The translations under genes and the position numbers were made by a program. A stretch of 64,000 nucleotides of DNA, from the NCBI GenBank assembly GCA_037833965.1, contig AP031355.1, positions 29,723,501 to 29,787,500 on the forward strand. The letters are read 5' to 3'. The stretch is from Marchantia polymorpha subsp. ruderalis. Lineage: Eukaryota > Streptophyta > Marchantiopsida > Marchantiales > Marchantiaceae. A model generated the notes under the pieces. It searched no databases and was not told the DNA's origin. It worked only from the letters and a program-made list of their open reading frames with translations. Below, piece after piece: positions 1 through 64,000 of the stretch (positions within the stretch are counted from its first letter, which is position 1; every line of letters begins with the position of its first letter).

Positions 1-90
1 ATAAAACTAAAGATGTCAATTTTATAGCATGCATTTTGTGTCGAACTCACCTGCACTTGTTCTCCAGGCTCTATTCGCCAAGAGCTGTAG

Positions 91-1036
91 GATATGGATG
101 TCGCATGGAGAGATCGAGTGACACTCCAAAACTATGGCTCCATATTTCTGGAATTTACTCACACTGCGTTTATTGCAGACGTTCATCTCCTTCCTTTGGA
201 GTTGCCTGAACTGGAGTCCGTAACCGGAGGGTATGTTCTATTGGGTAGAAGTTTTCTTGTTATTGAACACCTAATATCTGCTACGATGCCGCCGTTGTCG
301 TATTTTGTTCTTATCAAGGTCTGGAGCTAGTTGTTATCGTGGGAGATTTGCACCTGAAAGTTTAGCGATGACGAGGACTGAAGTTCCATTCTGTGTCCAA
401 TGCAGGAGGGGAACGATTGAGAAGATGGCCTGGGATGGGACGGGAGAGAGACTTGCACTATCCTACAGTGGGGGCGACGCTACCTACGGTGGACTTATAG
501 CTATCTACGATACAAGGCATTCACCTCTTGTGTCCTCAACTTTCATGTGAGTAAAACAAATGAAATCTAAGGTTTTCCTCGTGTTTTAAATTATATTGCA
601 CATTTAGGAAACGCTCATCCTCGTACCGCTTGTGAAGCGAGCAGCAGCTGTGCACTTGATGCACCCGTTTAAATCTAACTCATTAAAGTTTTATAACTAC
701 AAGCGTGCTCATCTGCGTTACAGAGGTTTCATTCGAGGTCCCGGACTGGGGGTAAAAGCCCTAGCTTTCGCGTTTCATGACAAGCTGAAGCAGGGAGCTC
801 TTCTTGCCGTGGTTCGTTTCTCTTTCACATCTTTATACAATGACTCTGATTTGAATGCATGTATAATTTTTTATGGGCTTAGACTTCTGAAGCTCGGTCA
901 ACATTTCGAGAGATATGATTTAGTAGAAGTGACTATTAATAATGGTTTATACTGACTGATGTGATACATTTTTGTGCTGCAGTGCTGGAGTTCTGGCGTT
1001 TGTTGTTCTTATCCGCTACTTTTTCGCACACACTAA
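91..1036 (+). CDS. AAAS: Aladin nucleoporin (WD40), last four exons; gene enters from the left edge
   Basis: Aladin is a WD40 beta-propeller protein of the nuclear pore complex. Exons read as 91-230, 406-546, 724-811 and 983-1036 (TAA at 1034-1036), giving the last 140 residues. All three visible introns are GT-AG and the phases match (2, 2, 0). Family blocks are collinear: HLLPLELPELESVTG, then EKMAWDGTGERLA and GLIAIYDTR, then GFIRGPG and FHDKLKQGALLAVCWSSG, ending YPLLFRTH. This is the order known from plant Aladin. The left acceptor is placed at 90 because an earlier AG at 67 would leave an in-frame TAG at 88-90. The N-terminal propeller blades lie outside the window. Nothing in the visible part looks broken, so I take this as the tail of a working single-copy housekeeping gene. 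Splice sites are by eye. Confidence 0.85.
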
Positions 1037-1390
1037 TGACCTACCCACGTCTCAAACCCAGAACAAACAATAGCTGTAGTGCAAGAGAAATTGTCCCAGG
1101 GTGTAGAATGCCCTGACTCACATGTAACGATTATGTTAATTAGCCGAAGGAGTTAGTCGAGCAGTATGTTCTTCACTCAGCACAAGGACTAGAAAAAGTG
1201 CAATTTTTTCCCCCTTCCAAGTGAGCTTGATTAATCCTCATAAATTTAAGATTTTACCTCGCCATTTCAGGCCTGAGAACTAAAGGTGTATTTTCTCCAT
1301 CTCCGCACAATGTGTAATTGTTTTCTTTTGCTGGCTTTGGTCTCATGTCTCATCTCTTAGGGGTTCTGTGTAAATAAAAAATCACCTTAT
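1037..1390 (+). terminator. Probable 3' UTR and poly(A) region of AAAS
   Basis: After the AAAS stop there is T-rich, ORF-free sequence containing an AATAAA hexamer at 1373-1378. That is a reasonable poly(A) signal about 340 bases after the stop. Seen: the hexamer. Inferred: its use. Confidence 0.4.
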
Positions 1391-3878
1391 TCATCACTGG
1401 CCATGGTCTGTTTAATATTTTCGAATACGAGGTTGTTTCGGAGTGAATTCATGATCTCTAAACGGATAAACGTTCACGACGAAATAGGAATATAAACACT
1501 TATCATTTTCAATCAAAAGAAACATCGTCGACATGAAAACAATATTGTACACATGCGCCAGCGCCAATCAATTTCTTCCACAATACGAATCTTACTTAAC
1601 AATTTCTTTTTAACAAAACCCACTCTAATTAGAAGAAACCCTACCCGAATTAGTTCGGTGATCGGCTCTGATAAAGTCCTCAGTGCAATTATATTCCATA
1701 TAATAAATAAGTTGCAACCATAATATTCAATCTGTAGTCTGCAAAGCCGCATCTACGTTTAGATTGAAGAAACGCAGGTAGACCAAGAAGAAAAAACGAT
1801 GCAAATAACAATCTAGAATGTGTAAGAACCGTGAAATGTAAAAAGGACGGAGCAGTCAGAACATATTACAGTTCACTGCAAACTTATTAAATACGAATAT
1901 CGTGCAGCCGCGAAATTACAGAAGTACTTACGAAAAGTGCTCCAAAAAGAGTGGTCAGGAAAACTCAACGCCCTGATTCTTAGTGAAGATGTGAAACATT
2001 GAAGGTTGAAGCTTTTGCAAGGAGAACTTCAGAATCACGTTGTGTTGACGATGCATGAGTCACCCATCTTGGGAAACGTCAGAGGACACCTTTATTCTTT
2101 CAGTGTCACATTGTATCAATGGGTTGCTAGCGCCAATCTGCTCCAGATACTGCTCCATGTCTATTCCTAATGTTCATCATTGCTAGACTGAACGACTTTT
2201 TCATCATGTGATACCTAAGAGCATTTTATACATGGAACGTGGAGACACATGCAGAAGCTTCTATATTCTTCCCATTACTATCTTCGATCTTCTTCTAGGA
2301 TGCGGTCGTCAGGTCCAGTATACGGTCATTTTGGTTGCGACAGCGCGGTGCACACATTCTGCTGCAAATTTACTAAGTCTCGACAAAAAACATTCATTCT
2401 TTTCTGAATAAGTTTGTCTCTCTGCATGATGAAAGCCGTGGAGTGTCTCAAAGAGTCATAAATGGAGTGAGTAAGAGCTTAGGGTTTCGAAACGAGGTGC
2501 ATGCTCAGCCGTAGTCGTTAAAATACAGTACAAATCGTACATACAAGTTGTACAACTACAGTACAACGTGTACCCCGGTACAGAAAACTGAGCTCTTACA
2601 TGTTCAGTTGTATTAAGAATCGGAAGCATGAAGTTTCTCTCATATACTTGTCGTAAGAATAGTAAACAGGATGTCCCTCTCGGATAGGAACATGATGTCT
2701 CATATCCATTCCTCGCTGAAATTTACAAATGGAACCAAATAATTCAAAAAAAAAGGAACGGGAATTCTATTCAATTTTTACAAGATGAAACCAAACAAGT
2801 TTGATAGGGCTTGGGTAAGAGAGCATCACAACGGATAATATTTACTGTTTTTTTTCCTTAATTTTTAAGACAAACGGAATGCATACTACATATATTACAT
2901 CAACATCATCCAACCAGCGCTGAACTTAAAGAAATGTATTCACTTTGTCCAAAATAGTTTACAGAATGTTGTGATGAAAATGCTATTTATTTTACCATGA
3001 TGGTTTGCTCACACATTTCCTCTATGATAGTTCACAATGGACAAGTTTTCCTGCTCCAATCAATACATCTCGTTATTTATGTCAAAGGCTCTGCATACTA
3101 GATCAGCAACAGTTTAAATGAATGGTTTCACATTGTACAAATTCTTTTACACATAATGAAGGAGAAATTAAGATGCATTTGTAGCTCTATGGTTGCCCTC
3201 ACACACTCTTATAAGATTGTGAAACTATCCAATTTTAGAATCACATATAATTCCAATACTAGATGAAAATATATTTAAATATTTTGTATACTCTTTTATT
3301 TGAAATTCTGAGCTAACGCTATTCATTTTTTGAGCATTAAGTAGGAGTATATTAAATAACATCTTTAAAGTGTTCTCATATGTTAAAACTATTATTTTTC
3401 AAATCAAGTATTGGCCAAATTTTTCGTATCTAAATACAATAGTTAAACTATTCAGCTATCACTATATAAGAGGTTTGCAAAAACCTCTTATATAGTTAAA
3501 TTTATAGTAAAAAAACCTTGTAATATTGGAAAAGTAGCTTCTTTAAGAGGTGAATCACATAATTCTACATATCATCTTTAGTGAATGGATGTATTTTGTA
3601 GTGTAAATGCATAAGAGGAAAAAACACAAACTGCATCTTGACTCAAAGCCACAATATATTGTTTGACTTTGGCTACGGTTTATAACACTTCATTGTTAAA
3701 ACAAAGACGAAGCAATAATCTCGACATGATAGAATAAAAATATAAAAAAATAATAAAAATTTCTAGTAAATTCTACTTGTGATACTCTTGCAAAAATAAT
3801 ACAATGTCTCTTAAAACTCTCTAAAGAAAAAACTTTGGTCAATTTATTAGTTGGATTGAATCGATTGATTAAAAGATT
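1391..3878. other. Intergenic, AT-rich, no gene recognised
   Basis: Only short ORFs with no family resemblance occur here. The stretch becomes steadily more AT-rich to the right and leads into the copia remnant. The one clear structure is the perfect hairpin at 3461-3496. Part of it may be decayed LTR of the neighbouring copia copy, but I could not find LTR ends. Confidence 0.4.
3461..3496. repeat. Perfect inverted repeat, 16-bp arms, 4-base loop
   Basis: Arms 3461-3476 and 3481-3496 are exact reverse complements, separated by the loop GCAA. No coding or terminator context is visible. It is one of several similar short-loop palindromes in this window. Confidence 0.95.
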
Positions 3879-3920
3879 GACATAGTCAAGATTGATTTTA
3901 CTATCAATCTTGACAATGTC
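3879..3920. repeat. Inverted repeat, 18-bp arms with one mismatch, 6-base loop
   Basis: Arms 3879-3896 and 3903-3920 pair with a single mismatch, and the inner 12 bp pair perfectly. It lies just beyond the 3' end of the copia RNase H remnant. Confidence 0.9.
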
Positions 3921-3928
3921 AATTTTTT

Positions 3929-5090
3929 TTAAAATATTGGATGTTGGATAAAGTTATCATTAATATTGATAAGTTTCAATTTGTTGTACATCATTTGATT
4001 TGCAATGAGATGTAACACAATTTGACTATCACAATAAAAATTGAAAATCTCTTGTTTCAATTTTAACTTAGTAATAAAATTATTCAACAAATTCGATATT
4101 TTTGTTGATTTTGATAGAGCTATATTTTCAGGTTTCATTGTGGACTAAACTATACAGTTCTGCAAAGTAGATCACCAATTAATGCATCCATTATCAAGTG
4201 TAAATACATACCTAGTTGTGGATTTTTTTCTTGTTCTGATCTTTTTCATAGTTGACATCAACTTAGGCTAGCAAGGATTTGACATTTTCCATTGGATATC
4301 AAACAATACACCATATTCTTCAGTATTCTTCATAATTTTGAATATTTAGTTCACTGCTTCTCACTACATCTTACTTGGATTTAACATGTATCATGCTCAT
4401 AACTAGAGCAATATTATATCTTGTGCACACCATCATATATATGAGCTTGCCACAACTTTGTCACAGAAAATTGATTACAGATTTTCTTTTACAATGATAT
4501 AGTTTGGACATTGAGTTGCAAAACATTTGATGTGTGTTGCCAAAGGAGTACATAAACTTTTAAATTCTTTCATGTTAAACTTCTCAATCACGCTTTGAAC
4601 ATATTTAACTTAACTCAAACTTAAGCTCTTCTTTTCCAAGGTTTGATGAATTTTGTAACAGCTTGTCAAACTTTGCTTTGCAAAACCTGTAGGCTTGTTT
4701 CAATCCATATCATGATGTACAAATCAACTTCTCTTGATCTTTGTTCTCAAAACCAACGGGTAATTTCATGTAAATTTTTGAGATCAATAATAAATTCTAG
4801 AGGAAAAAATCATAATATCATAATCATTTCATTATAAAACATATATTACAAATTTTTTTCATTTTATTAGCATGATATAAAAGAGATGATATCATGTGTG
4901 CAAAAAATAGTTTTAAAAATAAAATGCTGTTTTTCTTTATTTCAAAAAATTATTATGGTTTGTCTCGGTGAGATATTCATACCATGCAACCATGCATTAA
5001 GGTTTTTTTTTTGCATCATCAACTATCTTTGCTACAAAATCATTGGGAAGTATGTATTACATAAGATGCAACAAGTCTTTATATGACTAA
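3929..5090 (-). mobile_element. Decayed Ty1/copia pol remnant (reverse transcriptase to RNase H)
   Basis: Reading the minus strand from high to low coordinates, fragments of copia pol appear in the correct order but with many stops and frame changes. There is a possible LHG piece of RT near 4980. A SLYGLKQ-like block (SLQVLQSKV, then QAVTKFIKPW) lies near 4640-4710. The MKEFKSLCTPLATHIKC block, equivalent to the usual 'MK...PV.TPL', is near 4510-4600, followed by a VCTRYNIA block near 4400-4450. An RNase H segment with FYCDSQIVLHLIANQM runs 3940-4060. No intact frame, LTR or target duplication could be identified. The very high AT content fits an old copy degraded by C-to-T change. It is not functional. 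Confidence 0.7.
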
Positions 5091-5258
5091 CCAATCATAT
5101 TTAAAACAACTAACAATATTGACATTAAAGCTATGATGTTTATTATTGCATGAGAAGATGGAAGTTAGCATTGGAATATTAAATATATTTTTAGTGTTGC
5201 ACGCAATTAGAGTACATTATTTGCACATTACGTTTTTTTGAGTGATATCAACAACTAA

Positions 5259-5281
5259 TATATATATATATATATATATAT
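5259..5281. repeat. (TA)n microsatellite
   Basis: Eleven uninterrupted TA units in AT-rich DNA just outside the copia remnant. Confidence 0.95.
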
Positions 5282-8200
5282 CATATTTTCATATGGTTGT
5301 CACTTCAGAAGACAAATTAAATCGTGATATTGATTTAGACACATTTGTGAGATCCAACATGTAACATCACTTTCAATATAATTCAAGGTAATGTGAATAT
5401 ATCGATCTACAAAGAGCAATAATGTTGTAAACCATGAACTAGCAATATCAGTAGTTGTTGGTTGTCTTATCCTCGCTAACGATTGTTCTCTTATGTTCAA
5501 TATCACATAAACCTGAAAGAGGTATTGAAATTATTATTATTTGGTATGATGATGAATTAAATATAAAAGTCAACCAAATTATATGAAGATTAATATACAA
5601 TTAAAACTTTTTGTGTATACATAGAACATATAAAAATACAAAAATCATTCAAATTTTTTTTCAATTGACTGTTTATTTCCCATGGTTATTGGGGATACAA
5701 TACTATCCTGTTGGTTTCATCTTTGTACGATTTATGGGATCCGAACATCCTCCTGCAAGATTACTCACTACATTGATTTTGTAGTTGTAGAATGTTCCAA
5801 TGTGTAATAAAGACTCATAGATTGCTTGGATGAGAGGCCAATGAGTCGAACCCAGCACACCAAGAGCAAATCAAAGGCCAAGGCAACGAGTCACGCTTTC
5901 GAGGCCCGCGCTGGGGGCCTTGCAAGCTGTAAAGAGTAGTGGTGTGGGCACGGGACACTGCAGTACTTGCACTGACTTTGCACCGGCCAAGAAGGGAAAA
6001 GAAAGCCAACGAAAGCCAACGAAGAGCTCAAAGCGGAGCAGAGACGCAGAGGTGGAGTTGTGGCTCCGTGGGGTAGCAATCATTGCTCAATTTTCAGCTC
6101 GTCCGAGCTTATTCTTCTTCGCCTGTACCGGCCCCTCGAAGCTGGCAGCAGTGGTGGGGTTGCTCTGGGACATATAGACACACAATTATCTTCCCCCTTT
6201 GAGCTTGTCTCAAGATGATGGTCGTGATGTGAGTCTGTTGGTGCTGGGTGTCTCGGCGCTGTAGTGCATGCAGATGAGATTCCTGGCCTCGTTGGATCGG
6301 CCGGTCAGTGAGTGAGTGAGTCAGTGATAGGAATCGAGGAGCAAGCCTATTCGCACATGGATCTCACTGGAGTTATTGTGCCTGTTCTAGCAGCAGTAGT
6401 CGGCCGGCAGGGTAGTCGGTAGTCCTCTCTCGCTCCCTCTCTCTATCTCTCTCTTTCTGCAACCGTAGCCATGGGTGGGCTTGCTTTATTTTAAGCTCCA
6501 TAATCAAAATCTTCCTCATACTTTATTGTACTCGTCCTGTAACCACGGCCCGGGACGTAAGGCCCTGCCTGCCTATCGTTTGACGTATGTCCGGGTCCAC
6601 GCTGTGTTCGACTGCAGCAGCTGCTGCACAACTCTGCAGCTGTCGACCCCTCACCTCACCTCACCTTCCATGTTCTTCGTTCTGTGTGGATCTTTGGTTC
6701 ACACTCACCTATCGGGGCGATCAGTCAGAGGGTCAGACCGTCAGACTTTGAAATAGCGGACACTAGATGCAGACGTAGGGAAGGAAGAGCCTGAGCCTGG
6801 AGCATCTGGCATCTTAAGCAATCTTCCGGTGCTAAAGATTGCTCGTGTTCAGGGATTGTAGAGGCTCTGAGATAAGAAAAAAGATATGGAGTGAGTGAAG
6901 ATGCTTCGTAAGTGATGTTTTCCCTTCTCTCACGTTCTGAGCCATGAGCATCCTCCGAGGTTTGAGACAGCGACACATGTTGGGAGTTCCACTTCCTGCG
7001 CCTTTGCCTTTTCCCTCTCCTTCTCTTTGGCTGCTCATCCATTCTCCTGTTCTCGCTTCAGGAGTTTTTTCTGATCCAACATGCAGGGCTTCTCCACCAG
7101 CACGAAGGTAGAGAAGACGAGGAAAGTCTACTGGTAGACTTTTTCCATGGTGGGGTTCACCTAGCAAGCCATGAGCTGGACGAACAGAGTGTATTATTTC
7201 CTGCTTAAGATATTGTAATTTTGGACACTTACTGTTATCGTCTTTCGGGTTATATCACTTCTGTATCATTTCACCCCTGTAATTCTTGTTCTAGGAAGAT
7301 GCCTTAGGATCCCTGCGTCGGTAACTTTGGCACTTTGTTTTTTAGCCAGCTGGGACAGATTGGAGAGGGAAGTCTACCATGCGGCAGGTGGACTCTCTAC
7401 TCATGGATCTCTGTCTGAGCATCTCATGTCTCACCAAAATGTCCTTTTACTTTTGTAAGCTTTGACTAGCACACAAAGGGAACTTAGAGGATCCAGATCA
7501 ACCACTGTCATCGGCTGCCGAACTGTGTGTCGATAAATCAGGGCCAGCCGCTCGGCTTGTCCACAAAGTTCTCCTCCCCTAGGAACTGGTGATTTAAGCC
7601 ACGAAATCAATCAGCAGCCAGCGAGGAAACGAAGAAAAAGAAGGTGCAAGTGGTGGACTTACTCCCCTTGTATCTCTGTGTGTTAGAATTCAAGGTTCTT
7701 TCTGTGCTGTATCCCGCCAAGTTGACCCATCCATCCTTGCTCCTATGCAAGAAGCTCTACAAGGAAGCTACCTCCCCATTATTCACTACCAGGGTGTTCG
7801 ATGACTGGCATTCGAACTGTAGACTGGCCATCGATGTGCATCTACCCTGGGGAATATGATTAGTTTTCATTCTCAACCTGCGGTAGTGCCATGTGAGGTA
7901 AGCTACGCGTTTATCCCTGTGGGGTACACCTTAGTCCTGGACTACTACCGCCTTAGGGTTGAGTCCCACTTTTGCTCGCAGAGTATGTCAGAAAAGCAAC
8001 AAAGTGCACTTTGACATTGCTCCAAAGAGACTTTCAGATTCATGGAACATCACAGCACGGTAAAAGTTCATTCTAGTCTGTAATCAGGTGACTGAGAGAT
8101 CGCTGTAAGTGCGTGACTATGCTTCGATGATTTCTGATTGTTATCGATATAAGTAGGGCCATGAGTAATTTAAAGAAGAAGCACCCTTCAGTTGAAGGCT

Positions 8201-9500
8201 GGCCGAAGTTGGGTCTCTTGATCATGACGGCATGAGCTGGAAAACCATTAGCTGAGCACCTTGAAGAAAGAAATGGTTGAAACTCAGCAGCTTGAAAAGG
8301 ATTTAGCACGAAATGAGATGTACAGGCTGATGGATCCTTCACAAACTTGCCCAATCCGATCAGATACAGGAAAGACCTACCGTAAATTGCGTTAGCACTG
8401 GAAGAGAGTCAGACTTGTTTAGTCTAAAGCAGCATGGTGGTCCACAGTACTTGGGCTCAAAATTAATCTTGGTCTGGATGGTCATGTGAGGAACAAGTAC
8501 TCTACATACATAGATTGAGCTGCCAATCTTCGGTGATCTGCATGTGGAACTGAGGTGGTGGGTCTAGTCCAGGTAGCTCTTTTATGGATTCTTTGCTTAA
8601 ACCGTTGAATCTATCAGTAGGCTGTGCTGATTTTCTTCGACAATATATTGGTACTGTCAAGATTGGCCTTGGATCATGCAGATTTTATACCTTGTGGGTC
8701 TGACGCTCAATTTGCTACTGCCCATAGTGAACCTGGTCTGTTTCGGAACGTGTTTGCTGGGACGTGACTTGAACTTGACTATTGCACGTAGATCACATGT
8801 ATGTCCGTTGACATACGTGACTCGTGCCGGGATCCAGGTTGTTCATTAGAATTCAGGTACTGCTGAGCATTTCTCTGCTATGATGCAACTAAGTTTAAAA
8901 AAGTTGACTCTCGTGACCCTATGAAATTGTTCTAAGAATCCATGCGGCATGGAACACTGCTTGATTTGATGGTTATCCAGGGCTTTGACCCTAAACCTCC
9001 TTAACTGTGGAGGAACTGTTTTATCATTGTGCATTTCTGAATCTGACATTGAGTGCATGCTTGATAGGGGCGTGGTTAAAAGCTCGGGTCTGCTGCCGTC
9101 AAGTGACTCAATCATTTCGTCATACTGTACTAGTCACGACTTCATTCTAAAATTATGGACGCCACATGCAAGAATGAGTGACTCAACCTCACAGATATCT
9201 TGAGCATTCCTCATTCCCATCCTACTTGGGTTCACCACTTTTTCATGTGATTTCACCTTCTGTCCCATTTATTTTTTAATTACCTCCTTGTCCCTTGCGT
9301 TCATTGATATTGTGAGTATTCTACAGTACGGGAACCCTGACTACTCGTTTTCCAGATTTTGTATGAGATCATTTGTTTCTCCCTCTGAGCGACCTCCTTT
9401 GAACACATGTTTTGAAGAGATTGTGTGGTGACAATGTGTATATGTAACGTGTGAATCAAACAGTCCTTGTGTCTAGATCATGGTCAAAGATTGCTCAACT
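5282..9500. other. Intergenic; GC-richer island from 5.8 kb, no gene recognised
   Basis: Composition changes near 5810 from AT-rich repeat-like DNA to mixed sequence with CT-rich tracts (6420-6460), short GTGAGTGAG runs near 6310, and many short overlapping ORFs on both strands. None of these ORFs resembles a known family or joins to a neighbour by good splice sites with conserved motifs. The composition resembles a transcribed leader or a long noncoding RNA, but that is only an impression. Confidence 0.35.
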
Positions 9501-12500
9501 AAATGAAAAAAGTGGTTTCTTTCAGCTAGATGTTTCTTGCCACTTTGAGTTGTTTGGTCAATCATGTGACTTGTAGTTGTCTAACTATTTCATTGTCAGT
9601 ATATTTACCAAATTCATCCATCGAAATGTTAGGTCGACATGAGCTGAGTCTTTCCATAATACCTACACTTTACTCGGTTTCTAAAAAGTTGCCACACATC
9701 TTTTGAGAAATATTTGAGCAACTTGGTTTGCTCAAAAAATGGAGCACTATTTGGATAGGGCGGGAGCGCTAGCTGGCGTAAATGGCATGACTTTCAGCAG
9801 ATGGTATACTCTTGTTTGCTTTGACATGTTGGAAGCATCAAACAGAAATGCATGCATTCAGCCCACCAACCAATCTACAAGAACACATATTGAGTGGACC
9901 AAGGTGTACATTTTAAATCGTGAAAATCAACAGGGGAGAAGCAATGTGAAACTTGTATACACTCGTCTATCTCTGCCTGGTTACAGTGACTAAGCACTTT
10001 CAAAGAAGTACGAACTTCCAAAATTTCTTGACATGTTATCAATTTTATAACTTTGCATCTTTTGGAATTACGCAACTTGCTTACCCCTATAATAAAAACT
10101 CAGAGGGGATAAGATAGTAGAGAATTAAAAGCCAGTAACCTTTTCAAGTGCAGATTCTGGACAGCGTAAAACCATGAATGACAACCTGATCATACGATGC
10201 TCGCGCTGACGAGCTTATGAAGAAGTTGTTAATTCACTTCACAGAATTACTTTCACATGAACCAGCAGCAATGAAGTGGTAGTTAGGCCTAAACGTTAAA
10301 TATATCCGAAACTCACCCGCTAGACATACAAGAACTTACTTCTTATGGTGACACATAGGTCCAACGAAATTGACCGGTGACGTTGTTGACAATGTATTGA
10401 CCAGTGGAATACTCTAACAATAGCAAGGAACAAGATGAGAGAAAAATTTAGAATTTAAAAGCTACAACTGCCCATTAAATTAGCACTTCACTTGCAAGTA
10501 GGTTCAAAGAATGGTAGAATAGCTTATGCAATAATTGCTCAATCTGTCTTCACTTATGCGGCAGACCGACAGGTTCAGCCAAGCTAGCTTAGAGGCAATC
10601 ACATTATATTTGCATCATCCTGGTGTGGCCTCAGTTTTTATTTGTTCAGTGAGCTTATGACAAACTCGCCTCGCCTTGAGTAAAGCAGGTTCTTGCCAAT
10701 TTGGGAGAGATTCTCCAACCACATGCGATGGATGAACAGGAGTCCAAAGTGTGGCTTCCATAAGATAAGCTACGTGGTTTTAAGCAAAGCACGAACATAG
10801 ACTTGCAGGCGTTACAAGTTTGTCACAATTTTCAACATCTTTTTTGCAGAAACAGACAAGCATAGTCACCAGAGAAGCGATCGTCTCAAGAGGGATACTT
10901 ATCTAGAGAGCATGTGGGAAAGTCTTCGAGTTGTGGGTAGTGTCCTAGATATGGAGTCAAGATGTGCCTACTGATCTATGGGCCCAAGCCGTCATGTAGA
11001 AACAACCGATCCAAGCTCCTAACAAGTTGACACATGGAAAACAACATAAATCTATCCTGTTTTTCAACCATCACTCTCTCGTTTCTCCTTTTCAGACTTC
11101 TTCTTTTGCCTTGCTGTGCTGTGCAGTCATGATATGATCGTGAAGTAGGGTGGGATCCATGACATTGCCGTCGTTTGTTTTCTCCAGGTATGGGTTCCAG
11201 CACAAGCTCAATCTCAACTACCTCATAAACAACCATCCGGTCCTATGGCTATGGGACCCTCACCTCAGCTCCCATGAAAATGAAAAGACCTTCTTCTGCA
11301 TTTTATTTTGTGCGTTGTGAAAATAACACCACATTACACAAGCAGTCCATCACTCTTCTCTTCTCACTGGCTTTCAGGTTCTACCTTGAAATCCCACACC
11401 GTTCTCTCGGTGGCAGGGGAAGGGACGAGCCCTGAATGTTGCAAAAGGTCTTTGGAGTTTCTCTATATGTGGTCACTTTGGTGGCCCATTCCAGCAATCA
11501 CCCTTGTCTCCATGGGCTCCACAACATTTCTGCCATGTGGCTTCATCCCTCGACCTAATCAGATTTGATATTTTTGTTACGGTAGTGTATTTTCCTATAG
11601 AAATTCGATGAAGGTATATAATCTAGTGCGGTGCAATATCAATTATGAATATTTTTTACTCCAAGCAAATCTGTCTATTCCTTTTTCACATTTGGGTGGG
11701 ACTGTAGACTCGGACCAGCTACCAGCCACATGTGATGCGTGAACTTTTAGACGACAACTTGGTTATATATGTCAACTTTGTATTTTTTTTTCCGCTTTTT
11801 TAGTATGATCAATGAAAACCAAATATTAAATTGGACATGTCATACCATAAGGAGAAATTAATCAAGAAAATTATCATCTAAATTCCTTGAACGACTTGTA
11901 AGGGTGCTGAATATGCACCGCATGTGAATGACCTGATATATACTAGTATCTCTGGGTTCGCTTTGATGTAACCTATTTATTTAGTTATTGTTGATCGATC
12001 TATGTAGTTTCCAATGTTTTTCCTTTACGTGTATTACAATTTTTTATAGTTGTATCATGTCTTTGTTGATATATTTGTAACATGAGTTTTCAAGTGTGTG
12101 ATCTGGCAGGGAAAAATTTGCTGATTCATGTGGACAGTTAAGCTTCTTATTGTTGAAATAAAAATCAAATTGTGTTTATGGATATATGGATACTCTCACA
12201 TCTTTGCTGGTTACTTAGTTTAGATTCATCCTTCAGATGTACTTGAGATACTTGGATGTAGAATCTTCTTTTACATTCTATTTTCCTCCAAATTTATGAT
12301 AGAAAATATTTCAGTTTTTTAATTTTATCACAAAATTCAATTAAACACCTATTTTTCATATTAAAGTACCAATACTTTAAACAATCTCTATACTTTTTTA
12401 CGTAAACTCAATGACTCTACTCTGACTATATTTCATACTACTAGTGCTATCATATATTTTACTCTAGCAAGCGTGAATGCTTGTGGATGTTAGATTCGTA

Positions 12501-14740
12501 GTGTATTAAGGTAAACCTTGAGCTTCAAATTACTATGGCGGACTTTGTGGAAAAAGATCCTACATAGGAATCAGATTTGTACAAAAGTGATTATGTGAGT
12601 ATTTTAACATGCTAATCTCTTTAATTTTCTAGTCTTGGAATGATATACGGAGATCTGATATTTATTATGAAAGAGTATAACATTTTAAGCAACAAGAGAT
12701 TTCATTTTATTTCACATATTGTATGAATTAATCTCTGAGTGTAGCCGTGGATGCAATCCGTAGAAAAACGGTCAATATCGTTAATAATTCTTTGGATGCT
12801 CATGTAACATATTTTGAATTGTAGGCTATTAGCCGCATATTATATTGATACTTTTCTTAGTTGTTTGCATTTACTAGTGACCATTGTATTGCTATTTAGG
12901 AACTAGTCCTATCCTACCCCTCCGGACTTTTGAATTATTTTCTTTTTTCTATGTTGGAGAGAGATGATTCATCCATGTTTTAAATTGACTCTCATCAGAC
13001 TTTCTTGGCTATGCAATTTTCTACTATCGTAGCCACCAAAACTTTTGCGATCATGACTCAGCACAAGGGGGAACTTCGGATGAAAACTTTCATCAGACAA
13101 CGACAAGCAAAGCCTTCCAGTATGGTAATACCAACGAAAATGGATGGAGCTTTGATCAGGCTTTCCAAAAGACTCATGATATTGAAATGAATCTTAGTAG
13201 CATCGTATTGGAGAAATGTTTGAATAGTTTCACAACTAAAAAGGCGAAGTTCTCACGAAACTGAGCTGAGCTGAGGGTGGAAACTTACCTAACATCCAGT
13301 TTTCACCATGACGAGTATTTTGCAAATGGGCCAGTTTGTTGCAGCCACGGAAAGGTCGAGGTAAGGAGCTATTCTTTCTAGCCTGTCACGGATTTGGAGC
13401 CATGGGAGTCAGTCCATCATTAGACTTGTGCTAGAGAAAGTTCAAACCCCTTGACAGTTTCTGTTGTCTCGAGTACTTTGAGAACGACAGATAAGAATGT
13501 CCAAGTTGGTGATCAATATTTTGACCAGTGCATCGATGACCCATACACATTGTTTGGAGGATCCATACATGTAATGATTCTAGTCTCCAGCATGACTGAC
13601 GATCATACAGAATCGCATCCTCCCCCAATGTTGCATCCCATGCGTGCACCAACGCACAGATGGCTTTTCGAGAGAGCAAACTTAAAACTCCCTTTGACTG
13701 GTTCTCGAAGTTGCATGGAAATCGATGCCTCACAAAGGGAACAATTAAATGTCTATGATGGAACTCATAAATCTCAACTCGCAACTTGCGTTCCATTCTT
13801 AGGGCCCTTGTCCTGCTTTTTTCTGGGGGTTCTTTGCGGACGTTGTCTTTTCTTTCGTGCTTTCTCGTAACCTGTTATGGACCCCATGGACCTCATGGAC
13901 CCCATGTCATGTCTCCAGCATCACACACCAGTGCATGTCATGTCAACAGAAGCGCGCGCCGGGCTCAGATCCCAACTCATGCATCTACGTTAGATTCACA
14001 GAGTCCATCGCACGGTACCCGACACGCGAACCTACGCCAGTGCCCCGTACCAGTCATCCGGTGGTCGCTCCCTCTTCCTGTCCATCGCCAGTCACTGACG
14101 CTTCTGTCGCCTGTCCCGCCGGGAATAGAATGAGCCCCTACGGCCTCATGCTCGAGTCTTGAATGCTCTTCATTTAAGGCTTCCGGGAGTGTCCTAAACT
14201 ATGACACTAGCTGCTGTTACTAGGGCGTTTCAATATAGACATCCTGAATGGTTAGCGATTTCAGTCAACAGTAATAAAGATTCACGAGTTGACCAGCACC
14301 TCTCCGGTGCATTAGAACCGTAAATATACTTCTAGAAATTTATTAACATGAAATTATACCTTGTCTTAAATTGTCTATATGATGGCGATAGTTATCGCGA
14401 ATTATCCACACCTTGGGTATGCACCAAAAATGGCTGTATTGCATCAGACGATAAAGCCATCAAACTCTCCCGCTAACTCCAAGCTGAACCTATGGGTTAA
14501 CCTATACGGGGAAAAGAACGTAACTGGTCCTTAGCGTACGTCTATTACAAGTTTCCATATAACGTCTGCATGAAAATATAGCAGGGGGCCAATTTCTGAA
14601 TTTCTGTCGATATGTGTAAATTTGAAATGAGATTATCTGACATGAATCTGGGAGAGTCACAGAGACCAAGTCCACACTGACATGCACGCGAAATAGGAAC
14701 GGAATGACATCACAAGCTCTCACGTACTGTATTTTGTTTC
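9501..14740. other. Intergenic, no gene recognised apart from one possible exon
   Basis: Short ORFs only. The overlapping ORFs at 13431-13870 on both strands have no recognisable motifs. A small 9-bp tandem repeat of the type TGGACCYCA lies at about 13878-13905. A possible exon at 12986-13264 is listed separately. Confidence 0.35.
12986..13264 (+). other. Possible orphan exon or gene fragment
   Basis: An open frame without an ATG runs from just after a TGA near 12983-12985 to the TGA at 13262-13264, with a possible acceptor CAG at 12996-12998. The translation is polar and protein-like, with segments such as DHDSAQGGTSDENFHQ and NENGWSFDQAFQKTHDIEM, unlike the noisy translations around it. 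I do not recognise a family and cannot link it to other exons. It could be a lineage-specific gene piece, a pseudogene or chance. Confidence 0.15.
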
Positions 14741-16190
14741 ATAATTAATTGCGTGAATAGATGAACAAAAATTCTGACTTTAATGAAGAGAACAAAATCT
14801 GAAAAGAGGAGTGGCAGAGCTGCCTCGCTTTACGTTTGTACATTCTGCCTTGAATCTGCACATCCGTAATTGGATTTAAAGGAGAATCTTTTTTCGATAA
14901 GATAAGATTTAATGAGATAATGTTGGAGCTAGTCGACATTAACGAGTGCCATATATATGCACAAATAAACTCTGCGAACATTGTGGTTTGTCGAGGATAT
15001 GTTCAAAAGCACGTGCAAATGTAGTCACAAACTCCAGCGATCGTTTTACGGTTCCGTAATATTAGAGTAGTACAGACAAAATGGCAGTTTAAAACTGAAA
15101 TATTGATTGGTAATGAAAAGCTGTGGTAAATTTATCTGTAGATAAAAGAAAAGACGAATAATTGATCACAAAAAATTTACTTAGATAATAACCTTTAATA
15201 TCATCTTATCTTCATTACACTAATGTTCTTATCAATCCACCAAAGAAGCCAAAATCAATTTGTTATGAAGTTCTCTTCATTTGTCATGTCTATGCCATAA
15301 GCTTGTCTACAAATGTAGAGGAGGTTATGACATTCAAATCATGGATAAGATCTATCTGCCCATTCTAGAATGCTAAGGCTTTTTGAGAGAAAAAAAAATG
15401 AAGTATAAACTGTATTTTCAAATGATTTGAATCCCAAGCATACTTATCATTCCATCCGATTGATATAATACTCTAGATGATACAAAATCATGAAAAAACT
15501 GAAATTTGATGTGGGATTCATTAAATTGTGTAAAAAACACATATATATATCTATATATATATATATGAAGAAAGTGACTGAAAATTTAACATACTTATTG
15601 TCCTTTAATTATGACATCATCATCTACTGAATTGAGATTTCAATAAATGATAAACTTTTCAACTTTTCATAATGATCCCCAATTTGATCTTGTTCAATTG
15701 GATTTGAAGGTTTATTTTTTTGGAAACTCATAGAACTTATAGTTCTCATTAAGAAATTAATTTCAAAATATTAGAATAACACACTCGATTTCTTATTTTG
15801 TTAATTTAGTGGGTAGAGTAGAAAAAAATAAAAAATTTATTCGAATGAATAATGAGGTTTTATTTTCATTTATTTTTTTCTAAATTAAATAATATAGACA
15901 GTTGAGGTAAAATAAAATTAAAAAATTAAAAAATATTTAATTAGGCAGTAATAAATTAATATAGTTTTAATTAAATAAAAAAATATTTTATAAATTTTAA
16001 AATGCTCAGGTAAATTTCTTATGCTCAGACTTATTAAATTCAATGTCAAATGAAAACTTCGTTTTCTTAGGTGTATAAACGTGTTGATACTTTCATATAG
16101 TTTTATTATATTTGTAGATGTTACAAACAGTAGATAATTTTCATGACGAATAATTCATATGGAGTTGCAAAATCTTTTCTTCTTCATTTC
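14741..16190. other. AT-rich intergenic block, no gene recognised
   Basis: Strongly AT-rich, especially 15700-16000, with a TA microsatellite at 15541-15566. It probably consists of old degraded transposon DNA, but no diagnostic motif was readable. Confidence 0.35.
15541..15566. repeat. (AT)n microsatellite, one interruption
   Basis: AT dinucleotides interrupted once by a C. Confidence 0.9.
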
Positions 16191-19100
16191 ATTATATGCT
16201 GTATAATTCTAAAACTAAAGATTTGTGTTACTTTAGGGAGAAAAGTTGTTGTCAATGGAACGGAATGCTTTTCTTCTTTTACCCTTTTTTAAAAATCTGT
16301 ATTTGCTTTGCGTGTCTCGCCGTGACGAAGAGATCTTCAAGTTCGGAGTTTAAAAGTTGCTTACTTTTATATGTTCAAACATTCAAGTTTTCTTGTTGAT
16401 AAGTGTTGCCCACACTTCTATATTTTAAGATTCGAAAAATATACCTCTCATGAAAAATGAAAGCAATGAAGGAGCCAACTATGCAGCCAATATGTGAAAA
16501 CCTCAGTTCCAGAAATGGTGCTCCTATTACAAAACAGACGTCGGACATGCAGTGGACGTGAAGGAAAAAATAGGGAGCGCATGCTGCAGTGGCCCCAGGC
16601 GACAACGCAGTCCAGATATGTGGATACAGTATATGATGGAGGAGAAGGAAAGAGACTCGGGCACCAACTGCATCATCGTCATAATAAATGCCAGCGGGCA
16701 AGAGACCCATGCAGGAGATCTTGCATCTTGGTGGACGAGAGGAGTGGGCGCGGGAGGTCGCATTTGAAACATGATGGACTCGACAACGCAGGTACTGTAG
16801 ACTGTGGTGTGCGGCAAAAGATGTGTTCTCGATCATAAACCATCATTGTCGTGAAGAATTCAAGAAGCTAGTGTTGCACATCCTTTCGAGAGGGAGATTC
16901 TCGTTGTTTTCTTGCCCATTTTCCCGTATCATGGCATGTATCAACTTTCAACCGACTCGTGTCACTTCCTTCTGCTTCCCGCATCCCCTGTATTGGGAAT
17001 CTTTCCGCCCTGAGATTGTGTCTACCCATGCCTTACACATGAATGCGGGAGGAGAGAGAGAGAGAGAAACTGTGAGAGGATTAAATTCATTCTAGATTCT
17101 TTCGGCAAGAAACAATCATACCAAGTCATATCATTCTCACTTCTCTGTCTTATCCCTTCACATTCTTCTTCTGCTCCTCCTCCTCACTTCAAGACCTTAG
17201 TCAAAGGGAGAAACTACAATTCCTCTGTATCGATTTGCGAGATATTCCTTTATGATAATGTACAAGCATCTCTGAGAACGAATTTACACATACACATGAA
17301 TGGAAGTGCTGATACCGGAGAAGAGGGAACGAGATGGGTTGTCGTGCGTGGATAGAATTATTGCAACTTTGTCCTTTGCGATAAGATAGCGAAATTATTT
17401 GTTTTTAAACCATAGGCTTGCCATGGGGTTTTTATCTTCAAAACCGCTTTATCGGAACTTGTTTGTCATCGGGAAATCTGATAGGGAATATTACGGAATG
17501 TGTTTCTAGGTTTTGATTGTTGAGCACTCAAGTCAAACATTCATACCATGGTTAGTTCGGAAAAAATACACGAATACGAGGACAGTTGTTTTGGCAAGAG
17601 CTGTCATTCATTCTAAAAGTCAATTTTCGATTATATGCTTGTCGGTCCCATGGTGTTAGCATTGTGGACATCCCCATAGCAATTCGAGTCAACATCCTAA
17701 TTCTTGCACTCGAATCGCTGTAGTACAACTTTTGCAGGCTGACCAGATCTCAACTAATGATATGAATGCATCATAATGCTGGAAGTGATCATCGTGTTTT
17801 GGGAAAAAGTATTGAATCTATCTGGCGGACAGAGTGACTGATCCTTCGTCGGAAATCTCACAGAAGCATTCGAAACATAAGCAAGTGCGGTACACAGAAT
17901 CATTGGACCTTCTCAACGTGCTCCAAGAATAACTTGTAGAAAGCTGATGATAATGTTGACGTTGATGAGGTTGTAGTACATGACCGACCATTCAAGTTTC
18001 TCACGGGTCAGTACTATAAATCAATACCATTCTTGCTCCTTTCCTACATGTCGTAGTCAATGGAGTTTGATGAGCCAAGACAAATAAATAAATAATGTAA
18101 ACAATACATATATTATTATCACCAGTCGTCCCTTAGGAATCAGGAGATAGTGGCGCAACCTGACTGTGTAAAGATATTGTCATCGACAATTACATATCAA
18201 CAAAATCTATTGATTTTATATGTTGTTATCTTGTATCGGTTCTGATGGTGTAAACGGGCACTGCGTCTATCCTTCCGCCTTAGTGGACCGTCTTCAGAGT
18301 TTCTGATGACATTCCTTGTTTCATCCAAGGGTGAATTATACTGTACTTTTTGCTTGTTTTACTTTATGTTGAAACTGATGTGACAACTTGTACTTTTCGT
18401 TCAATCCTTACATCCATTGCTATGCGTTATCTGTTTTCGACATACTCAAGTTCTCTCCATGCTTTTCCCGGTTTTTACCACACGCCAACCGTCGAAAACC
18501 ATATTGATAGTTCGATACCATTATCCTCCCGTGTTAATTGCATGAATATTATTGGACATGGAGTTCCAACGAGCAAGGCCGTCCTCCCGCACTGCACAAG
18601 AGTCTCGAGAACTCTTATCATGCTCAATGATAATTTCTAGGAGTAACGTCAAATGGGTGGGAGGATTTAGAGTCCCCGAGAACTGTTTCCTTGTTGCACT
18701 CGACGCTTAGTCCCATGCTGGTGAGCTTCTTTCCACCTGGGTTCCTAAGCATCCCTCCCTCCAACAATCTAAAAATATTCCTAGGGCAGATTTTGAGAAA
18801 TGTTACTCATAGGATTTATATTCATACCAATCTAGATTTAGATTATGCGTTTCGTTAAGAGTGCGACAAAGGGTAGTGTTTTAAAGTTTTGTACACATGT
18901 CAAAACAGAAGATACTCTTCATTTTGCATTGGCAACTACATACTTACTGCTCAAGTGAAGTTCCTTCCGATTTCCAACTTGTGTTTCTTTCCTGCTCTGT
19001 TCCACCTCCCTCTTGTGTACTATAGAGCAACCTTTAAAGCTTTATTCTGGACTTCAAAAATGTTTTTTGAACATGGTGAGGATCGAGGAAACATCCTGCA

Positions 19101-22100
19101 AATCGATTTTGATCGATCGTACAACAAGTGTGCTAACAAAGTGGACAACTGTTGCATTTACGCTTGTCCCATATCACAGTTGTCCAGTAGTGAGTAAAAG
19201 GTGACGAGTCGTTTTTTCATATGTGAGAGTCAGCGAAGTGAGAGCTTGAGTCCCCGCTTCGATCTAACTGCAATCCTTAAAGTGAGTCACAAAAGTCCTA
19301 TTGCTTCTCGTCTAAAAGCATGTCACGTCTGATATGAACAAATAACATACTCCATATTATTATACGGAGCTGAAAGGGGATTTCTACTTCAATCTTTTTT
19401 TGAACTGAGATTTCGAATGCGAAGATGCCTCATCAACGTCACGTGCACATCTCCATCCTAAGTTAACAATGATGGTAAAGGTTTGTCACTTACAAAGCTA
19501 GACAAAGTTTGTAACCTTAAAGTTCTTCATATGGGGATGATTAGACTGCAACAATGGCTACCAATGATATATATATATATATATATATATATGATGATCG
19601 ATATAGCGCTATCTAAATATTTATTTCTTCGAGGATAGAGTTAATGACTTGCATCTCCCTCGTTTGGCTCCAAATAGTTCAGAAGAGTTTCCCAATTTCT
19701 TTACTGGGGCTTTCATAACACTTTTTTATGCACATAAGCATGGACATCTTCCCCATACAGACATGAGATAACTTGATTGAAATTCATACACACGTGTCAA
19801 AAAGTCGTCAAGGTACAAGCAAGTGAGAGAAGACGAACGATTATTGTGCTCAAGGAGTCTTGTGTTGAAGCAAATACCTCCTAACGAACAATAACTGAAA
19901 TGAGAAGACTTAACTTCCATCACGCCTGAGAGTGAAATTTGAAGGTACGGCCAGCAGTTTAGGTTTTGGCTGGTTTTTTTCCAACCGAATTCCATCGGAG
20001 GGTTGATCTGCTGGATCTTCATGTTGCCAGTGGATCTGCAAAATCGTAGAGTCAAGTCTATTAACATTACACCTTTGACCTGTACTCGAAACTGCACTCC
20101 AATACTCTGCATTTGATTGTTTCATGAAGTGGAGAAAGGCGAGACAATTGAATGTAGTGCAGGTGCAAAGGACCATTGGCTCATACTCGATTCTTGAGGT
20201 CCAAAGGTAAAGTTGCGGAGATGCAAGTATTCTCAATGTACTGCGTGTCTGGGATACATGACTTGGTGTATCTGTACGTAATGGCGTGTAGGAAGAAATA
20301 CAATAAGTGTTGATGCTTTTGACGGCTCTTGTGGGGCCTCTGCACCTATGCTCTGCTAATGGACTGCGCTATATCCTTACAACCCAAATCCCGATACATC
20401 CCCCTCTCACATCCCCATCTGGTTCCTCCATTTTTATTCCACCTCTCTTGGTTTTCTTTCTCCAACTCCTCACATGTATGATGATACATGCGATCCTCTG
20501 CTTTGAACCGCCCGATGTCTCCATTTGTGTACTTTACTCACGTACTGCGAGTCATTTCCTGACAGAACGGTGACAGAACCGACACGCAGAAAGTATGCTT
20601 GTAAGAAAGAGATGGATGCCAGTCTGAGTACAACGTACACACTCTGCAGTCCATTCAGGAGCCATTCGTCAATTTCTATCTGAGTATGATTTTCAAACTC
20701 ATGAAAGTGGTTGATAAATAGAGTATGGCTGTACATCCATGCCTAGTAGGGGTAGCTCGGTCGCGCTTATCTTACTCTGTCTGGAGCCATGCACCGACCC
20801 CTTTCTCTTGTTCCATGTCAATGCGGGACGGATGCCCGATTGTGAACCTGTCTTGTCTTCAACTGATATTGGATACAGATCCAAATATATATTTCGCATG
20901 AAGTCTGGCATAAATGACACGAAACGTTGCTCACAATCAGGTAAAAGGAAGTCTCGCTGGTGCAACTTTATTTCGCTTGCGAGAAACACAAGCATCGAAT
21001 GATACTTTCTTTTGATATCATGGGTGGTGGTCTGTCTGCCTCATAGCCCTTGTAAACAGTGATGAATAATCGTTCAACGCCTTCAAGTTTTCGTAGTAAG
21101 GATGCTTGTGCGTGTTGTGGTTGGAAGTGGACAATTCCCACGAGCAGACTTTCATTGCTTCCGTTCATGTATTAGCGAAAACCATGGCACTCCTTTTACG
21201 GAGACATGGAGGGGGCAAGGCCCGTAAGACACAGTTCTGATAGACAACGTGATTAACGATCTTCATCAAATGCACCTGCAGTTTCTTCAACTGCAGGTTA
21301 CCCAGGATTCCAGGAGCGGCTAAAATAAGTCAGCAGATATGTGACAAATCAAAGGTCTCTCTATTGCATGATGGTAAGTTGATGTTGTCAACGAACTTTC
21401 TGTTTAGATGTTGCAGCGTTTCCTTTGTTCGAGTTTAGGACGTTTGTCGCTGCTAGGAGGGCATCTAACGAACTTACCAGAAAGAAAGAAGTGAGAGCAG
21501 AATATAGAAAAGGCTGATCAGCCGGTTCTGAGCAACCACAACTTCTTCACGAACATTCCGCCAGCACCAGTAGCGCCTCCAGCTGCGGGTCACACTGACT
21601 CCTGCTAGCTAGAATTGCTTCCCCTCAATCCAAAGCATTCCGCGATTTTAGCGGAGTGGTCACCCACCCACATCGGGTGCATACTCTTACATACGAAAGC
21701 AGGACAAATGTAGCAGTTGGCATTGGCAGGAAGGGCTTCTCATGATTCTTGAGACTGCAGCGCATGACTACCAGTCCTGACAGGATCCTGAGTTTAATCG
21801 TAGGGCTCTCCAGTGGGGCCGACTCTTGGCTGCCCCCTCACTTGGAATCTATGCATGACATTACGTCTTCCTAATAACTTTCTTAGAATGCCATTGACGA
21901 ATGTAGGCCTTCGTATTGACCAGAAAGGTACTGTATAGTAGTCCTCGCTGTTCGTGTATTTCATGGTAAAGCTCCAGAGCAGCATCCAAAATTTTAGATG
22001 TGATCCTTCTCTGGCTTTCTTATCCTTTCTTTTAGATTGCACGAAGTATCTCAAACTGCCTAGATGTCAACAAGCAAGACTTTTTTGTCACCAGACTGTT

Positions 22101-23400
22101 GGTAAAGCTGTGATTAGCCAATATCTAAACGAGGTGTCAACAGCAGAGCTGGCTGCTCTCATCTATTGGCATGTCTGTGTCATTTGTCCGAGTCCCATCA
22201 CTGGCAGTATGATCCCTTGAATGGAAGTGACTGTTCTTGCAATCTGGGAAATGAAAAGTGGCCTCCATTTACCAGGTCAGCAGTCACTTCTAGAACCTGA
22301 TGACGATAAGAAAAGATGAAAATGTTTAACTGAAGAAGGTGACTTGAACCTGTTTTCTTTTGACAATGATGGATAGGATAAAATGCGGATATTATAACTG
22401 CAGTTTACTTGCGTACAGTTCCGGGTATCCATGGCGGCAGAGAGGCCGAAAGAGATAATCTCAAGGATTTGTCTTCACTTTGTCTCAATTTCTTAGAGAT
22501 GTATCAAAACCTAGAGAAAAGATTTCAGGCAAAGTTTTCTAGTTGTTTCTAAGTAGCAAATTTTTCCTAATCTTGCCGGTAATAGCGTTGTCGGCGACAA
22601 AAGTGACAAAACCCAGAAGAAGCAATGGGAGGGCTCAAAATTCTCTAGGTAGAAGATCACCAGGTGCTTACACCTCTTAGCGTAAACTTGCCAGACTAAT
22701 ATTAGCATAATAAGTACGGTAATAGCGTAAACATTCGAGAAGTAACAATGGCAGGACAGTCACCTTTCGTAACAAGTAGAATCGAAACTTTGTTTCTCGG
22801 GGTTGAACGTTTATGCACTTGTTTATTTAATTTCTGGTTATTGCGAACAGTTTATTTATGTCTAAGAAAATTGATGGTAATAAGAAATGCTATTCATTAT
22901 GAACACAATAGATTTCTCCAATAATGAAGAGAGTGGGAAGCAAGAAAAATGTATATGACTTTGGAGAAAATCAAAATGTGAAAACTTTGAAGTGCTTCGT
23001 AGAATACCGTGAAATATCGGGAAGGGCCGATAATAACAGAAAATTTATAGGATGGGCGCGAATGGTTTCACTGTGCTTCAAGACTACGAAGGTTTACTTT
23101 TTCTTTCCAGCAACGATCAGAAGAATCCTTTATCGTAGTCGGGAAGCTTGTCCGTAGCTTAAACTCTTTTCTCTTCTGTAAGCAATGTCTTATTTTTCGT
23201 CCCATGACGGTTGTCCATGAGCCAACCATAGTTGTGGAAACTCACAAACAAGAGCACATGAAGGAGGTTGGTTGTGGGCCTGCTCATGTGAGGCCACTCT
23301 GAAGAATAATTTAATTTCATTCGCTGAAAGACGTGGCACAAATGGAGGGACACAATGTGAACTGGAAATGGCGAATGCCGGATGTATACATACAGTTGCA
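16191..23400. other. Intergenic, no gene recognised
   Basis: Mixed composition with overlapping ORFs of up to about 150 codons on both strands (for example 16375-16836), none with a family signature or consistent splice structure. It contains the AT microsatellite at 19567-19592 and a 10-bp-arm hairpin at 21274-21298 (5-base loop). I found no tRNA, no conserved plant microRNA sequence and no transposon protein motif. Confidence 0.35.
19567..19592. repeat. (AT)13 microsatellite
   Basis: Thirteen uninterrupted AT units. Confidence 0.95.
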
Positions 23401-25527
23401 TGTACGCCCAAATGGTCTAATATCCGCCATGGAGCCAACCAGGCAGCAGGCAGCAGGCAGAGTAGTCACATATCCAGAAGGAGGTTGTAGCAGGGAAGAT
23501 TCGGAGCATTAAAGAACGTGGATTCCACCATCTCTGGGGAAATCTGCGGCTACAGTGGGGCAGAACAATGTTGAACAGCATACTTACTGCGCGAATTCGG
23601 GACCGAGAGATGCGAGACAGACACGGAAGCACCTGAACACCGCTCGAAGGTACGAACGAAGCAAGATGCTGGACTCTGGAGGAGGAAGGGGAAGTGGAGG
23701 AGTTTACTGACTAGGGACAAAACCTCCTCTCTGTTCTTCCCGTACGGGGAGGGGGGCCCTTGACCAGCACCATCCGCAATGTCATACAGTACCGTAGAGT
23801 ATAATATATCAGGCCGGAGCAGGCTACACCGGAGCTGGTGGGGAAAGGAAGAAGAACCGATAGGAGCGCAGAAATTCCATCAGGCTCTCGCGGTAAAATC
23901 CACGAGCCTTTGTCTTCACTTCATCTCACTGCGGTGCGGGTCGCCCAAGGAAAGCAAAGCAATGCAAAGCAAAGCGTAGGAAAGCGGAGAGCGGTGTGAA
24001 GTGAGGAGGGGAGAGGACTCGGAGGAGGGAGAGTGGCGGCCCTTTAAGGCCGACTCTGCCATTCCTCCATTCTTTGCTAGCTTTGGTGTAAAGCTGATCA
24101 AGCAGTCAGACAGGCGTCGTAGGGTGTGGCAGAGGAGCAGCAATCTGACCACTTTTGCGTACGTCTACAACCACTGTAGGCCGGGAGGAGGACTTCGAAG
24201 ACCGAAGGAGACTGTGCTGGACTGGATTCGAACGATAGTCGACCGATTCGGTACCGGTAGTTGATGTCTTTCCTGGTCGAGGGAGTGAGTGAGTGAGCGA
24301 GCGGGAGAGTGATTGATTGATTGAGGGATCGATTCCATGAGGCACCGAGTGAGGGGAGAAGGCGGGAGTGAGAGAGGGAGTGAGTGAGTGAGTGCACTCA
24401 ACCGACACTGCAGCAGCGAGCTCGCCTGCCGATAGTACCGAAGTTCAAACTGTAAGTTCGAATTCAAACAACACGGGTCTGAACTCTGGTTTGGTCTGCT
24501 CTGGTCTAGTGGAATCCCACTGTCTTATTATGGTGGACAGCAAGTGTGTGAGTGACGTGTATGTGAGCGGAACATTGGGCGTCGGGAGAAGAAATGGGAC
24601 GACGGCTGCAAAAAGCTCTCAGGAGATCAGGATGCCATGCCAGGTTACGGAGTGTAGTTGATTGCACGAGGGAGGGAGGGATCAGTGCTATTCCTGCCCG
24701 ACTATTTTTTGTTCCTTTTTTCTTTTTTCGTGTTCGGTTCGCAGTCGAAGCTTTCACTCTGACCAGCCTGTCACGCTTTCTTTGTTCAGTTTTAGAGCGG
24801 ACTGGAGGTTGTGGGGGATTCGGTCCTTCAATTGTGGATTGTTTTCGGTAGGCGGCCAGTTAGCATCGTCCCTCGACGGAAAGTGTGGCATCTCTCGAGG
24901 TCCCATTCACTACATGCTGCGGCGTCGGTCTTGCTATTCGTGAATGTTTTGAAGCTTCCTCCGAGGTTTAGTGCTGCACTATCGAGACCTAGTGGAAGGA
25001 AGTTGGAGAGGAGTAGGTGGTCTGGAGGCGGAGCACGGAAGAATTAGTGGCACACACGGAAATCACAGCAGGATTCTCGACTGCCACCCGGGGAGGCCTT
25101 TGTTGCTCTGAGATTGACGGACTGTGCCCGTTCAAGATCTGCTTGGTGGGACGGGAATTCGATCCATCACAAATAGAGCGAGGCGAATTTTTCTGCGCGA
25201 GGAAGACCTAGAGAAGCGGAGCGGGCACGAGGTTGGAGTGGCCGACCATAGAATCTGGGATTCTCACGTGCCCGGAGTGGTACTGGCTTCTCCGGCGTTG
25301 CCAAGGATGGGTGATCACTGGTGGTGCAGTGTACTTCGGTGCACAGAAAATTGGGCTGCACAAGATCAGATGGGGGCCTCTTTCACTCGTCCGAAGGACT
25401 TGTAGGAGGAGAGCGAGCTCTTAGTTAGCTAGATAGCACTCTCACAGGAGTGGTATGGAAACGGTGGCCTGAAGGTTGTGATGCATAATAACCAGTAAGC
25501 TTTGCTTGTTCTTGAGCTCTTGAAACC
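23401..25527 (+). promoter_or_regulatory. GC-richer upstream region and probable long 5' leader of the kinase gene
   Basis: This GC-richer stretch directly precedes the kinase start codon. It carries purine-rich tracts (23990-24030) and GAGT/GTGA repeats (24284-24330, 24366-24395). It also holds several upstream ATGs with short frames, which would act as uORFs if the leader is transcribed. No TATA box was clear enough to call, so the transcription start is unknown and a 5' UTR intron cannot be excluded. Placing it with the kinase gene rests only on proximity and composition. Confidence 0.35.
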
Positions 25528-28372
25528 ATGAAGTGGTGGAAAAAGTCGAAATCGACGAAAGGCGGCTCAAAATGCATGCCTGGGAGCACCAGCTTCACAA
25601 CGCCGGGCTACATCAACAGCAAGGATGCCCATTCCATTCGAAACGCTGCCCCCGACCCTGCGAGTTTGCAATTGGATGACCGTGTGCAAGCGTATCTGAA
25701 CCAGATCAACTCCAGGCCTGTCTCAGGATCCTGCACCTCAGGATTTCGATTGGGTGATTCCACACGGCCCACCAAAGCAGGTAGGCCAAAGTCTGTCAGT
25801 GTCGGGAACATTGTGGACTTAGCCATAGCTGTGGACGGTGAGGACTCGAGCCCTTCCTTCTTTCCATATTCAAGCTCTGGTTTCACCTGTGGCCAGATCA
25901 CTCCGCTTCCGTGCTCCGTCTGTAAAAATTTTCCTAAGAACTACGGTCGCCCTCCTTACAAATTCAGCTACGAGGAGCTCGAACAGGTGACCAAGAAATT
26001 CTCGCAGGATCATTTTTTCGCGGAGGGGGAATCGGAGTTTGTTTACAAGGGAACTTTAGCAGATGGACGGCGTGTGGCTGTGAAGACGAGCTCTCACGAG
26101 GATAAGTTTTGGGCAGAGATCGAAGCTCTAAGCAGTGCCCAGTTTCCGAATGTCATCACCTTAGTTGGCTTCTGCGTCGAGGACAACCGGCGATTGCTCG
26201 TCTATGACTTCGTTTGCAATGGCTCTCTCGACTGGCACCTCTCACGTACGTGGTTTCCTGTCCCGTTCACTCATTTCTCTGTTAGCTGGCAGTAAAAAGT
26301 TCGGGAGGGGCAGTCCATATCCTTTACTAGTCATATTTCGTCCTCGCCCAACATGCGCGATTAAATTCGTAAAGCTTGCGACATGATTTTGGCGAGAACG
26401 GCCGTAGCTACAATGCTTCGTTAGGTCACTTTAATTTCTCCTTGCCACTCGATAGTTTCATTTTTGGAGGTATAGGGCTGTCAATAATGAGTGCACTCAC
26501 TTCCTGTCCCTAGCAGTAACTGGTTTGATAGATCCAAATTCAATCCAAGTGAGCCGGGTGACGTCAAGGATATGGTGGAATTGTGAGTGCATCCTTTGAC
26601 TGATCGTATTCGATATTGATGCAGCGCGAAATCCTAACCGGATGGAGTGGTCGGTGCGACAAAAGATTTCTGTGAACATTGCCAAGGGCTTACGGTACTT
26701 GCACGAACAATGTCGAGTGGGATGCATAGTTCATCGGGATGTGCGATCTAAAAATATATTCCTCACACATGACTTCGAACCTCTGGTAAGTCGTTATAGT
26801 TTTGATGCGAAATCTATGACCCTGTCTCTGTGTCTCTCTTCGTGAATATGAAAGTTATAAATTAGTGCGATCTAGCCTAATCACCCTCATCCATCACACA
26901 TTTCGAGAATGAGCATCAGAGTGCTGATAACACGGCTTTGTGATTACTGCAGATTGGGGGGTTAGGATTCGCAAGATGGCAAGCTGATGGATCAGTGGCA
27001 GTGAGAAGTAGCGTGGTTGGTACCCCAGGGTGAGTTGAAGATGATTGAGACTCGTAGATGATTCGTGTCTATGTATTTGATTTGGTTCTTGCGTAGTTTC
27101 ATAAGCTGAGCCTGACAGGATTCGCCTCGACTCGATGAAATTTAATCTGTGCGCTCGGTCTGACCCTGGGCCTAGATACATAACCTTTCCGTTAAGTATG
27201 CTCGGTGGCTCATGAGTTTCGAATACTTGCAGGTACTTGGCTCCAGAGTATGCTGAAAGTGGGCATCTGTCTGAGAAAGTGGATGTCTACTCCTTCGGTG
27301 TCGTGCTGTTGGAACTCATTAGTGGGCGGAAAGCAATCGACTTCAATCGCCCCAGTGTGGAGCAACAATTTTTGGCTGATTGGGTAGGTTCTACATGGCG
27401 AGCCAACGATTGCATGCCAACAACGTGCATCTAACTACATGCACATTGTTGATGCTCGTTGCTCACAAGTTTTCCTCCGTTTTAAGTATAGCCATTGTTC
27501 TAGCTATTATGCCAGAAGAGGTAGATATGATTCGTGCTATTTAGTAATGAGCATGTAGGCTTTGCCAGTTTTTGTGTATTCACATATTTATGTACATGGA
27601 TAACAGGCACGACCCCTGCTGGAAGATTTTGGAAGGGTAGTGAAGGAGGTCCTGGACCTGCGCATCGGCAATGAGTATCATCATCATGAGCTTTACTGCA
27701 TGGTGAATGCAGCGAGTCTGTGCATCCGTAAAGACCCAGCTACACGTCCTAACATCAGCCAGGTTGGTTTTCCTTCATCGTTCATGTGTACCAGATTTGT
27801 TGAATTGATATTCTTATAGACTCGTCCTGACATCAAGAAGAGCATCCTTTTGTTTTGGCTTATACTGAACTGAGTCATGTAAACGACGTACTCGTGAGCT
27901 GCCATTTCCGAATAGATTCTACCTATTCATAACTCACTCGAATTTCTTCTTCATAACCTTGAATAACTTATTGGTTATCGTTTGCTTTGAATATAGACTG
28001 TATGATCATTGTTGGGTTGAACAGTCCATAGCGCAGTATATGCTGTATGCATAGTTTCCGAAAGCGTGGAGTGATGGAAAGTACTTGTCATGGATGGAAC
28101 AGGTGCTCTGCATTCTAGAAGGTGACAATGATCAAGAAAACCTGATCACTGTCCCTGCGAACTGGTGTGCCAACAAAGACAATTCGGCTTCCTTCAGGGA
28201 GAGACACGGTCCTCTTACTCCAGACGACCAGTATGAGACCGAACTAAGATATCCTTCAGGAAAGCTTTCATCGAGTTCAGGTAGCAGCTCTGGATCTGCT
28301 TCTCGACCACCCAGAAGTAATTGTCTTCCAACTAAACGCCTTCCCAGCAACAATGGCCCAGTTACTTCTTAA
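25528..28372 (+). CDS. Receptor-like cytoplasmic pseudokinase, SELMODRAFT_444075-like, six exons
   Basis: Exons are 25528-26245, 26625-26785, 26953-27029, 27233-27383, 27607-27762 and 28103-28372. Introns are GT-AG with consistent phases, giving a product of 510 residues. There is no signal peptide or transmembrane segment. Residues 1-130 are a polar tail, then CSVC, then the [14 protein letters not shown] entry motif of PERK/RLCK-type kinases. The ATP lysine (VAVK), the helix-C glutamate ([10 protein letters not shown]), HRD with its asparagine ([12 protein letters not shown]), the APE motif ([10 protein letters not shown]) and [15 protein letters not shown] are present. The glycine loop is degenerate ([11 protein letters not shown]) and the DFG motif reads GLG (IGGLGFARW), so the magnesium-binding Asp is lost. 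This matches the plant family named 'inactive protein kinase'. The product probably signals by binding rather than phosphotransfer. The frame is intact with a Ser-rich tail, so it is a working gene, not a pseudogene. Splice sites are by eye. Confidence 0.85.
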
Positions 28373-30424
28373 GACCACCTTTTCGAGTGCTCTTTAACCT
28401 CATTACGATTAACATATAAACCTAAGAGCCTGCAGAATCGAACCAAACTAAACCGATCACCAATTAGTGTACAGCTTAGTAGGCTCAAAGCATGTAACGA
28501 AATTTCACCTCAGAGTGTACATATACAACTATTTTGTGGATATTGAATGCAACAGAGTACTGCATTGCAATTCCTCCATGATTTTGTTCATTCTTTAGTG
28601 TGAGTTTTTGTTCCTGTAAAGGCTGGATCTTGTGCAACAGTAACTCATTACTGCGGCCGCTGTCTGTTTGGTACCCAGTGCGGAAGTACCTTGTATGTGA
28701 TACTTTCCACCATCCTGCTTTTAGCATTAAGAGGGCTTCTGAATTCAGTTTCAGGATGAACTATTGTTGTGAAGGATCCAGATTTCTGCTTTGAGTCCAC
28801 TAGCAGTAGCTAAATCAGACGTTCTAATCTGAATAGGATATGTAGCACTCATCATACTAGAACCATCCAACACTAACATCTAAACATTAAGGACCTGAGT
28901 CATTAGCGTCAGAGACTGTCAGTGATGATTCCAGGTACGGAGGGGTACTGGGAAACCATCCCTATATCAATAAGAGTCATCTATCCTATGACAAGCTTCT
29001 CCTTGTCTCCCGACTATTCATATTACATATAACACGTCCTGGAAAGGATACGCTGAGTGCTACATTGAGAAACGACAAGAGCCTGGCCTTTGTAATAAAT
29101 TGTTCGTTGAAAGGACCAGACTTCATGTTTACCCTTGCTTGTGAGGGTATACTTCTCAGCTGAACCAATACTTAGAAAAACTTGGCACCTGTGTGAAAAG
29201 TATTGCGGAGTTATTTTAGTACGGGAGGGTAGTTGTAAGATGGAAGGCAATGACTATTGATTTATCAGAAGAAGACCAGCTACTTAATCCCTGGCCCGTT
29301 CAAGAATGTGAAAAAGTCGACCTGTTTTTGAATCTCGAGTGAATAAAGTTGTGGGTTTTAAAGCTATTTGTTGTCTCGCCACGTGAGTTTGTGAATCTGA
29401 GTCAATAGCTGAAGCAGTATTATGAGTTAGCCACGTTTGAAGTATTATCATTCCGAGCCACACACGCAATCAGAATCAACCTTTAATCGAAAATGGATGA
29501 AACCGTATGCAACCGCGATTGGGCAGAAATCGGGAGCTTAAAAATACCTCGACCACGGAAAACAAAATTGCACGCCACCGATTCTTCACTCTAAACTCGT
29601 TGGCAGCTGCAGACAGTCCGTCGGAAATAAGACAGCGCCTGAGTTCAAGCAGACGATCGTCAACGGCGTCAATGAGTCTTTCTAGTCGTCGAGGCGAATC
29701 AAATTCTCCCCCACTTAATGTGCAATTAACGCATTCAGTATGTTAACAGCGGCACATGCATACCTCATGGAGTGTTTCTCAAGGCATACCACTTTAATTA
29801 GAAAACTGAAGCCCCTTCTGCGCACATGACTTTCGTTTCAGAGCACAGATGTAATATGCTGGTGCAACTCTTCGTACTCGTGTGATGGTTTTAAGATCTC
29901 CGCCTAATTATGAACTCATGTTCCCGCTCGCAGTGGTCGAAGCCCTTCGCTACACGATGGCTCGCATATTCCCTAGCTTGTGGTCGAGATGCTCAGCACT
30001 CATTCGGAGGCTCGGCGTTGAGCTCAGATTCCCGGCCGATTTAGACAAACGCCGACACCTGAATGAAGCTCTTGCGTTAAGAAAGCCTCCTCGATTCCAG
30101 CAGCAAATGGTCGCAGAGCTGGGTTTATTATAAACACTGCCATAGCGGACAGGGAAGCGGCGTGACCTGAAAAGGTGTCCGCATTGAACAACTGACGCCG
30201 ACAGCAGTGGCATTCCTCATAATAGGTAAACTTCGATCCGTGCGGGCGTGCGTGCTCTTGTATTCCATAAGAATTAAGCTCCTGCCCTAAAGGTCCATCC
30301 TCGTGAAGGTCACATCCTCGACGGTACGGTGACCTATTGTCACTTTCTCAAATTTCTATTTCTATGTTTGCTTCGTGACAAGCACGGGCCATCCGCAGAA
30401 GCGACAACAATTGTTGCTGATTCT

Positions 30425-30457
30425 GGTTAATGGCAAAGGAAATCTTTGCCATTAACC
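30425..30457. repeat. Perfect inverted repeat, 14-bp arms, 5-base loop
   Basis: Arms 30425-30438 and 30444-30457 are exact reverse complements. Confidence 0.95.
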
Positions 30458-30963
30458 TATTCTTAACAATTGGTCTGTCTTCCAACACAAAGTTTCTTAC
30501 AAGTGGGATTCATCTCCCTCTCTATTAACCTGGATGGGCCAGTAACTTCGGTAATCGGCCTCGCTACGGCCTCAGAGCAATCTACGGATGGCAAATTGGC
30601 ACGCAAAATGATACTCTTCGCGCTAGGACTCACCAGGTAGCGGGAGCGCCGCAAAGCCATCGGCGAAGACTGCAGAGTGAGCCCCAAACTCCGAATTTTT
30701 TGAGAATCTTCCGAAACAAATTTGAATGATCTAAATTGAGAATATAGTACCGAGCAATAGTTTCGAATGTTTCGAAAGCTTCTGAATGAGCTGGAGACGA
30801 AAGTGAAGGCTTCGATATGAAACGTCAGGAATGTCATCTGCAAAAGTCTGCAACTTCACGATGTCCAACTCTTCGAATGTGAGGTGAAATGGTACGGAGC
30901 TGCCATGCCATTTACGTTGTTTTATCCATCTATTCACGGGCCGGTTTGCACATGGTTACCGAA

Positions 30964-30997
30964 CTCATCAATTTCACTAACAAGTGAAATTGATGAG
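30964..30997. repeat. Perfect inverted repeat, 15-bp arms, 4-base loop
   Basis: Arms 30964-30978 and 30983-30997 are exact reverse complements, with loop AACA. Confidence 0.95.
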
Positions 30998-31740
30998 TGT
31001 ATTTTGGAGAACTTTATTAAGAGAAAGGGGGTACTCCACTGAAATAAAGACCGTTGGCAAACGTCATCAACATATACATAGGATGGCGAAAATGTTCATA
31101 AACAACTTGCGGCTTCATCCATCTCACTTGCCAATTGTTAATCTCGATGATTTTGCTCTCTTCGAGGGAAGAGCGTGGAGTAGGTTAGGGCGGAATAAGT
31201 TCTTCACGTGTTGTATTGAAGCGTTATACTCTGTTCACACTTAAATTAACCAATTATATTGTTTGAAATTTTGTTTAAGTTGGTAACTAAATAGGACTTG
31301 GAGTATTGTGCAGGAATATATTGATTAAGTGTTAATTTGATTATTTTCCCCTAATCTTTCTCGAAATACACATTATTCCAATTTTTCACTATTACAGCAT
31401 TGATTCAAATTAAACATAGTTCATTATGGACACCTCATTAGACATCTACGAGGTAAACATAGTTTAGGATTTTGATAGTAAGTAAATGAACAAATAAAAA
31501 ATTATTTTAATATTATCAACTACGTGAGGTGGTATTTGAAGCGCATGTGTTTGTGCAGATGTGAGTAGATAATGAAGTGTGGTAGAATTGCTTGATACAT
31601 TTATTTTCAATATCATTTGATCTTGCAAGTTGTCAAAATTCATTTGAAATAGAGCACAAAGATAATGATTAGACAAAATGAAATTTGCACATGAAAAAAG
31701 TATTTATAACATTAATTTCAGCATCTCTTTTTTCATATAT

Positions 31741-31770
31741 AATTTATTCATATCAAGTTATGAATAAATT
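31741..31770. repeat. Perfect inverted repeat, 12-bp arms, 6-base loop
   Basis: Arms 31741-31752 and 31759-31770 pair exactly. AT-rich context makes this one less surprising than the others. Confidence 0.9.
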
Positions 31771-32599
31771 GTTGGTAAATTCAAAAACATATATTATATG
31801 AGAGTAAATAACATGAAATTCCAACTGTACTATATGAGTAGAATGGAGGCATATTTTTAACTTCACAAATTTTCATTGTATGTGAGGTTTAGTGATAATT
31901 AAAAAATTTAATGCAGTTTCATCACTAATCATGCACTATAATTGGTTGATATTAGAAACTTAAAAGAAAATTTGGGATTTTTATGTGAGATTATTAGCTA
32001 GATTGTGAGCAATTGTTGAGTTGATAACCTAGTAAAGGTGGAAAATTAGGCCTAATTTTAAGTATTGGTTGGTAACAATAGTCACAAGTCAATCTAGCAA
32101 AACTCTTGTAGTTTTGCCAACGATCGCATAAAGTTTTGCATAAAGTGTTAATGTTTGTTAAACTTGTGTTCTGGCAGTTGCTTCGTCACAAGATTTGTCA
32201 TCTATGTCTATTTGTAATCAAGTACAGTCTTCTCGTCTAAAACTCGTCGCCTTGATGTTTGGACTTTAAGTGTTTGATTTTAGCATGAAATATAGTGTAA
32301 GCTTTAAACTCCCCACCCCTTTGCGTTTGAGTCCGGATGGGGGTCTAAGCGAACAAAGATAAAACACTAACACTCATGAAACTGCACTTAGACAAAAGCC
32401 ACTCATGCTACCTCTACTATTGCCAATAAACTCTAGCTATCATATCCTAACTCTTCTCTCTCCTCCCTCCACAAGAGGAATCAACACAAAGAAAGAAGAC
32501 TACCTCCGCACTCCACTAAAACCCACCAGCACCCGCAGCCACAAGGTCACCCCTATCCCGATCCCCAAAATCCGCAAAATCCAAAAAGAAGCCTAGCGC

Positions 32600-33600
32600 A
32601 TGACACCTGGCATGCTATCACATACCCTCATCCATATCTTACCTCTTGTAGGGGCAATTTGTCTGCAGAGAGTCCTTGCTGTGCTGGCGATTTCAGAGTC
32701 TTTTCAACCTCATCAAAGGCAAGAGCCGGATGCATTTCCATCTCTGTCTCTAACATTCACACCCCTATTAGTGTCGTGACCAGTAGTACGATAGAACTAA
32801 GGCCCAGGTAGTGAGCACAAACGCTGCACAACGATTGCTCCAACATTCTCCCCTGCCCATTCGGCACTCGACATTCGAGGCAACTCCATCTTGAAACTCT
32901 TTGCAATTCCAAACCAATTTCTTCCTATACTAGCCACCGCCGATACCAATCCACACTTAACGAGAACTTCCAGTAGCCTTCTTTGTACCAAAGCACATCA
33001 TCTGTGAGACGCTTATGTCTTGTATCGACATCTTTTCATAAGAACCGTGACATCTGCTGCTGCTTGTCCTGCCAGCGTGGCTGCTGTAGAGTTTTTGCAA
33101 CTTGTAAGTCGTGTAAACATGCTAGAAAATCCGCTATATGCCTCCACCTCCTTCCCATCGTCACTGAAGCACAGAGTTTTCCTCGGGGACGAGTTGCCGG
33201 GGAGGTAGCTCGTTCACTCCTTCCGCAGAAGGCACACGTGTCTCCGCATTCCTGTCTTCGTCTTCTCTGCCCTCAGGCGTAGGGATGTTTTCTAAGGGTC
33301 TCTACACTGAAGGCGCCTCCTCCGAAGGCCCTTGCTCCAAAGGTCCTTGCTTCAAAGGTCCTTGCTCCGAAGGCCCTTGCTTCGAAGTCACTTGCTTCAA
33401 AGGCCCTTGCTCCGAAGGCAATTGCGCGCCTTAGCCTATCCATATCAACCACTTTCAACACTCAGAGATTCATAGATCCCTTATCCGTTTCAAATGTTCT
33501 TGGGCTCGTTAGAACGAGCGTGTTGAGCTCTATCTATCAAGACTCTAACTAAGTCAAGGCGTTACTAATTGAAAACGTTATGAGGTATTTACTCCATCAG
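32600..33600 (-). mobile_element. Diverged fragment of the gypsy LTR family seen at 46-61 kb
   Basis: The part at about 33465-33590 matches the conserved LTR module found at 51320-51430. Shared pieces include TTCTTGGGCTCGTTAGAACG and the following AAGTCAAGGCGTTA, in the same orientation. Next to it lies an array of GAAGG/CTTGC units related to the CCGAAGGC repeats of those LTRs. The minus-strand sequence at 32600-33280 gives protein-like but broken translations, which could be remnants of an LTR-borne ORF. No LTR ends (TGTGGTA or TTATTACA) were found here, so the boundaries are approximate. Confidence 0.55.
33330..33419. repeat. Six-copy 15-bp tandem repeat
   Basis: Units of the type CCTTGCTYCRAAGGY run at exact 15-base spacing from 33330. 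Because 15 is a multiple of three, the minus strand translates as five-residue repeats such as FGARA and FEART. This is most simply an expansion of the CCGAAGGC repeat of the LTR family rather than a protein repeat under selection. Confidence 0.9.
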
Positions 33601-34400
33601 ATCTCTAAAACTTCTTCGAGAAAGAAAAAAAAACTAGATTACCATAAAAGTACAACACTTCTGGCCTTGCCACACTCTCTCCTCTACTGCACTTTACTAT
33701 GGGAGAACGCTCATTTTGATAAATTGCACAGCTCTGGTCACAATCTTTCGAAACAGACCTTGCTGCTTGCGGCTTTACTTTTCATAGTTCGTCCTCAAAT
33801 ACTCCACCTCACAATTCAATTGCACTCCAAGAACGAGCAGTGCTAATAAATCTTGCAGTTCCTCTCGTTGTTCTACCATTAAGTCGCCCTCCGTCGAGAT
33901 GATACTCCTTGTTGTGGGTTCTTGAATTCGCCACCAACTCAAGAACGGTTCTTGTACGTAACCATTTCCTTTACGTAGCTGTCTTAACGTATAAAGTAAC
34001 TAACATGTGACTAACACTATCTAATTATTTTTTATTTTTTTTCTTTGATTGTTCTAAGATCTTCTACTTTTCTATTCTAGTTCTAAGTCAAAAGGTGAGC
34101 ACATAATTGAGCTCACATATAAAACTAAGAGTGAGGTTTACAACACCTTGATTGTCACATGAGAGTATCACAGTTCAGGCATGATTGATTTTTTTGCAAA
34201 TGTTGGAATCTTCACTTGTAATTGGGACTACAATAGGCAGTATAATCTGAATCTAGTCTAGTACTCGGCGCATGCAGATTATTTCCTTGGTTGCTTCGAT
34301 ACTAGTGTCAAAGATAGAAGCATGTTGTTTTGAGAATGAAGAGATTGAATCAATCACTATCATAGAGAGTTAAGAACCAACGTACATGTGTATAATGACA
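33601..34400. other. Intergenic, no gene recognised
   Basis: Between the LTR fragment and the copia remnant. It may include the 3' end of that copia copy, but no LTR boundary could be fixed. Confidence 0.3.
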
Positions 34401-36470
34401 ATTAAAATAGTCAGAGTTTAAATACTCACGAAAAAAAGTTGAGACATTGTTGTTTTAAAGGAGGTCATGGTATCAGGTGAAGTTAAGGTAGCGGAGTATG
34501 TGATAGACAAAATCCAAGTGCGCTACTTCATGCTTTTCAATAATGTTATTGTAGTTGTGTTTTGATCTCTGCAATGTGTACGAGACAAGTTTGTAATTTT
34601 ATTAGATCATCAACATAAAGAAGTAGCATGATGATGGTCTTATCTTCTCTGATAATATTGAGGTTGGAATCAAGTTTGCTTTGAGACTAACCAATTAAAC
34701 AAAGATGCAAGTCAATCTCCTCATATCATTATCTCAGAAATTGTTTGAGACCATATATTGATCTGTTGAGAAGACAAACCAAGTGTTTCAAGCCTAGTTG
34801 CTCAAAACCAGATGATTGTCTGATGTAAATTTGTTATTTTAGCTTCTTATTCAAGAAGACAACTATTACATACATATGATGCAATTCACATCCAAGAGCT
34901 ACAAACAACAATATAAGGACCGAAGAGTTGACCATTGTATCAAAAAAGTTGTTCTAGTCATTATCATTATATCATTCTTATAGTCAATGCCATGTTTTTG
35001 TTAGAGTAATTTGGCTCTTAGGCGCGCTTTTAAATGTAGAAACATAACATGAGTTGTGATTTGGTCTTGAAAATTTATTTACACAAAAGAGCTCTTTTAG
35101 CTTCTTGGAGCGTGACTATTTTTCATGTGAGATTTGCAACCATGAAGTCAAACTCCTCATGCATTGTTGCTTTTTAAAGAGATTTATTAGTGTTTTAGCC
35201 ATTGAGAGTTGATTATCAGTAGGTTGTGTTGTCTCCATTATGTTGAGAAAGGTGTGAGCAGGTCCGTGATAGTTACTCTAAAGAAATTGCATGAGTCTTT
35301 TACCTTTCAGATTGGTGTTGGGTCTTGTGCATCGATCAGAAATCCAGCGAAGTAAATCTGCTTGGACAAAGCTAGCAACGTTGTTAAAGACGTAAATAAA
35401 TATGACTGAGCAACCGACTCTTGAGTCGATTAATGTGCAATCCCTTCAGAATTATGTCCCTCTGGGCGCAACAATCGATCAGAGCCCTCATCTTTAGTCT
35501 CAAATTTACTGAATAGGTCCACAAACTTGTGAGTGTCTTAAAAATTACTTGGTACATACTCTAAAATGCATGCTTTAAAACATGTTACGTAATTTGTACA
35601 AGTAATGTGATGATTCACCACATCATAGAAGCAATGCGATTTACAGTCATTGACATAGCTTGCAAACACACACTATATGCTTTAGACTGCAACTTGATTC
35701 TTTGGTCTTCTACAATATGCACATTCAAAGTGCAATCAAAAGCACGGAGGCTAGATAGGTCAAAAATCGATCTGTGCAACTTTTTGGAAGGTGTTGTTAC
35801 GTTGAGTAAGTGAGTGACTCAATGATTCAATAAGTAGTCAACATTTAAAATTGGTTTCATTCACAAATAATAAAAAAACTTGGAAGTGTTAAATATGCAA
35901 CGCGCAACCTCAAACAACGCACGATTTTTGCGTTCAAAACTACCACTTTGATGAGGAGTTGCTGATGTGATGAGATGCTGAAAGATAACATTCTTTCCAT
36001 AGTAGATTTTGAACTAATTAGAGATGTATTCATCTCATCCATTAGATTGAAAGGTAATGACTTTAGTATTCCAATCATGCTCGGTGTGCCAACCAAAGAT
36101 CACCTGTGTTGGATACAAATTGTTAGAATTGATGAAAAGATTTAATAGCCAAGAACAAGATCCATGTAAAACGGATATAATAATTAGTGAACGTTAGTAA
36201 GTATCAAAACTCGATCGAGGCTTTAACTAGTCTCTCTAGATTGTTTTGGACTAACTTTAGTGGAAAATTCATCTTCTTAATCGCCAATTTGGAATTTTTG
36301 ATGCTTTAACTAGTATGTCTAGATTGTTGTGGACTAACTTTTGTGGAAGATTCGTCTTCTTAATTGTCAATCTGGGCTTTTTGATGCAATGTTGCTTTTT
36401 CAAAACACAGTCCTCGCAACACTTGTCTCTGTCAATTTGAAAGCCCATGCAAGGAAGTCCATGCACAAAC
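34400..36470 (-). mobile_element. Second decayed Ty1/copia pol remnant (GAG-pre-integrase, integrase, RT)
   Basis: On the minus strand the copia pol order is readable. A GAG-pre-integrase zinc-like segment at 36466-36269 contains CCEDCVLKKQHC and LVHNNLD. An integrase segment at 36096-35857 has SSHQQLLIKVVVLNAK, equivalent to 'SSP.TPQQNGVVERKN'. An RT entry block near 35180-35000 contains MHEEFDFM and KRALLCK. RSIYGLKQ lies near 34750-34800 and the RT active-site block MLLLYVDDL near 34600-34640. Stops and frame changes are frequent, so it is dead. An 84-bp tandem duplication lies in the 5' part. No LTRs or target duplication were found. Confidence 0.75.
36220..36387. repeat. 84-bp direct tandem duplication inside the copia remnant
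   Basis: The segment starting CTTTAACTAGT at 36220 recurs at 36304 with about ten substitutions. The duplication covers the pre-integrase coding sequence and probably arose after the element died. Confidence 0.85.
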
Positions 36471-37803
36471 TATTTCAAAGCCATATGATGCGATGTTTGA
36501 TGGTGTGGATGACATGCTCATTTTGGCAAAGAACCAAGTCTTGAAAGTACTTTCTTGATATATGAAATCATTTCATTGAAACGTTATTTATAGATTATGT
36601 ATTTTCAAATTGTGATATTCACTTGATATTAATTTATTTTTGCGCATATTTTTATTTTTGAACATGATCAATATGTAAAAAAATATAATATAAAAATGGA
36701 GAAGAAAACCATTTATCAAACATTTTTCCCTATTTTACTATAATACACCAATGAACTTTAGTGAATTTTTGTGTTAATAGTACATATTTTACTGCTGTTT
36801 CCAAAGTAATGTTCACTCCTTTGGGACCAGCAAAACTTATGGAGTGTTGATCTGATGATTATTCTTTAGTTTCTCACGTTTTTAACTTTCTTAAGGTTCC
36901 AGTGGCAATTTTATACATGCTTCTAGGATTACAATATAATGTCTGAATTTATAGGAACTCAATTGAGTATAAAATATCAAGGTAAATATTGATGGTTGTT
37001 GGGCATGAAATTTAAATGGAACGAATTTCTCTTCTCGTGGAGGTATAAAGAAAACTCAGAAAGTCCCTCCTCAAGCCACCATCGATTTGTGTCAATCAAA
37101 GCTCTTTGATTGACACAAATTTTCAGTCCACCGTGTATAAGAAAGGATAAATGATCAAATGAACATTCATTTCAGAGTTCGATCTTCATTCTTCAGAGCA
37201 TTCAATATGCAGAGAAAACACTCGGATCATTTGCAGTCAGAACCCTTTGTCTACAGGAAAATACTAAAAAATATACCTGGACCAGGAGAGAAAGACAAAA
37301 TAAACAAAACTCAAAGCTGTTTATATGCTTGTTTTTTGAACTAACTAGTGAACAAGATATTTCAGGAGTAGTTTTGCATAAACCTTTTTATAACAATAAA
37401 ATTAGAACCCACTGAAATACTTATTGCCATGCCTGCCTGTGTCTCCCTCCATCTGTGACCACAGGCAACTGGCGAGGGCTAGTCCCTGTATCCTTTGCTA
37501 TGCTTATTTCTAGCTTGTTTCTATTTGGAATGGTGAAAGGTGTGAAGATAGTAGACTGGATTGCATTGAACTATTGTCTAGATTTCAATCTGGACGATAA
37601 TGACTCAGAGGCATTCACCTACATATGTACGTACATGTAGCAGGCACTCTATATTTCAATCACATTCCTACTACCCTTACTTCAGGATGCTGTACATGTT
37701 TGACAAGATGTACGTCATCTAGATTTTGGTTCTTTCTGGATACTATCATTTTCCCTCAGGTAGAAAGCTCTCTTGCGCCGCCAGGAGATTCACGGATTAC
37801 ATG
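36471..37803. other. Intergenic, no gene recognised; 3' flank of the lyase gene
   Basis: AT-rich to about 36800, then mixed. It should contain the 3' UTR of the minus-strand rhamnogalacturonate lyase, but no clear poly(A) signal was identified. Confidence 0.35.
37085..37120. repeat. Perfect inverted repeat, 17-bp arms, 2-base loop
   Basis: Arms 37085-37101 and 37104-37120 are exact reverse complements separated by only CT. It lies about 690 bases beyond the lyase stop codon. Confidence 0.95.
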
Positions 37804-40800
37804 TTAGCTTGGTGGTGCTTCCAGGCGCAGATAGTCGTACATAACCCCATTGTATGGACCTGAAGCTTTCCTTTGCGTCAAGTAGATGCTATTGCTTCCC
37901 TTCTTCAGATCTGCCGCTGGAATGTCGATATTATAGAGCACATATATCCCTTGAATACCATGCCGTGCAATAGCGTTGTCTTTGCCAAATGCCGGCGTTT
38001 CGTACACAGGCTTCGATGAAACATCGTTCACACGGACCTGCGGACGACATGGATAGCAGAACTTTACTACAATACTTTTTGATATTTATGGAACGAACTT
38101 CGAAGGATGGAGCATCGTTTTACAAGAATGTATGCCTGAATTGTCCTCTTCAGTCATGTCCAAGCTCTAGGTTTATGATTCTGATCGACTGGGAAAGCGT
38201 CTTGACAGTAAACAATGACCGCGAATTATATAGAGAGAACCGTGTCATAAGTTTGCAAACCTGGATAGCTGAAACCTGTGCCTGGGCGATGGCCATGCGA
38301 AGCTTATAAGCGCCCTTGCTTTCGTCAAAGCTTGAGAGCTCGAACTTGATCTGCCATCTTGTTGCTGTGTAAGTCCCATCAGAGTGTCGCCTGCATAGGG
38401 TGGCATTGAAGCGACAGATTTGTCAGTTACCGACTTAAGCAAGGAGAGAAAAGAATGTGACAGGCAGGCTACAGACAGGCACTCTCAAAAACGATCAGTC
38501 AGGAGCACTCTCATTAAACTCTTATATCTCACTTTGCAGCAGCAGTGCTTGAGTTGATCTACTCACCTTGTGTTGTGTGCAAAGTACCAATCCTTTTTGT
38601 AGTCACTCGTCCCCACCGTGTAGACTAGATCCTGTGATGGATAAAGCTCCGAGTACCTTGCCCATAGACCATAGTTGCGCCATCTGGAAATTATCCATTC
38701 CATTTACAGCACATTAAATTTATCATGCGATCGTTCCATGTGGAACTAACGCATCAAACCGCTCGAGCGAAATATTGCAATCAGTCAATATGGAAAAAAG
38801 GAACTGTCCCATATATAGACTGTCCTCCCAATCGTCAGGATGAATTTCAAAGGAATGACGTTAGATCTTTGTCTGTCACTAACTCCAACGAGCAGTACTC
38901 AATGTTTTGAACCAGTGTATGAGAAGTTGTTACGGACTGAAATGGACGATGGTGTTGCATTGCTGAAAGTAGGAAGAACTAAAATTTTAGATGGCTGCCT
39001 GAGAGTCTAGGAAGCTGCTAAGGAAATCACAAGGACGACAGAGGCATGGATTCAAAATCCTGAGGTGGCTTTACCACCCTTTACAGAAGCTGCTCAAGAC
39101 GTGAACAAGTTCCAAATGTCTGAATCAAATCATCTGTGATTTTTCCCTCCCAATATCTTGCCTACCAATTTGTTAAGTGTTATACAAATTTAGCTTTCTC
39201 GTGTCTGGCAGCAAATATGAAAGCGAGGTCGACACAGTCACCAAGTCAATAATAAGACAGATTCAGGAAAGAGAAGAGGTTGGGACTAACTTTTCGGTAT
39301 CGACGTACAGACTGTTGGGGTATTTTGGATTGGGGTCCGGAATGTAGAATTCAGCCGCTGTTCGACTGGGAGTACCGATTTCCCAAGATGTAGGTCCAAA
39401 TCGTGGAGGCTCATAAGTAAGAGTACCCAGCGATATTTCTTCACCTGCAAATAATTAACAACCGGTGGATTTGGTCATTAGCATGATATGAACTTGCAAG
39501 GCTTCAATTAGTGCAAGCGAGTACCTCCATACTACGTATCTTCGTCTGTGTATTCAAACCCAGCTTTAGATTTGCTAACCTTCTTCGCTGCTCGGGAGTG
39601 AATTACTAAGTGAATTTATTTCCTCGAAAACTCTGAATTAACGCAACATGTGTCTACTCCTGCCTCCGCTGCTACATCAATTTCATCAATCTCGGGACCC
39701 ATACGAAGTATGATGTGCCCCCCTGGCCTAAATTCCACCACACTTGGAATTTCAAACCTGTTATCAGGGTGCTCCTGATGCATCTTACTGTGTACTTCAT
39801 GCAGCCAGAGTGCTGGCGATCCTCCCCTCCCTACTGAGGGTGAAGAGTTTTCAAGTCACTTAAGGTATGGGCATGAGGTAGCCTGACCACTCATTCACTT
39901 AACGACATCCTTGGATGAAATTTTCATTTCATACTCTCGAGGATGCAAGATGGTCACCTGCTGAAACTTTGATGTCTCCTGATTTCTTGTAGTCACCGAT
40001 AACAGAAGGCACAAATGCGAACAGACTGTAGGTTCCAGCACGGACATGTTTAATTGTAAAGTTGCCATCTTGATCTGCTTGGACCCAGAACTGGTACCCC
40101 TGCTCACAACCAAGGGAGATCGTCAAATGAATTCTAGCCAGAGACGAGCTTATTTGTTTCTATAAATTGGACTTTGAAGTTATAGCAATCTAGTCATTCA
40201 AAACTCGTACCGAGTAGTAGTACATCTGATGCTTTCGGCCTGGCTTGCTTTACGAAAGAAATTTCGTCCTATTCAGTAAATTTACTCACCTTACTCTCCT
40301 TTTGCCACGATCCCGCCGCTCCAGGCTTTGCCAATCCTACCAGTGCGTCTCTGGCAGAACTCGTTTTAGACTTCGCGTATCTGCACCAGCTCAGAGCATA
40401 AAGAATTTGGAAAGGCAGACATTTTTGCACACTCTGAAATTTTCACCTGCTGAAGACAAATAACTACGTTTAACCTTCATTCCGGTATTTATTCACCACT
40501 ATATTAAAAGAAAGTCAATAAGGAGGCTTCTGAATCACTGTACTTGTCAGAAACTATGAGTCGCCCTTTGACTTGTGCTCTGCTTGCTGACTTGGGATAG
40601 TCCGAGGAAGAGGGCCAGGAATACGGCCATGCATTAAGTTCTTTTTTCAGCTGGACATACAAATCAAAACCTTTAGTTGAGCTGGCTGAGAAGAAGATCT
40701 CAAACAGAAAGTCTCAAACAGAAGGTCTCAAACAGAAAACTTGCGCTCGAGTGCAATCGAGGAAGCTGCTCTGGACGTACATTGCAAGATCAAATCGTAA

Positions 40801-43255
40801 CCTTGACGGGGTATGGTAGTAAATAATTACAGCTGCAAATTCTGATTGGAAAAGTTGACTGTAGAACATTTATACCTCTGCTTTGGCATCGTCCCAGAGA
40901 GCACGAACTGCGGTTCCAGCAGCCTTCTTGTTGAGGTAAACATAGACTGGACCGAAGACCTTCTTCCAAGACTCGCCATCTCGAAATTGAGGACAGAGCT
41001 CTATACCAGCAAAGTGTGCACTGTGAAACATCTGGGCCAGGGACGCAGCCAACAATAACTGTCAGGAATCAGGTGGTTAATAAGGTCGTTTTAAAGGCCT
41101 AGCGAGAACAAAACTCGTGTATAGACGATATCTGCCTTAAAGAGCCATTTCTGTACTCTCATTCTTACCCCAAGACAAGTAGGACCAGAGTGGGATGTAA
41201 GATCCTGTTTGGTCGGACCTCCATTCCGAAACTCATTGCTAGCTGTGATCATCCAAAATCCAACAACTGGATCGGACTCGTTGGCCACCCACCCGTGGAC
41301 CTTGTTGTCCCTGTTGTTTAGAGCATACTGATACTTGTCATCGACCTACAGAAAGAAAAATGACAATAGTGAAGGGTTCATGAGGCGAAAGTGGTACAAA
41401 TCACGATCCGCTTGTGCATATGAGAAGGAAGATGTTTCATTCCACATACTCTACATGAACTAAAAGAAGGGAGATGGTTCGATCAAAACAGACTTGTGTA
41501 CTTCAAAGCTTACTTGTCCTTTCAAAGCTGAATTCTTTGGATTGGTAAGAAGCCTGGCTTCTTTGTATGCTAGTTGTTCGCTTCGAGCATCCGATAAGTC
41601 GGAAGGCTCAGGCATCAGCTTGATTTTGTTATCAGCGAGTGCTATGTAGTGGAAACTGCAGTCGAATTTCCAAGTTAGCTCTGAGCCAAGATCGATTTGT
41701 ACTATGATCTCAAGCGTGACTGCAAAACGAAGGCAACCTAGATAGATCTGTTTAGATAAACAGCGACGAGACAATCACAATTACAAGCGAATAGGAATGA
41801 GGGTGAAGGCATAGTACTCGGTTTCGCGAAGCTTGAAACAAACTCGAGTTTGACCCATGTCAAAGTCAGGCCATCCTGAAGATCGTGAGTAAATGGCGTA
41901 GGTGTAAAACCCTGAGTGGCCTCGTACCAGGACAAACCTGGATATGTTGACAGGGCGAGAGGTGAGTGAAGCAAATGTATCAAGAAACACAATCTAGTTT
42001 TTCTCAGCAATCAACTTAATGAGATTGCAACAATGTTACTTATACGCTTTCAGACATATGCAATTCTATACTGACGGACTTCAAAATTTGCTAGCATTGC
42101 AGCAATCGATCCTTTCACCTCTCCTGAGGCAGGTAGAAGAAATTTTGAATAGCTCAGAGAACTGAATATTCTTGCCAGCCTCCAGATTAACTACAGAACT
42201 TCATACATTTATCCTCACTAATGCTGTGCATATAGAAAATCAGAGCAGCACGTTGTTGAATTTTTCATTCTTTGATTACCTTTTGTCAATTGTCAGAGGC
42301 ACCATAGCTGGCGATCTACTTGAGTCGTACGGTCGGGTGAAGGAAAGCTCAACCTTATCACCATTCGACTCCACTACCTTATATTGAGTTGCAGATGGTC
42401 TGCAAAATTGTTTTCATTTTGTGAATGTATATCGCGGCTTCTGATCATGAACATGTACAGCATGCAACAGAAAAACAGAAAAACAGAAAAATGACAGTTC
42501 TAACATGGTTAACCGTGATGTTTCCAATTGTCATGCCTGATGTGATAATTATGTGAACCCACACCATCCTTCATAGTAACACTTTCTTCAGATTTTCAAA
42601 ACTTTGCTTGTGACCATGATGACGGATGATGTACGGAGCTGTAAGCTTTAAGTGGAATGATCGAATATGTACGCAGCACTTACGCATCATATGTGTCGGA
42701 TCCATCGACCTCATTCCAGTTCAGATCCCAATACCTGCATGGGGTAATCACCATGAGAAGGAAGTAGCACATATACCAGCAGAGCTAAACCATGCACTAG
42801 TTTTGAAACTGATGCAGCAGTTTGATTGTATTTCCACAAGCTTTCAGATGTCATCATGCAATTCAATGAGCTTAAGACTGGATGGACGTTACCCCCTGTT
42901 AGTTTCTGAGTTGGTAGATTCCAACACGTTGTCCATTCCACCGTATTTTATGCCTGTTACATGTCCCCCAGGCCTGGATATGGTGACTTGAACATATCCA
43001 TTGTCCATTACAACCTGCAACAATCGTCGAACGAATACCTCGATCAGATTTCCGAAGGGACTGCAGTGAATAGCAATAGCATTACATTTTGCAGGGAACC
43101 GCTGAATTATCTCATCGGAACTTCTGACAAACTTACAGTAACTCCCCGTATGATTTTGCAAATGAATTGACACACTTGTTCCAACTTATAGATGGCAGAA
43201 CTGAGGTATCAATTACCTTGCTGCTAGTAGATGTGTATGTCACATCAGGAGCCAT
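37804..43255 (-). CDS. Rhamnogalacturonate lyase (polysaccharide lyase family 4), 15 exons
   Basis: This enzyme family cleaves the rhamnogalacturonan I backbone of pectin by beta-elimination. Exons (minus) are 43255-43217, 43014-42893, 42734-42684, 42399-42280, 41937-41818, 41655-41514, 41345-41169, 41031-40876, 40650-40544, 40380-40290, 40099-39958, 39444-39291, 38683-38567, 38390-38261 and 38037-37804. All are GT-AG with matching phases, giving 633 residues, normal for plant members. Residues 14-320 form the catalytic beta-sandwich (VVMDNGYVQVTISRPGG, YWDLNWNEVDG, FVLVRGHSGFYTYAIY, PVVGFWMITASNEFRNGG). Residues about 330-415 are the fibronectin-III-like middle domain (VGLAKPGAAGSW, GDYKKSGDIKVSAG), and 425-633 the carbohydrate-binding-like domain (SWEIGTPSRTAAEFY, GVMYDYLRLE). 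No frame damage is seen. The start chosen is the first ATG after an acceptor near 43290. It leaves no signal peptide, so an upstream exon may be missing. Confidence 0.88.
40698..40739. repeat. Three-copy 14-bp tandem repeat in a lyase intron
   Basis: TCTCAAACAGAARG occurs three times in a row in the intron between exons 8 and 9 of the lyase gene. Confidence 0.9.
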
Positions 43256-43664
43256 CTTGATCCAAAAAGTGTCGTCAAATGTAGCAGCTGTCAACCAAAC
43301 ATCAAGTGTCATATTCAAGTGAAAAATATTTAAAACTTCAGTGGACTTTCAATTTGTCCAATCTGAAAACTCGAGAAACATGCGAGAAGAAGTTAATACC
43401 TGTTACCTATGAAGATCTTTACAGTCGAAAACTTTCTCAAAGCCGGAAGTCCTTAGAAACTACGATCTGCACACCACTCAGCGGCACATATTTGTCCTCC
43501 TAACTTTGATTGCTATTTTTTTCGCTTACTGTTAGTGATGATGCCTCGAAACAGCCTAAGAACTTAGCTCAATCATCAACTTCACCTCCACAAGTGAGAG
43601 CCGAACTTCGTCTGACTGACAATGCTAAAGGCAGATCAGTGACTTTGGCTGCGCAAAGCTGAGA

Positions 43665-43673
43665 GTTATATAG
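43665..43673 (-). promoter_or_regulatory. Candidate TATA box of the lyase gene
   Basis: On the minus strand CTATATAAC lies about 410 bases upstream of the chosen ATG. A GTAAGC donor near 43530 and the GACAG acceptor near 43290 would make a 5' UTR intron consistent with this promoter. Inference from sequence pattern only. Confidence 0.4.
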
Positions 43674-43679
43674 CGTTTA

Positions 43680-46357
43680 GCCCATCTTAAAATTACCAGG
43701 AGGGACCTGCACGAGGTGCATGCATTTGCACTCGACAGGTCTTATTCACGCTTACTCCACCTTACAGACGGACCCACATGAATTCCAGAAGGCACTCGGT
43801 CTTACTCAAATCAGCCTTCATTCATGGAGGAAATCGCCAGCCTAAGCTGATGGCAAGTCTAAAGAGATGTTTGAGAGCTTAAAATCATGTCTACTGTTCT
43901 TTGTTCTTCGGCCTCCATGTACTTGTGTGTGGTTTCTGTCCATTCCCACACGTGTTTTTATAAAGAATTCTTTCTATTTGGATTTCCATCTCGGACAGGT
44001 CTGTCAGTGACACACAACCACATGAATCTCAAGAACAAGACTTTTTCGAGAAAGAACCAAATCTGCTTTTAAATTAGCAATTGGGCGCACCAACCAATGA
44101 ATGAAAATCAGTTCAGTTACACTGGGAAAGTCTTCCAGTTTCTTTGCTCCGTTTCAGGGTCAGCTCAATGGGTCCATCTCCTGCATGGAGATGGACCCAT
44201 TGAGTATAATCTACAGTAGCCTCTGGGTGGTCATTCATGCAGGAAGCTGTTGCAGTGGCTATGTGAATACCGAAAAACAAGATAAAAGCTTGTATGAAGA
44301 CTAGAGAAAAGCTCTCCAGAACGTCAAGGAAAGAGAAGTCTAACTGAATGACTGATATTCGCCCTTTCCTTGAGGCTTTGATTAAGACCGTATGACGTCC
44401 TAGGAACTAAATCCTCGATCGCTTGAGTAAATCACGTGTCGGTTGATCTATAAATATGGATCGAGTTCTGGTACGGACACGTGATGCTATACAGAACATA
44501 TGTGTGCCTCAATATGCTACAGGCACACAGTCATTTACTTCTAGAAAATTAAGTTGACAGCTCTAGCATTGGTCAATCTAATGTAGGTTCATTAGTTTGT
44601 CTATGCGGATTTACTCCAAAGGCTAAATTTGTGTCTTGACTTGGTCTTTCAACAAAGACCATACCTCACTAGAACGGATAGAAAGTACGAAAGAGAGATG
44701 AAGGATTTGAAGAAAATTTTGAATCTTTTTTTTCCTATCTAAATAATACTGATAAACTTTCAACTTTCGAAGTAGAAGATTCTCTACTTCGAAGGTTGTG
44801 GAAGCAAGAAAATTAAAAAAAATGAAAAAATTGCATCTGCATGCTGTCCAGTAGATGAGACGATGTGAATTTTAAATTCTTCTTGTAGGCTCTCAGACGA
44901 AGAAAAAACAATTTCGTTCTGCAAGAATGGGAGCAGGCAGCTTTTTCCGGCTTCATATTGCAGGTAATAAACTGTACGTTTAGAACTTCATCTATGACTA
45001 TATCAGTGTAAAAACAACAAAACTGTATACCGCTCCTCATACATATGTGAGAAGGCCAAACTAAGATGGCACGTGCGTTTGTACGAATCAGTACCTTTTG
45101 AACAGGCATAGCCTGGGGTCAGAATAATGTAAGGGGCTTCCAATAAGTACCCTATTTCAGGAGTTCGCGCAGTAGACGATGGCCTGTTGCAAACATTAAT
45201 TTTACCAATATTTGCATATTTCCAATTACTCGTTCCATTTCTTTTGTTTGTAAAAGAGAGAAACAACCCTTGTGAATATGCATGACAAGCATGCTACATG
45301 TGGTTGATATGTATGATTGCGTTGCAGTCCAGCCAGTAGACATACTAACCAGAGTCGTCAAGATGCGCATCTCCCTGTGAAGAAATATGGTTCTCTAGTG
45401 ATATGATAACTGTCACCTCCTTATATTAAGGACCCCATATAAGTTCTCTGTACGGCCAAATTTATAAATTTTTTTTCAACTACTTCTGACTTCTCCTTTG
45501 TCCAACGGATCACAACTATGACAAAACTCCACTGCTTTAGAATACTTTTGAGACAAAAAAAACCGAGAGTATATGAAGTATCGGGAAAACTTTGTCTTGA
45601 ATCATAATTACGTTTCCCTGTTACATTGATTAGATCTTTCCATTATCCCTAATCCGGTTCTAGACATCTAACGGAGAAAACTAATTGTTAGAAATTGTGT
45701 AAGTCAAAACATTTGTTGGGATCCAATAGGATTCATTTCAGCAGAGGGGAAAACTCTTGACATGCTTGAACCCACCATGACCCTTGTTCTAATACGAATT
45801 CTTGTAACCCACCTAAGTACAAGAATTCAAAAACAATTAACTCAATAATGCCTCTAGACAATGTTCACACTGCTCAATCCAAAGAGGTCCACCAAAAATA
45901 GTTGAGATCCTTGTTGGAACAAGATTTACATGATTAATCTCTACATTAAAATCACCATATTCATGCCTTAGCATGTGTAAGGGACATTAATTATGAGCTT
46001 AATTATTTGATGTGAGGATGTATGTCTAATCATCAAATTTAGTTGGATATTTTTGAACTCTGACATTCAATCTTTTTCGTCTGCAGACCTACTCTCACAC
46101 TCCCTTTGCACGCCGTATGCAATGACGATCCAAACCCAATCATTTTTATTTCTTTTCTAATGATAAGCTCAACTTGACTCCAACACATTTCAATTTGATG
46201 CAATTGTGATAAGATCTAACGATCTTGTTGACAAATAGATTTTTTTTTTCTTCTTCATCTTAGTCGAAATACCCGGGCTCAAATAATGAGAAAGTGCAAA
46301 GGTCAAACCATGAAGACTCATGTCTGATGCGAGAAAGTTTTGTTAGCACCAGAGTAT
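43680..46357. other. Intergenic, no gene recognised
   Basis: Upstream of the lyase gene. Short ORFs only, AT-rich from about 45400. It contains a strong hairpin (44164-44204) and weaker inverted repeats at 44766-44793 and 45796-45828 (11-bp arms). No transposon motif was found before the LTR start at 46358. Confidence 0.35.
44164..44204. repeat. Perfect inverted repeat, 18-bp arms, 5-base loop
   Basis: Arms 44164-44181 and 44187-44204 are exact reverse complements around TGCAT. It is the longest perfect short-loop palindrome found here. Confidence 0.95.
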
Positions 46358-46877
46358 TGTGGTAACCCACTTTTTGTTTTTGTGCGGAATTAAAACGTTT
46401 TTGGAAAACAAGTACCGTGACAGCAACTGTAAATAGTAATCGGTACATAAAATAGAGTGAAAAGAGAGGATCGCGGGTCACGGAGAATCCAGGAGTTGGG
46501 AGGGGCTAGGATCAAGGTCCAGCGCCTTGGACGGCGCAGACGGTTTCTACTGGGGAGAGCGCCTTTGACGCCTTTGGCAACAGGTCCTTTGCTGAGGTGT
46601 CTTCGGCGATGCGCCTTCGGCGCTGACGCCTCCAGAGGATCTGTCGCTGAAGACGTACGAAGCATGTGCGACACACGCCTTCGTCACAGGGAAAACGACC
46701 TCGTCATTTTGTTCGCCTTCGGCCGTACGCCTTCAGCGATAAGTTCCTTCGCCCCAACACCTTCGGCACTAGCGACTTCGTCGCTAGCGCCGCCTTCGTC
46801 GATAGGTTTTGCCTTCGGCGTACGGAAGGCCTTTGCCTCTAGGATTCTCCTTCGATGAAAAGATGCGCCTTCAGCGG
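46358..46877 (+). mobile_element. 5' end of a + strand gypsy LTR, cut by insertion of the next element
   Basis: It begins with TGTGGTAACCCAC, the same start as the other LTRs in the window, and shares the following GCGGAATTAAAAC and TAAATAGTAATCGGTACA segments. It then runs into CCTTCGGCG-type repeats. It stops abruptly at 46877, where the end of a minus-strand LTR (TGTAATAACCC on the + strand) begins. The rest of this LTR should lie beyond the nested elements, outside the window. Confidence 0.8.
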
Positions 46878-47866
46878 TGTAATAACCCACCGAAGGCTAA
46901 ATCTGCAGTATAGTAGCAAAAAGGTCAAACCCACAAGGACAGAGGCAACACACAAAGTACAAAGTGTCACATTTAATAGACTATTGAAGAGTTTGAATTC
47001 TCAGGCAACTGTCACTCCCAGAAATACTGCAAGTGCTCAACTCTGAGGTCACTCGGAGGACGCATAGTGCAGCGTAGTTCACCCCAACACACACTTGAAA
47101 CTATAGAAACACAACTCAGAGGTCGGTTAGGACCTCTACATAAGATTTCAGGGGGAAAGTTTCTCACGAGTACATTCAGAGGCTCTGCAGGTAGTGACTC
47201 CCAACTCCGGCTTTTACAACCCTTCCACTAGTTTCTGCTAGCGCAGGGCACACGAGTTGGACTTCCTACTTCGGATGCGGTATCTTTGTCAAACCGAAGT
47301 CACTCACACACGGTGAACAACACACTCAACTCACAAAACCCGCAGAGATTACAGGTCCGAACTGAGAAACTCAACTGAGAAAAGATCCAGTGGCACACCA
47401 TAATAGTCCATTGACGAGTTTGAATTCTCAAGCACTAGTCATTCCCAGAAATACTGCAGAGGTTTGCCCGAAGGGCGCCTTCCGCAGCGTAACCTGAATT
47501 ACAACCAAGGCTTACTCGAAGTAACAAAACTTCACTTTGGCATTCAGGGGAAACATCCCGAAGGAGTACAATCGGGAACAATCACCCGAAGGTGTAGGGA
47601 CGAACTGTTCAAGTATCTAACAAGTTACTAGCTCTGAGCATTCAGCAATCACCTGCAGGTGTAGATCCAAACTGCTCAAGTATCTAACCAGTACACTGGC
47701 TCTGACCATTCGGCCGAAGGCCTTCAGCTACAAAATGCGGTATCTTCGTCAAGCTATAGCTCCTCTTGCGCGGTGACAGAACTAAGGACACAAACATGGA
47801 GAGAAAATGAGTTCCTGATCTGCACTTCCGAATCTGGAAGAATTCCAAGGCAAGACGCCTTGAATT

Positions 47867-47874
47867 ACTTTATA
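47867..47874 (-). promoter_or_regulatory. LTR TATA box
   Basis: TATAAAGT on the minus strand, at the same place relative to the LTR end as in the other two LTRs. Sequence downstream would be R-U5. Confidence 0.6.
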
Positions 47875-47913
47875 CCCTCTAAGTCCTAACTAACACTTTA
47901 CGCTTGCACTACA

Positions 47914-50384
47914 CTACACTACGCTGCAGCATCCTGCAGATCCTGTACTGTGACTTCTGCGCGACGGACTGCCGCGCGCTAACTCCCTACCCGACCAGTC
48001 TTCAGCTTGACTGCGCAAGCCCAGCTGCCGCAACACCGCATTCAGCTCCGCCTCAAGGTTTGCCATGGCGTCCCGCGACCTTGATAGGTACGCATCTAGC
48101 TTCTTAGCCACTCGCCGCCGGCTCCGACTGTCACCCGACATCAAACCCACCGCACGAAGCTCTAATTCGCGCAAGGTGAGTTTCTCCTGCGCAGCCACTT
48201 CCCAGAGTGTGTATCCTCTGAGACAGTGGTTGACTCGCTTCACCAACTCTTCCTTCGTGCGATCTGCCTCCCGCCGGCGATCGTCTTCAACCACTACCAA
48301 GTGCAACTCCGCATCCGCACGCTGTGCGCTCAATTCGCCGAACTCCGATTGCAGTTTGCGGATTAACTCTTCATCCACCTGGCGTGCGAGCTGACACTGC
48401 TCTAGCAACCGTGTTTGCCGCACGAGCTCCTCTGACAAAATTTGATTCTGAGTCTGCTCAGAATCCAGCTCATCCGCGAGCTTCGCTTTCTCCTAGGCGA
48501 ACTCCTTCTTCGCCTCCTCAAACTTCTCATCGCGCGTCTGGTCGACGGCCTTTTGCAGCTTCCGCGAAAGAGCAATGTGGCCCCACAGTGCCTTGTTCTT
48601 CAATCGTAGATCCTGGATGTCCCCATCCAAGTGTGCCAACAACTTGCTAGTTCGGACTTTAGTGCGAGTCCGCCTGCGCACTAATTCGACATAGGACCCA
48701 GGTTGGCGGGGGTCTGCGTACTTCGTCACCTTGAGATCGAGATACCTCAGCAGAGGTACCACCTGCTCGCATAGTGCCGCCGTCGGCGTGCCTGCCACCG
48801 ATTGCTCCTCCTCCTCGTCCGAGCCCGATTCTACTTCTCCGTCATCCTCCGAACTGAGGATTTTGGTCGCCATTGAATTCCTTGGCGATTCTCGGGAGTT
48901 GGGCTGCCTAGCGTCTGCTTGTGCTGCTGCTGCCGCCGCACTGCTCCTTGCCAAAATGTCTAATGCGATGGGGGATCCTGTCGCTACCAACGCCGCAGCG
49001 CCGAAGGCACACGTGCCTCTTCCTTCTCCTTGTCGTTTTGCTCCTCTGATGGGTCTTTCGCCGAAGGCGCTTCTGCTGGCTACGCTTCCGCCGAAAGTGG
49101 CTCGCCCGAAGTTCCTTGGGCCGAAGGCGCACCTTCCGGCAGTTCTTCCGCCGAAGGCGCTTGCCCCGAAGGCTCCCTATTCGCAATCTCTTGGGTCGAA
49201 GGCCCTTGAGCCGAAGGCGCATTTTCCGCCGTCTCCAGCGCCGAAGGCGATTCCGCCAAAGGCGAGTCCGCCAACGGTATTCGAGCGGAACACCTATCCG
49301 TCGCCGGCACGTTCGTCGGTGCCGCGTGTCGTCTCTCCTGGCCCGAAGGCCGTTCGACTTCAGCCGAAGGCGTCCGTGCCTTCGGCGTAGGAAGGTCCGC
49401 TGACTCCTCCGCAGTCCGTGTGTTCCCATCCTCCTCCGAGGATGGTGACTCCTTCTCTCCTGCGGCACGCCCCGTCTTCACGCTACTTGCAGGCAACACG
49501 AGCCTGCGTGCTTTCTGCTTCGGCCGACTACAGAGCTCGTGCAGTGGCCGCTTCCGTTTGAGAGCAGCCGAATCGCGATGTTGGCTCTTCTCTGCTTCTC
49601 CCTTCCATCTCCGCTTCCGCGGCACTCGCGCTGCGAGTGATTCTCCTTCAGCTCTTGGTTGGGCTGGTGGCGTGGAGGCAGGAGTCTCTTCCTCGTCGGT
49701 GTCAACCTCGACGTCCTTCACATACCGCCCGGGATTGCTGCGTGACAGCAATGGAAACTGAACTCGCTCGGTCGCGGTTAGGCAACCCATCGACCGATAG
49801 AAATTGATCAAGAAGGGGGAGAGGTGATTGATCGATCCCCCCTTCTCCTCAAACGCATGCTGCCGCGTTATCTTCCATAGGATACGAGCCCAGTGAATTG
49901 GAGCTCCGATCAACGCCAGCTCCACGAATGCCACTTGCCAAGAAGTGATGTAGGTGGTCCTATGCGGCTGCAAGAGTTGGAGAAGTGCTACCGCGACATT
50001 TCTACGGTAGCGATCCTTGTAGTGCCGGATCTTGTACCCGTTCTTGCTAGACTTGCTGCTCTTGAAAAGGGCCGCGAAGGAAATCTCCTCCTCCTTCGTG
50101 ACCTTGATGCTCTCGCTATCGAAGAGGAGATGCCCGTCCTCTCCCGCACATCTTCCCAACACTTGTTCCCAGTCCTCGATGATCCATCGCTCTACGTGCG
50201 GTTGAAACCCGCGCGTAGGTTGGTCTCTCTCCTTCTGCCACTCGCGCACCATGTCATGACACACGTAATTCCACCCCCACAGGAGAAAATCGAGCTTCAC
50301 CGCAGTCAGCTCGTGCTGGAAAGCGCGCAGCCCAATTTGCGGAAGCTTCAGCGGAATCATCGGCAGCTGTGTTGCTTTCGACAT
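47914..50384 (-). pseudogene. Broken copy of the LTR-embedded ORF
   Basis: Three collinear pieces match the intact ORF at 57544-60408. The piece 50384-49080 (434 codons) starts MSKATQLPMIPLKLPQ and contains KLDFLLWGWNYVCHDMVREW, HLLFDSESIKVTK and HLSPFLINFYR. The piece 48990-48493 has an acidic patch and YVELVRRRTRTKV. The piece 48438-47914 has EELVRQTRLLEQCQLARQ, EKLTLRELELRA and SGDSRSRRRVAKKL. The first and second pieces are in different frames, with the shift inside the repeat-rich middle. The second and third share a frame and are separated by a TAG at 48495-48493. It was therefore once a protein of similar layout with a shorter middle. The function of the family is unknown. Confidence 0.8.
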
Positions 50385-51721
50385 CGCGTTCTTGAAATTG
50401 CACTACGCAAACTCTCCTCTGCTATGCCCAAGCTTCGTGCATGCGGATGCGATCCCTCTGCGAGCTCTGCACTCACTCAATTCCCGCGGTCGCGCACTCA
50501 ATTCTCTCTCTGCCTTGCAAGTCGCTACGCGTCGACTTCTCCTCTGATTTCTCTTTGCCAACTTGCGTGCGCCCGCAGCTCTCGCAAGAAATCGAAAATG
50601 CAATTTCAAGAATGAGTCGCCTGCCTTCGGCTCACAAGATTTCATCGTCAACACTTGGAGTGGGAATCGTCCCACTTGATGGCTGCGCTGGCTTGGAGGC
50701 GTAACGGCCCTCCTCTCGCACGCTCGGCTTCACGCTCCGCCGCTACGCGGACTCATACGCTCGAAAATTGAATTCGAATTCTACCATCGTACTTCGCCGT
50801 GGCCTGGTTCGCGCAGCACCGAAGGCGCGGCGACAGAGGCTTTCACCTCTGGCCGACTCGCATCTCTGTTCTATCCCGCACCGCCAAAGGTTTTCCTGCC
50901 AAAGGCGTTGACCTGCAGTGCCGAAGGCGTATCTCTACCGCCGAAGGCGTTGACTCCCAGCGCCGAAGGCGTATCATTGAAGACGTCCGTCAACGTAAGT
51001 GCATCGCCGAAGGCGTTGACCGCAGTCAACTCGTCTTGTCCTTTCTGTCGATCCCTCGTGTCCCCCCGAAGGCGCTTTCTCCACAGGAGTTCCGTTCCGC
51101 CGAAGGGGCACATGTCCGTACCGCCGAAGGCGTTCGGCCGAAGGCGGACCTTACGGAATTGCTTGCCCCAAAAGCATTGACCTAATTGTGATGCGCTGGC
51201 ACCGAAGGTGCTCGTGTGAAGGAGTTCACCCCCGAAGGCATTGACCTAGGGCCGAAGGCGGCTCGTCCGTCGACCTAGCCCTTCCGCCGAAGGAGCTCCC
51301 TCTCAGTATCTTCCGACAATTGTAACTCCTTGATTCCTCATCCGTTTCAAGCGTTCTTGGGCTCGTTAGGACGAGCGCGTTGAGTTCTTTCCAACGAAAC
51401 CCTAATCAAGTCAAGGAGTTATGAGTTGAATAAGTTCTGAGGGATTTCCCTAGCGCAAGGAATCCATAGGATTTCCCCTTCGGCGCAAGGCGGCTTCTCC
51501 GCCTTGCGCCGAAAGGGATTCCCTTCAGAATCGGTTGTTCGGGCCGGGGCGCGTGTCCCGGACATTGCGTCCAACTCCTGGATCTACGAGATTCTAGGAG
51601 ACCCGCGATCATCCATTTTCACTCTATTTAAATGCACCGATTACTATTTACACTACTGCTGCGGTACTGTTTTCCAAAAATGTTTTAAACTCCGCACAAA
51701 AACAAAAAGTGGGTTACCACA

Positions 51722-51734
51722 TGCTCCCCTCCTC
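51722..51734 (-). promoter_or_regulatory. Polypurine tract (plus-strand primer site) of the minus-strand element
   Basis: GAGGAGGGGAGCA on the minus strand immediately precedes the LTR start. This is the expected place and composition for second-strand priming in LTR retrotransposons. It shows that everything from 51721 down is inside the LTR. Confidence 0.8.
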
Positions 51735-52509
51735 AATTGTGAGCGCCCACGCGAACACTCATACGTTGTATTTCCTTAGACGCCACCCATTCACTTGGGT
51801 GCCCAACAACTCTTTTGTCAAGTCTGCGAGTTGGATTGATCCATTTGGGAAGACCTCGATCACCCTGTAGGGTCCCATCCATCTCAAATGCAGCTTGCCC
51901 GGGAATCGAGCATGTCTACTGTCATAGAGCAGGGCCAAATCGCCCTTCTGTAGTAACACCGGTTTGATCTTCTTATCATATATCTCCTTCCTGCGGAGTT
52001 GGATTTGTCTGGTGCGTTCTTCTGCTTCTCGGCGTCTCTCCTCCAGCACCATGACTTCCTGTAGAGCTGACTCTCTTCAGCACCTATCCGCCTCGTATCC
52101 AAGGTTCGTTGGGTGGGTACTTCAAATTCGATTGGCAAGATCGGGTGTTGCCCATACACTAGAAAATATGGTGTTTGTCGGGTGGTGATCTGATCTGCAG
52201 TCCGGTATGCCCAAAATGCGGCTGCCAACTTCGTGTCCCAATCGTGCGCGTGATTCATTGTTACTTTGAGTAGGATTTTGCACAACAATCCATTGAACTT
52301 CTTGTGGTAACCCACTTTTTGTTTTTTGTCGGAATTAAAACAATTTTGAATAGTAAAACCGCGGTAACAGTTGTAAATAGTAATCGGTAAGCAAAACCAG
52401 AGTAAAAAGAGGATCGAAGACAGTCAAGGGGTTTTGAGCTTAGGCCACAGTCGAACGCTTGGGATGGAACGAACGATTCATGCTGCAAGACCCGCTTCGA
52501 GCACCTTCG

Positions 52510-53250
52510 GCGGTAGATCACTCATAACTTTTTCAATTCGTAACGCCTTGGATTTTTCAGGGTCTTGTTGGAAAGAACTTGACGCGTTGGTTCTAACGAG
52601 CCCAAGAACTTGTGAACCGGATGAGAGGTCACTGAGTTATGAGTGTCGGAAGTTACTGATGGGAGGCCTTCGGCGGTAGAGCGACTTCGGCGGTACGCCT
52701 TCGGCGGTAGACGCCTTTGGGGCAAGCGCCTTCGGCGGAAGAACGGCCGGAAGATGTGCCTTCGGCGGTAAACGCCTTCGGAGCAAGGGCCTTCGGCGGA
52801 AGAGTGCCTTCGACGGAAGAGTGAATCCCTCATAACTTTCTCAATTCATAACGCCTTGACTTGGTTAGGGTCTCGTTGGAAAGAGCTCCACACGCTCGTT
52901 CTAACGAGCTCAAGAACTATTGGAATGAATAAGGGATCAATGAGTTATCAGTGTCGGAAGTTACTGATAGGGAGGGCCTTCGGGTCAACGCCTTCGGCGA
53001 TGCGAAAGAGTGCCTTTGGCGGAAGATTGGATTCCTCATAACTTTCTCAATTCATAACGCCTTGACTTGGTTAGGGTCTCGTTGGAAAGAGCTCAACACG
53101 TTTGTTCTAACGAGGCCAAGAACACTTGGAACGAATAATAGATCAATGAGTTATGAGTGTCGGAAGTTACTAATAAGGAGTCTTCGGGGCAAGCGCCTTC
53201 GGCGGAAAAACTGCCGGAAGATGCGCCTTCGGCTCAAGGGCCTTCGGCGG
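52510..53250 (+). repeat. Three copies of a ~150-bp LTR module separated by CCTTCGGCG arrays
   Basis: A module containing CATAACTTTCTCAATTCATAA, or close variants, together with GTTGGAAAGA, TCTAACGAG and GTGTCGGAAGTTACT occurs at about 52510-52665, 52828-52975 and 53033-53180. Each copy is followed by a cluster of CCTTCGGCGG-type units. Single copies occur at about 51310-51430 (reverse), 56330-56430 and 33465-33590. Confidence 0.8.
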
Positions 53251-53781
53251 TAGACGCCTCCGGCGCCACGTGGCAGAAGATTCCGGATGGCAAAAATTGG
53301 CGGGATTATGTCAAGTGTGGGAAGTAGAACAGCGGGGCGTGAAGTCGCGCATGGGAAGCAGAACGGCGGGGCGTGAAGTCGCACGTGAGGAGCAGGCCGT
53401 TACCCATTATCGCGGGAACGGCATTCAAGCGGCATGTCGGTCCTCCGGACCTCGGATTTTGGAGAAAGAATTTTGGCTTGGGTTCAGAGATCTTGCGGGG
53501 CCCATATCTTTGCGATGAACGGTCGGATGGATCTGAAATTTGGTGGGGCTGTTGGTCTCAGCGGACCACACATGCCTGCAAATTTTCAGCCTCAAATCTT
53601 GGATGTAAAGCGGTTAAAGACGCTGGCGGCTCTATACAGTAGGCTTAGGATTCAGATTAAGGGTTAGGGTAAGATTTAGGTTGTAAGTTAGAGGTGAAGG
53701 CAGCCGCCAACTCCTCAGGTGTGGGATCTGTTACGGCTCGCACCATAGCAGGTAGTGTAGTGTTAGTTAGGACTTAGAGGG

Positions 53782-53788
53782 TATAAAG
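53782..53788 (+). promoter_or_regulatory. LTR TATA box in the solo LTR
   Basis: TATAAAG in the context TAGAGGGTATAAAGTAGTT, collinear with the TATA boxes of the two long LTRs. Confidence 0.6.
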
Positions 53789-54538
53789 TAGTTCAAGGCG
53801 TCTTGCCTTGGGATTCTTCCAGTTTGGAAGTGTAGATCAGGAATTCATTTTCTCTGCGTGTTTGTGTCCTTAGTTCTGTCACCGCGCAAGAGGAGCTACA
53901 TCTTGGCGATCCGCATTTTGTAGCTGAAGGCCTTCGGCTGAATGTTCAGAGCTAGTGTACTGGTTAGAGACTTGAGTAGTTCGGATCTACACCTGCTGGT
54001 GATTGCCGATGCTTAGAGCTAGTTACTAGTTAGATACTTGAACAATTTCCCCCTTACACTTTCGAGTGATTGTTCCTGATTGTACTCCTTCGGGATTTTT
54101 CCTCCTGAATGCCAAAGTGAAGTTTTGTTACTTCAAGCAAGCCTTGGTTGTAATTCAGGTTACGTTCCAGCAGGTGCCTTCAGGGCAACCCCTGTAGTAT
54201 TTCTGGGAATAACAAGTGCCTAAGAATTCAAACTCTTCAATAGACTGTCATGGTGTGCTACTGGATCGTTTCTCAGTGGAGTCTCTCAGTTCAGACCTGT
54301 GTTCTCTGCGCGTTTTGTGAGTTGAGTGTGTTGTTCACCGCGTGTGAGTGACTTCGATCCGAAGTAGGAAGTCCACTCCGGGTTCCCTATGCTAGCAGAA
54401 ACTAGTGGAAGGGTTGTAAAAGCCGGAGTTAGGAGTCACTACCCGCAGATTCGCTGAGTGTGTTCGCAAGAGACTTCCTCCCTGAAATCTTAAGTAGAGG
54501 TCCTAACCGACCTCTGAGTTGTGTTTCTATAGTTTCAG

Positions 54539-54564
54539 GTGTGTGTGTGTGTGTGTGTGTGTGT
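54539..54564 (+). repeat. (GT)13 microsatellite in LTR U5
   Basis: The equivalent position in the LTR at 56047-61415 has (GT)9 at 61200-61217, so the tract length differs between copies. Confidence 0.95.
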
Positions 54565-56539
54565 TGAGTGAACTACGCTCCACTGTGCGACCTCCGAGTG
54601 ATCTCCGAGTGAACACTTGCAGTATTTCTGGGAGTGAAAGTCGCCTGAGAATTCAAACACTTCAATAGTCTGTTAAATGTGACACTTTGTACTCTGTGTG
54701 TTGCCTCTGTCCTTGTGGGTTCGACTTTTCTACCACTATATTGTAGTTTTAGCCTTTGGTGGGTTATTACACTTCTTAGTCAGCCCATTCGCCTTGGGGT
54801 TGTACGGTGTAGTCTTCCGATGCCTAATCTGAAAATGCTGCGTCAGATCTTCAATCACCTTGTTCAGAAAATGGGTACCCCTATCATTGACCAGCTCCAG
54901 CGGACATCCGTAATGGGTGATAATAGATTTGAACAGAAATGTCGCCACTGTCGCTGCATCGTCTCTTCGAGTAGCTTCGGCCTCCACCATTTTGGTTGCA
55001 TAGTCCGTCGCTACCAGAATGTAGCGTCCTCGTGTGTTCCTGGTGACTGGCTGTATTGGTCCTACAAAATTGGTTCCCCATTTTTTGAAAGGTGCCAAGG
55101 GCATGATGGGAGTCAGGGGCCATCGCGTTGTAGGCGTTGGTCTCCCTGTCCTTTGGCAACTGTCGCACCTCCGTATGTATTCGAGGATATCCTTGAACAT
55201 TGTTGGCCACCAGTACCCTGCGTTTACAATCTTGGTCACCGTATTTCTTGTGGCATAGTGGCCACCGGCATCTTCTGTATGCATCGCACTTACTACCCGT
55301 GGAACCTCTGATTCCTCCAAGCATCTACACAGTCTCTCGTCTGCCATCTTCCTGAACAACACTCCCTGTTGGAGTTGGTAAGGACCAGCCTTATGTATGA
55401 AGATAGTCCGTTGCTCAACAAACAGCCCCTCTGGGCATTGGAGTGTTAGCAAGTACCTGTACAACTCTGCATACCTCGACTCATTGCTGGCGAACAACTG
55501 AAAAAGTTGTTCATCAGGGAAATCATCGACCAGTTCCTCTTCCGTTGGTTGGATCCATAATCTGGAGAGGTAGTTTGCATTTTCATGGTGAACACCCTTC
55601 CTTGTCTGCACAGTATATGTGAATTCCTGTAACAGCAGTACCCACCTGGCTATGCGTCCGGACAGATTTGCCTTCTTCACTAAATGCTGCAAGGCGTAGT
55701 GGTCCACATGGAACACGAACTCGTAGCAGATCAAGTAGTGCCTGAATTTCTTGCAAGAATACATCATTCCCAACGCCTCTCTCTCAGTCGTGGTATACTT
55801 CCTCTCTGCTAGCGACAACTGACGGCTCGCAAAATAAATTGGGTAGTCCATTTTGTTGTCGTCCTTTTGACTGAGAACCACACCGATAGCGAATGCCGAC
55901 GTGTCGACGTAGACACGGAAAGGTCGGTCCCAGTCCGGGCTCCTTAGTACCGAGGCGGTCGTAAGCTTGGATTTGAGAGCCTCGAACGCCAACGGTTGCT
56001 TCTCACCCCACTCGGAGGGTTCGTCCTTCTTTAGTAACTTGGTCAGTGTGGTACCCCACTTTTGGCAATTTTGAGGAAATTAAAACATTTTTGGAAAACT
56101 GTACCCTGGCAGCATTGTAAATAGCCTTCGGTACATCAAAACAGAGTGAATCCGGAAGATCGCGGGGATTCTCGAGGGATCTTGTAGAATCTGGGATTTG
56201 GGGTGCAGTAGTAAGGACAGGCACCTCCCTCCCTGCGAGCTCCGCAGTTAGGATCTCTACGGCGCAAGGCGCAAAACCCGCCTTCGGAGGTTGCGTCCGC
56301 GGCTGTAGGGAAACCCCCGTAATTAGATAACCCTTGGGCGCCTTGACTAAGTTAGGGTCCCGTTGGAAAGAGCTCGACGCGCTGATTCCAACGAGCCCAA
56401 GAACGCTTGGAACGGACGAGGACTTAGAGAGTTATTGCTACTGGAAGAAACGGAGGCGGTCGCCTACGGCGGAAGGAGTTCGCCACCGGCGCGAATTCCG
56501 CCTACGCGGAAGGCGGAATCAAGTTTTGTCCTATGCGCG

Positions 56540-57010
56540 GACGAAGGCGTTCGCCTGTGCACAGGCGAAGTAGGGTTAGGGAAGGCGCGAAGTCCGCCTA
56601 CGCACAGGCGTTCGCCTGCGCACAGGCACTTCGGCGTCGGCGGAAAATCCGCCTTGGGCCCTAGAAATGCGCCTTGTGAGGTAGAAAGTGTACGGCGCCT
56701 TCCGCGCCAGCGCAGCGCCGCGTACGTCGGAAGAGCCGCCAGAATAATCCAATAGGTACGGACCGTGCGGACGGCACGGGTGGATGCGCTCTTGGACGGA
56801 CGGAGTTGCGGCGGCGGAAGCGCCGACGGAGAGACAAGGAACGGACAGACTGGACGGAGACGGCTGACCACGGTCAACGCCTTCCGCGCCATCGCAGCGC
56901 CGCGGACGGCATTCGCCTGCGCACAGGCGAACGCCTGTGCACAGGAGGATGTTCAAGTTCCGCACCGGCGGAGGATCCGCCGAGGCCCCTGCCTGCGCAC
57001 AGGCAGGAGT
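56540..57010 (+). repeat. Palindromic GCCTGYGCACAGGC repeats in U3
   Basis: GCCTGTGCACAGGC (a 14-bp perfect palindrome) and its variant with CGCAC occur near 56550, 56605, 56925, 56935 and 56990. The same motif recurs inside the ORF near 58715, 58732 and 58770. It was not noticed in the other LTRs of the window. Confidence 0.8.
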
Positions 57011-57543
57011 TGAATTTTTGTCCGACATGCGGACACACGCGTCAAGGCAGAAGGAGATTGGCCGAGGGGCGGTACGAACAAGTGTACCGCGCAAGGCGGA
57101 AAACTCGCCTTCGGCGCTACGCCCCCATGTCCGGAGGGTGACACGCTCGCGGAGTTCAAATCCGCCAATTCGAGCGTGAGAGTTTAATCGACGACGGCGG
57201 AGCGTGAAGCCGCGCGTGAGAGCGAAGACCGTTCCAGCGTACAGCCGGCGCGGCCATCAAGTGAGACGTTCTTCACGACCAAGAGCCGACCATGACCTTC
57301 GACCGGGCGGCGGAGAACGTCCCATTCTTGAACTCGCGATTCCAATCTCTTGTGCGCGCTGCGCGCATCCATCTGCTGGCTGCGGACCATTCTCGACGTC
57401 GTCACACAGGAGATGTCTTGTTGATTGAGGGAGAAGTGAGTGCGCGTGATTTGGAATTGAGAGCGATTAGAGTTTGCCGAGAGAGAAAGAAACGCGGGCA
57501 GTGCGGAAGTAGAATGAGCGGGCGAGCGAACCCCAGGAACGCA

Positions 57544-60408
57544 ATGACGAGACCGAGCAGATTGCGTATGGTGCCACTTCGCCTGCCGCAGAACGGGCTG
57601 CGCGCTTTCGAAGAGCGCTTAATAGCAAGAAAGCTCGATTTCTTGCTATGGGGATGGAATTACATCTGCGCGAATATGGTGCGCGAGTGGCTAGAGCCAC
57701 AGGGACCACCCTCGCGCGGATTGCGTCCGCATGTTGATCGGTGGACAGTCCAAGATTGGGCGCAGGCGTTGGGAAGATGTGCTGGCATGCCAGGGCATCT
57801 CCTTTTCGACAGTGAGAGCATCAAGGTGACCAAGCAAGAAGAGGCACAATTTGTGGAGCTGTTCAAGACCGGGAGGTCTACCAAGAATGGGTACAGGACC
57901 CGTGATTACAAAGATCGATTTCGCCGGACTTTGTCCGCGGCGCTGATGCAATTACTGCAGCCGCACCGCGCCTGCTACATCACATTGTGGCAGGTCTCTT
58001 TTGTGGAGTGCGTCATCGAGGGAACTCCCATTCACTGGGCGAGCATCCTGCACAGGGTGATGCGACAGCACGCGTTTGAGGAGAAGGGGGGAACTCTAAA
58101 CCATCTTTCTCCTTTCCTCATCAATTTTTATCGACAGCGGAATTGTTTGACAGCGGCGGAGCTTGAACATTTTCCGCCATTGTCCATCGACCATCCCGGG
58201 AAGTATGTGCGGGAGAACGAGGTCGACACTGATGCGGAGGAGTCACCGACTTCTACCCCATCAAGACGGAGGGACGAAGGGAGACACACCCCTGCGGCGC
58301 GAGTGCCGCGGAAGCGGCGATGGAGAGAAGAGTCTGAAGAGGAGCAGCATCAAGAACCCTCTGCTCCCATTCGACCGCGGCCGCTGTGCGAGCCATACAG
58401 CCGGCCGAAGCAGAAGGCACGCAGACTGGTGTTGCCAGCTGACAGTGCAGACACGGCGACGATTGCGACGGAGATAGGAAGTGCGTCGCCAGAGAGGCGA
58501 GAGGAAGCGCGGACGACCGCAGGAGCAGCGGGCCACGCTGCAACCTCGTCGGGAGAGAGGCCGCCTACGGGCCAAGGGCCTCCGGAGTTACCACGTGCGA
58601 TGCGGACAGAGGTTCCGTTCGCGCACAGGCAAACCTCCGCGGACGGACGAGCCTCCGCGGATCGGCGAACACAAGTGGACGTGGATCTACGCTTACGCGT
58701 GGGAAGGAGCAGTTCGCCTGTGCACAGGTCACCTGTGCACAGAACACCTCCGCACGTGCCGCCTGTGCACAGGCAAGAATCACCCCCGTTCCAACGTAGG
58801 AAGGGGAAGGAGCCGGCGGAAGAACCGCCTACGAGACACCGGCCCTCGGGGCCAGACCCTCCGGCGCACCACGCGCCGCAATTTGCGCCTTCGGCGCCAG
58901 GGCCTTCGAGACGAGGAGATACGAGTAGAGAGCGTGCGGAGGCCGCACCATCGGCGGGAAGTCCGCCGATAGATGCGCCTTCGGCGGTAGGGCCTATAGG
59001 CCAAGGAACATCGGGCGTGCGGCCCCCGGCCATGTCGCCTTCGGCGATAGATGTCCGCGGCGCTACGCCTGCGGCGGACAAGGCGCCGGCAAATGCGCCT
59101 GCGCACGGGCCGGGCACAGCCCCCACGGACCGATCAAGGGAGCAGCAGACGGAGGAGCGGAGTGACTGTCCGCGGGATGAATCGATGCGCGATGCGCAAT
59201 CCAACCCCGCGCAGCCACCTTCCGCTCAATCGCCTTCAGCGACGGACGACAGAGACAGAGAGAATGCGGTAGGCAATCAACCAGCGAGCGACGGGGATGC
59301 CGCTCGGATACAATCGCCTTCCGCCTTAGACATTTTGGCGACGAGCAGCGAGGCTGCAGCCGTGCCTTCGCAGGCAGCACACGTCGAGGACGTGCAGCCC
59401 CACTCGGGGCAGTCGCCGACGCAATCAATGGCGACTGAAATTCTCCACTCGGATGATGACGACGGGGGCTCCACGGAAGAAATGTCAGGAGCAGAAGACA
59501 CCGAGGAGGAGGAGGAGGAAATTGTTGGAGCGCCGGCGGCGGCGCTCTCTGAGCAGGTGATTCCGTTGCTGCGGTACTTGGATCGCAAGGTCGATAAATA
59601 CGCCGACCCACTCCAGCCGGGATCTTACATCGAGTTAGTGCGCAGGAGGACTCGCACTAAAGTCCACACCAGCAAGCTATTAGCTAGAGTGGACCAGGAG
59701 TTGAGGGACTTGAAGGAGAAGCATGAGTGCTTGTGGGGACAGTACAAGCTTAATCAGAAGTTCTACAAGCACTCCGAGAAGATGAAGGATGAGAAACTGG
59801 GCGAGCTCACCAAGGAGCAGGTGAAGGTCAAGGAAGCACTCAACTCTGAGCAGGCCCAGAATCGGATTTTGTCAGAGGAGCTCGTGCGACAGACGCGGTT
59901 GTTGGAACAATGTCAGCTCGCACGGCAGGCGGATGAAGAATTAATCCGCAGTTTGCAGTCAGAGTGTGGCGAATTGAGAGCGCAACATGCTGAAGCCGAA
60001 TCGCAATTAGTGACGATTGAAGAGGATCGCAGGAAGGAGGCGGATCGCACGAAGGTGGAGACGGCGAGGCGAGTCGCCCACTGTCTCAAGGGCTACGCCC
60101 ACTGGGAAGTGAAGGCGCAGGAGAAACTCACACTGCGTGAGTTTGAATTGCGCGCAGCCGGGTTGTTGTCAGGCGACAGTAGGAGTCGGCGGAAGGTAGC
60201 GAAGAAGCTCGAGGCCTTTCTGTCGAAGGCACAGGATACCATGTCCGCCCTCGAGGGGGAGGTGTCCGCGGCGTTGCAGCGGTTGGGACTGCGCAGTCGA
60301 GCGGAAGAGTGGCAGGGTAGAGAGTTAGCGCGCGGCAGTCGGCCGCGCAGGAGACGTAGTACAGGTTCCGCGGAGTGTAGTGTAGCGTGGTTCCGTGCAG
60401 GCGTGTAG
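57544..60408 (+). CDS. LTR-embedded ORF: N-terminal domain of unknown function, Pro/Ser-rich middle, C-terminal coiled coil
   Basis: Not recognised as a named family. The open frame extends upstream to an ATG at 57292. I chose 57544 (MTRPSRLRMVPLRLPQ) because similarity to the second copy (MSKATQLPMIPLKLPQ at 50384) starts there, giving 954 residues. Residues 1-210 are a conserved domain with KLDFLLWGWNYICANMVREW, HLLFDSESIKVTK, GTPIHWASIL and HLSPFLINFYR. It recalls, weakly, the mobile-domain-like proteins carried by some plant gypsy elements. About 210-625 is low-complexity Pro/Ser/Ala/Arg, largely encoded by CCTTCGGCG and GCACAGGC repeats. Residues 628-665 are acidic, and about 710-850 are charged heptad-like coiled coil. 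The tail has SGDSRSRRKVAKKL and LGLRSRAEEWQGRELARGS. There are no zinc, RT, integrase or membrane motifs. It lies within U3, after the polypurine tract position and before the TATA box. The role is unknown; structural, RNA-binding or regulatory roles are all possible. Confidence 0.8.
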   Translation: MTRPSRLRMVPLRLPQNGLRAFEERLIARKLDFLLWGWNYICANMVREWLEPQGPPSRGLRPHVDRWTVQDWAQALGRCAGMPGHLLFDSESIKVTKQEEAQFVELFKTGRSTKNGYRTRDYKDRFRRTLSAALMQLLQPHRACYITLWQVSFVECVIEGTPIHWASILHRVMRQHAFEEKGGTLNHLSPFLINFYRQRNCLTAAELEHFPPLSIDHPGKYVRENEVDTDAEESPTSTPSRRRDEGRHTPAARVPRKRRWREESEEEQHQEPSAPIRPRPLCEPYSRPKQKARRLVLPADSADTATIATEIGSASPERREEARTTAGAAGHAATSSGERPPTGQGPPELPRAMRTEVPFAHRQTSADGRASADRRTQVDVDLRLRVGRSSSPVHRSPVHRTPPHVPPVHRQESPPFQRRKGKEPAEEPPTRHRPSGPDPPAHHAPQFAPSAPGPSRRGDTSRERAEAAPSAGSPPIDAPSAVGPIGQGTSGVRPPAMSPSAIDVRGATPAADKAPANAPAHGPGTAPTDRSREQQTEERSDCPRDESMRDAQSNPAQPPSAQSPSATDDRDRENAVGNQPASDGDAARIQSPSALDILATSSEAAAVPSQAAHVEDVQPHSGQSPTQSMATEILHSDDDDGGSTEEMSGAEDTEEEEEEIVGAPAAALSEQVIPLLRYLDRKVDKYADPLQPGSYIELVRRRTRTKVHTSKLLARVDQELRDLKEKHECLWGQYKLNQKFYKHSEKMKDEKLGELTKEQVKVKEALNSEQAQNRILSEELVRQTRLLEQCQLARQADEELIRSLQSECGELRAQHAEAESQLVTIEEDRRKEADRTKVETARRVAHCLKGYAHWEVKAQEKLTLREFELRAAGLLSGDSRSRRKVAKKLEAFLSKAQDTMSALEGEVSAALQRLGLRSRAEEWQGRELARGSRPRRRRSTGSAECSVAWFRAGV

Positions 60409-60444
60409 CGTAGTGCAGTGTAGTGCTAGGTAGTACTTAGAAGG

Positions 60445-60452
60445 TATAAAAT
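60445..60452 (+). promoter_or_regulatory. LTR TATA box; probable start of R about 30 bases downstream
   Basis: TATAAAAT, collinear with TATA boxes in the solo LTR and the minus-strand LTR. It lies 37 bases after the stop of the embedded ORF, so the ORF is in U3 and the genomic RNA should start near 60475-60480. The position of the transcription start is inferred. Confidence 0.6.
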
Positions 60453-60599
60453 AGTTCCAGGCGTTTTGCCTGGGGTTCTTTCCCATCAGAAGTGCAGATC
60501 AGGAACCCATTTCCTTTGCGTGTTTGTGTCCTTGAGTTCTGTCACCACGCACGAGGAGTTACAACTTAGCGTTCCGCATTTTGTAGCTGAAGGCCTTCG

Positions 60600-61325
60600 G
60601 CCGAATGTTCAGAGCTAGTACATTGGTTAGAGACTTGAGTAGTTCGGATCTGCACCTGCGGGTGACTGCCGATGCTCAAAGCCAGTGACTAGTTAGATAC
60701 TTGAACAGTTTCGCCCCTACACCTTCGAGTGTTTCTTTCTGATTGTACTCCTTGGGATTTTTCCCCTGAATGCCAAAGTGAAGTTTTGCTACTTCGTGTA
60801 AGCCTTGGTTGTAAATTCAGGTTACGCTGCAGCAGGTGCCTTGAGGGTAACCCCTGTAGTATTTCTGGGAATGACAAGTGCCTGAGAATTAAAACTCTTC
60901 AATAGACTGTTGTTGTGTTACTGGAATGTTTCACAGTGAGTCCTTCAGTGCGGACCTGTGTTCTCTGCGCGTTTTGTGAGTTGAGAGTGTTGTTCACCGC
61001 GTAGGAGTGACTTCGATCCGAAGTAGGCAGTCCAAACCGGGTTTCCTACACTAGCAGCAAGCTAGTGGAAGTGTTGTAAAAGCCGGAGTTGGAAGTCACT
61101 GCCCGCAGCTTTGCCGAGTGTGCTCGCGAGAGACTTTCCCCCTGAAATCTTGAAGTAGAGGTCCTAACGGATCTCTGGGTTGTATTTCTGTAGTTTCAGG
61201 TGTGTGTGTGTGTGTGTTACGCTGCACTGTGCGACCTCCGAGTGCGCTCCGAGTGGACACTTGCAGTATTTCTGGGAGTGACAGTTGCCTGAGAATTCAA
61301 ACTCCTCAATAGTCTGTTAAAACGT
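60600..61325 (+). repeat. Internal duplications in R-U5
   Basis: Two duplications are visible. A unit of about 67 bp containing TTAGAGACTTGAGTAGTT (near 60602) is repeated in diverged form from about 60670. A unit of about 60 bp with GTATTTCTGGGARTGACA occurs near 60860 and again near 61265. The second pair also appears in the solo LTR (near 54195 and 54620) and in the minus LTR (near 46975 and 47410, reverse). It is therefore an old and maintained feature of the family. Confidence 0.8.
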
Positions 61326-61437
61326 GACACTTTGTACCCTGTGTGTTCCTCTGTCCCTGTGGGTTCGACCTTTCTACCACTATATTGCAGTTTTAGCCTT
61401 TAGTGGGTTATTACATAAGAAGCCGACAACTTCTTTT

Positions 61438-61456
61438 TGGCGCCGCTGCCGGGGAC
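61438..61456 (+). promoter_or_regulatory. Primer binding site, tRNA-Asp type
   Basis: TGGCGCCGCTGCCGGGGAC matches the complement of the 3' end of plant tRNA-Asp (known as TGGCGCCGTTGCCGGGGA in Athila/Tat-type gypsy elements) with one difference. It begins 22 bases after the LTR end, a longer gap than usual. Confidence 0.8.
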
Positions 61457-61501
61457 AGTTGCGTCAACACCGGGGTTTTTACGAGCAGCCATGCTCGGTG
61501 A

Positions 61502-64000
61502 ATGTCGACTGGGGCTGGCGGGAGCAACCTAAGTGCTAGAGCTGTCCGCAAGTTCCGACGAGATTCAGAGAAGGCCGTGGAAGAGACACGGCGTCAAAAC
61601 AAGAAAACACCAAAAAGAGTACCTAAGCCTAGTTCGGCCGGCATCCTTGGGGAACCTACCCCCGACGACTCGGGACCAAACTTGGTGCTTACAGTTCTAC
61701 TAGATATTCCCTGCACGGACCCGCCTAGTGAAGTAGAACCGACCGCCCGAGAACCGTCGACAGGCACACCGATGGCGGACGGACAAGCCAATGTGCGGCT
61801 ACCTCAGCCGATTACTAAACATTCCTACCCGAAGTACAAAGGGAGTGGGGATGACGACGATGCAGATTCATACATCAAGTTGTTCGAATCGGTGTCTATT
61901 GCCAATCGCGAGATCGCAGACGACGACCGACTAAGGATCTTTCCGAGCCTTCTGCGGAAGAAAGCGAGGAGTTGGTATAATCACGAGAGCATCGATCCGA
62001 CTGGGTTGACAACATGGGCCCAGCTGAAGGAGAAGTTCCTTCGCCGCTTTCGCGAGCTCGGCTACGACAGCCGGGTTTTGACGAAGTTACGTAATTTGCA
62101 GCGAGAGAAGAAGGAGAGTCTGCGTGACTACACTGAGAGATTTCTGGACCTCCTCGACAGAATACCGAAAACAGGACCAGGGTCCCCTTTCTCGGTACAA
62201 CAAGCTGTGGATTGGTACGTGACCGGTTTAACTCGGGAGATGGAGACTTTTTGCCGACGCAGCAAGTGCGACACTATTGAGGATGTGATTGCATCGGCAG
62301 AAGCCTTCGAAACTTCCACACTCAACCGAAGAGGGAGAGAGAGACGGGAGTCGAAGGAGCGCAAACCGAAGGGAGGGCGAAGACGGCGTAGAGGTACAAC
62401 TCCGTCATCGGAGGAATCGTCTTCGGACGAGAACCGTTCTTCATCCGAAGAAGAGGAAACCTCATCGTCGGAGGAGGAGAAGAAGAGGAAGAAGCATGGG
62501 TCAGCAAAGAAAAAGGGCATCCGACGAGTGACTACGGACAGAGCGCCGGGAGATATAGCTTCGAAGATGGAGACCCTTGTGAAGGACTTCGCCGATCTCA
62601 AAGTTCAAGTGGTAGGCGGGCATGATCGCAGAAAATCACCCGGGAGAGTGCGAGCGAACTTATGGTGTACTACGTGCGGTGCGGTGGGACATGCAAACAC
62701 CGAGTGCCTTACCACCCGGCCGTCATACCCAGTCAACGCAGTAGAGTGGGCGCAACCGTACTATGGAGAGCACCCTCAGTACTATGGAGAGGCTAGCGAA
62801 GAGACAGCCTACGCCGTCCAGTCGGTTCCTACCCCTCCTGCAGTTTCAGCAATGCAAGTCCCACGATATAATCCGGTGGATCGGGCCACTACGGTACCTG
62901 TGAGGCGGAGAGCACCTCCAGGGACGTTTGACCCACCGCCACCGCGAGCTTGTTATAATTGCGGGGAAGTTGGGCACTTCTCACCGCAGTGTCCCCATCC
63001 AAAAAGGCGAAACGATTATGCTCCGACATGTAGTAATTGCAAGAAGGTCGGGCACACTGCGCCAGAGTGTGATCAGCCACCAGTCCCTCGGCCAGTGGTA
63101 CGATTTGTGAACACTCCTGCCAAGGAGGACGTGCAAGTTAACCAGGTCGAAGTAGGTTCAGACGGGGATGGCGAAGACGAAGAATGGCCGGCTGAAGAGG
63201 TCATGTGCGCACGGGTCGAAACTCGTAGTTCCAAGAAATCGAAGGAGCAAGAGCGCGACACTCGCAAGCACGAACGGAGAACCGCCGACCAGACGGGAAA
63301 AGGAAAGGAGAAGACATCCAGCAAGTCCGACTTGCGACCTGCTCGGAAGTCTTCGGCTACGCGAGAAACACCAGCAGTGCGCCCCCAGACGGCAGTCGAG
63401 GACGAGCCAGTGCGCCTACTGAAACGGGACTATGCTGCGGATATCCGCAACGAGGTAGCCAACCTGTTGAAGGAAGCGATCCGCACGCAAAAGGACCCAC
63501 CGCGGCCAGACTTGACATCCTCCCTTGGGGCGAAGTTGGCAGCCACCGTGGAACCTCGCAGAGCGTCGCCGACCCCGGCGCCCCAACGCGCCCACTATGA
63601 CTTGGTTGAAGATCTCGGGAGTCGAAAAGTGAACATTACGTTCAAGCAGCTCTTGGAGGACAATAAGACGTATCGGAGAATGTTGATGCTTTCGCTACGG
63701 CATCCGCGGAAGCCGCGCGCATCCACATCCTCTCAAGTATATCAAGTGGAGAGCGAAGACCAAGGACCACCCGAGATAGATGTGGAAATAGCAGGGTGTT
63801 GTGTACGCAGAGTGCCAATCGACTCTGGATCAGGAGTCAACATAATGACGGAGGATACAGCGAGAGCCTTGGGGTTCAGTCAATACGAACCCTCGAAGCG
63901 TGTGTTGAGATTAGCGGATCAGACGCGGAGAATGCCTGCAGGTATGCTGCGCAATGTCAAGACAACCATCGGAGGTGCGGACTTTCGGTTGACGTATATC
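61502..64000 (+). CDS. gag-protease of a Ty3/gypsy retrotransposon, continues past the right edge
   Basis: The frame is open from ATG 61502 to the window end (833 codons, no stop). Gag forms the particle and binds genomic RNA; the protease matures the polyprotein. The retrotransposon gag domain spans residues about 109-270 (ARSWYNHESIDPTGLTTWAQ, KFLRRFRELGY, LRDYTERFLDLL). Residues about 295-335 are Ser/Glu and Lys/Arg-rich. Three CCHC zinc knuckles (C-x2-C-x4-H-x4-C) start at residues 389 (CTTCGAVGH), 484 (CYNCGEVGH) and 510 (CSNCKKVGH). The retropepsin active site is at residue 774 (VPIDSGSGVNIM). The intact frame, primer site and LTR suggest a young copy that may be autonomous, though pol is not visible. 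It sits 86 bases after the LTR end. An earlier ATG at 61491 opens only a short frame. Confidence 0.92.
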   Translation, partial: MSTGAGGSNLSARAVRKFRRDSEKAVEETRRQNKKTPKRVPKPSSAGILGEPTPDDSGPNLVLTVLLDIPCTDPPSEVEPTAREPSTGTPMADGQANVRLPQPITKHSYPKYKGSGDDDDADSYIKLFESVSIANREIADDDRLRIFPSLLRKKARSWYNHESIDPTGLTTWAQLKEKFLRRFRELGYDSRVLTKLRNLQREKKESLRDYTERFLDLLDRIPKTGPGSPFSVQQAVDWYVTGLTREMETFCRRSKCDTIEDVIASAEAFETSTLNRRGRERRESKERKPKGGRRRRRGTTPSSEESSSDENRSSSEEEETSSSEEEKKRKKHGSAKKKGIRRVTTDRAPGDIASKMETLVKDFADLKVQVVGGHDRRKSPGRVRANLWCTTCGAVGHANTECLTTRPSYPVNAVEWAQPYYGEHPQYYGEASEETAYAVQSVPTPPAVSAMQVPRYNPVDRATTVPVRRRAPPGTFDPPPPRACYNCGEVGHFSPQCPHPKRRNDYAPTCSNCKKVGHTAPECDQPPVPRPVVRFVNTPAKEDVQVNQVEVGSDGDGEDEEWPAEEVMCARVETRSSKKSKEQERDTRKHERRTADQTGKGKEKTSSKSDLRPARKSSATRETPAVRPQTAVEDEPVRLLKRDYAADIRNEVANLLKEAIRTQKDPPRPDLTSSLGAKLAATVEPRRASPTPAPQRAHYDLVEDLGSRKVNITFKQLLEDNKTYRRMLMLSLRHPRKPRASTSSQVYQVESEDQGPPEIDVEIAGCCVRRVPIDSGSGVNIMTEDTARALGFSQYEPSKRVLRLADQTRRMPAGMLRNVKTTIGGADFRLTYI

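What the first reader, a model, noticed from the sequence alone, without database searches (positions are those of the whole stretch)
56047..61415. Gypsy LTR carries a ~950-codon ORF entirely inside U3
The + strand LTR (56047-61415) contains an intact frame, and the minus-strand LTR (46878-51721) contains a broken homologue at the same relative place. The polypurine tract at 51722-51734 lies upstream of the ORF, and a collinear TATA box lies just after the ORF in both copies. The ORF is thus in U3, at the 3' end of the genomic RNA, and would be duplicated into both LTRs at each cycle. Most LTRs carry no protein; a U3-encoded protein is known for the mouse mammary tumour virus superantigen. I know of no plant gypsy element with a large U3 gene of this layout, which makes it the best candidate here for an undescribed system.
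Basis: partly seen in the sequence, partly recalled or inferred. Interest (0 to 1): 0.85.

Follow-up and report, generated by a model that had tools for sequence, protein, structure and literature searches.

The report
Retrotransposon gene hidden inside its LTR
A common, recently active jumping gene in a liverwort-like plant carries a 1,038-residue protein gene entirely inside its terminal repeats, selection has kept that gene as a protein, and so stray single repeats left in the genome may still be working genes.

Summary
The + LTR (56047-61415) is the 5' LTR of a complete Ty3/gypsy element; its 3' LTR lies 19 kb downstream (99.925% identical), with the same target-site duplication GTCAG. The ORF (57292-60408, 1,038 codons, not ~950) lies wholly in U3, before the TATA box, in both LTRs. 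Two more complete elements have the same layout, one with both gene copies broken. Of 26 LTR loci read, 21 were full length; 15 of 21 have the frame open. Pooled pN/pS over 13 elements is 0.18, and 0.015-0.02 over codons 101-300; 30 of 32 indels in the ORF are multiples of three, against 14 of 78 outside. So a protein is under strong purifying selection. It has no credible match in Pfam, NCBIfam or PDB sequences and no membrane segment. It has an indel-free N-domain, basic clusters, a disordered middle and a C-terminal coil. U3 carries family-specific palindromes upstream. Best reading: a U3-encoded nuclear factor acting on the element's own LTR or RNA (mechanism inferred). MMTV sag is a known U3 gene; searches gave no plant case.

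The parts
56042..56046 (.). target-site duplication GTCAG (second copy follows the 3' LTR, L010 from 6545)
56047..61415 (+). 5' LTR, 5369 bp, with the U3 gene
   Evidence: 99.925% identical to the 3' LTR at L010:1174-6544
56553..57004 (+). repeated palindrome GCCTGYGCACAGGC in U3 upstream of the ORF, candidate binding sites (inferred)
   Evidence: 16 matches in the window (one mismatch allowed, both strands) against 0.03 expected; 3-4 exact copies upstream of the ORF and 0-2 inside it in 21 of 21 LTRs
57194..57261 (+). block just upstream of the ORF, shared with the old and the ORF-less LTR
   Evidence: 72% over 68 columns with the ORF-less LTR
57292..60408 (+). U3 ORF, 1038 codons plus TAG
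57535..58233 (+). conserved N-domain, residues 82-314, 233 aa with no indel in the 9 aligned members
   Evidence: pN/pS 0.015-0.02 over codons 101-300; model pLDDT 48, all helical
58300..58437 (+). two basic, NLS-like clusters (RVPRKRRW from residue 337, PKQKARRLVLP from 372)
   Evidence: also seen in old-family copies; NLS role inferred
58492..59361 (+). Pro/Ser/Ala-rich, presumably disordered middle, partly built from the same short repeats as non-coding U3
   Evidence: weakest constraint here (pN/pS 0.55 in codons 601-700)
59362..59541 (+). acidic stretch, residues 691-750
   Evidence: 28% D+E, no K or R
59545..60339 (+). C-terminal long helix, probable coiled coil, residues 752-1016
   Evidence: mean pLDDT 82.5, helix 25-208 of the model; 67% identity to an old-family copy
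60445..60450 (+). TATA box, 36 bp between it and the ORF stop
   Evidence: present at the matching place in all three LTR types of the window
61438..61455 (+). primer binding site-like sequence (tRNA-Asp by recall)
61502..64000 (+). start of the gag-protease frame; continues beyond the window to a TAG-CAATTA stop
46878..51721 (-). 3' LTR of an older relative, with a decayed copy of the gene (about 47929-50612)
   Evidence: PPT at 51722-51734
52303..54771 (+). related solo LTR without the gene (TSD CTTCT); has 324 nt of other sequence where the gene-bearing LTR has nt 1216-4370

Best explanation
A Ty3/gypsy family keeps an accessory gene inside U3. SHOWN by sequence: the gene is downstream of pol and of the PPT, upstream of the TATA box, in both LTRs, in solo LTRs, and under purifying selection as a protein. 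INFERRED: it is translated from a U3-started or a spliced 3' transcript; the product enters the nucleus through its basic clusters, dimerises through its C-terminal coil, and its conserved N-domain acts in trans on the element's own U3 (the palindromic repeats upstream of the gene are the candidate sites), raising transcription or lifting silencing. In short, a VANC-like self-activator in an MMTV-sag-like place. I hold the shown part at about 0.95 and the inferred mechanism at 0.45.
For: Layout, PPT, PBS and TSDs in 3 of 3 complete elements. 15 of 21 full-length LTRs open; 111 of 150 and 117 of 150 best matches sit in frames of at least 1000 aa (counted). pN/pS 0.177 pooled over 13 open elements, 0.015-0.02 over codons 101-300, against 1.58, 2.06, 1.68 and 2.29 in four of the five other frames. 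The same elements' gag-PR gives 0.13-0.33 and pol 0.04-0.09. Indels in the ORF: 30 of 32 multiples of 3, 14 of 78 outside (17 copies against the window LTR, shared indels counted more than once). N-domain without indels across families at 61-67% identity. Long helix predicted with pLDDT 82.5. Palindromes: 16 matches against 0.03 expected, 4-6 exact copies in each of 21 LTRs. The old and ORF-less LTRs have none exact and are richer in another motif, CCTTCGGCG (10 and 9 copies against 4 in the window LTR), as VANC targets are reported to vary between related TEs (PMC5735166, abstract read). No membrane segment (highest 19-residue hydropathy 1.14).
Against: No expression data could be consulted. 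The promoter for the ORF is unknown: no TATAAA upstream of it in U3 and six upstream ATGs. DNA binding, dimerisation and nuclear entry are untested. The N-domain model is poor (pLDDT 48) and finds no fold. The motif arrays may only be U3 repeat drift: some lie inside the ORF itself, and the ORF-less LTR has an array too. Six of 21 LTRs are broken, including both LTRs of one of three complete elements; these six were left out of pN/pS. One antisense phase gives pN/pS 0.21, because its third positions fall on the sense ones; it holds 13-15 stops in the 3 copies examined. Constraint is uneven: 0.36 in codons 1-100 and 0.55 in 601-700. All copies come from one genome.
Confidence: 0.45

Rival explanations
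1. Rev/Rem/CERV-like RNA factor: the U3 protein binds the unspliced genomic RNA in the nucleus and drives its export or packaging. The gene lies at the 3' end because it is read from a spliced subgenomic RNA.
For: Position downstream of pol; basic clusters and long helix; an LTR-element precedent exists, Cer1 CERV, a protein from a spliced mRNA needed for genomic RNA export (PMC10309623, abstract read).
Against: No splice sites shown; no RNA element tested; the upstream palindromes point to DNA at least as well.
Confidence: 0.25
2. Structural or integration role: the helical N-domain and coil form a particle or pre-integration scaffold, a second Gag-like protein or an integrase-guiding factor.
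For: All-helical N-domain prediction, weak, long helix, pN/pS in the range of gag-pol.
Against: No match to Retrotrans_gag or Ty3_capsid, which do match the element's own gag.
Confidence: 0.15
3. Env-like protein in the usual place downstream of pol, taken into the LTR when the PPT moved upstream of it.
For: Position relative to pol.
Against: No hydrophobic segment (highest 19-residue mean 1.14); long helix with basic clusters; no Pfam Env match.
Confidence: 0.03
4. Captured host gene or an insertion without function for the element; the open frame is kept only because copies are young.
For: Copies are young (LTR pairs 99.85-99.93%); a sister LTR family exists without it.
Against: pN/pS 0.18 overall and 0.015-0.02 over codons 101-300 between elements, indels in threes; an old, diverged family has the same gene in the same place.
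Confidence: 0.03
5. On origin, not exclusive of the above: the N-domain is a very diverged member of a plant TE domain family (Transposase_32, Transposase_28 or plant mobile domain) that other plant gypsy elements carry in internal extra ORFs, here moved into U3.
For: My own reading of motif spacing against Transposase_32 (recalled, no call). [quoted passage not shown]
Against: No Pfam match for the 9 N-domain members except one stray hit at E 0.18 to another family; six-frame genome searches give Transposase_32 none (whose controls rang nowhere either), PMD one at E 0.45 elsewhere, Transposase_28 two at E 0.9-1 elsewhere.
Confidence: 0.3

Closest known systems
Mouse mammary tumour virus sag (U3 ORF with its own U3 promoter P2)
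   Same: [quoted passage not shown] duplicated in both LTRs by the retroviral cycle (general knowledge).
   Different: Vertebrate retrovirus and immune superantigen; here a plant Ty3/gypsy element, more than 1,000 aa, no membrane segment, no own promoter shown.
Antisense accessory ORFs of Grande, RIRE2 and Retand (gene23, TRP28)
   Same: Extra conserved gene 3' of pol in plant gypsy elements, proposed nuclear or regulatory role (PMC7264820, parts 1-2 of 3 read; PMC11963269, abstract and passages).
   Different: Those are antisense and inside the internal region, and Retand is reported only from eudicots and Liliopsida; here sense, inside the LTR, no TRP28 match.
Retrosat2 / RIRE3 ORF0
   Same: Long LTRs (over 3.2 kb in Retrosat2) and an extra ORF in a plant gypsy family (PMC3485330, passages).
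   Different: ORF0 lies upstream of the gag-pol ORF; it is not described as part of the LTR in the passages seen.
VANC anti-silencing proteins of Arabidopsis TEs
   Same: TE-encoded protein plus repeated target motifs that differ between related families (PMC5735166, abstract).
   Different: VANDAL DNA transposons (recalled); demethylation shown there, only inferred here; no direct sequence comparison made.
Cer1 CERV of C. elegans
   Same: LTR element with a regulatory protein from outside gag-pol (PMC10309623, abstract).
   Different: From a spliced mRNA; its place relative to the LTR was not read; sequences not compared.

Membership tests
Ty3/gypsy LTR retrotransposon | gag, protease, RT, RNase H, integrase in that order | tested here: met
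   Retrotrans_gag, zf-CCHC, aspartyl protease (E 0.0024, below its cut-off), RVT_1, RT_RNaseH, H2C2, rve
Ty3/gypsy LTR retrotransposon | two LTRs, PBS, PPT, 5-bp TSD | tested here: met
   3 of 3 complete elements
chromovirus | chromodomain at the integrase C-terminus | tested here: not met
   none found by Pfam in the pol pieces of one element (L012)
U3-encoded accessory gene (MMTV sag type of layout) | whole coding frame between LTR start and TATA/R, in both LTRs | tested here: met
U3-encoded accessory gene (MMTV sag type of layout) | expressed, from a U3 promoter or a spliced RNA | not testable with these tools
   no RNA data; no TATAAA upstream of the ORF, six upstream ATGs
MMTV superantigen family | sequence similarity to Sag | tested here: not met
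   Pfam-A scans, no such match
Retand-type TRP28 accessory ORF | Transposase_28 domain, antisense, internal region | tested here: not met
Env-like extra ORF | transmembrane segment | tested here: not met
   highest 19-residue hydropathy 1.14
VANC-like anti-silencing factor | protein binds repeated motifs of its own element and removes methylation | not testable with these tools
   only the repeats are seen
Plant mobile domain / Transposase_32 | profile match | tested here: inconclusive
   no match, but the Transposase_32 genome search rang in no control either

The most novel reading that the evidence does not exclude
The LTR itself is the gene unit: U3 holds a self-activating or anti-silencing factor together with its operator repeats, so each solo LTR with an open frame is a free-standing regulatory gene that can act in trans on family members, and ORF-less sister LTRs may be its parasites. 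It would be the first U3-encoded regulatory system of a plant element that I know of (searches listed none).
Probability: 0.3. Interest if true: 0.88.

Novelty: new variant of a known kind. Interest (0 to 1): 0.72.

Why it matters
LTRs are generally treated as regulatory, mostly non-coding DNA. Here the LTR encodes a large conserved protein of unknown family, in at least 150 listed copies of a young family, including solo LTRs with the frame open. Loss of the internal region by LTR recombination would then not remove the gene, which would change how solo LTRs should be counted and annotated (some could be predicted as host genes). If the protein regulates the element through U3, gene and operator form one unit copied twice per cycle. 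The question of why plant gypsy elements carry extra ORFs becomes testable in a tractable plant group.

Tried and rejected
Chance ORF: rejected (349 aa longest in 300 simulations; pN/pS). ORF outside the LTR: rejected by 3 of 3 complete elements. Antisense gene: one antisense phase also gives a low ratio (0.21) but holds 13-15 stops in the 3 copies examined. Env: disfavoured. Profile libraries: Pfam gives only a weak match of the coil to a phage protein, E 0.012, below its cut-off; NCBIfam and PHROGs (two domains only) nothing below E 0.7; PDB sequences none; viral contigs no relative; Rfam none in the window at gathering scores. Fold search with the weak N-domain model gave nothing with E below 0.97 and is not interpreted; the coil model was not searched. 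Whether ORF-less LTRs belong to complete elements: 0 of 20 sampled stretches show a PBS; 17 of 20 show an LTR end followed by other sequence, 3 could not be placed; this says they are mostly solo or 3' LTRs, not that no complete element exists. Other plant genomes could not be searched, so spread beyond this species is unknown. The RT lineage was not placed (no reference set at hand).

Of the 26, five (L019, L024, L027, L028, L032) were truncated or rearranged and left out of the 21. For pN/pS, L010 and L014 (second LTRs of the same elements) and the six broken copies were left out, leaving 13. The 40 hits were listed for full identity to a 301-bp query at LTR nt 954-1254, so LTR nt 1001-1200 shows no variation by that selection. 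For the N-domain alignment A1, of the young copies only two and of the seven loci six were used; L042 was left out because my pattern missed it, L037 because its stretch holds stops.
Full report
What is there. The window is C6:29723501-29787500 of a 241-Mb genome in nine contigs. The + LTR at 56047-61415 is followed by a PBS-like sequence at 61438-61455 and a gag frame from 61502. Its partner LTR lies at C6:29798574-29803944 (L010:1174-6544), preceded by the purine tract GAGGAGGGGGGCA and followed by GTCAG, the same five bases that precede the 5' LTR. The two LTRs agree at 5365 of 5369 aligned bases. The start-to-start distance is 19.0 kb; another gypsy element (gag to integrase in one 1590-aa frame at L009:3560-8332, scanned in three pieces) lies in the internal region. 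Two elements on C7 without such an insert have LTRs 11.1-11.2 kb apart, TSDs CTTGG and AAGCT, and pair identities of 99.89% and 99.85%.

The gene. The ORF runs from ATG 57292 to TAG 60406-60408. It starts 1,245 nt into the LTR and ends 36 nt before the TATA box at 60445, the only TATAAA on the + strand of the LTR. It is therefore in U3, beyond pol and beyond the PPT. In the L012 piece the pol frame stops 37 nt before the 3' LTR. In 300 simulated LTRs with the same nearest-neighbour composition the longest frame was 349 aa.

Selection. I read 26 LTR loci (window included); 21 were full length and 15 of these have the frame open (1047-1062 aa); the five others were truncated or rearranged. Solo LTRs with matching flanking duplications and open frames are among them (L016, L021, L033, L034). 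Genome-wide, the best 150 matches to the N-part and the best 150 to the C-part lie in frames of at least 1000 aa in 111 of 150 and 117 of 150 cases (counted); these lists are capped and overlap, and the first-look candidates (8051 and 7440) are not copy numbers. Pooled pN/pS over 13 open elements is 0.177; by blocks of 100 codons it runs from 0.015 and 0.02 (codons 101-300) to 0.36 (1-100) and 0.55 (601-700). Read in the five other frames the same alignment gives 1.58, 2.06, 1.68, 2.29 and 0.21; the last is the antisense phase whose third positions coincide with those of the gene, and it holds 13-15 stops in the 3 copies examined. For comparison, gag-protease gives 0.13-0.33 and RT-integrase 0.04-0.09 in pairwise comparisons of three elements. 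In 17 copies compared with the window LTR, indels in the ORF are multiples of three in 30 of 32 cases, outside it in 14 of 78; shared indels are counted more than once.

Older relatives. The minus-strand LTR 46878-51721 carries the same gene at the same place, with stops and a frame break, 45% and 60% identical over the N- and C-parts, pN/pS 0.53 and 0.39 at pS about 0.6; a third, overlapping low-complexity match gives 0.76. A search with its N-part scored 96 places (of 9786 candidates), 88 of them with at least one stop in the match. The N-domain (residues 82-314) has 233 residues in all 9 aligned members of both families, with no indel, at 61-67% identity between families. A third, ORF-less LTR (52303-54771, solo, TSD CTTCT) shares the outer 104 nt, some U3 repeats, the block just before the ORF and R-U5; where the gene-bearing LTR has nt 1216-4370, that is the ORF almost exactly, it has 324 nt of other sequence. 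At 20 sampled copies of that family no PBS followed.

Protein. No credible match in Pfam, NCBIfam, PHROGs or PDB sequences and no relative in viral contigs. Composition and models give a helical N-domain (pLDDT 48, so fold not known), basic clusters at 337 and 372, a Pro/Ser/Ala-rich middle, an acidic stretch 691-750 without K or R, and a C-terminal helix of some 180 residues (pLDDT 82.5), most likely a coiled coil. The highest 19-residue hydropathy is 1.14, so no membrane segment. The middle shares short repeats with non-coding U3 of the related LTRs and of its own, so it probably grew from U3 repeats that were read in frame.

U3 repeats. The palindrome GCCTGYGCACAGGC (one mismatch allowed) is found 16 times in the window, both strands counted, all in this LTR, against 0.03 expected. 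All 21 LTRs have 4-6 exact copies, 3-4 upstream of the ORF and 0-2 inside it. The old and ORF-less LTRs lack exact copies and are richer in another motif, CCTTCGGCG (10 and 9, against 4 in the window LTR). A probably dimeric protein and dyad repeats beside its gene suggest self-regulation; TE-encoded VANC proteins have repeat targets that vary between related elements (PMC5735166, abstract). This is inference.

How it may be expressed. A transcript begun at the TATA box of a given LTR does not contain that LTR's own copy; the copy in the 3' LTR is at the 3' end of the genomic RNA. It could be read from a promoter in U3, as P2 does for MMTV sag (PMC9412291, passages), or by splicing from the genomic RNA. 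There are six ATGs upstream in U3, and the ORF's own ATG has an A at -3. Nothing here decides between these routes.

Known or new. Reviews and surveys describe extra ORFs in plant gypsy elements inside the internal region (PMC7264820, parts 1-2 of 3; PMC6317226, passages; PMC11963269, abstract and passages; PMC3485330, passages). I found no report of an LTR-internal gene in a plant element in searches, which are phrase searches of open-licence papers seen as listings, nor in searches on liverwort elements; passages on transposons in two liverwort genome papers (PMC9985172; PMC12885004) mention none. The layout is known from MMTV, so I call it a new variant of a known kind. The protein family itself has no relative that I could find in the libraries searched.

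Host. A LEAFY domain match makes it a streptophyte by general knowledge. Contig lengths of 24-33 Mb for C2-C9 leave about 5.6 Mb for C1. Eight large chromosomes and one small one fit a Marchantia-like liverwort; this is inference.

Noticed in passing
L009:431-433, L011:9746-9748, L013:9797-9799 (about 2.9 kb after the 5' LTR end): gag-protease and RT-integrase lie in one frame separated by a single TAG followed by CAATTA, identical in 3 of 3 elements. This is the tobacco-mosaic-virus type of leaky stop (motif recalled), so Gag-Pol is probably made by stop-codon readthrough.
   Followed up: partly
window 52303-54771: Sister LTR family without the U3 gene: 41 matches listed, one of them the window itself (the other full ones 86-94% identical). 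The gene is missing almost exactly, so gene presence is modular. Possible non-autonomous parasites of the gene-bearing family.
   Followed up: partly
G000:C4:14582800-14617086: Four copies at a regular 11,190-bp step in one orientation, which look like an LTR-internal-LTR tandem chain from unequal recombination.
   Followed up: no
window 58716-59110 and LTR nt 2500-3065: The disordered middle of the protein shares short GC-rich repeats with non-coding U3, as if U3 repeat expansion had been read in frame.
   Followed up: partly
L017, L023, probably L029: LTRs that sit inside other LTRs of the same family.
   Followed up: no
G000:C1 (about 5.6 Mb by subtraction): The small contig, perhaps a sex chromosome, holds many decayed copies of the old family, including three identical-scoring matches at 2438597, 2844966 and 3187479.
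   Followed up: no
window 25516-26295: 259-aa frame with a protein-kinase match (E 1.8e-8), perhaps an exon of a host gene.
   Followed up: no
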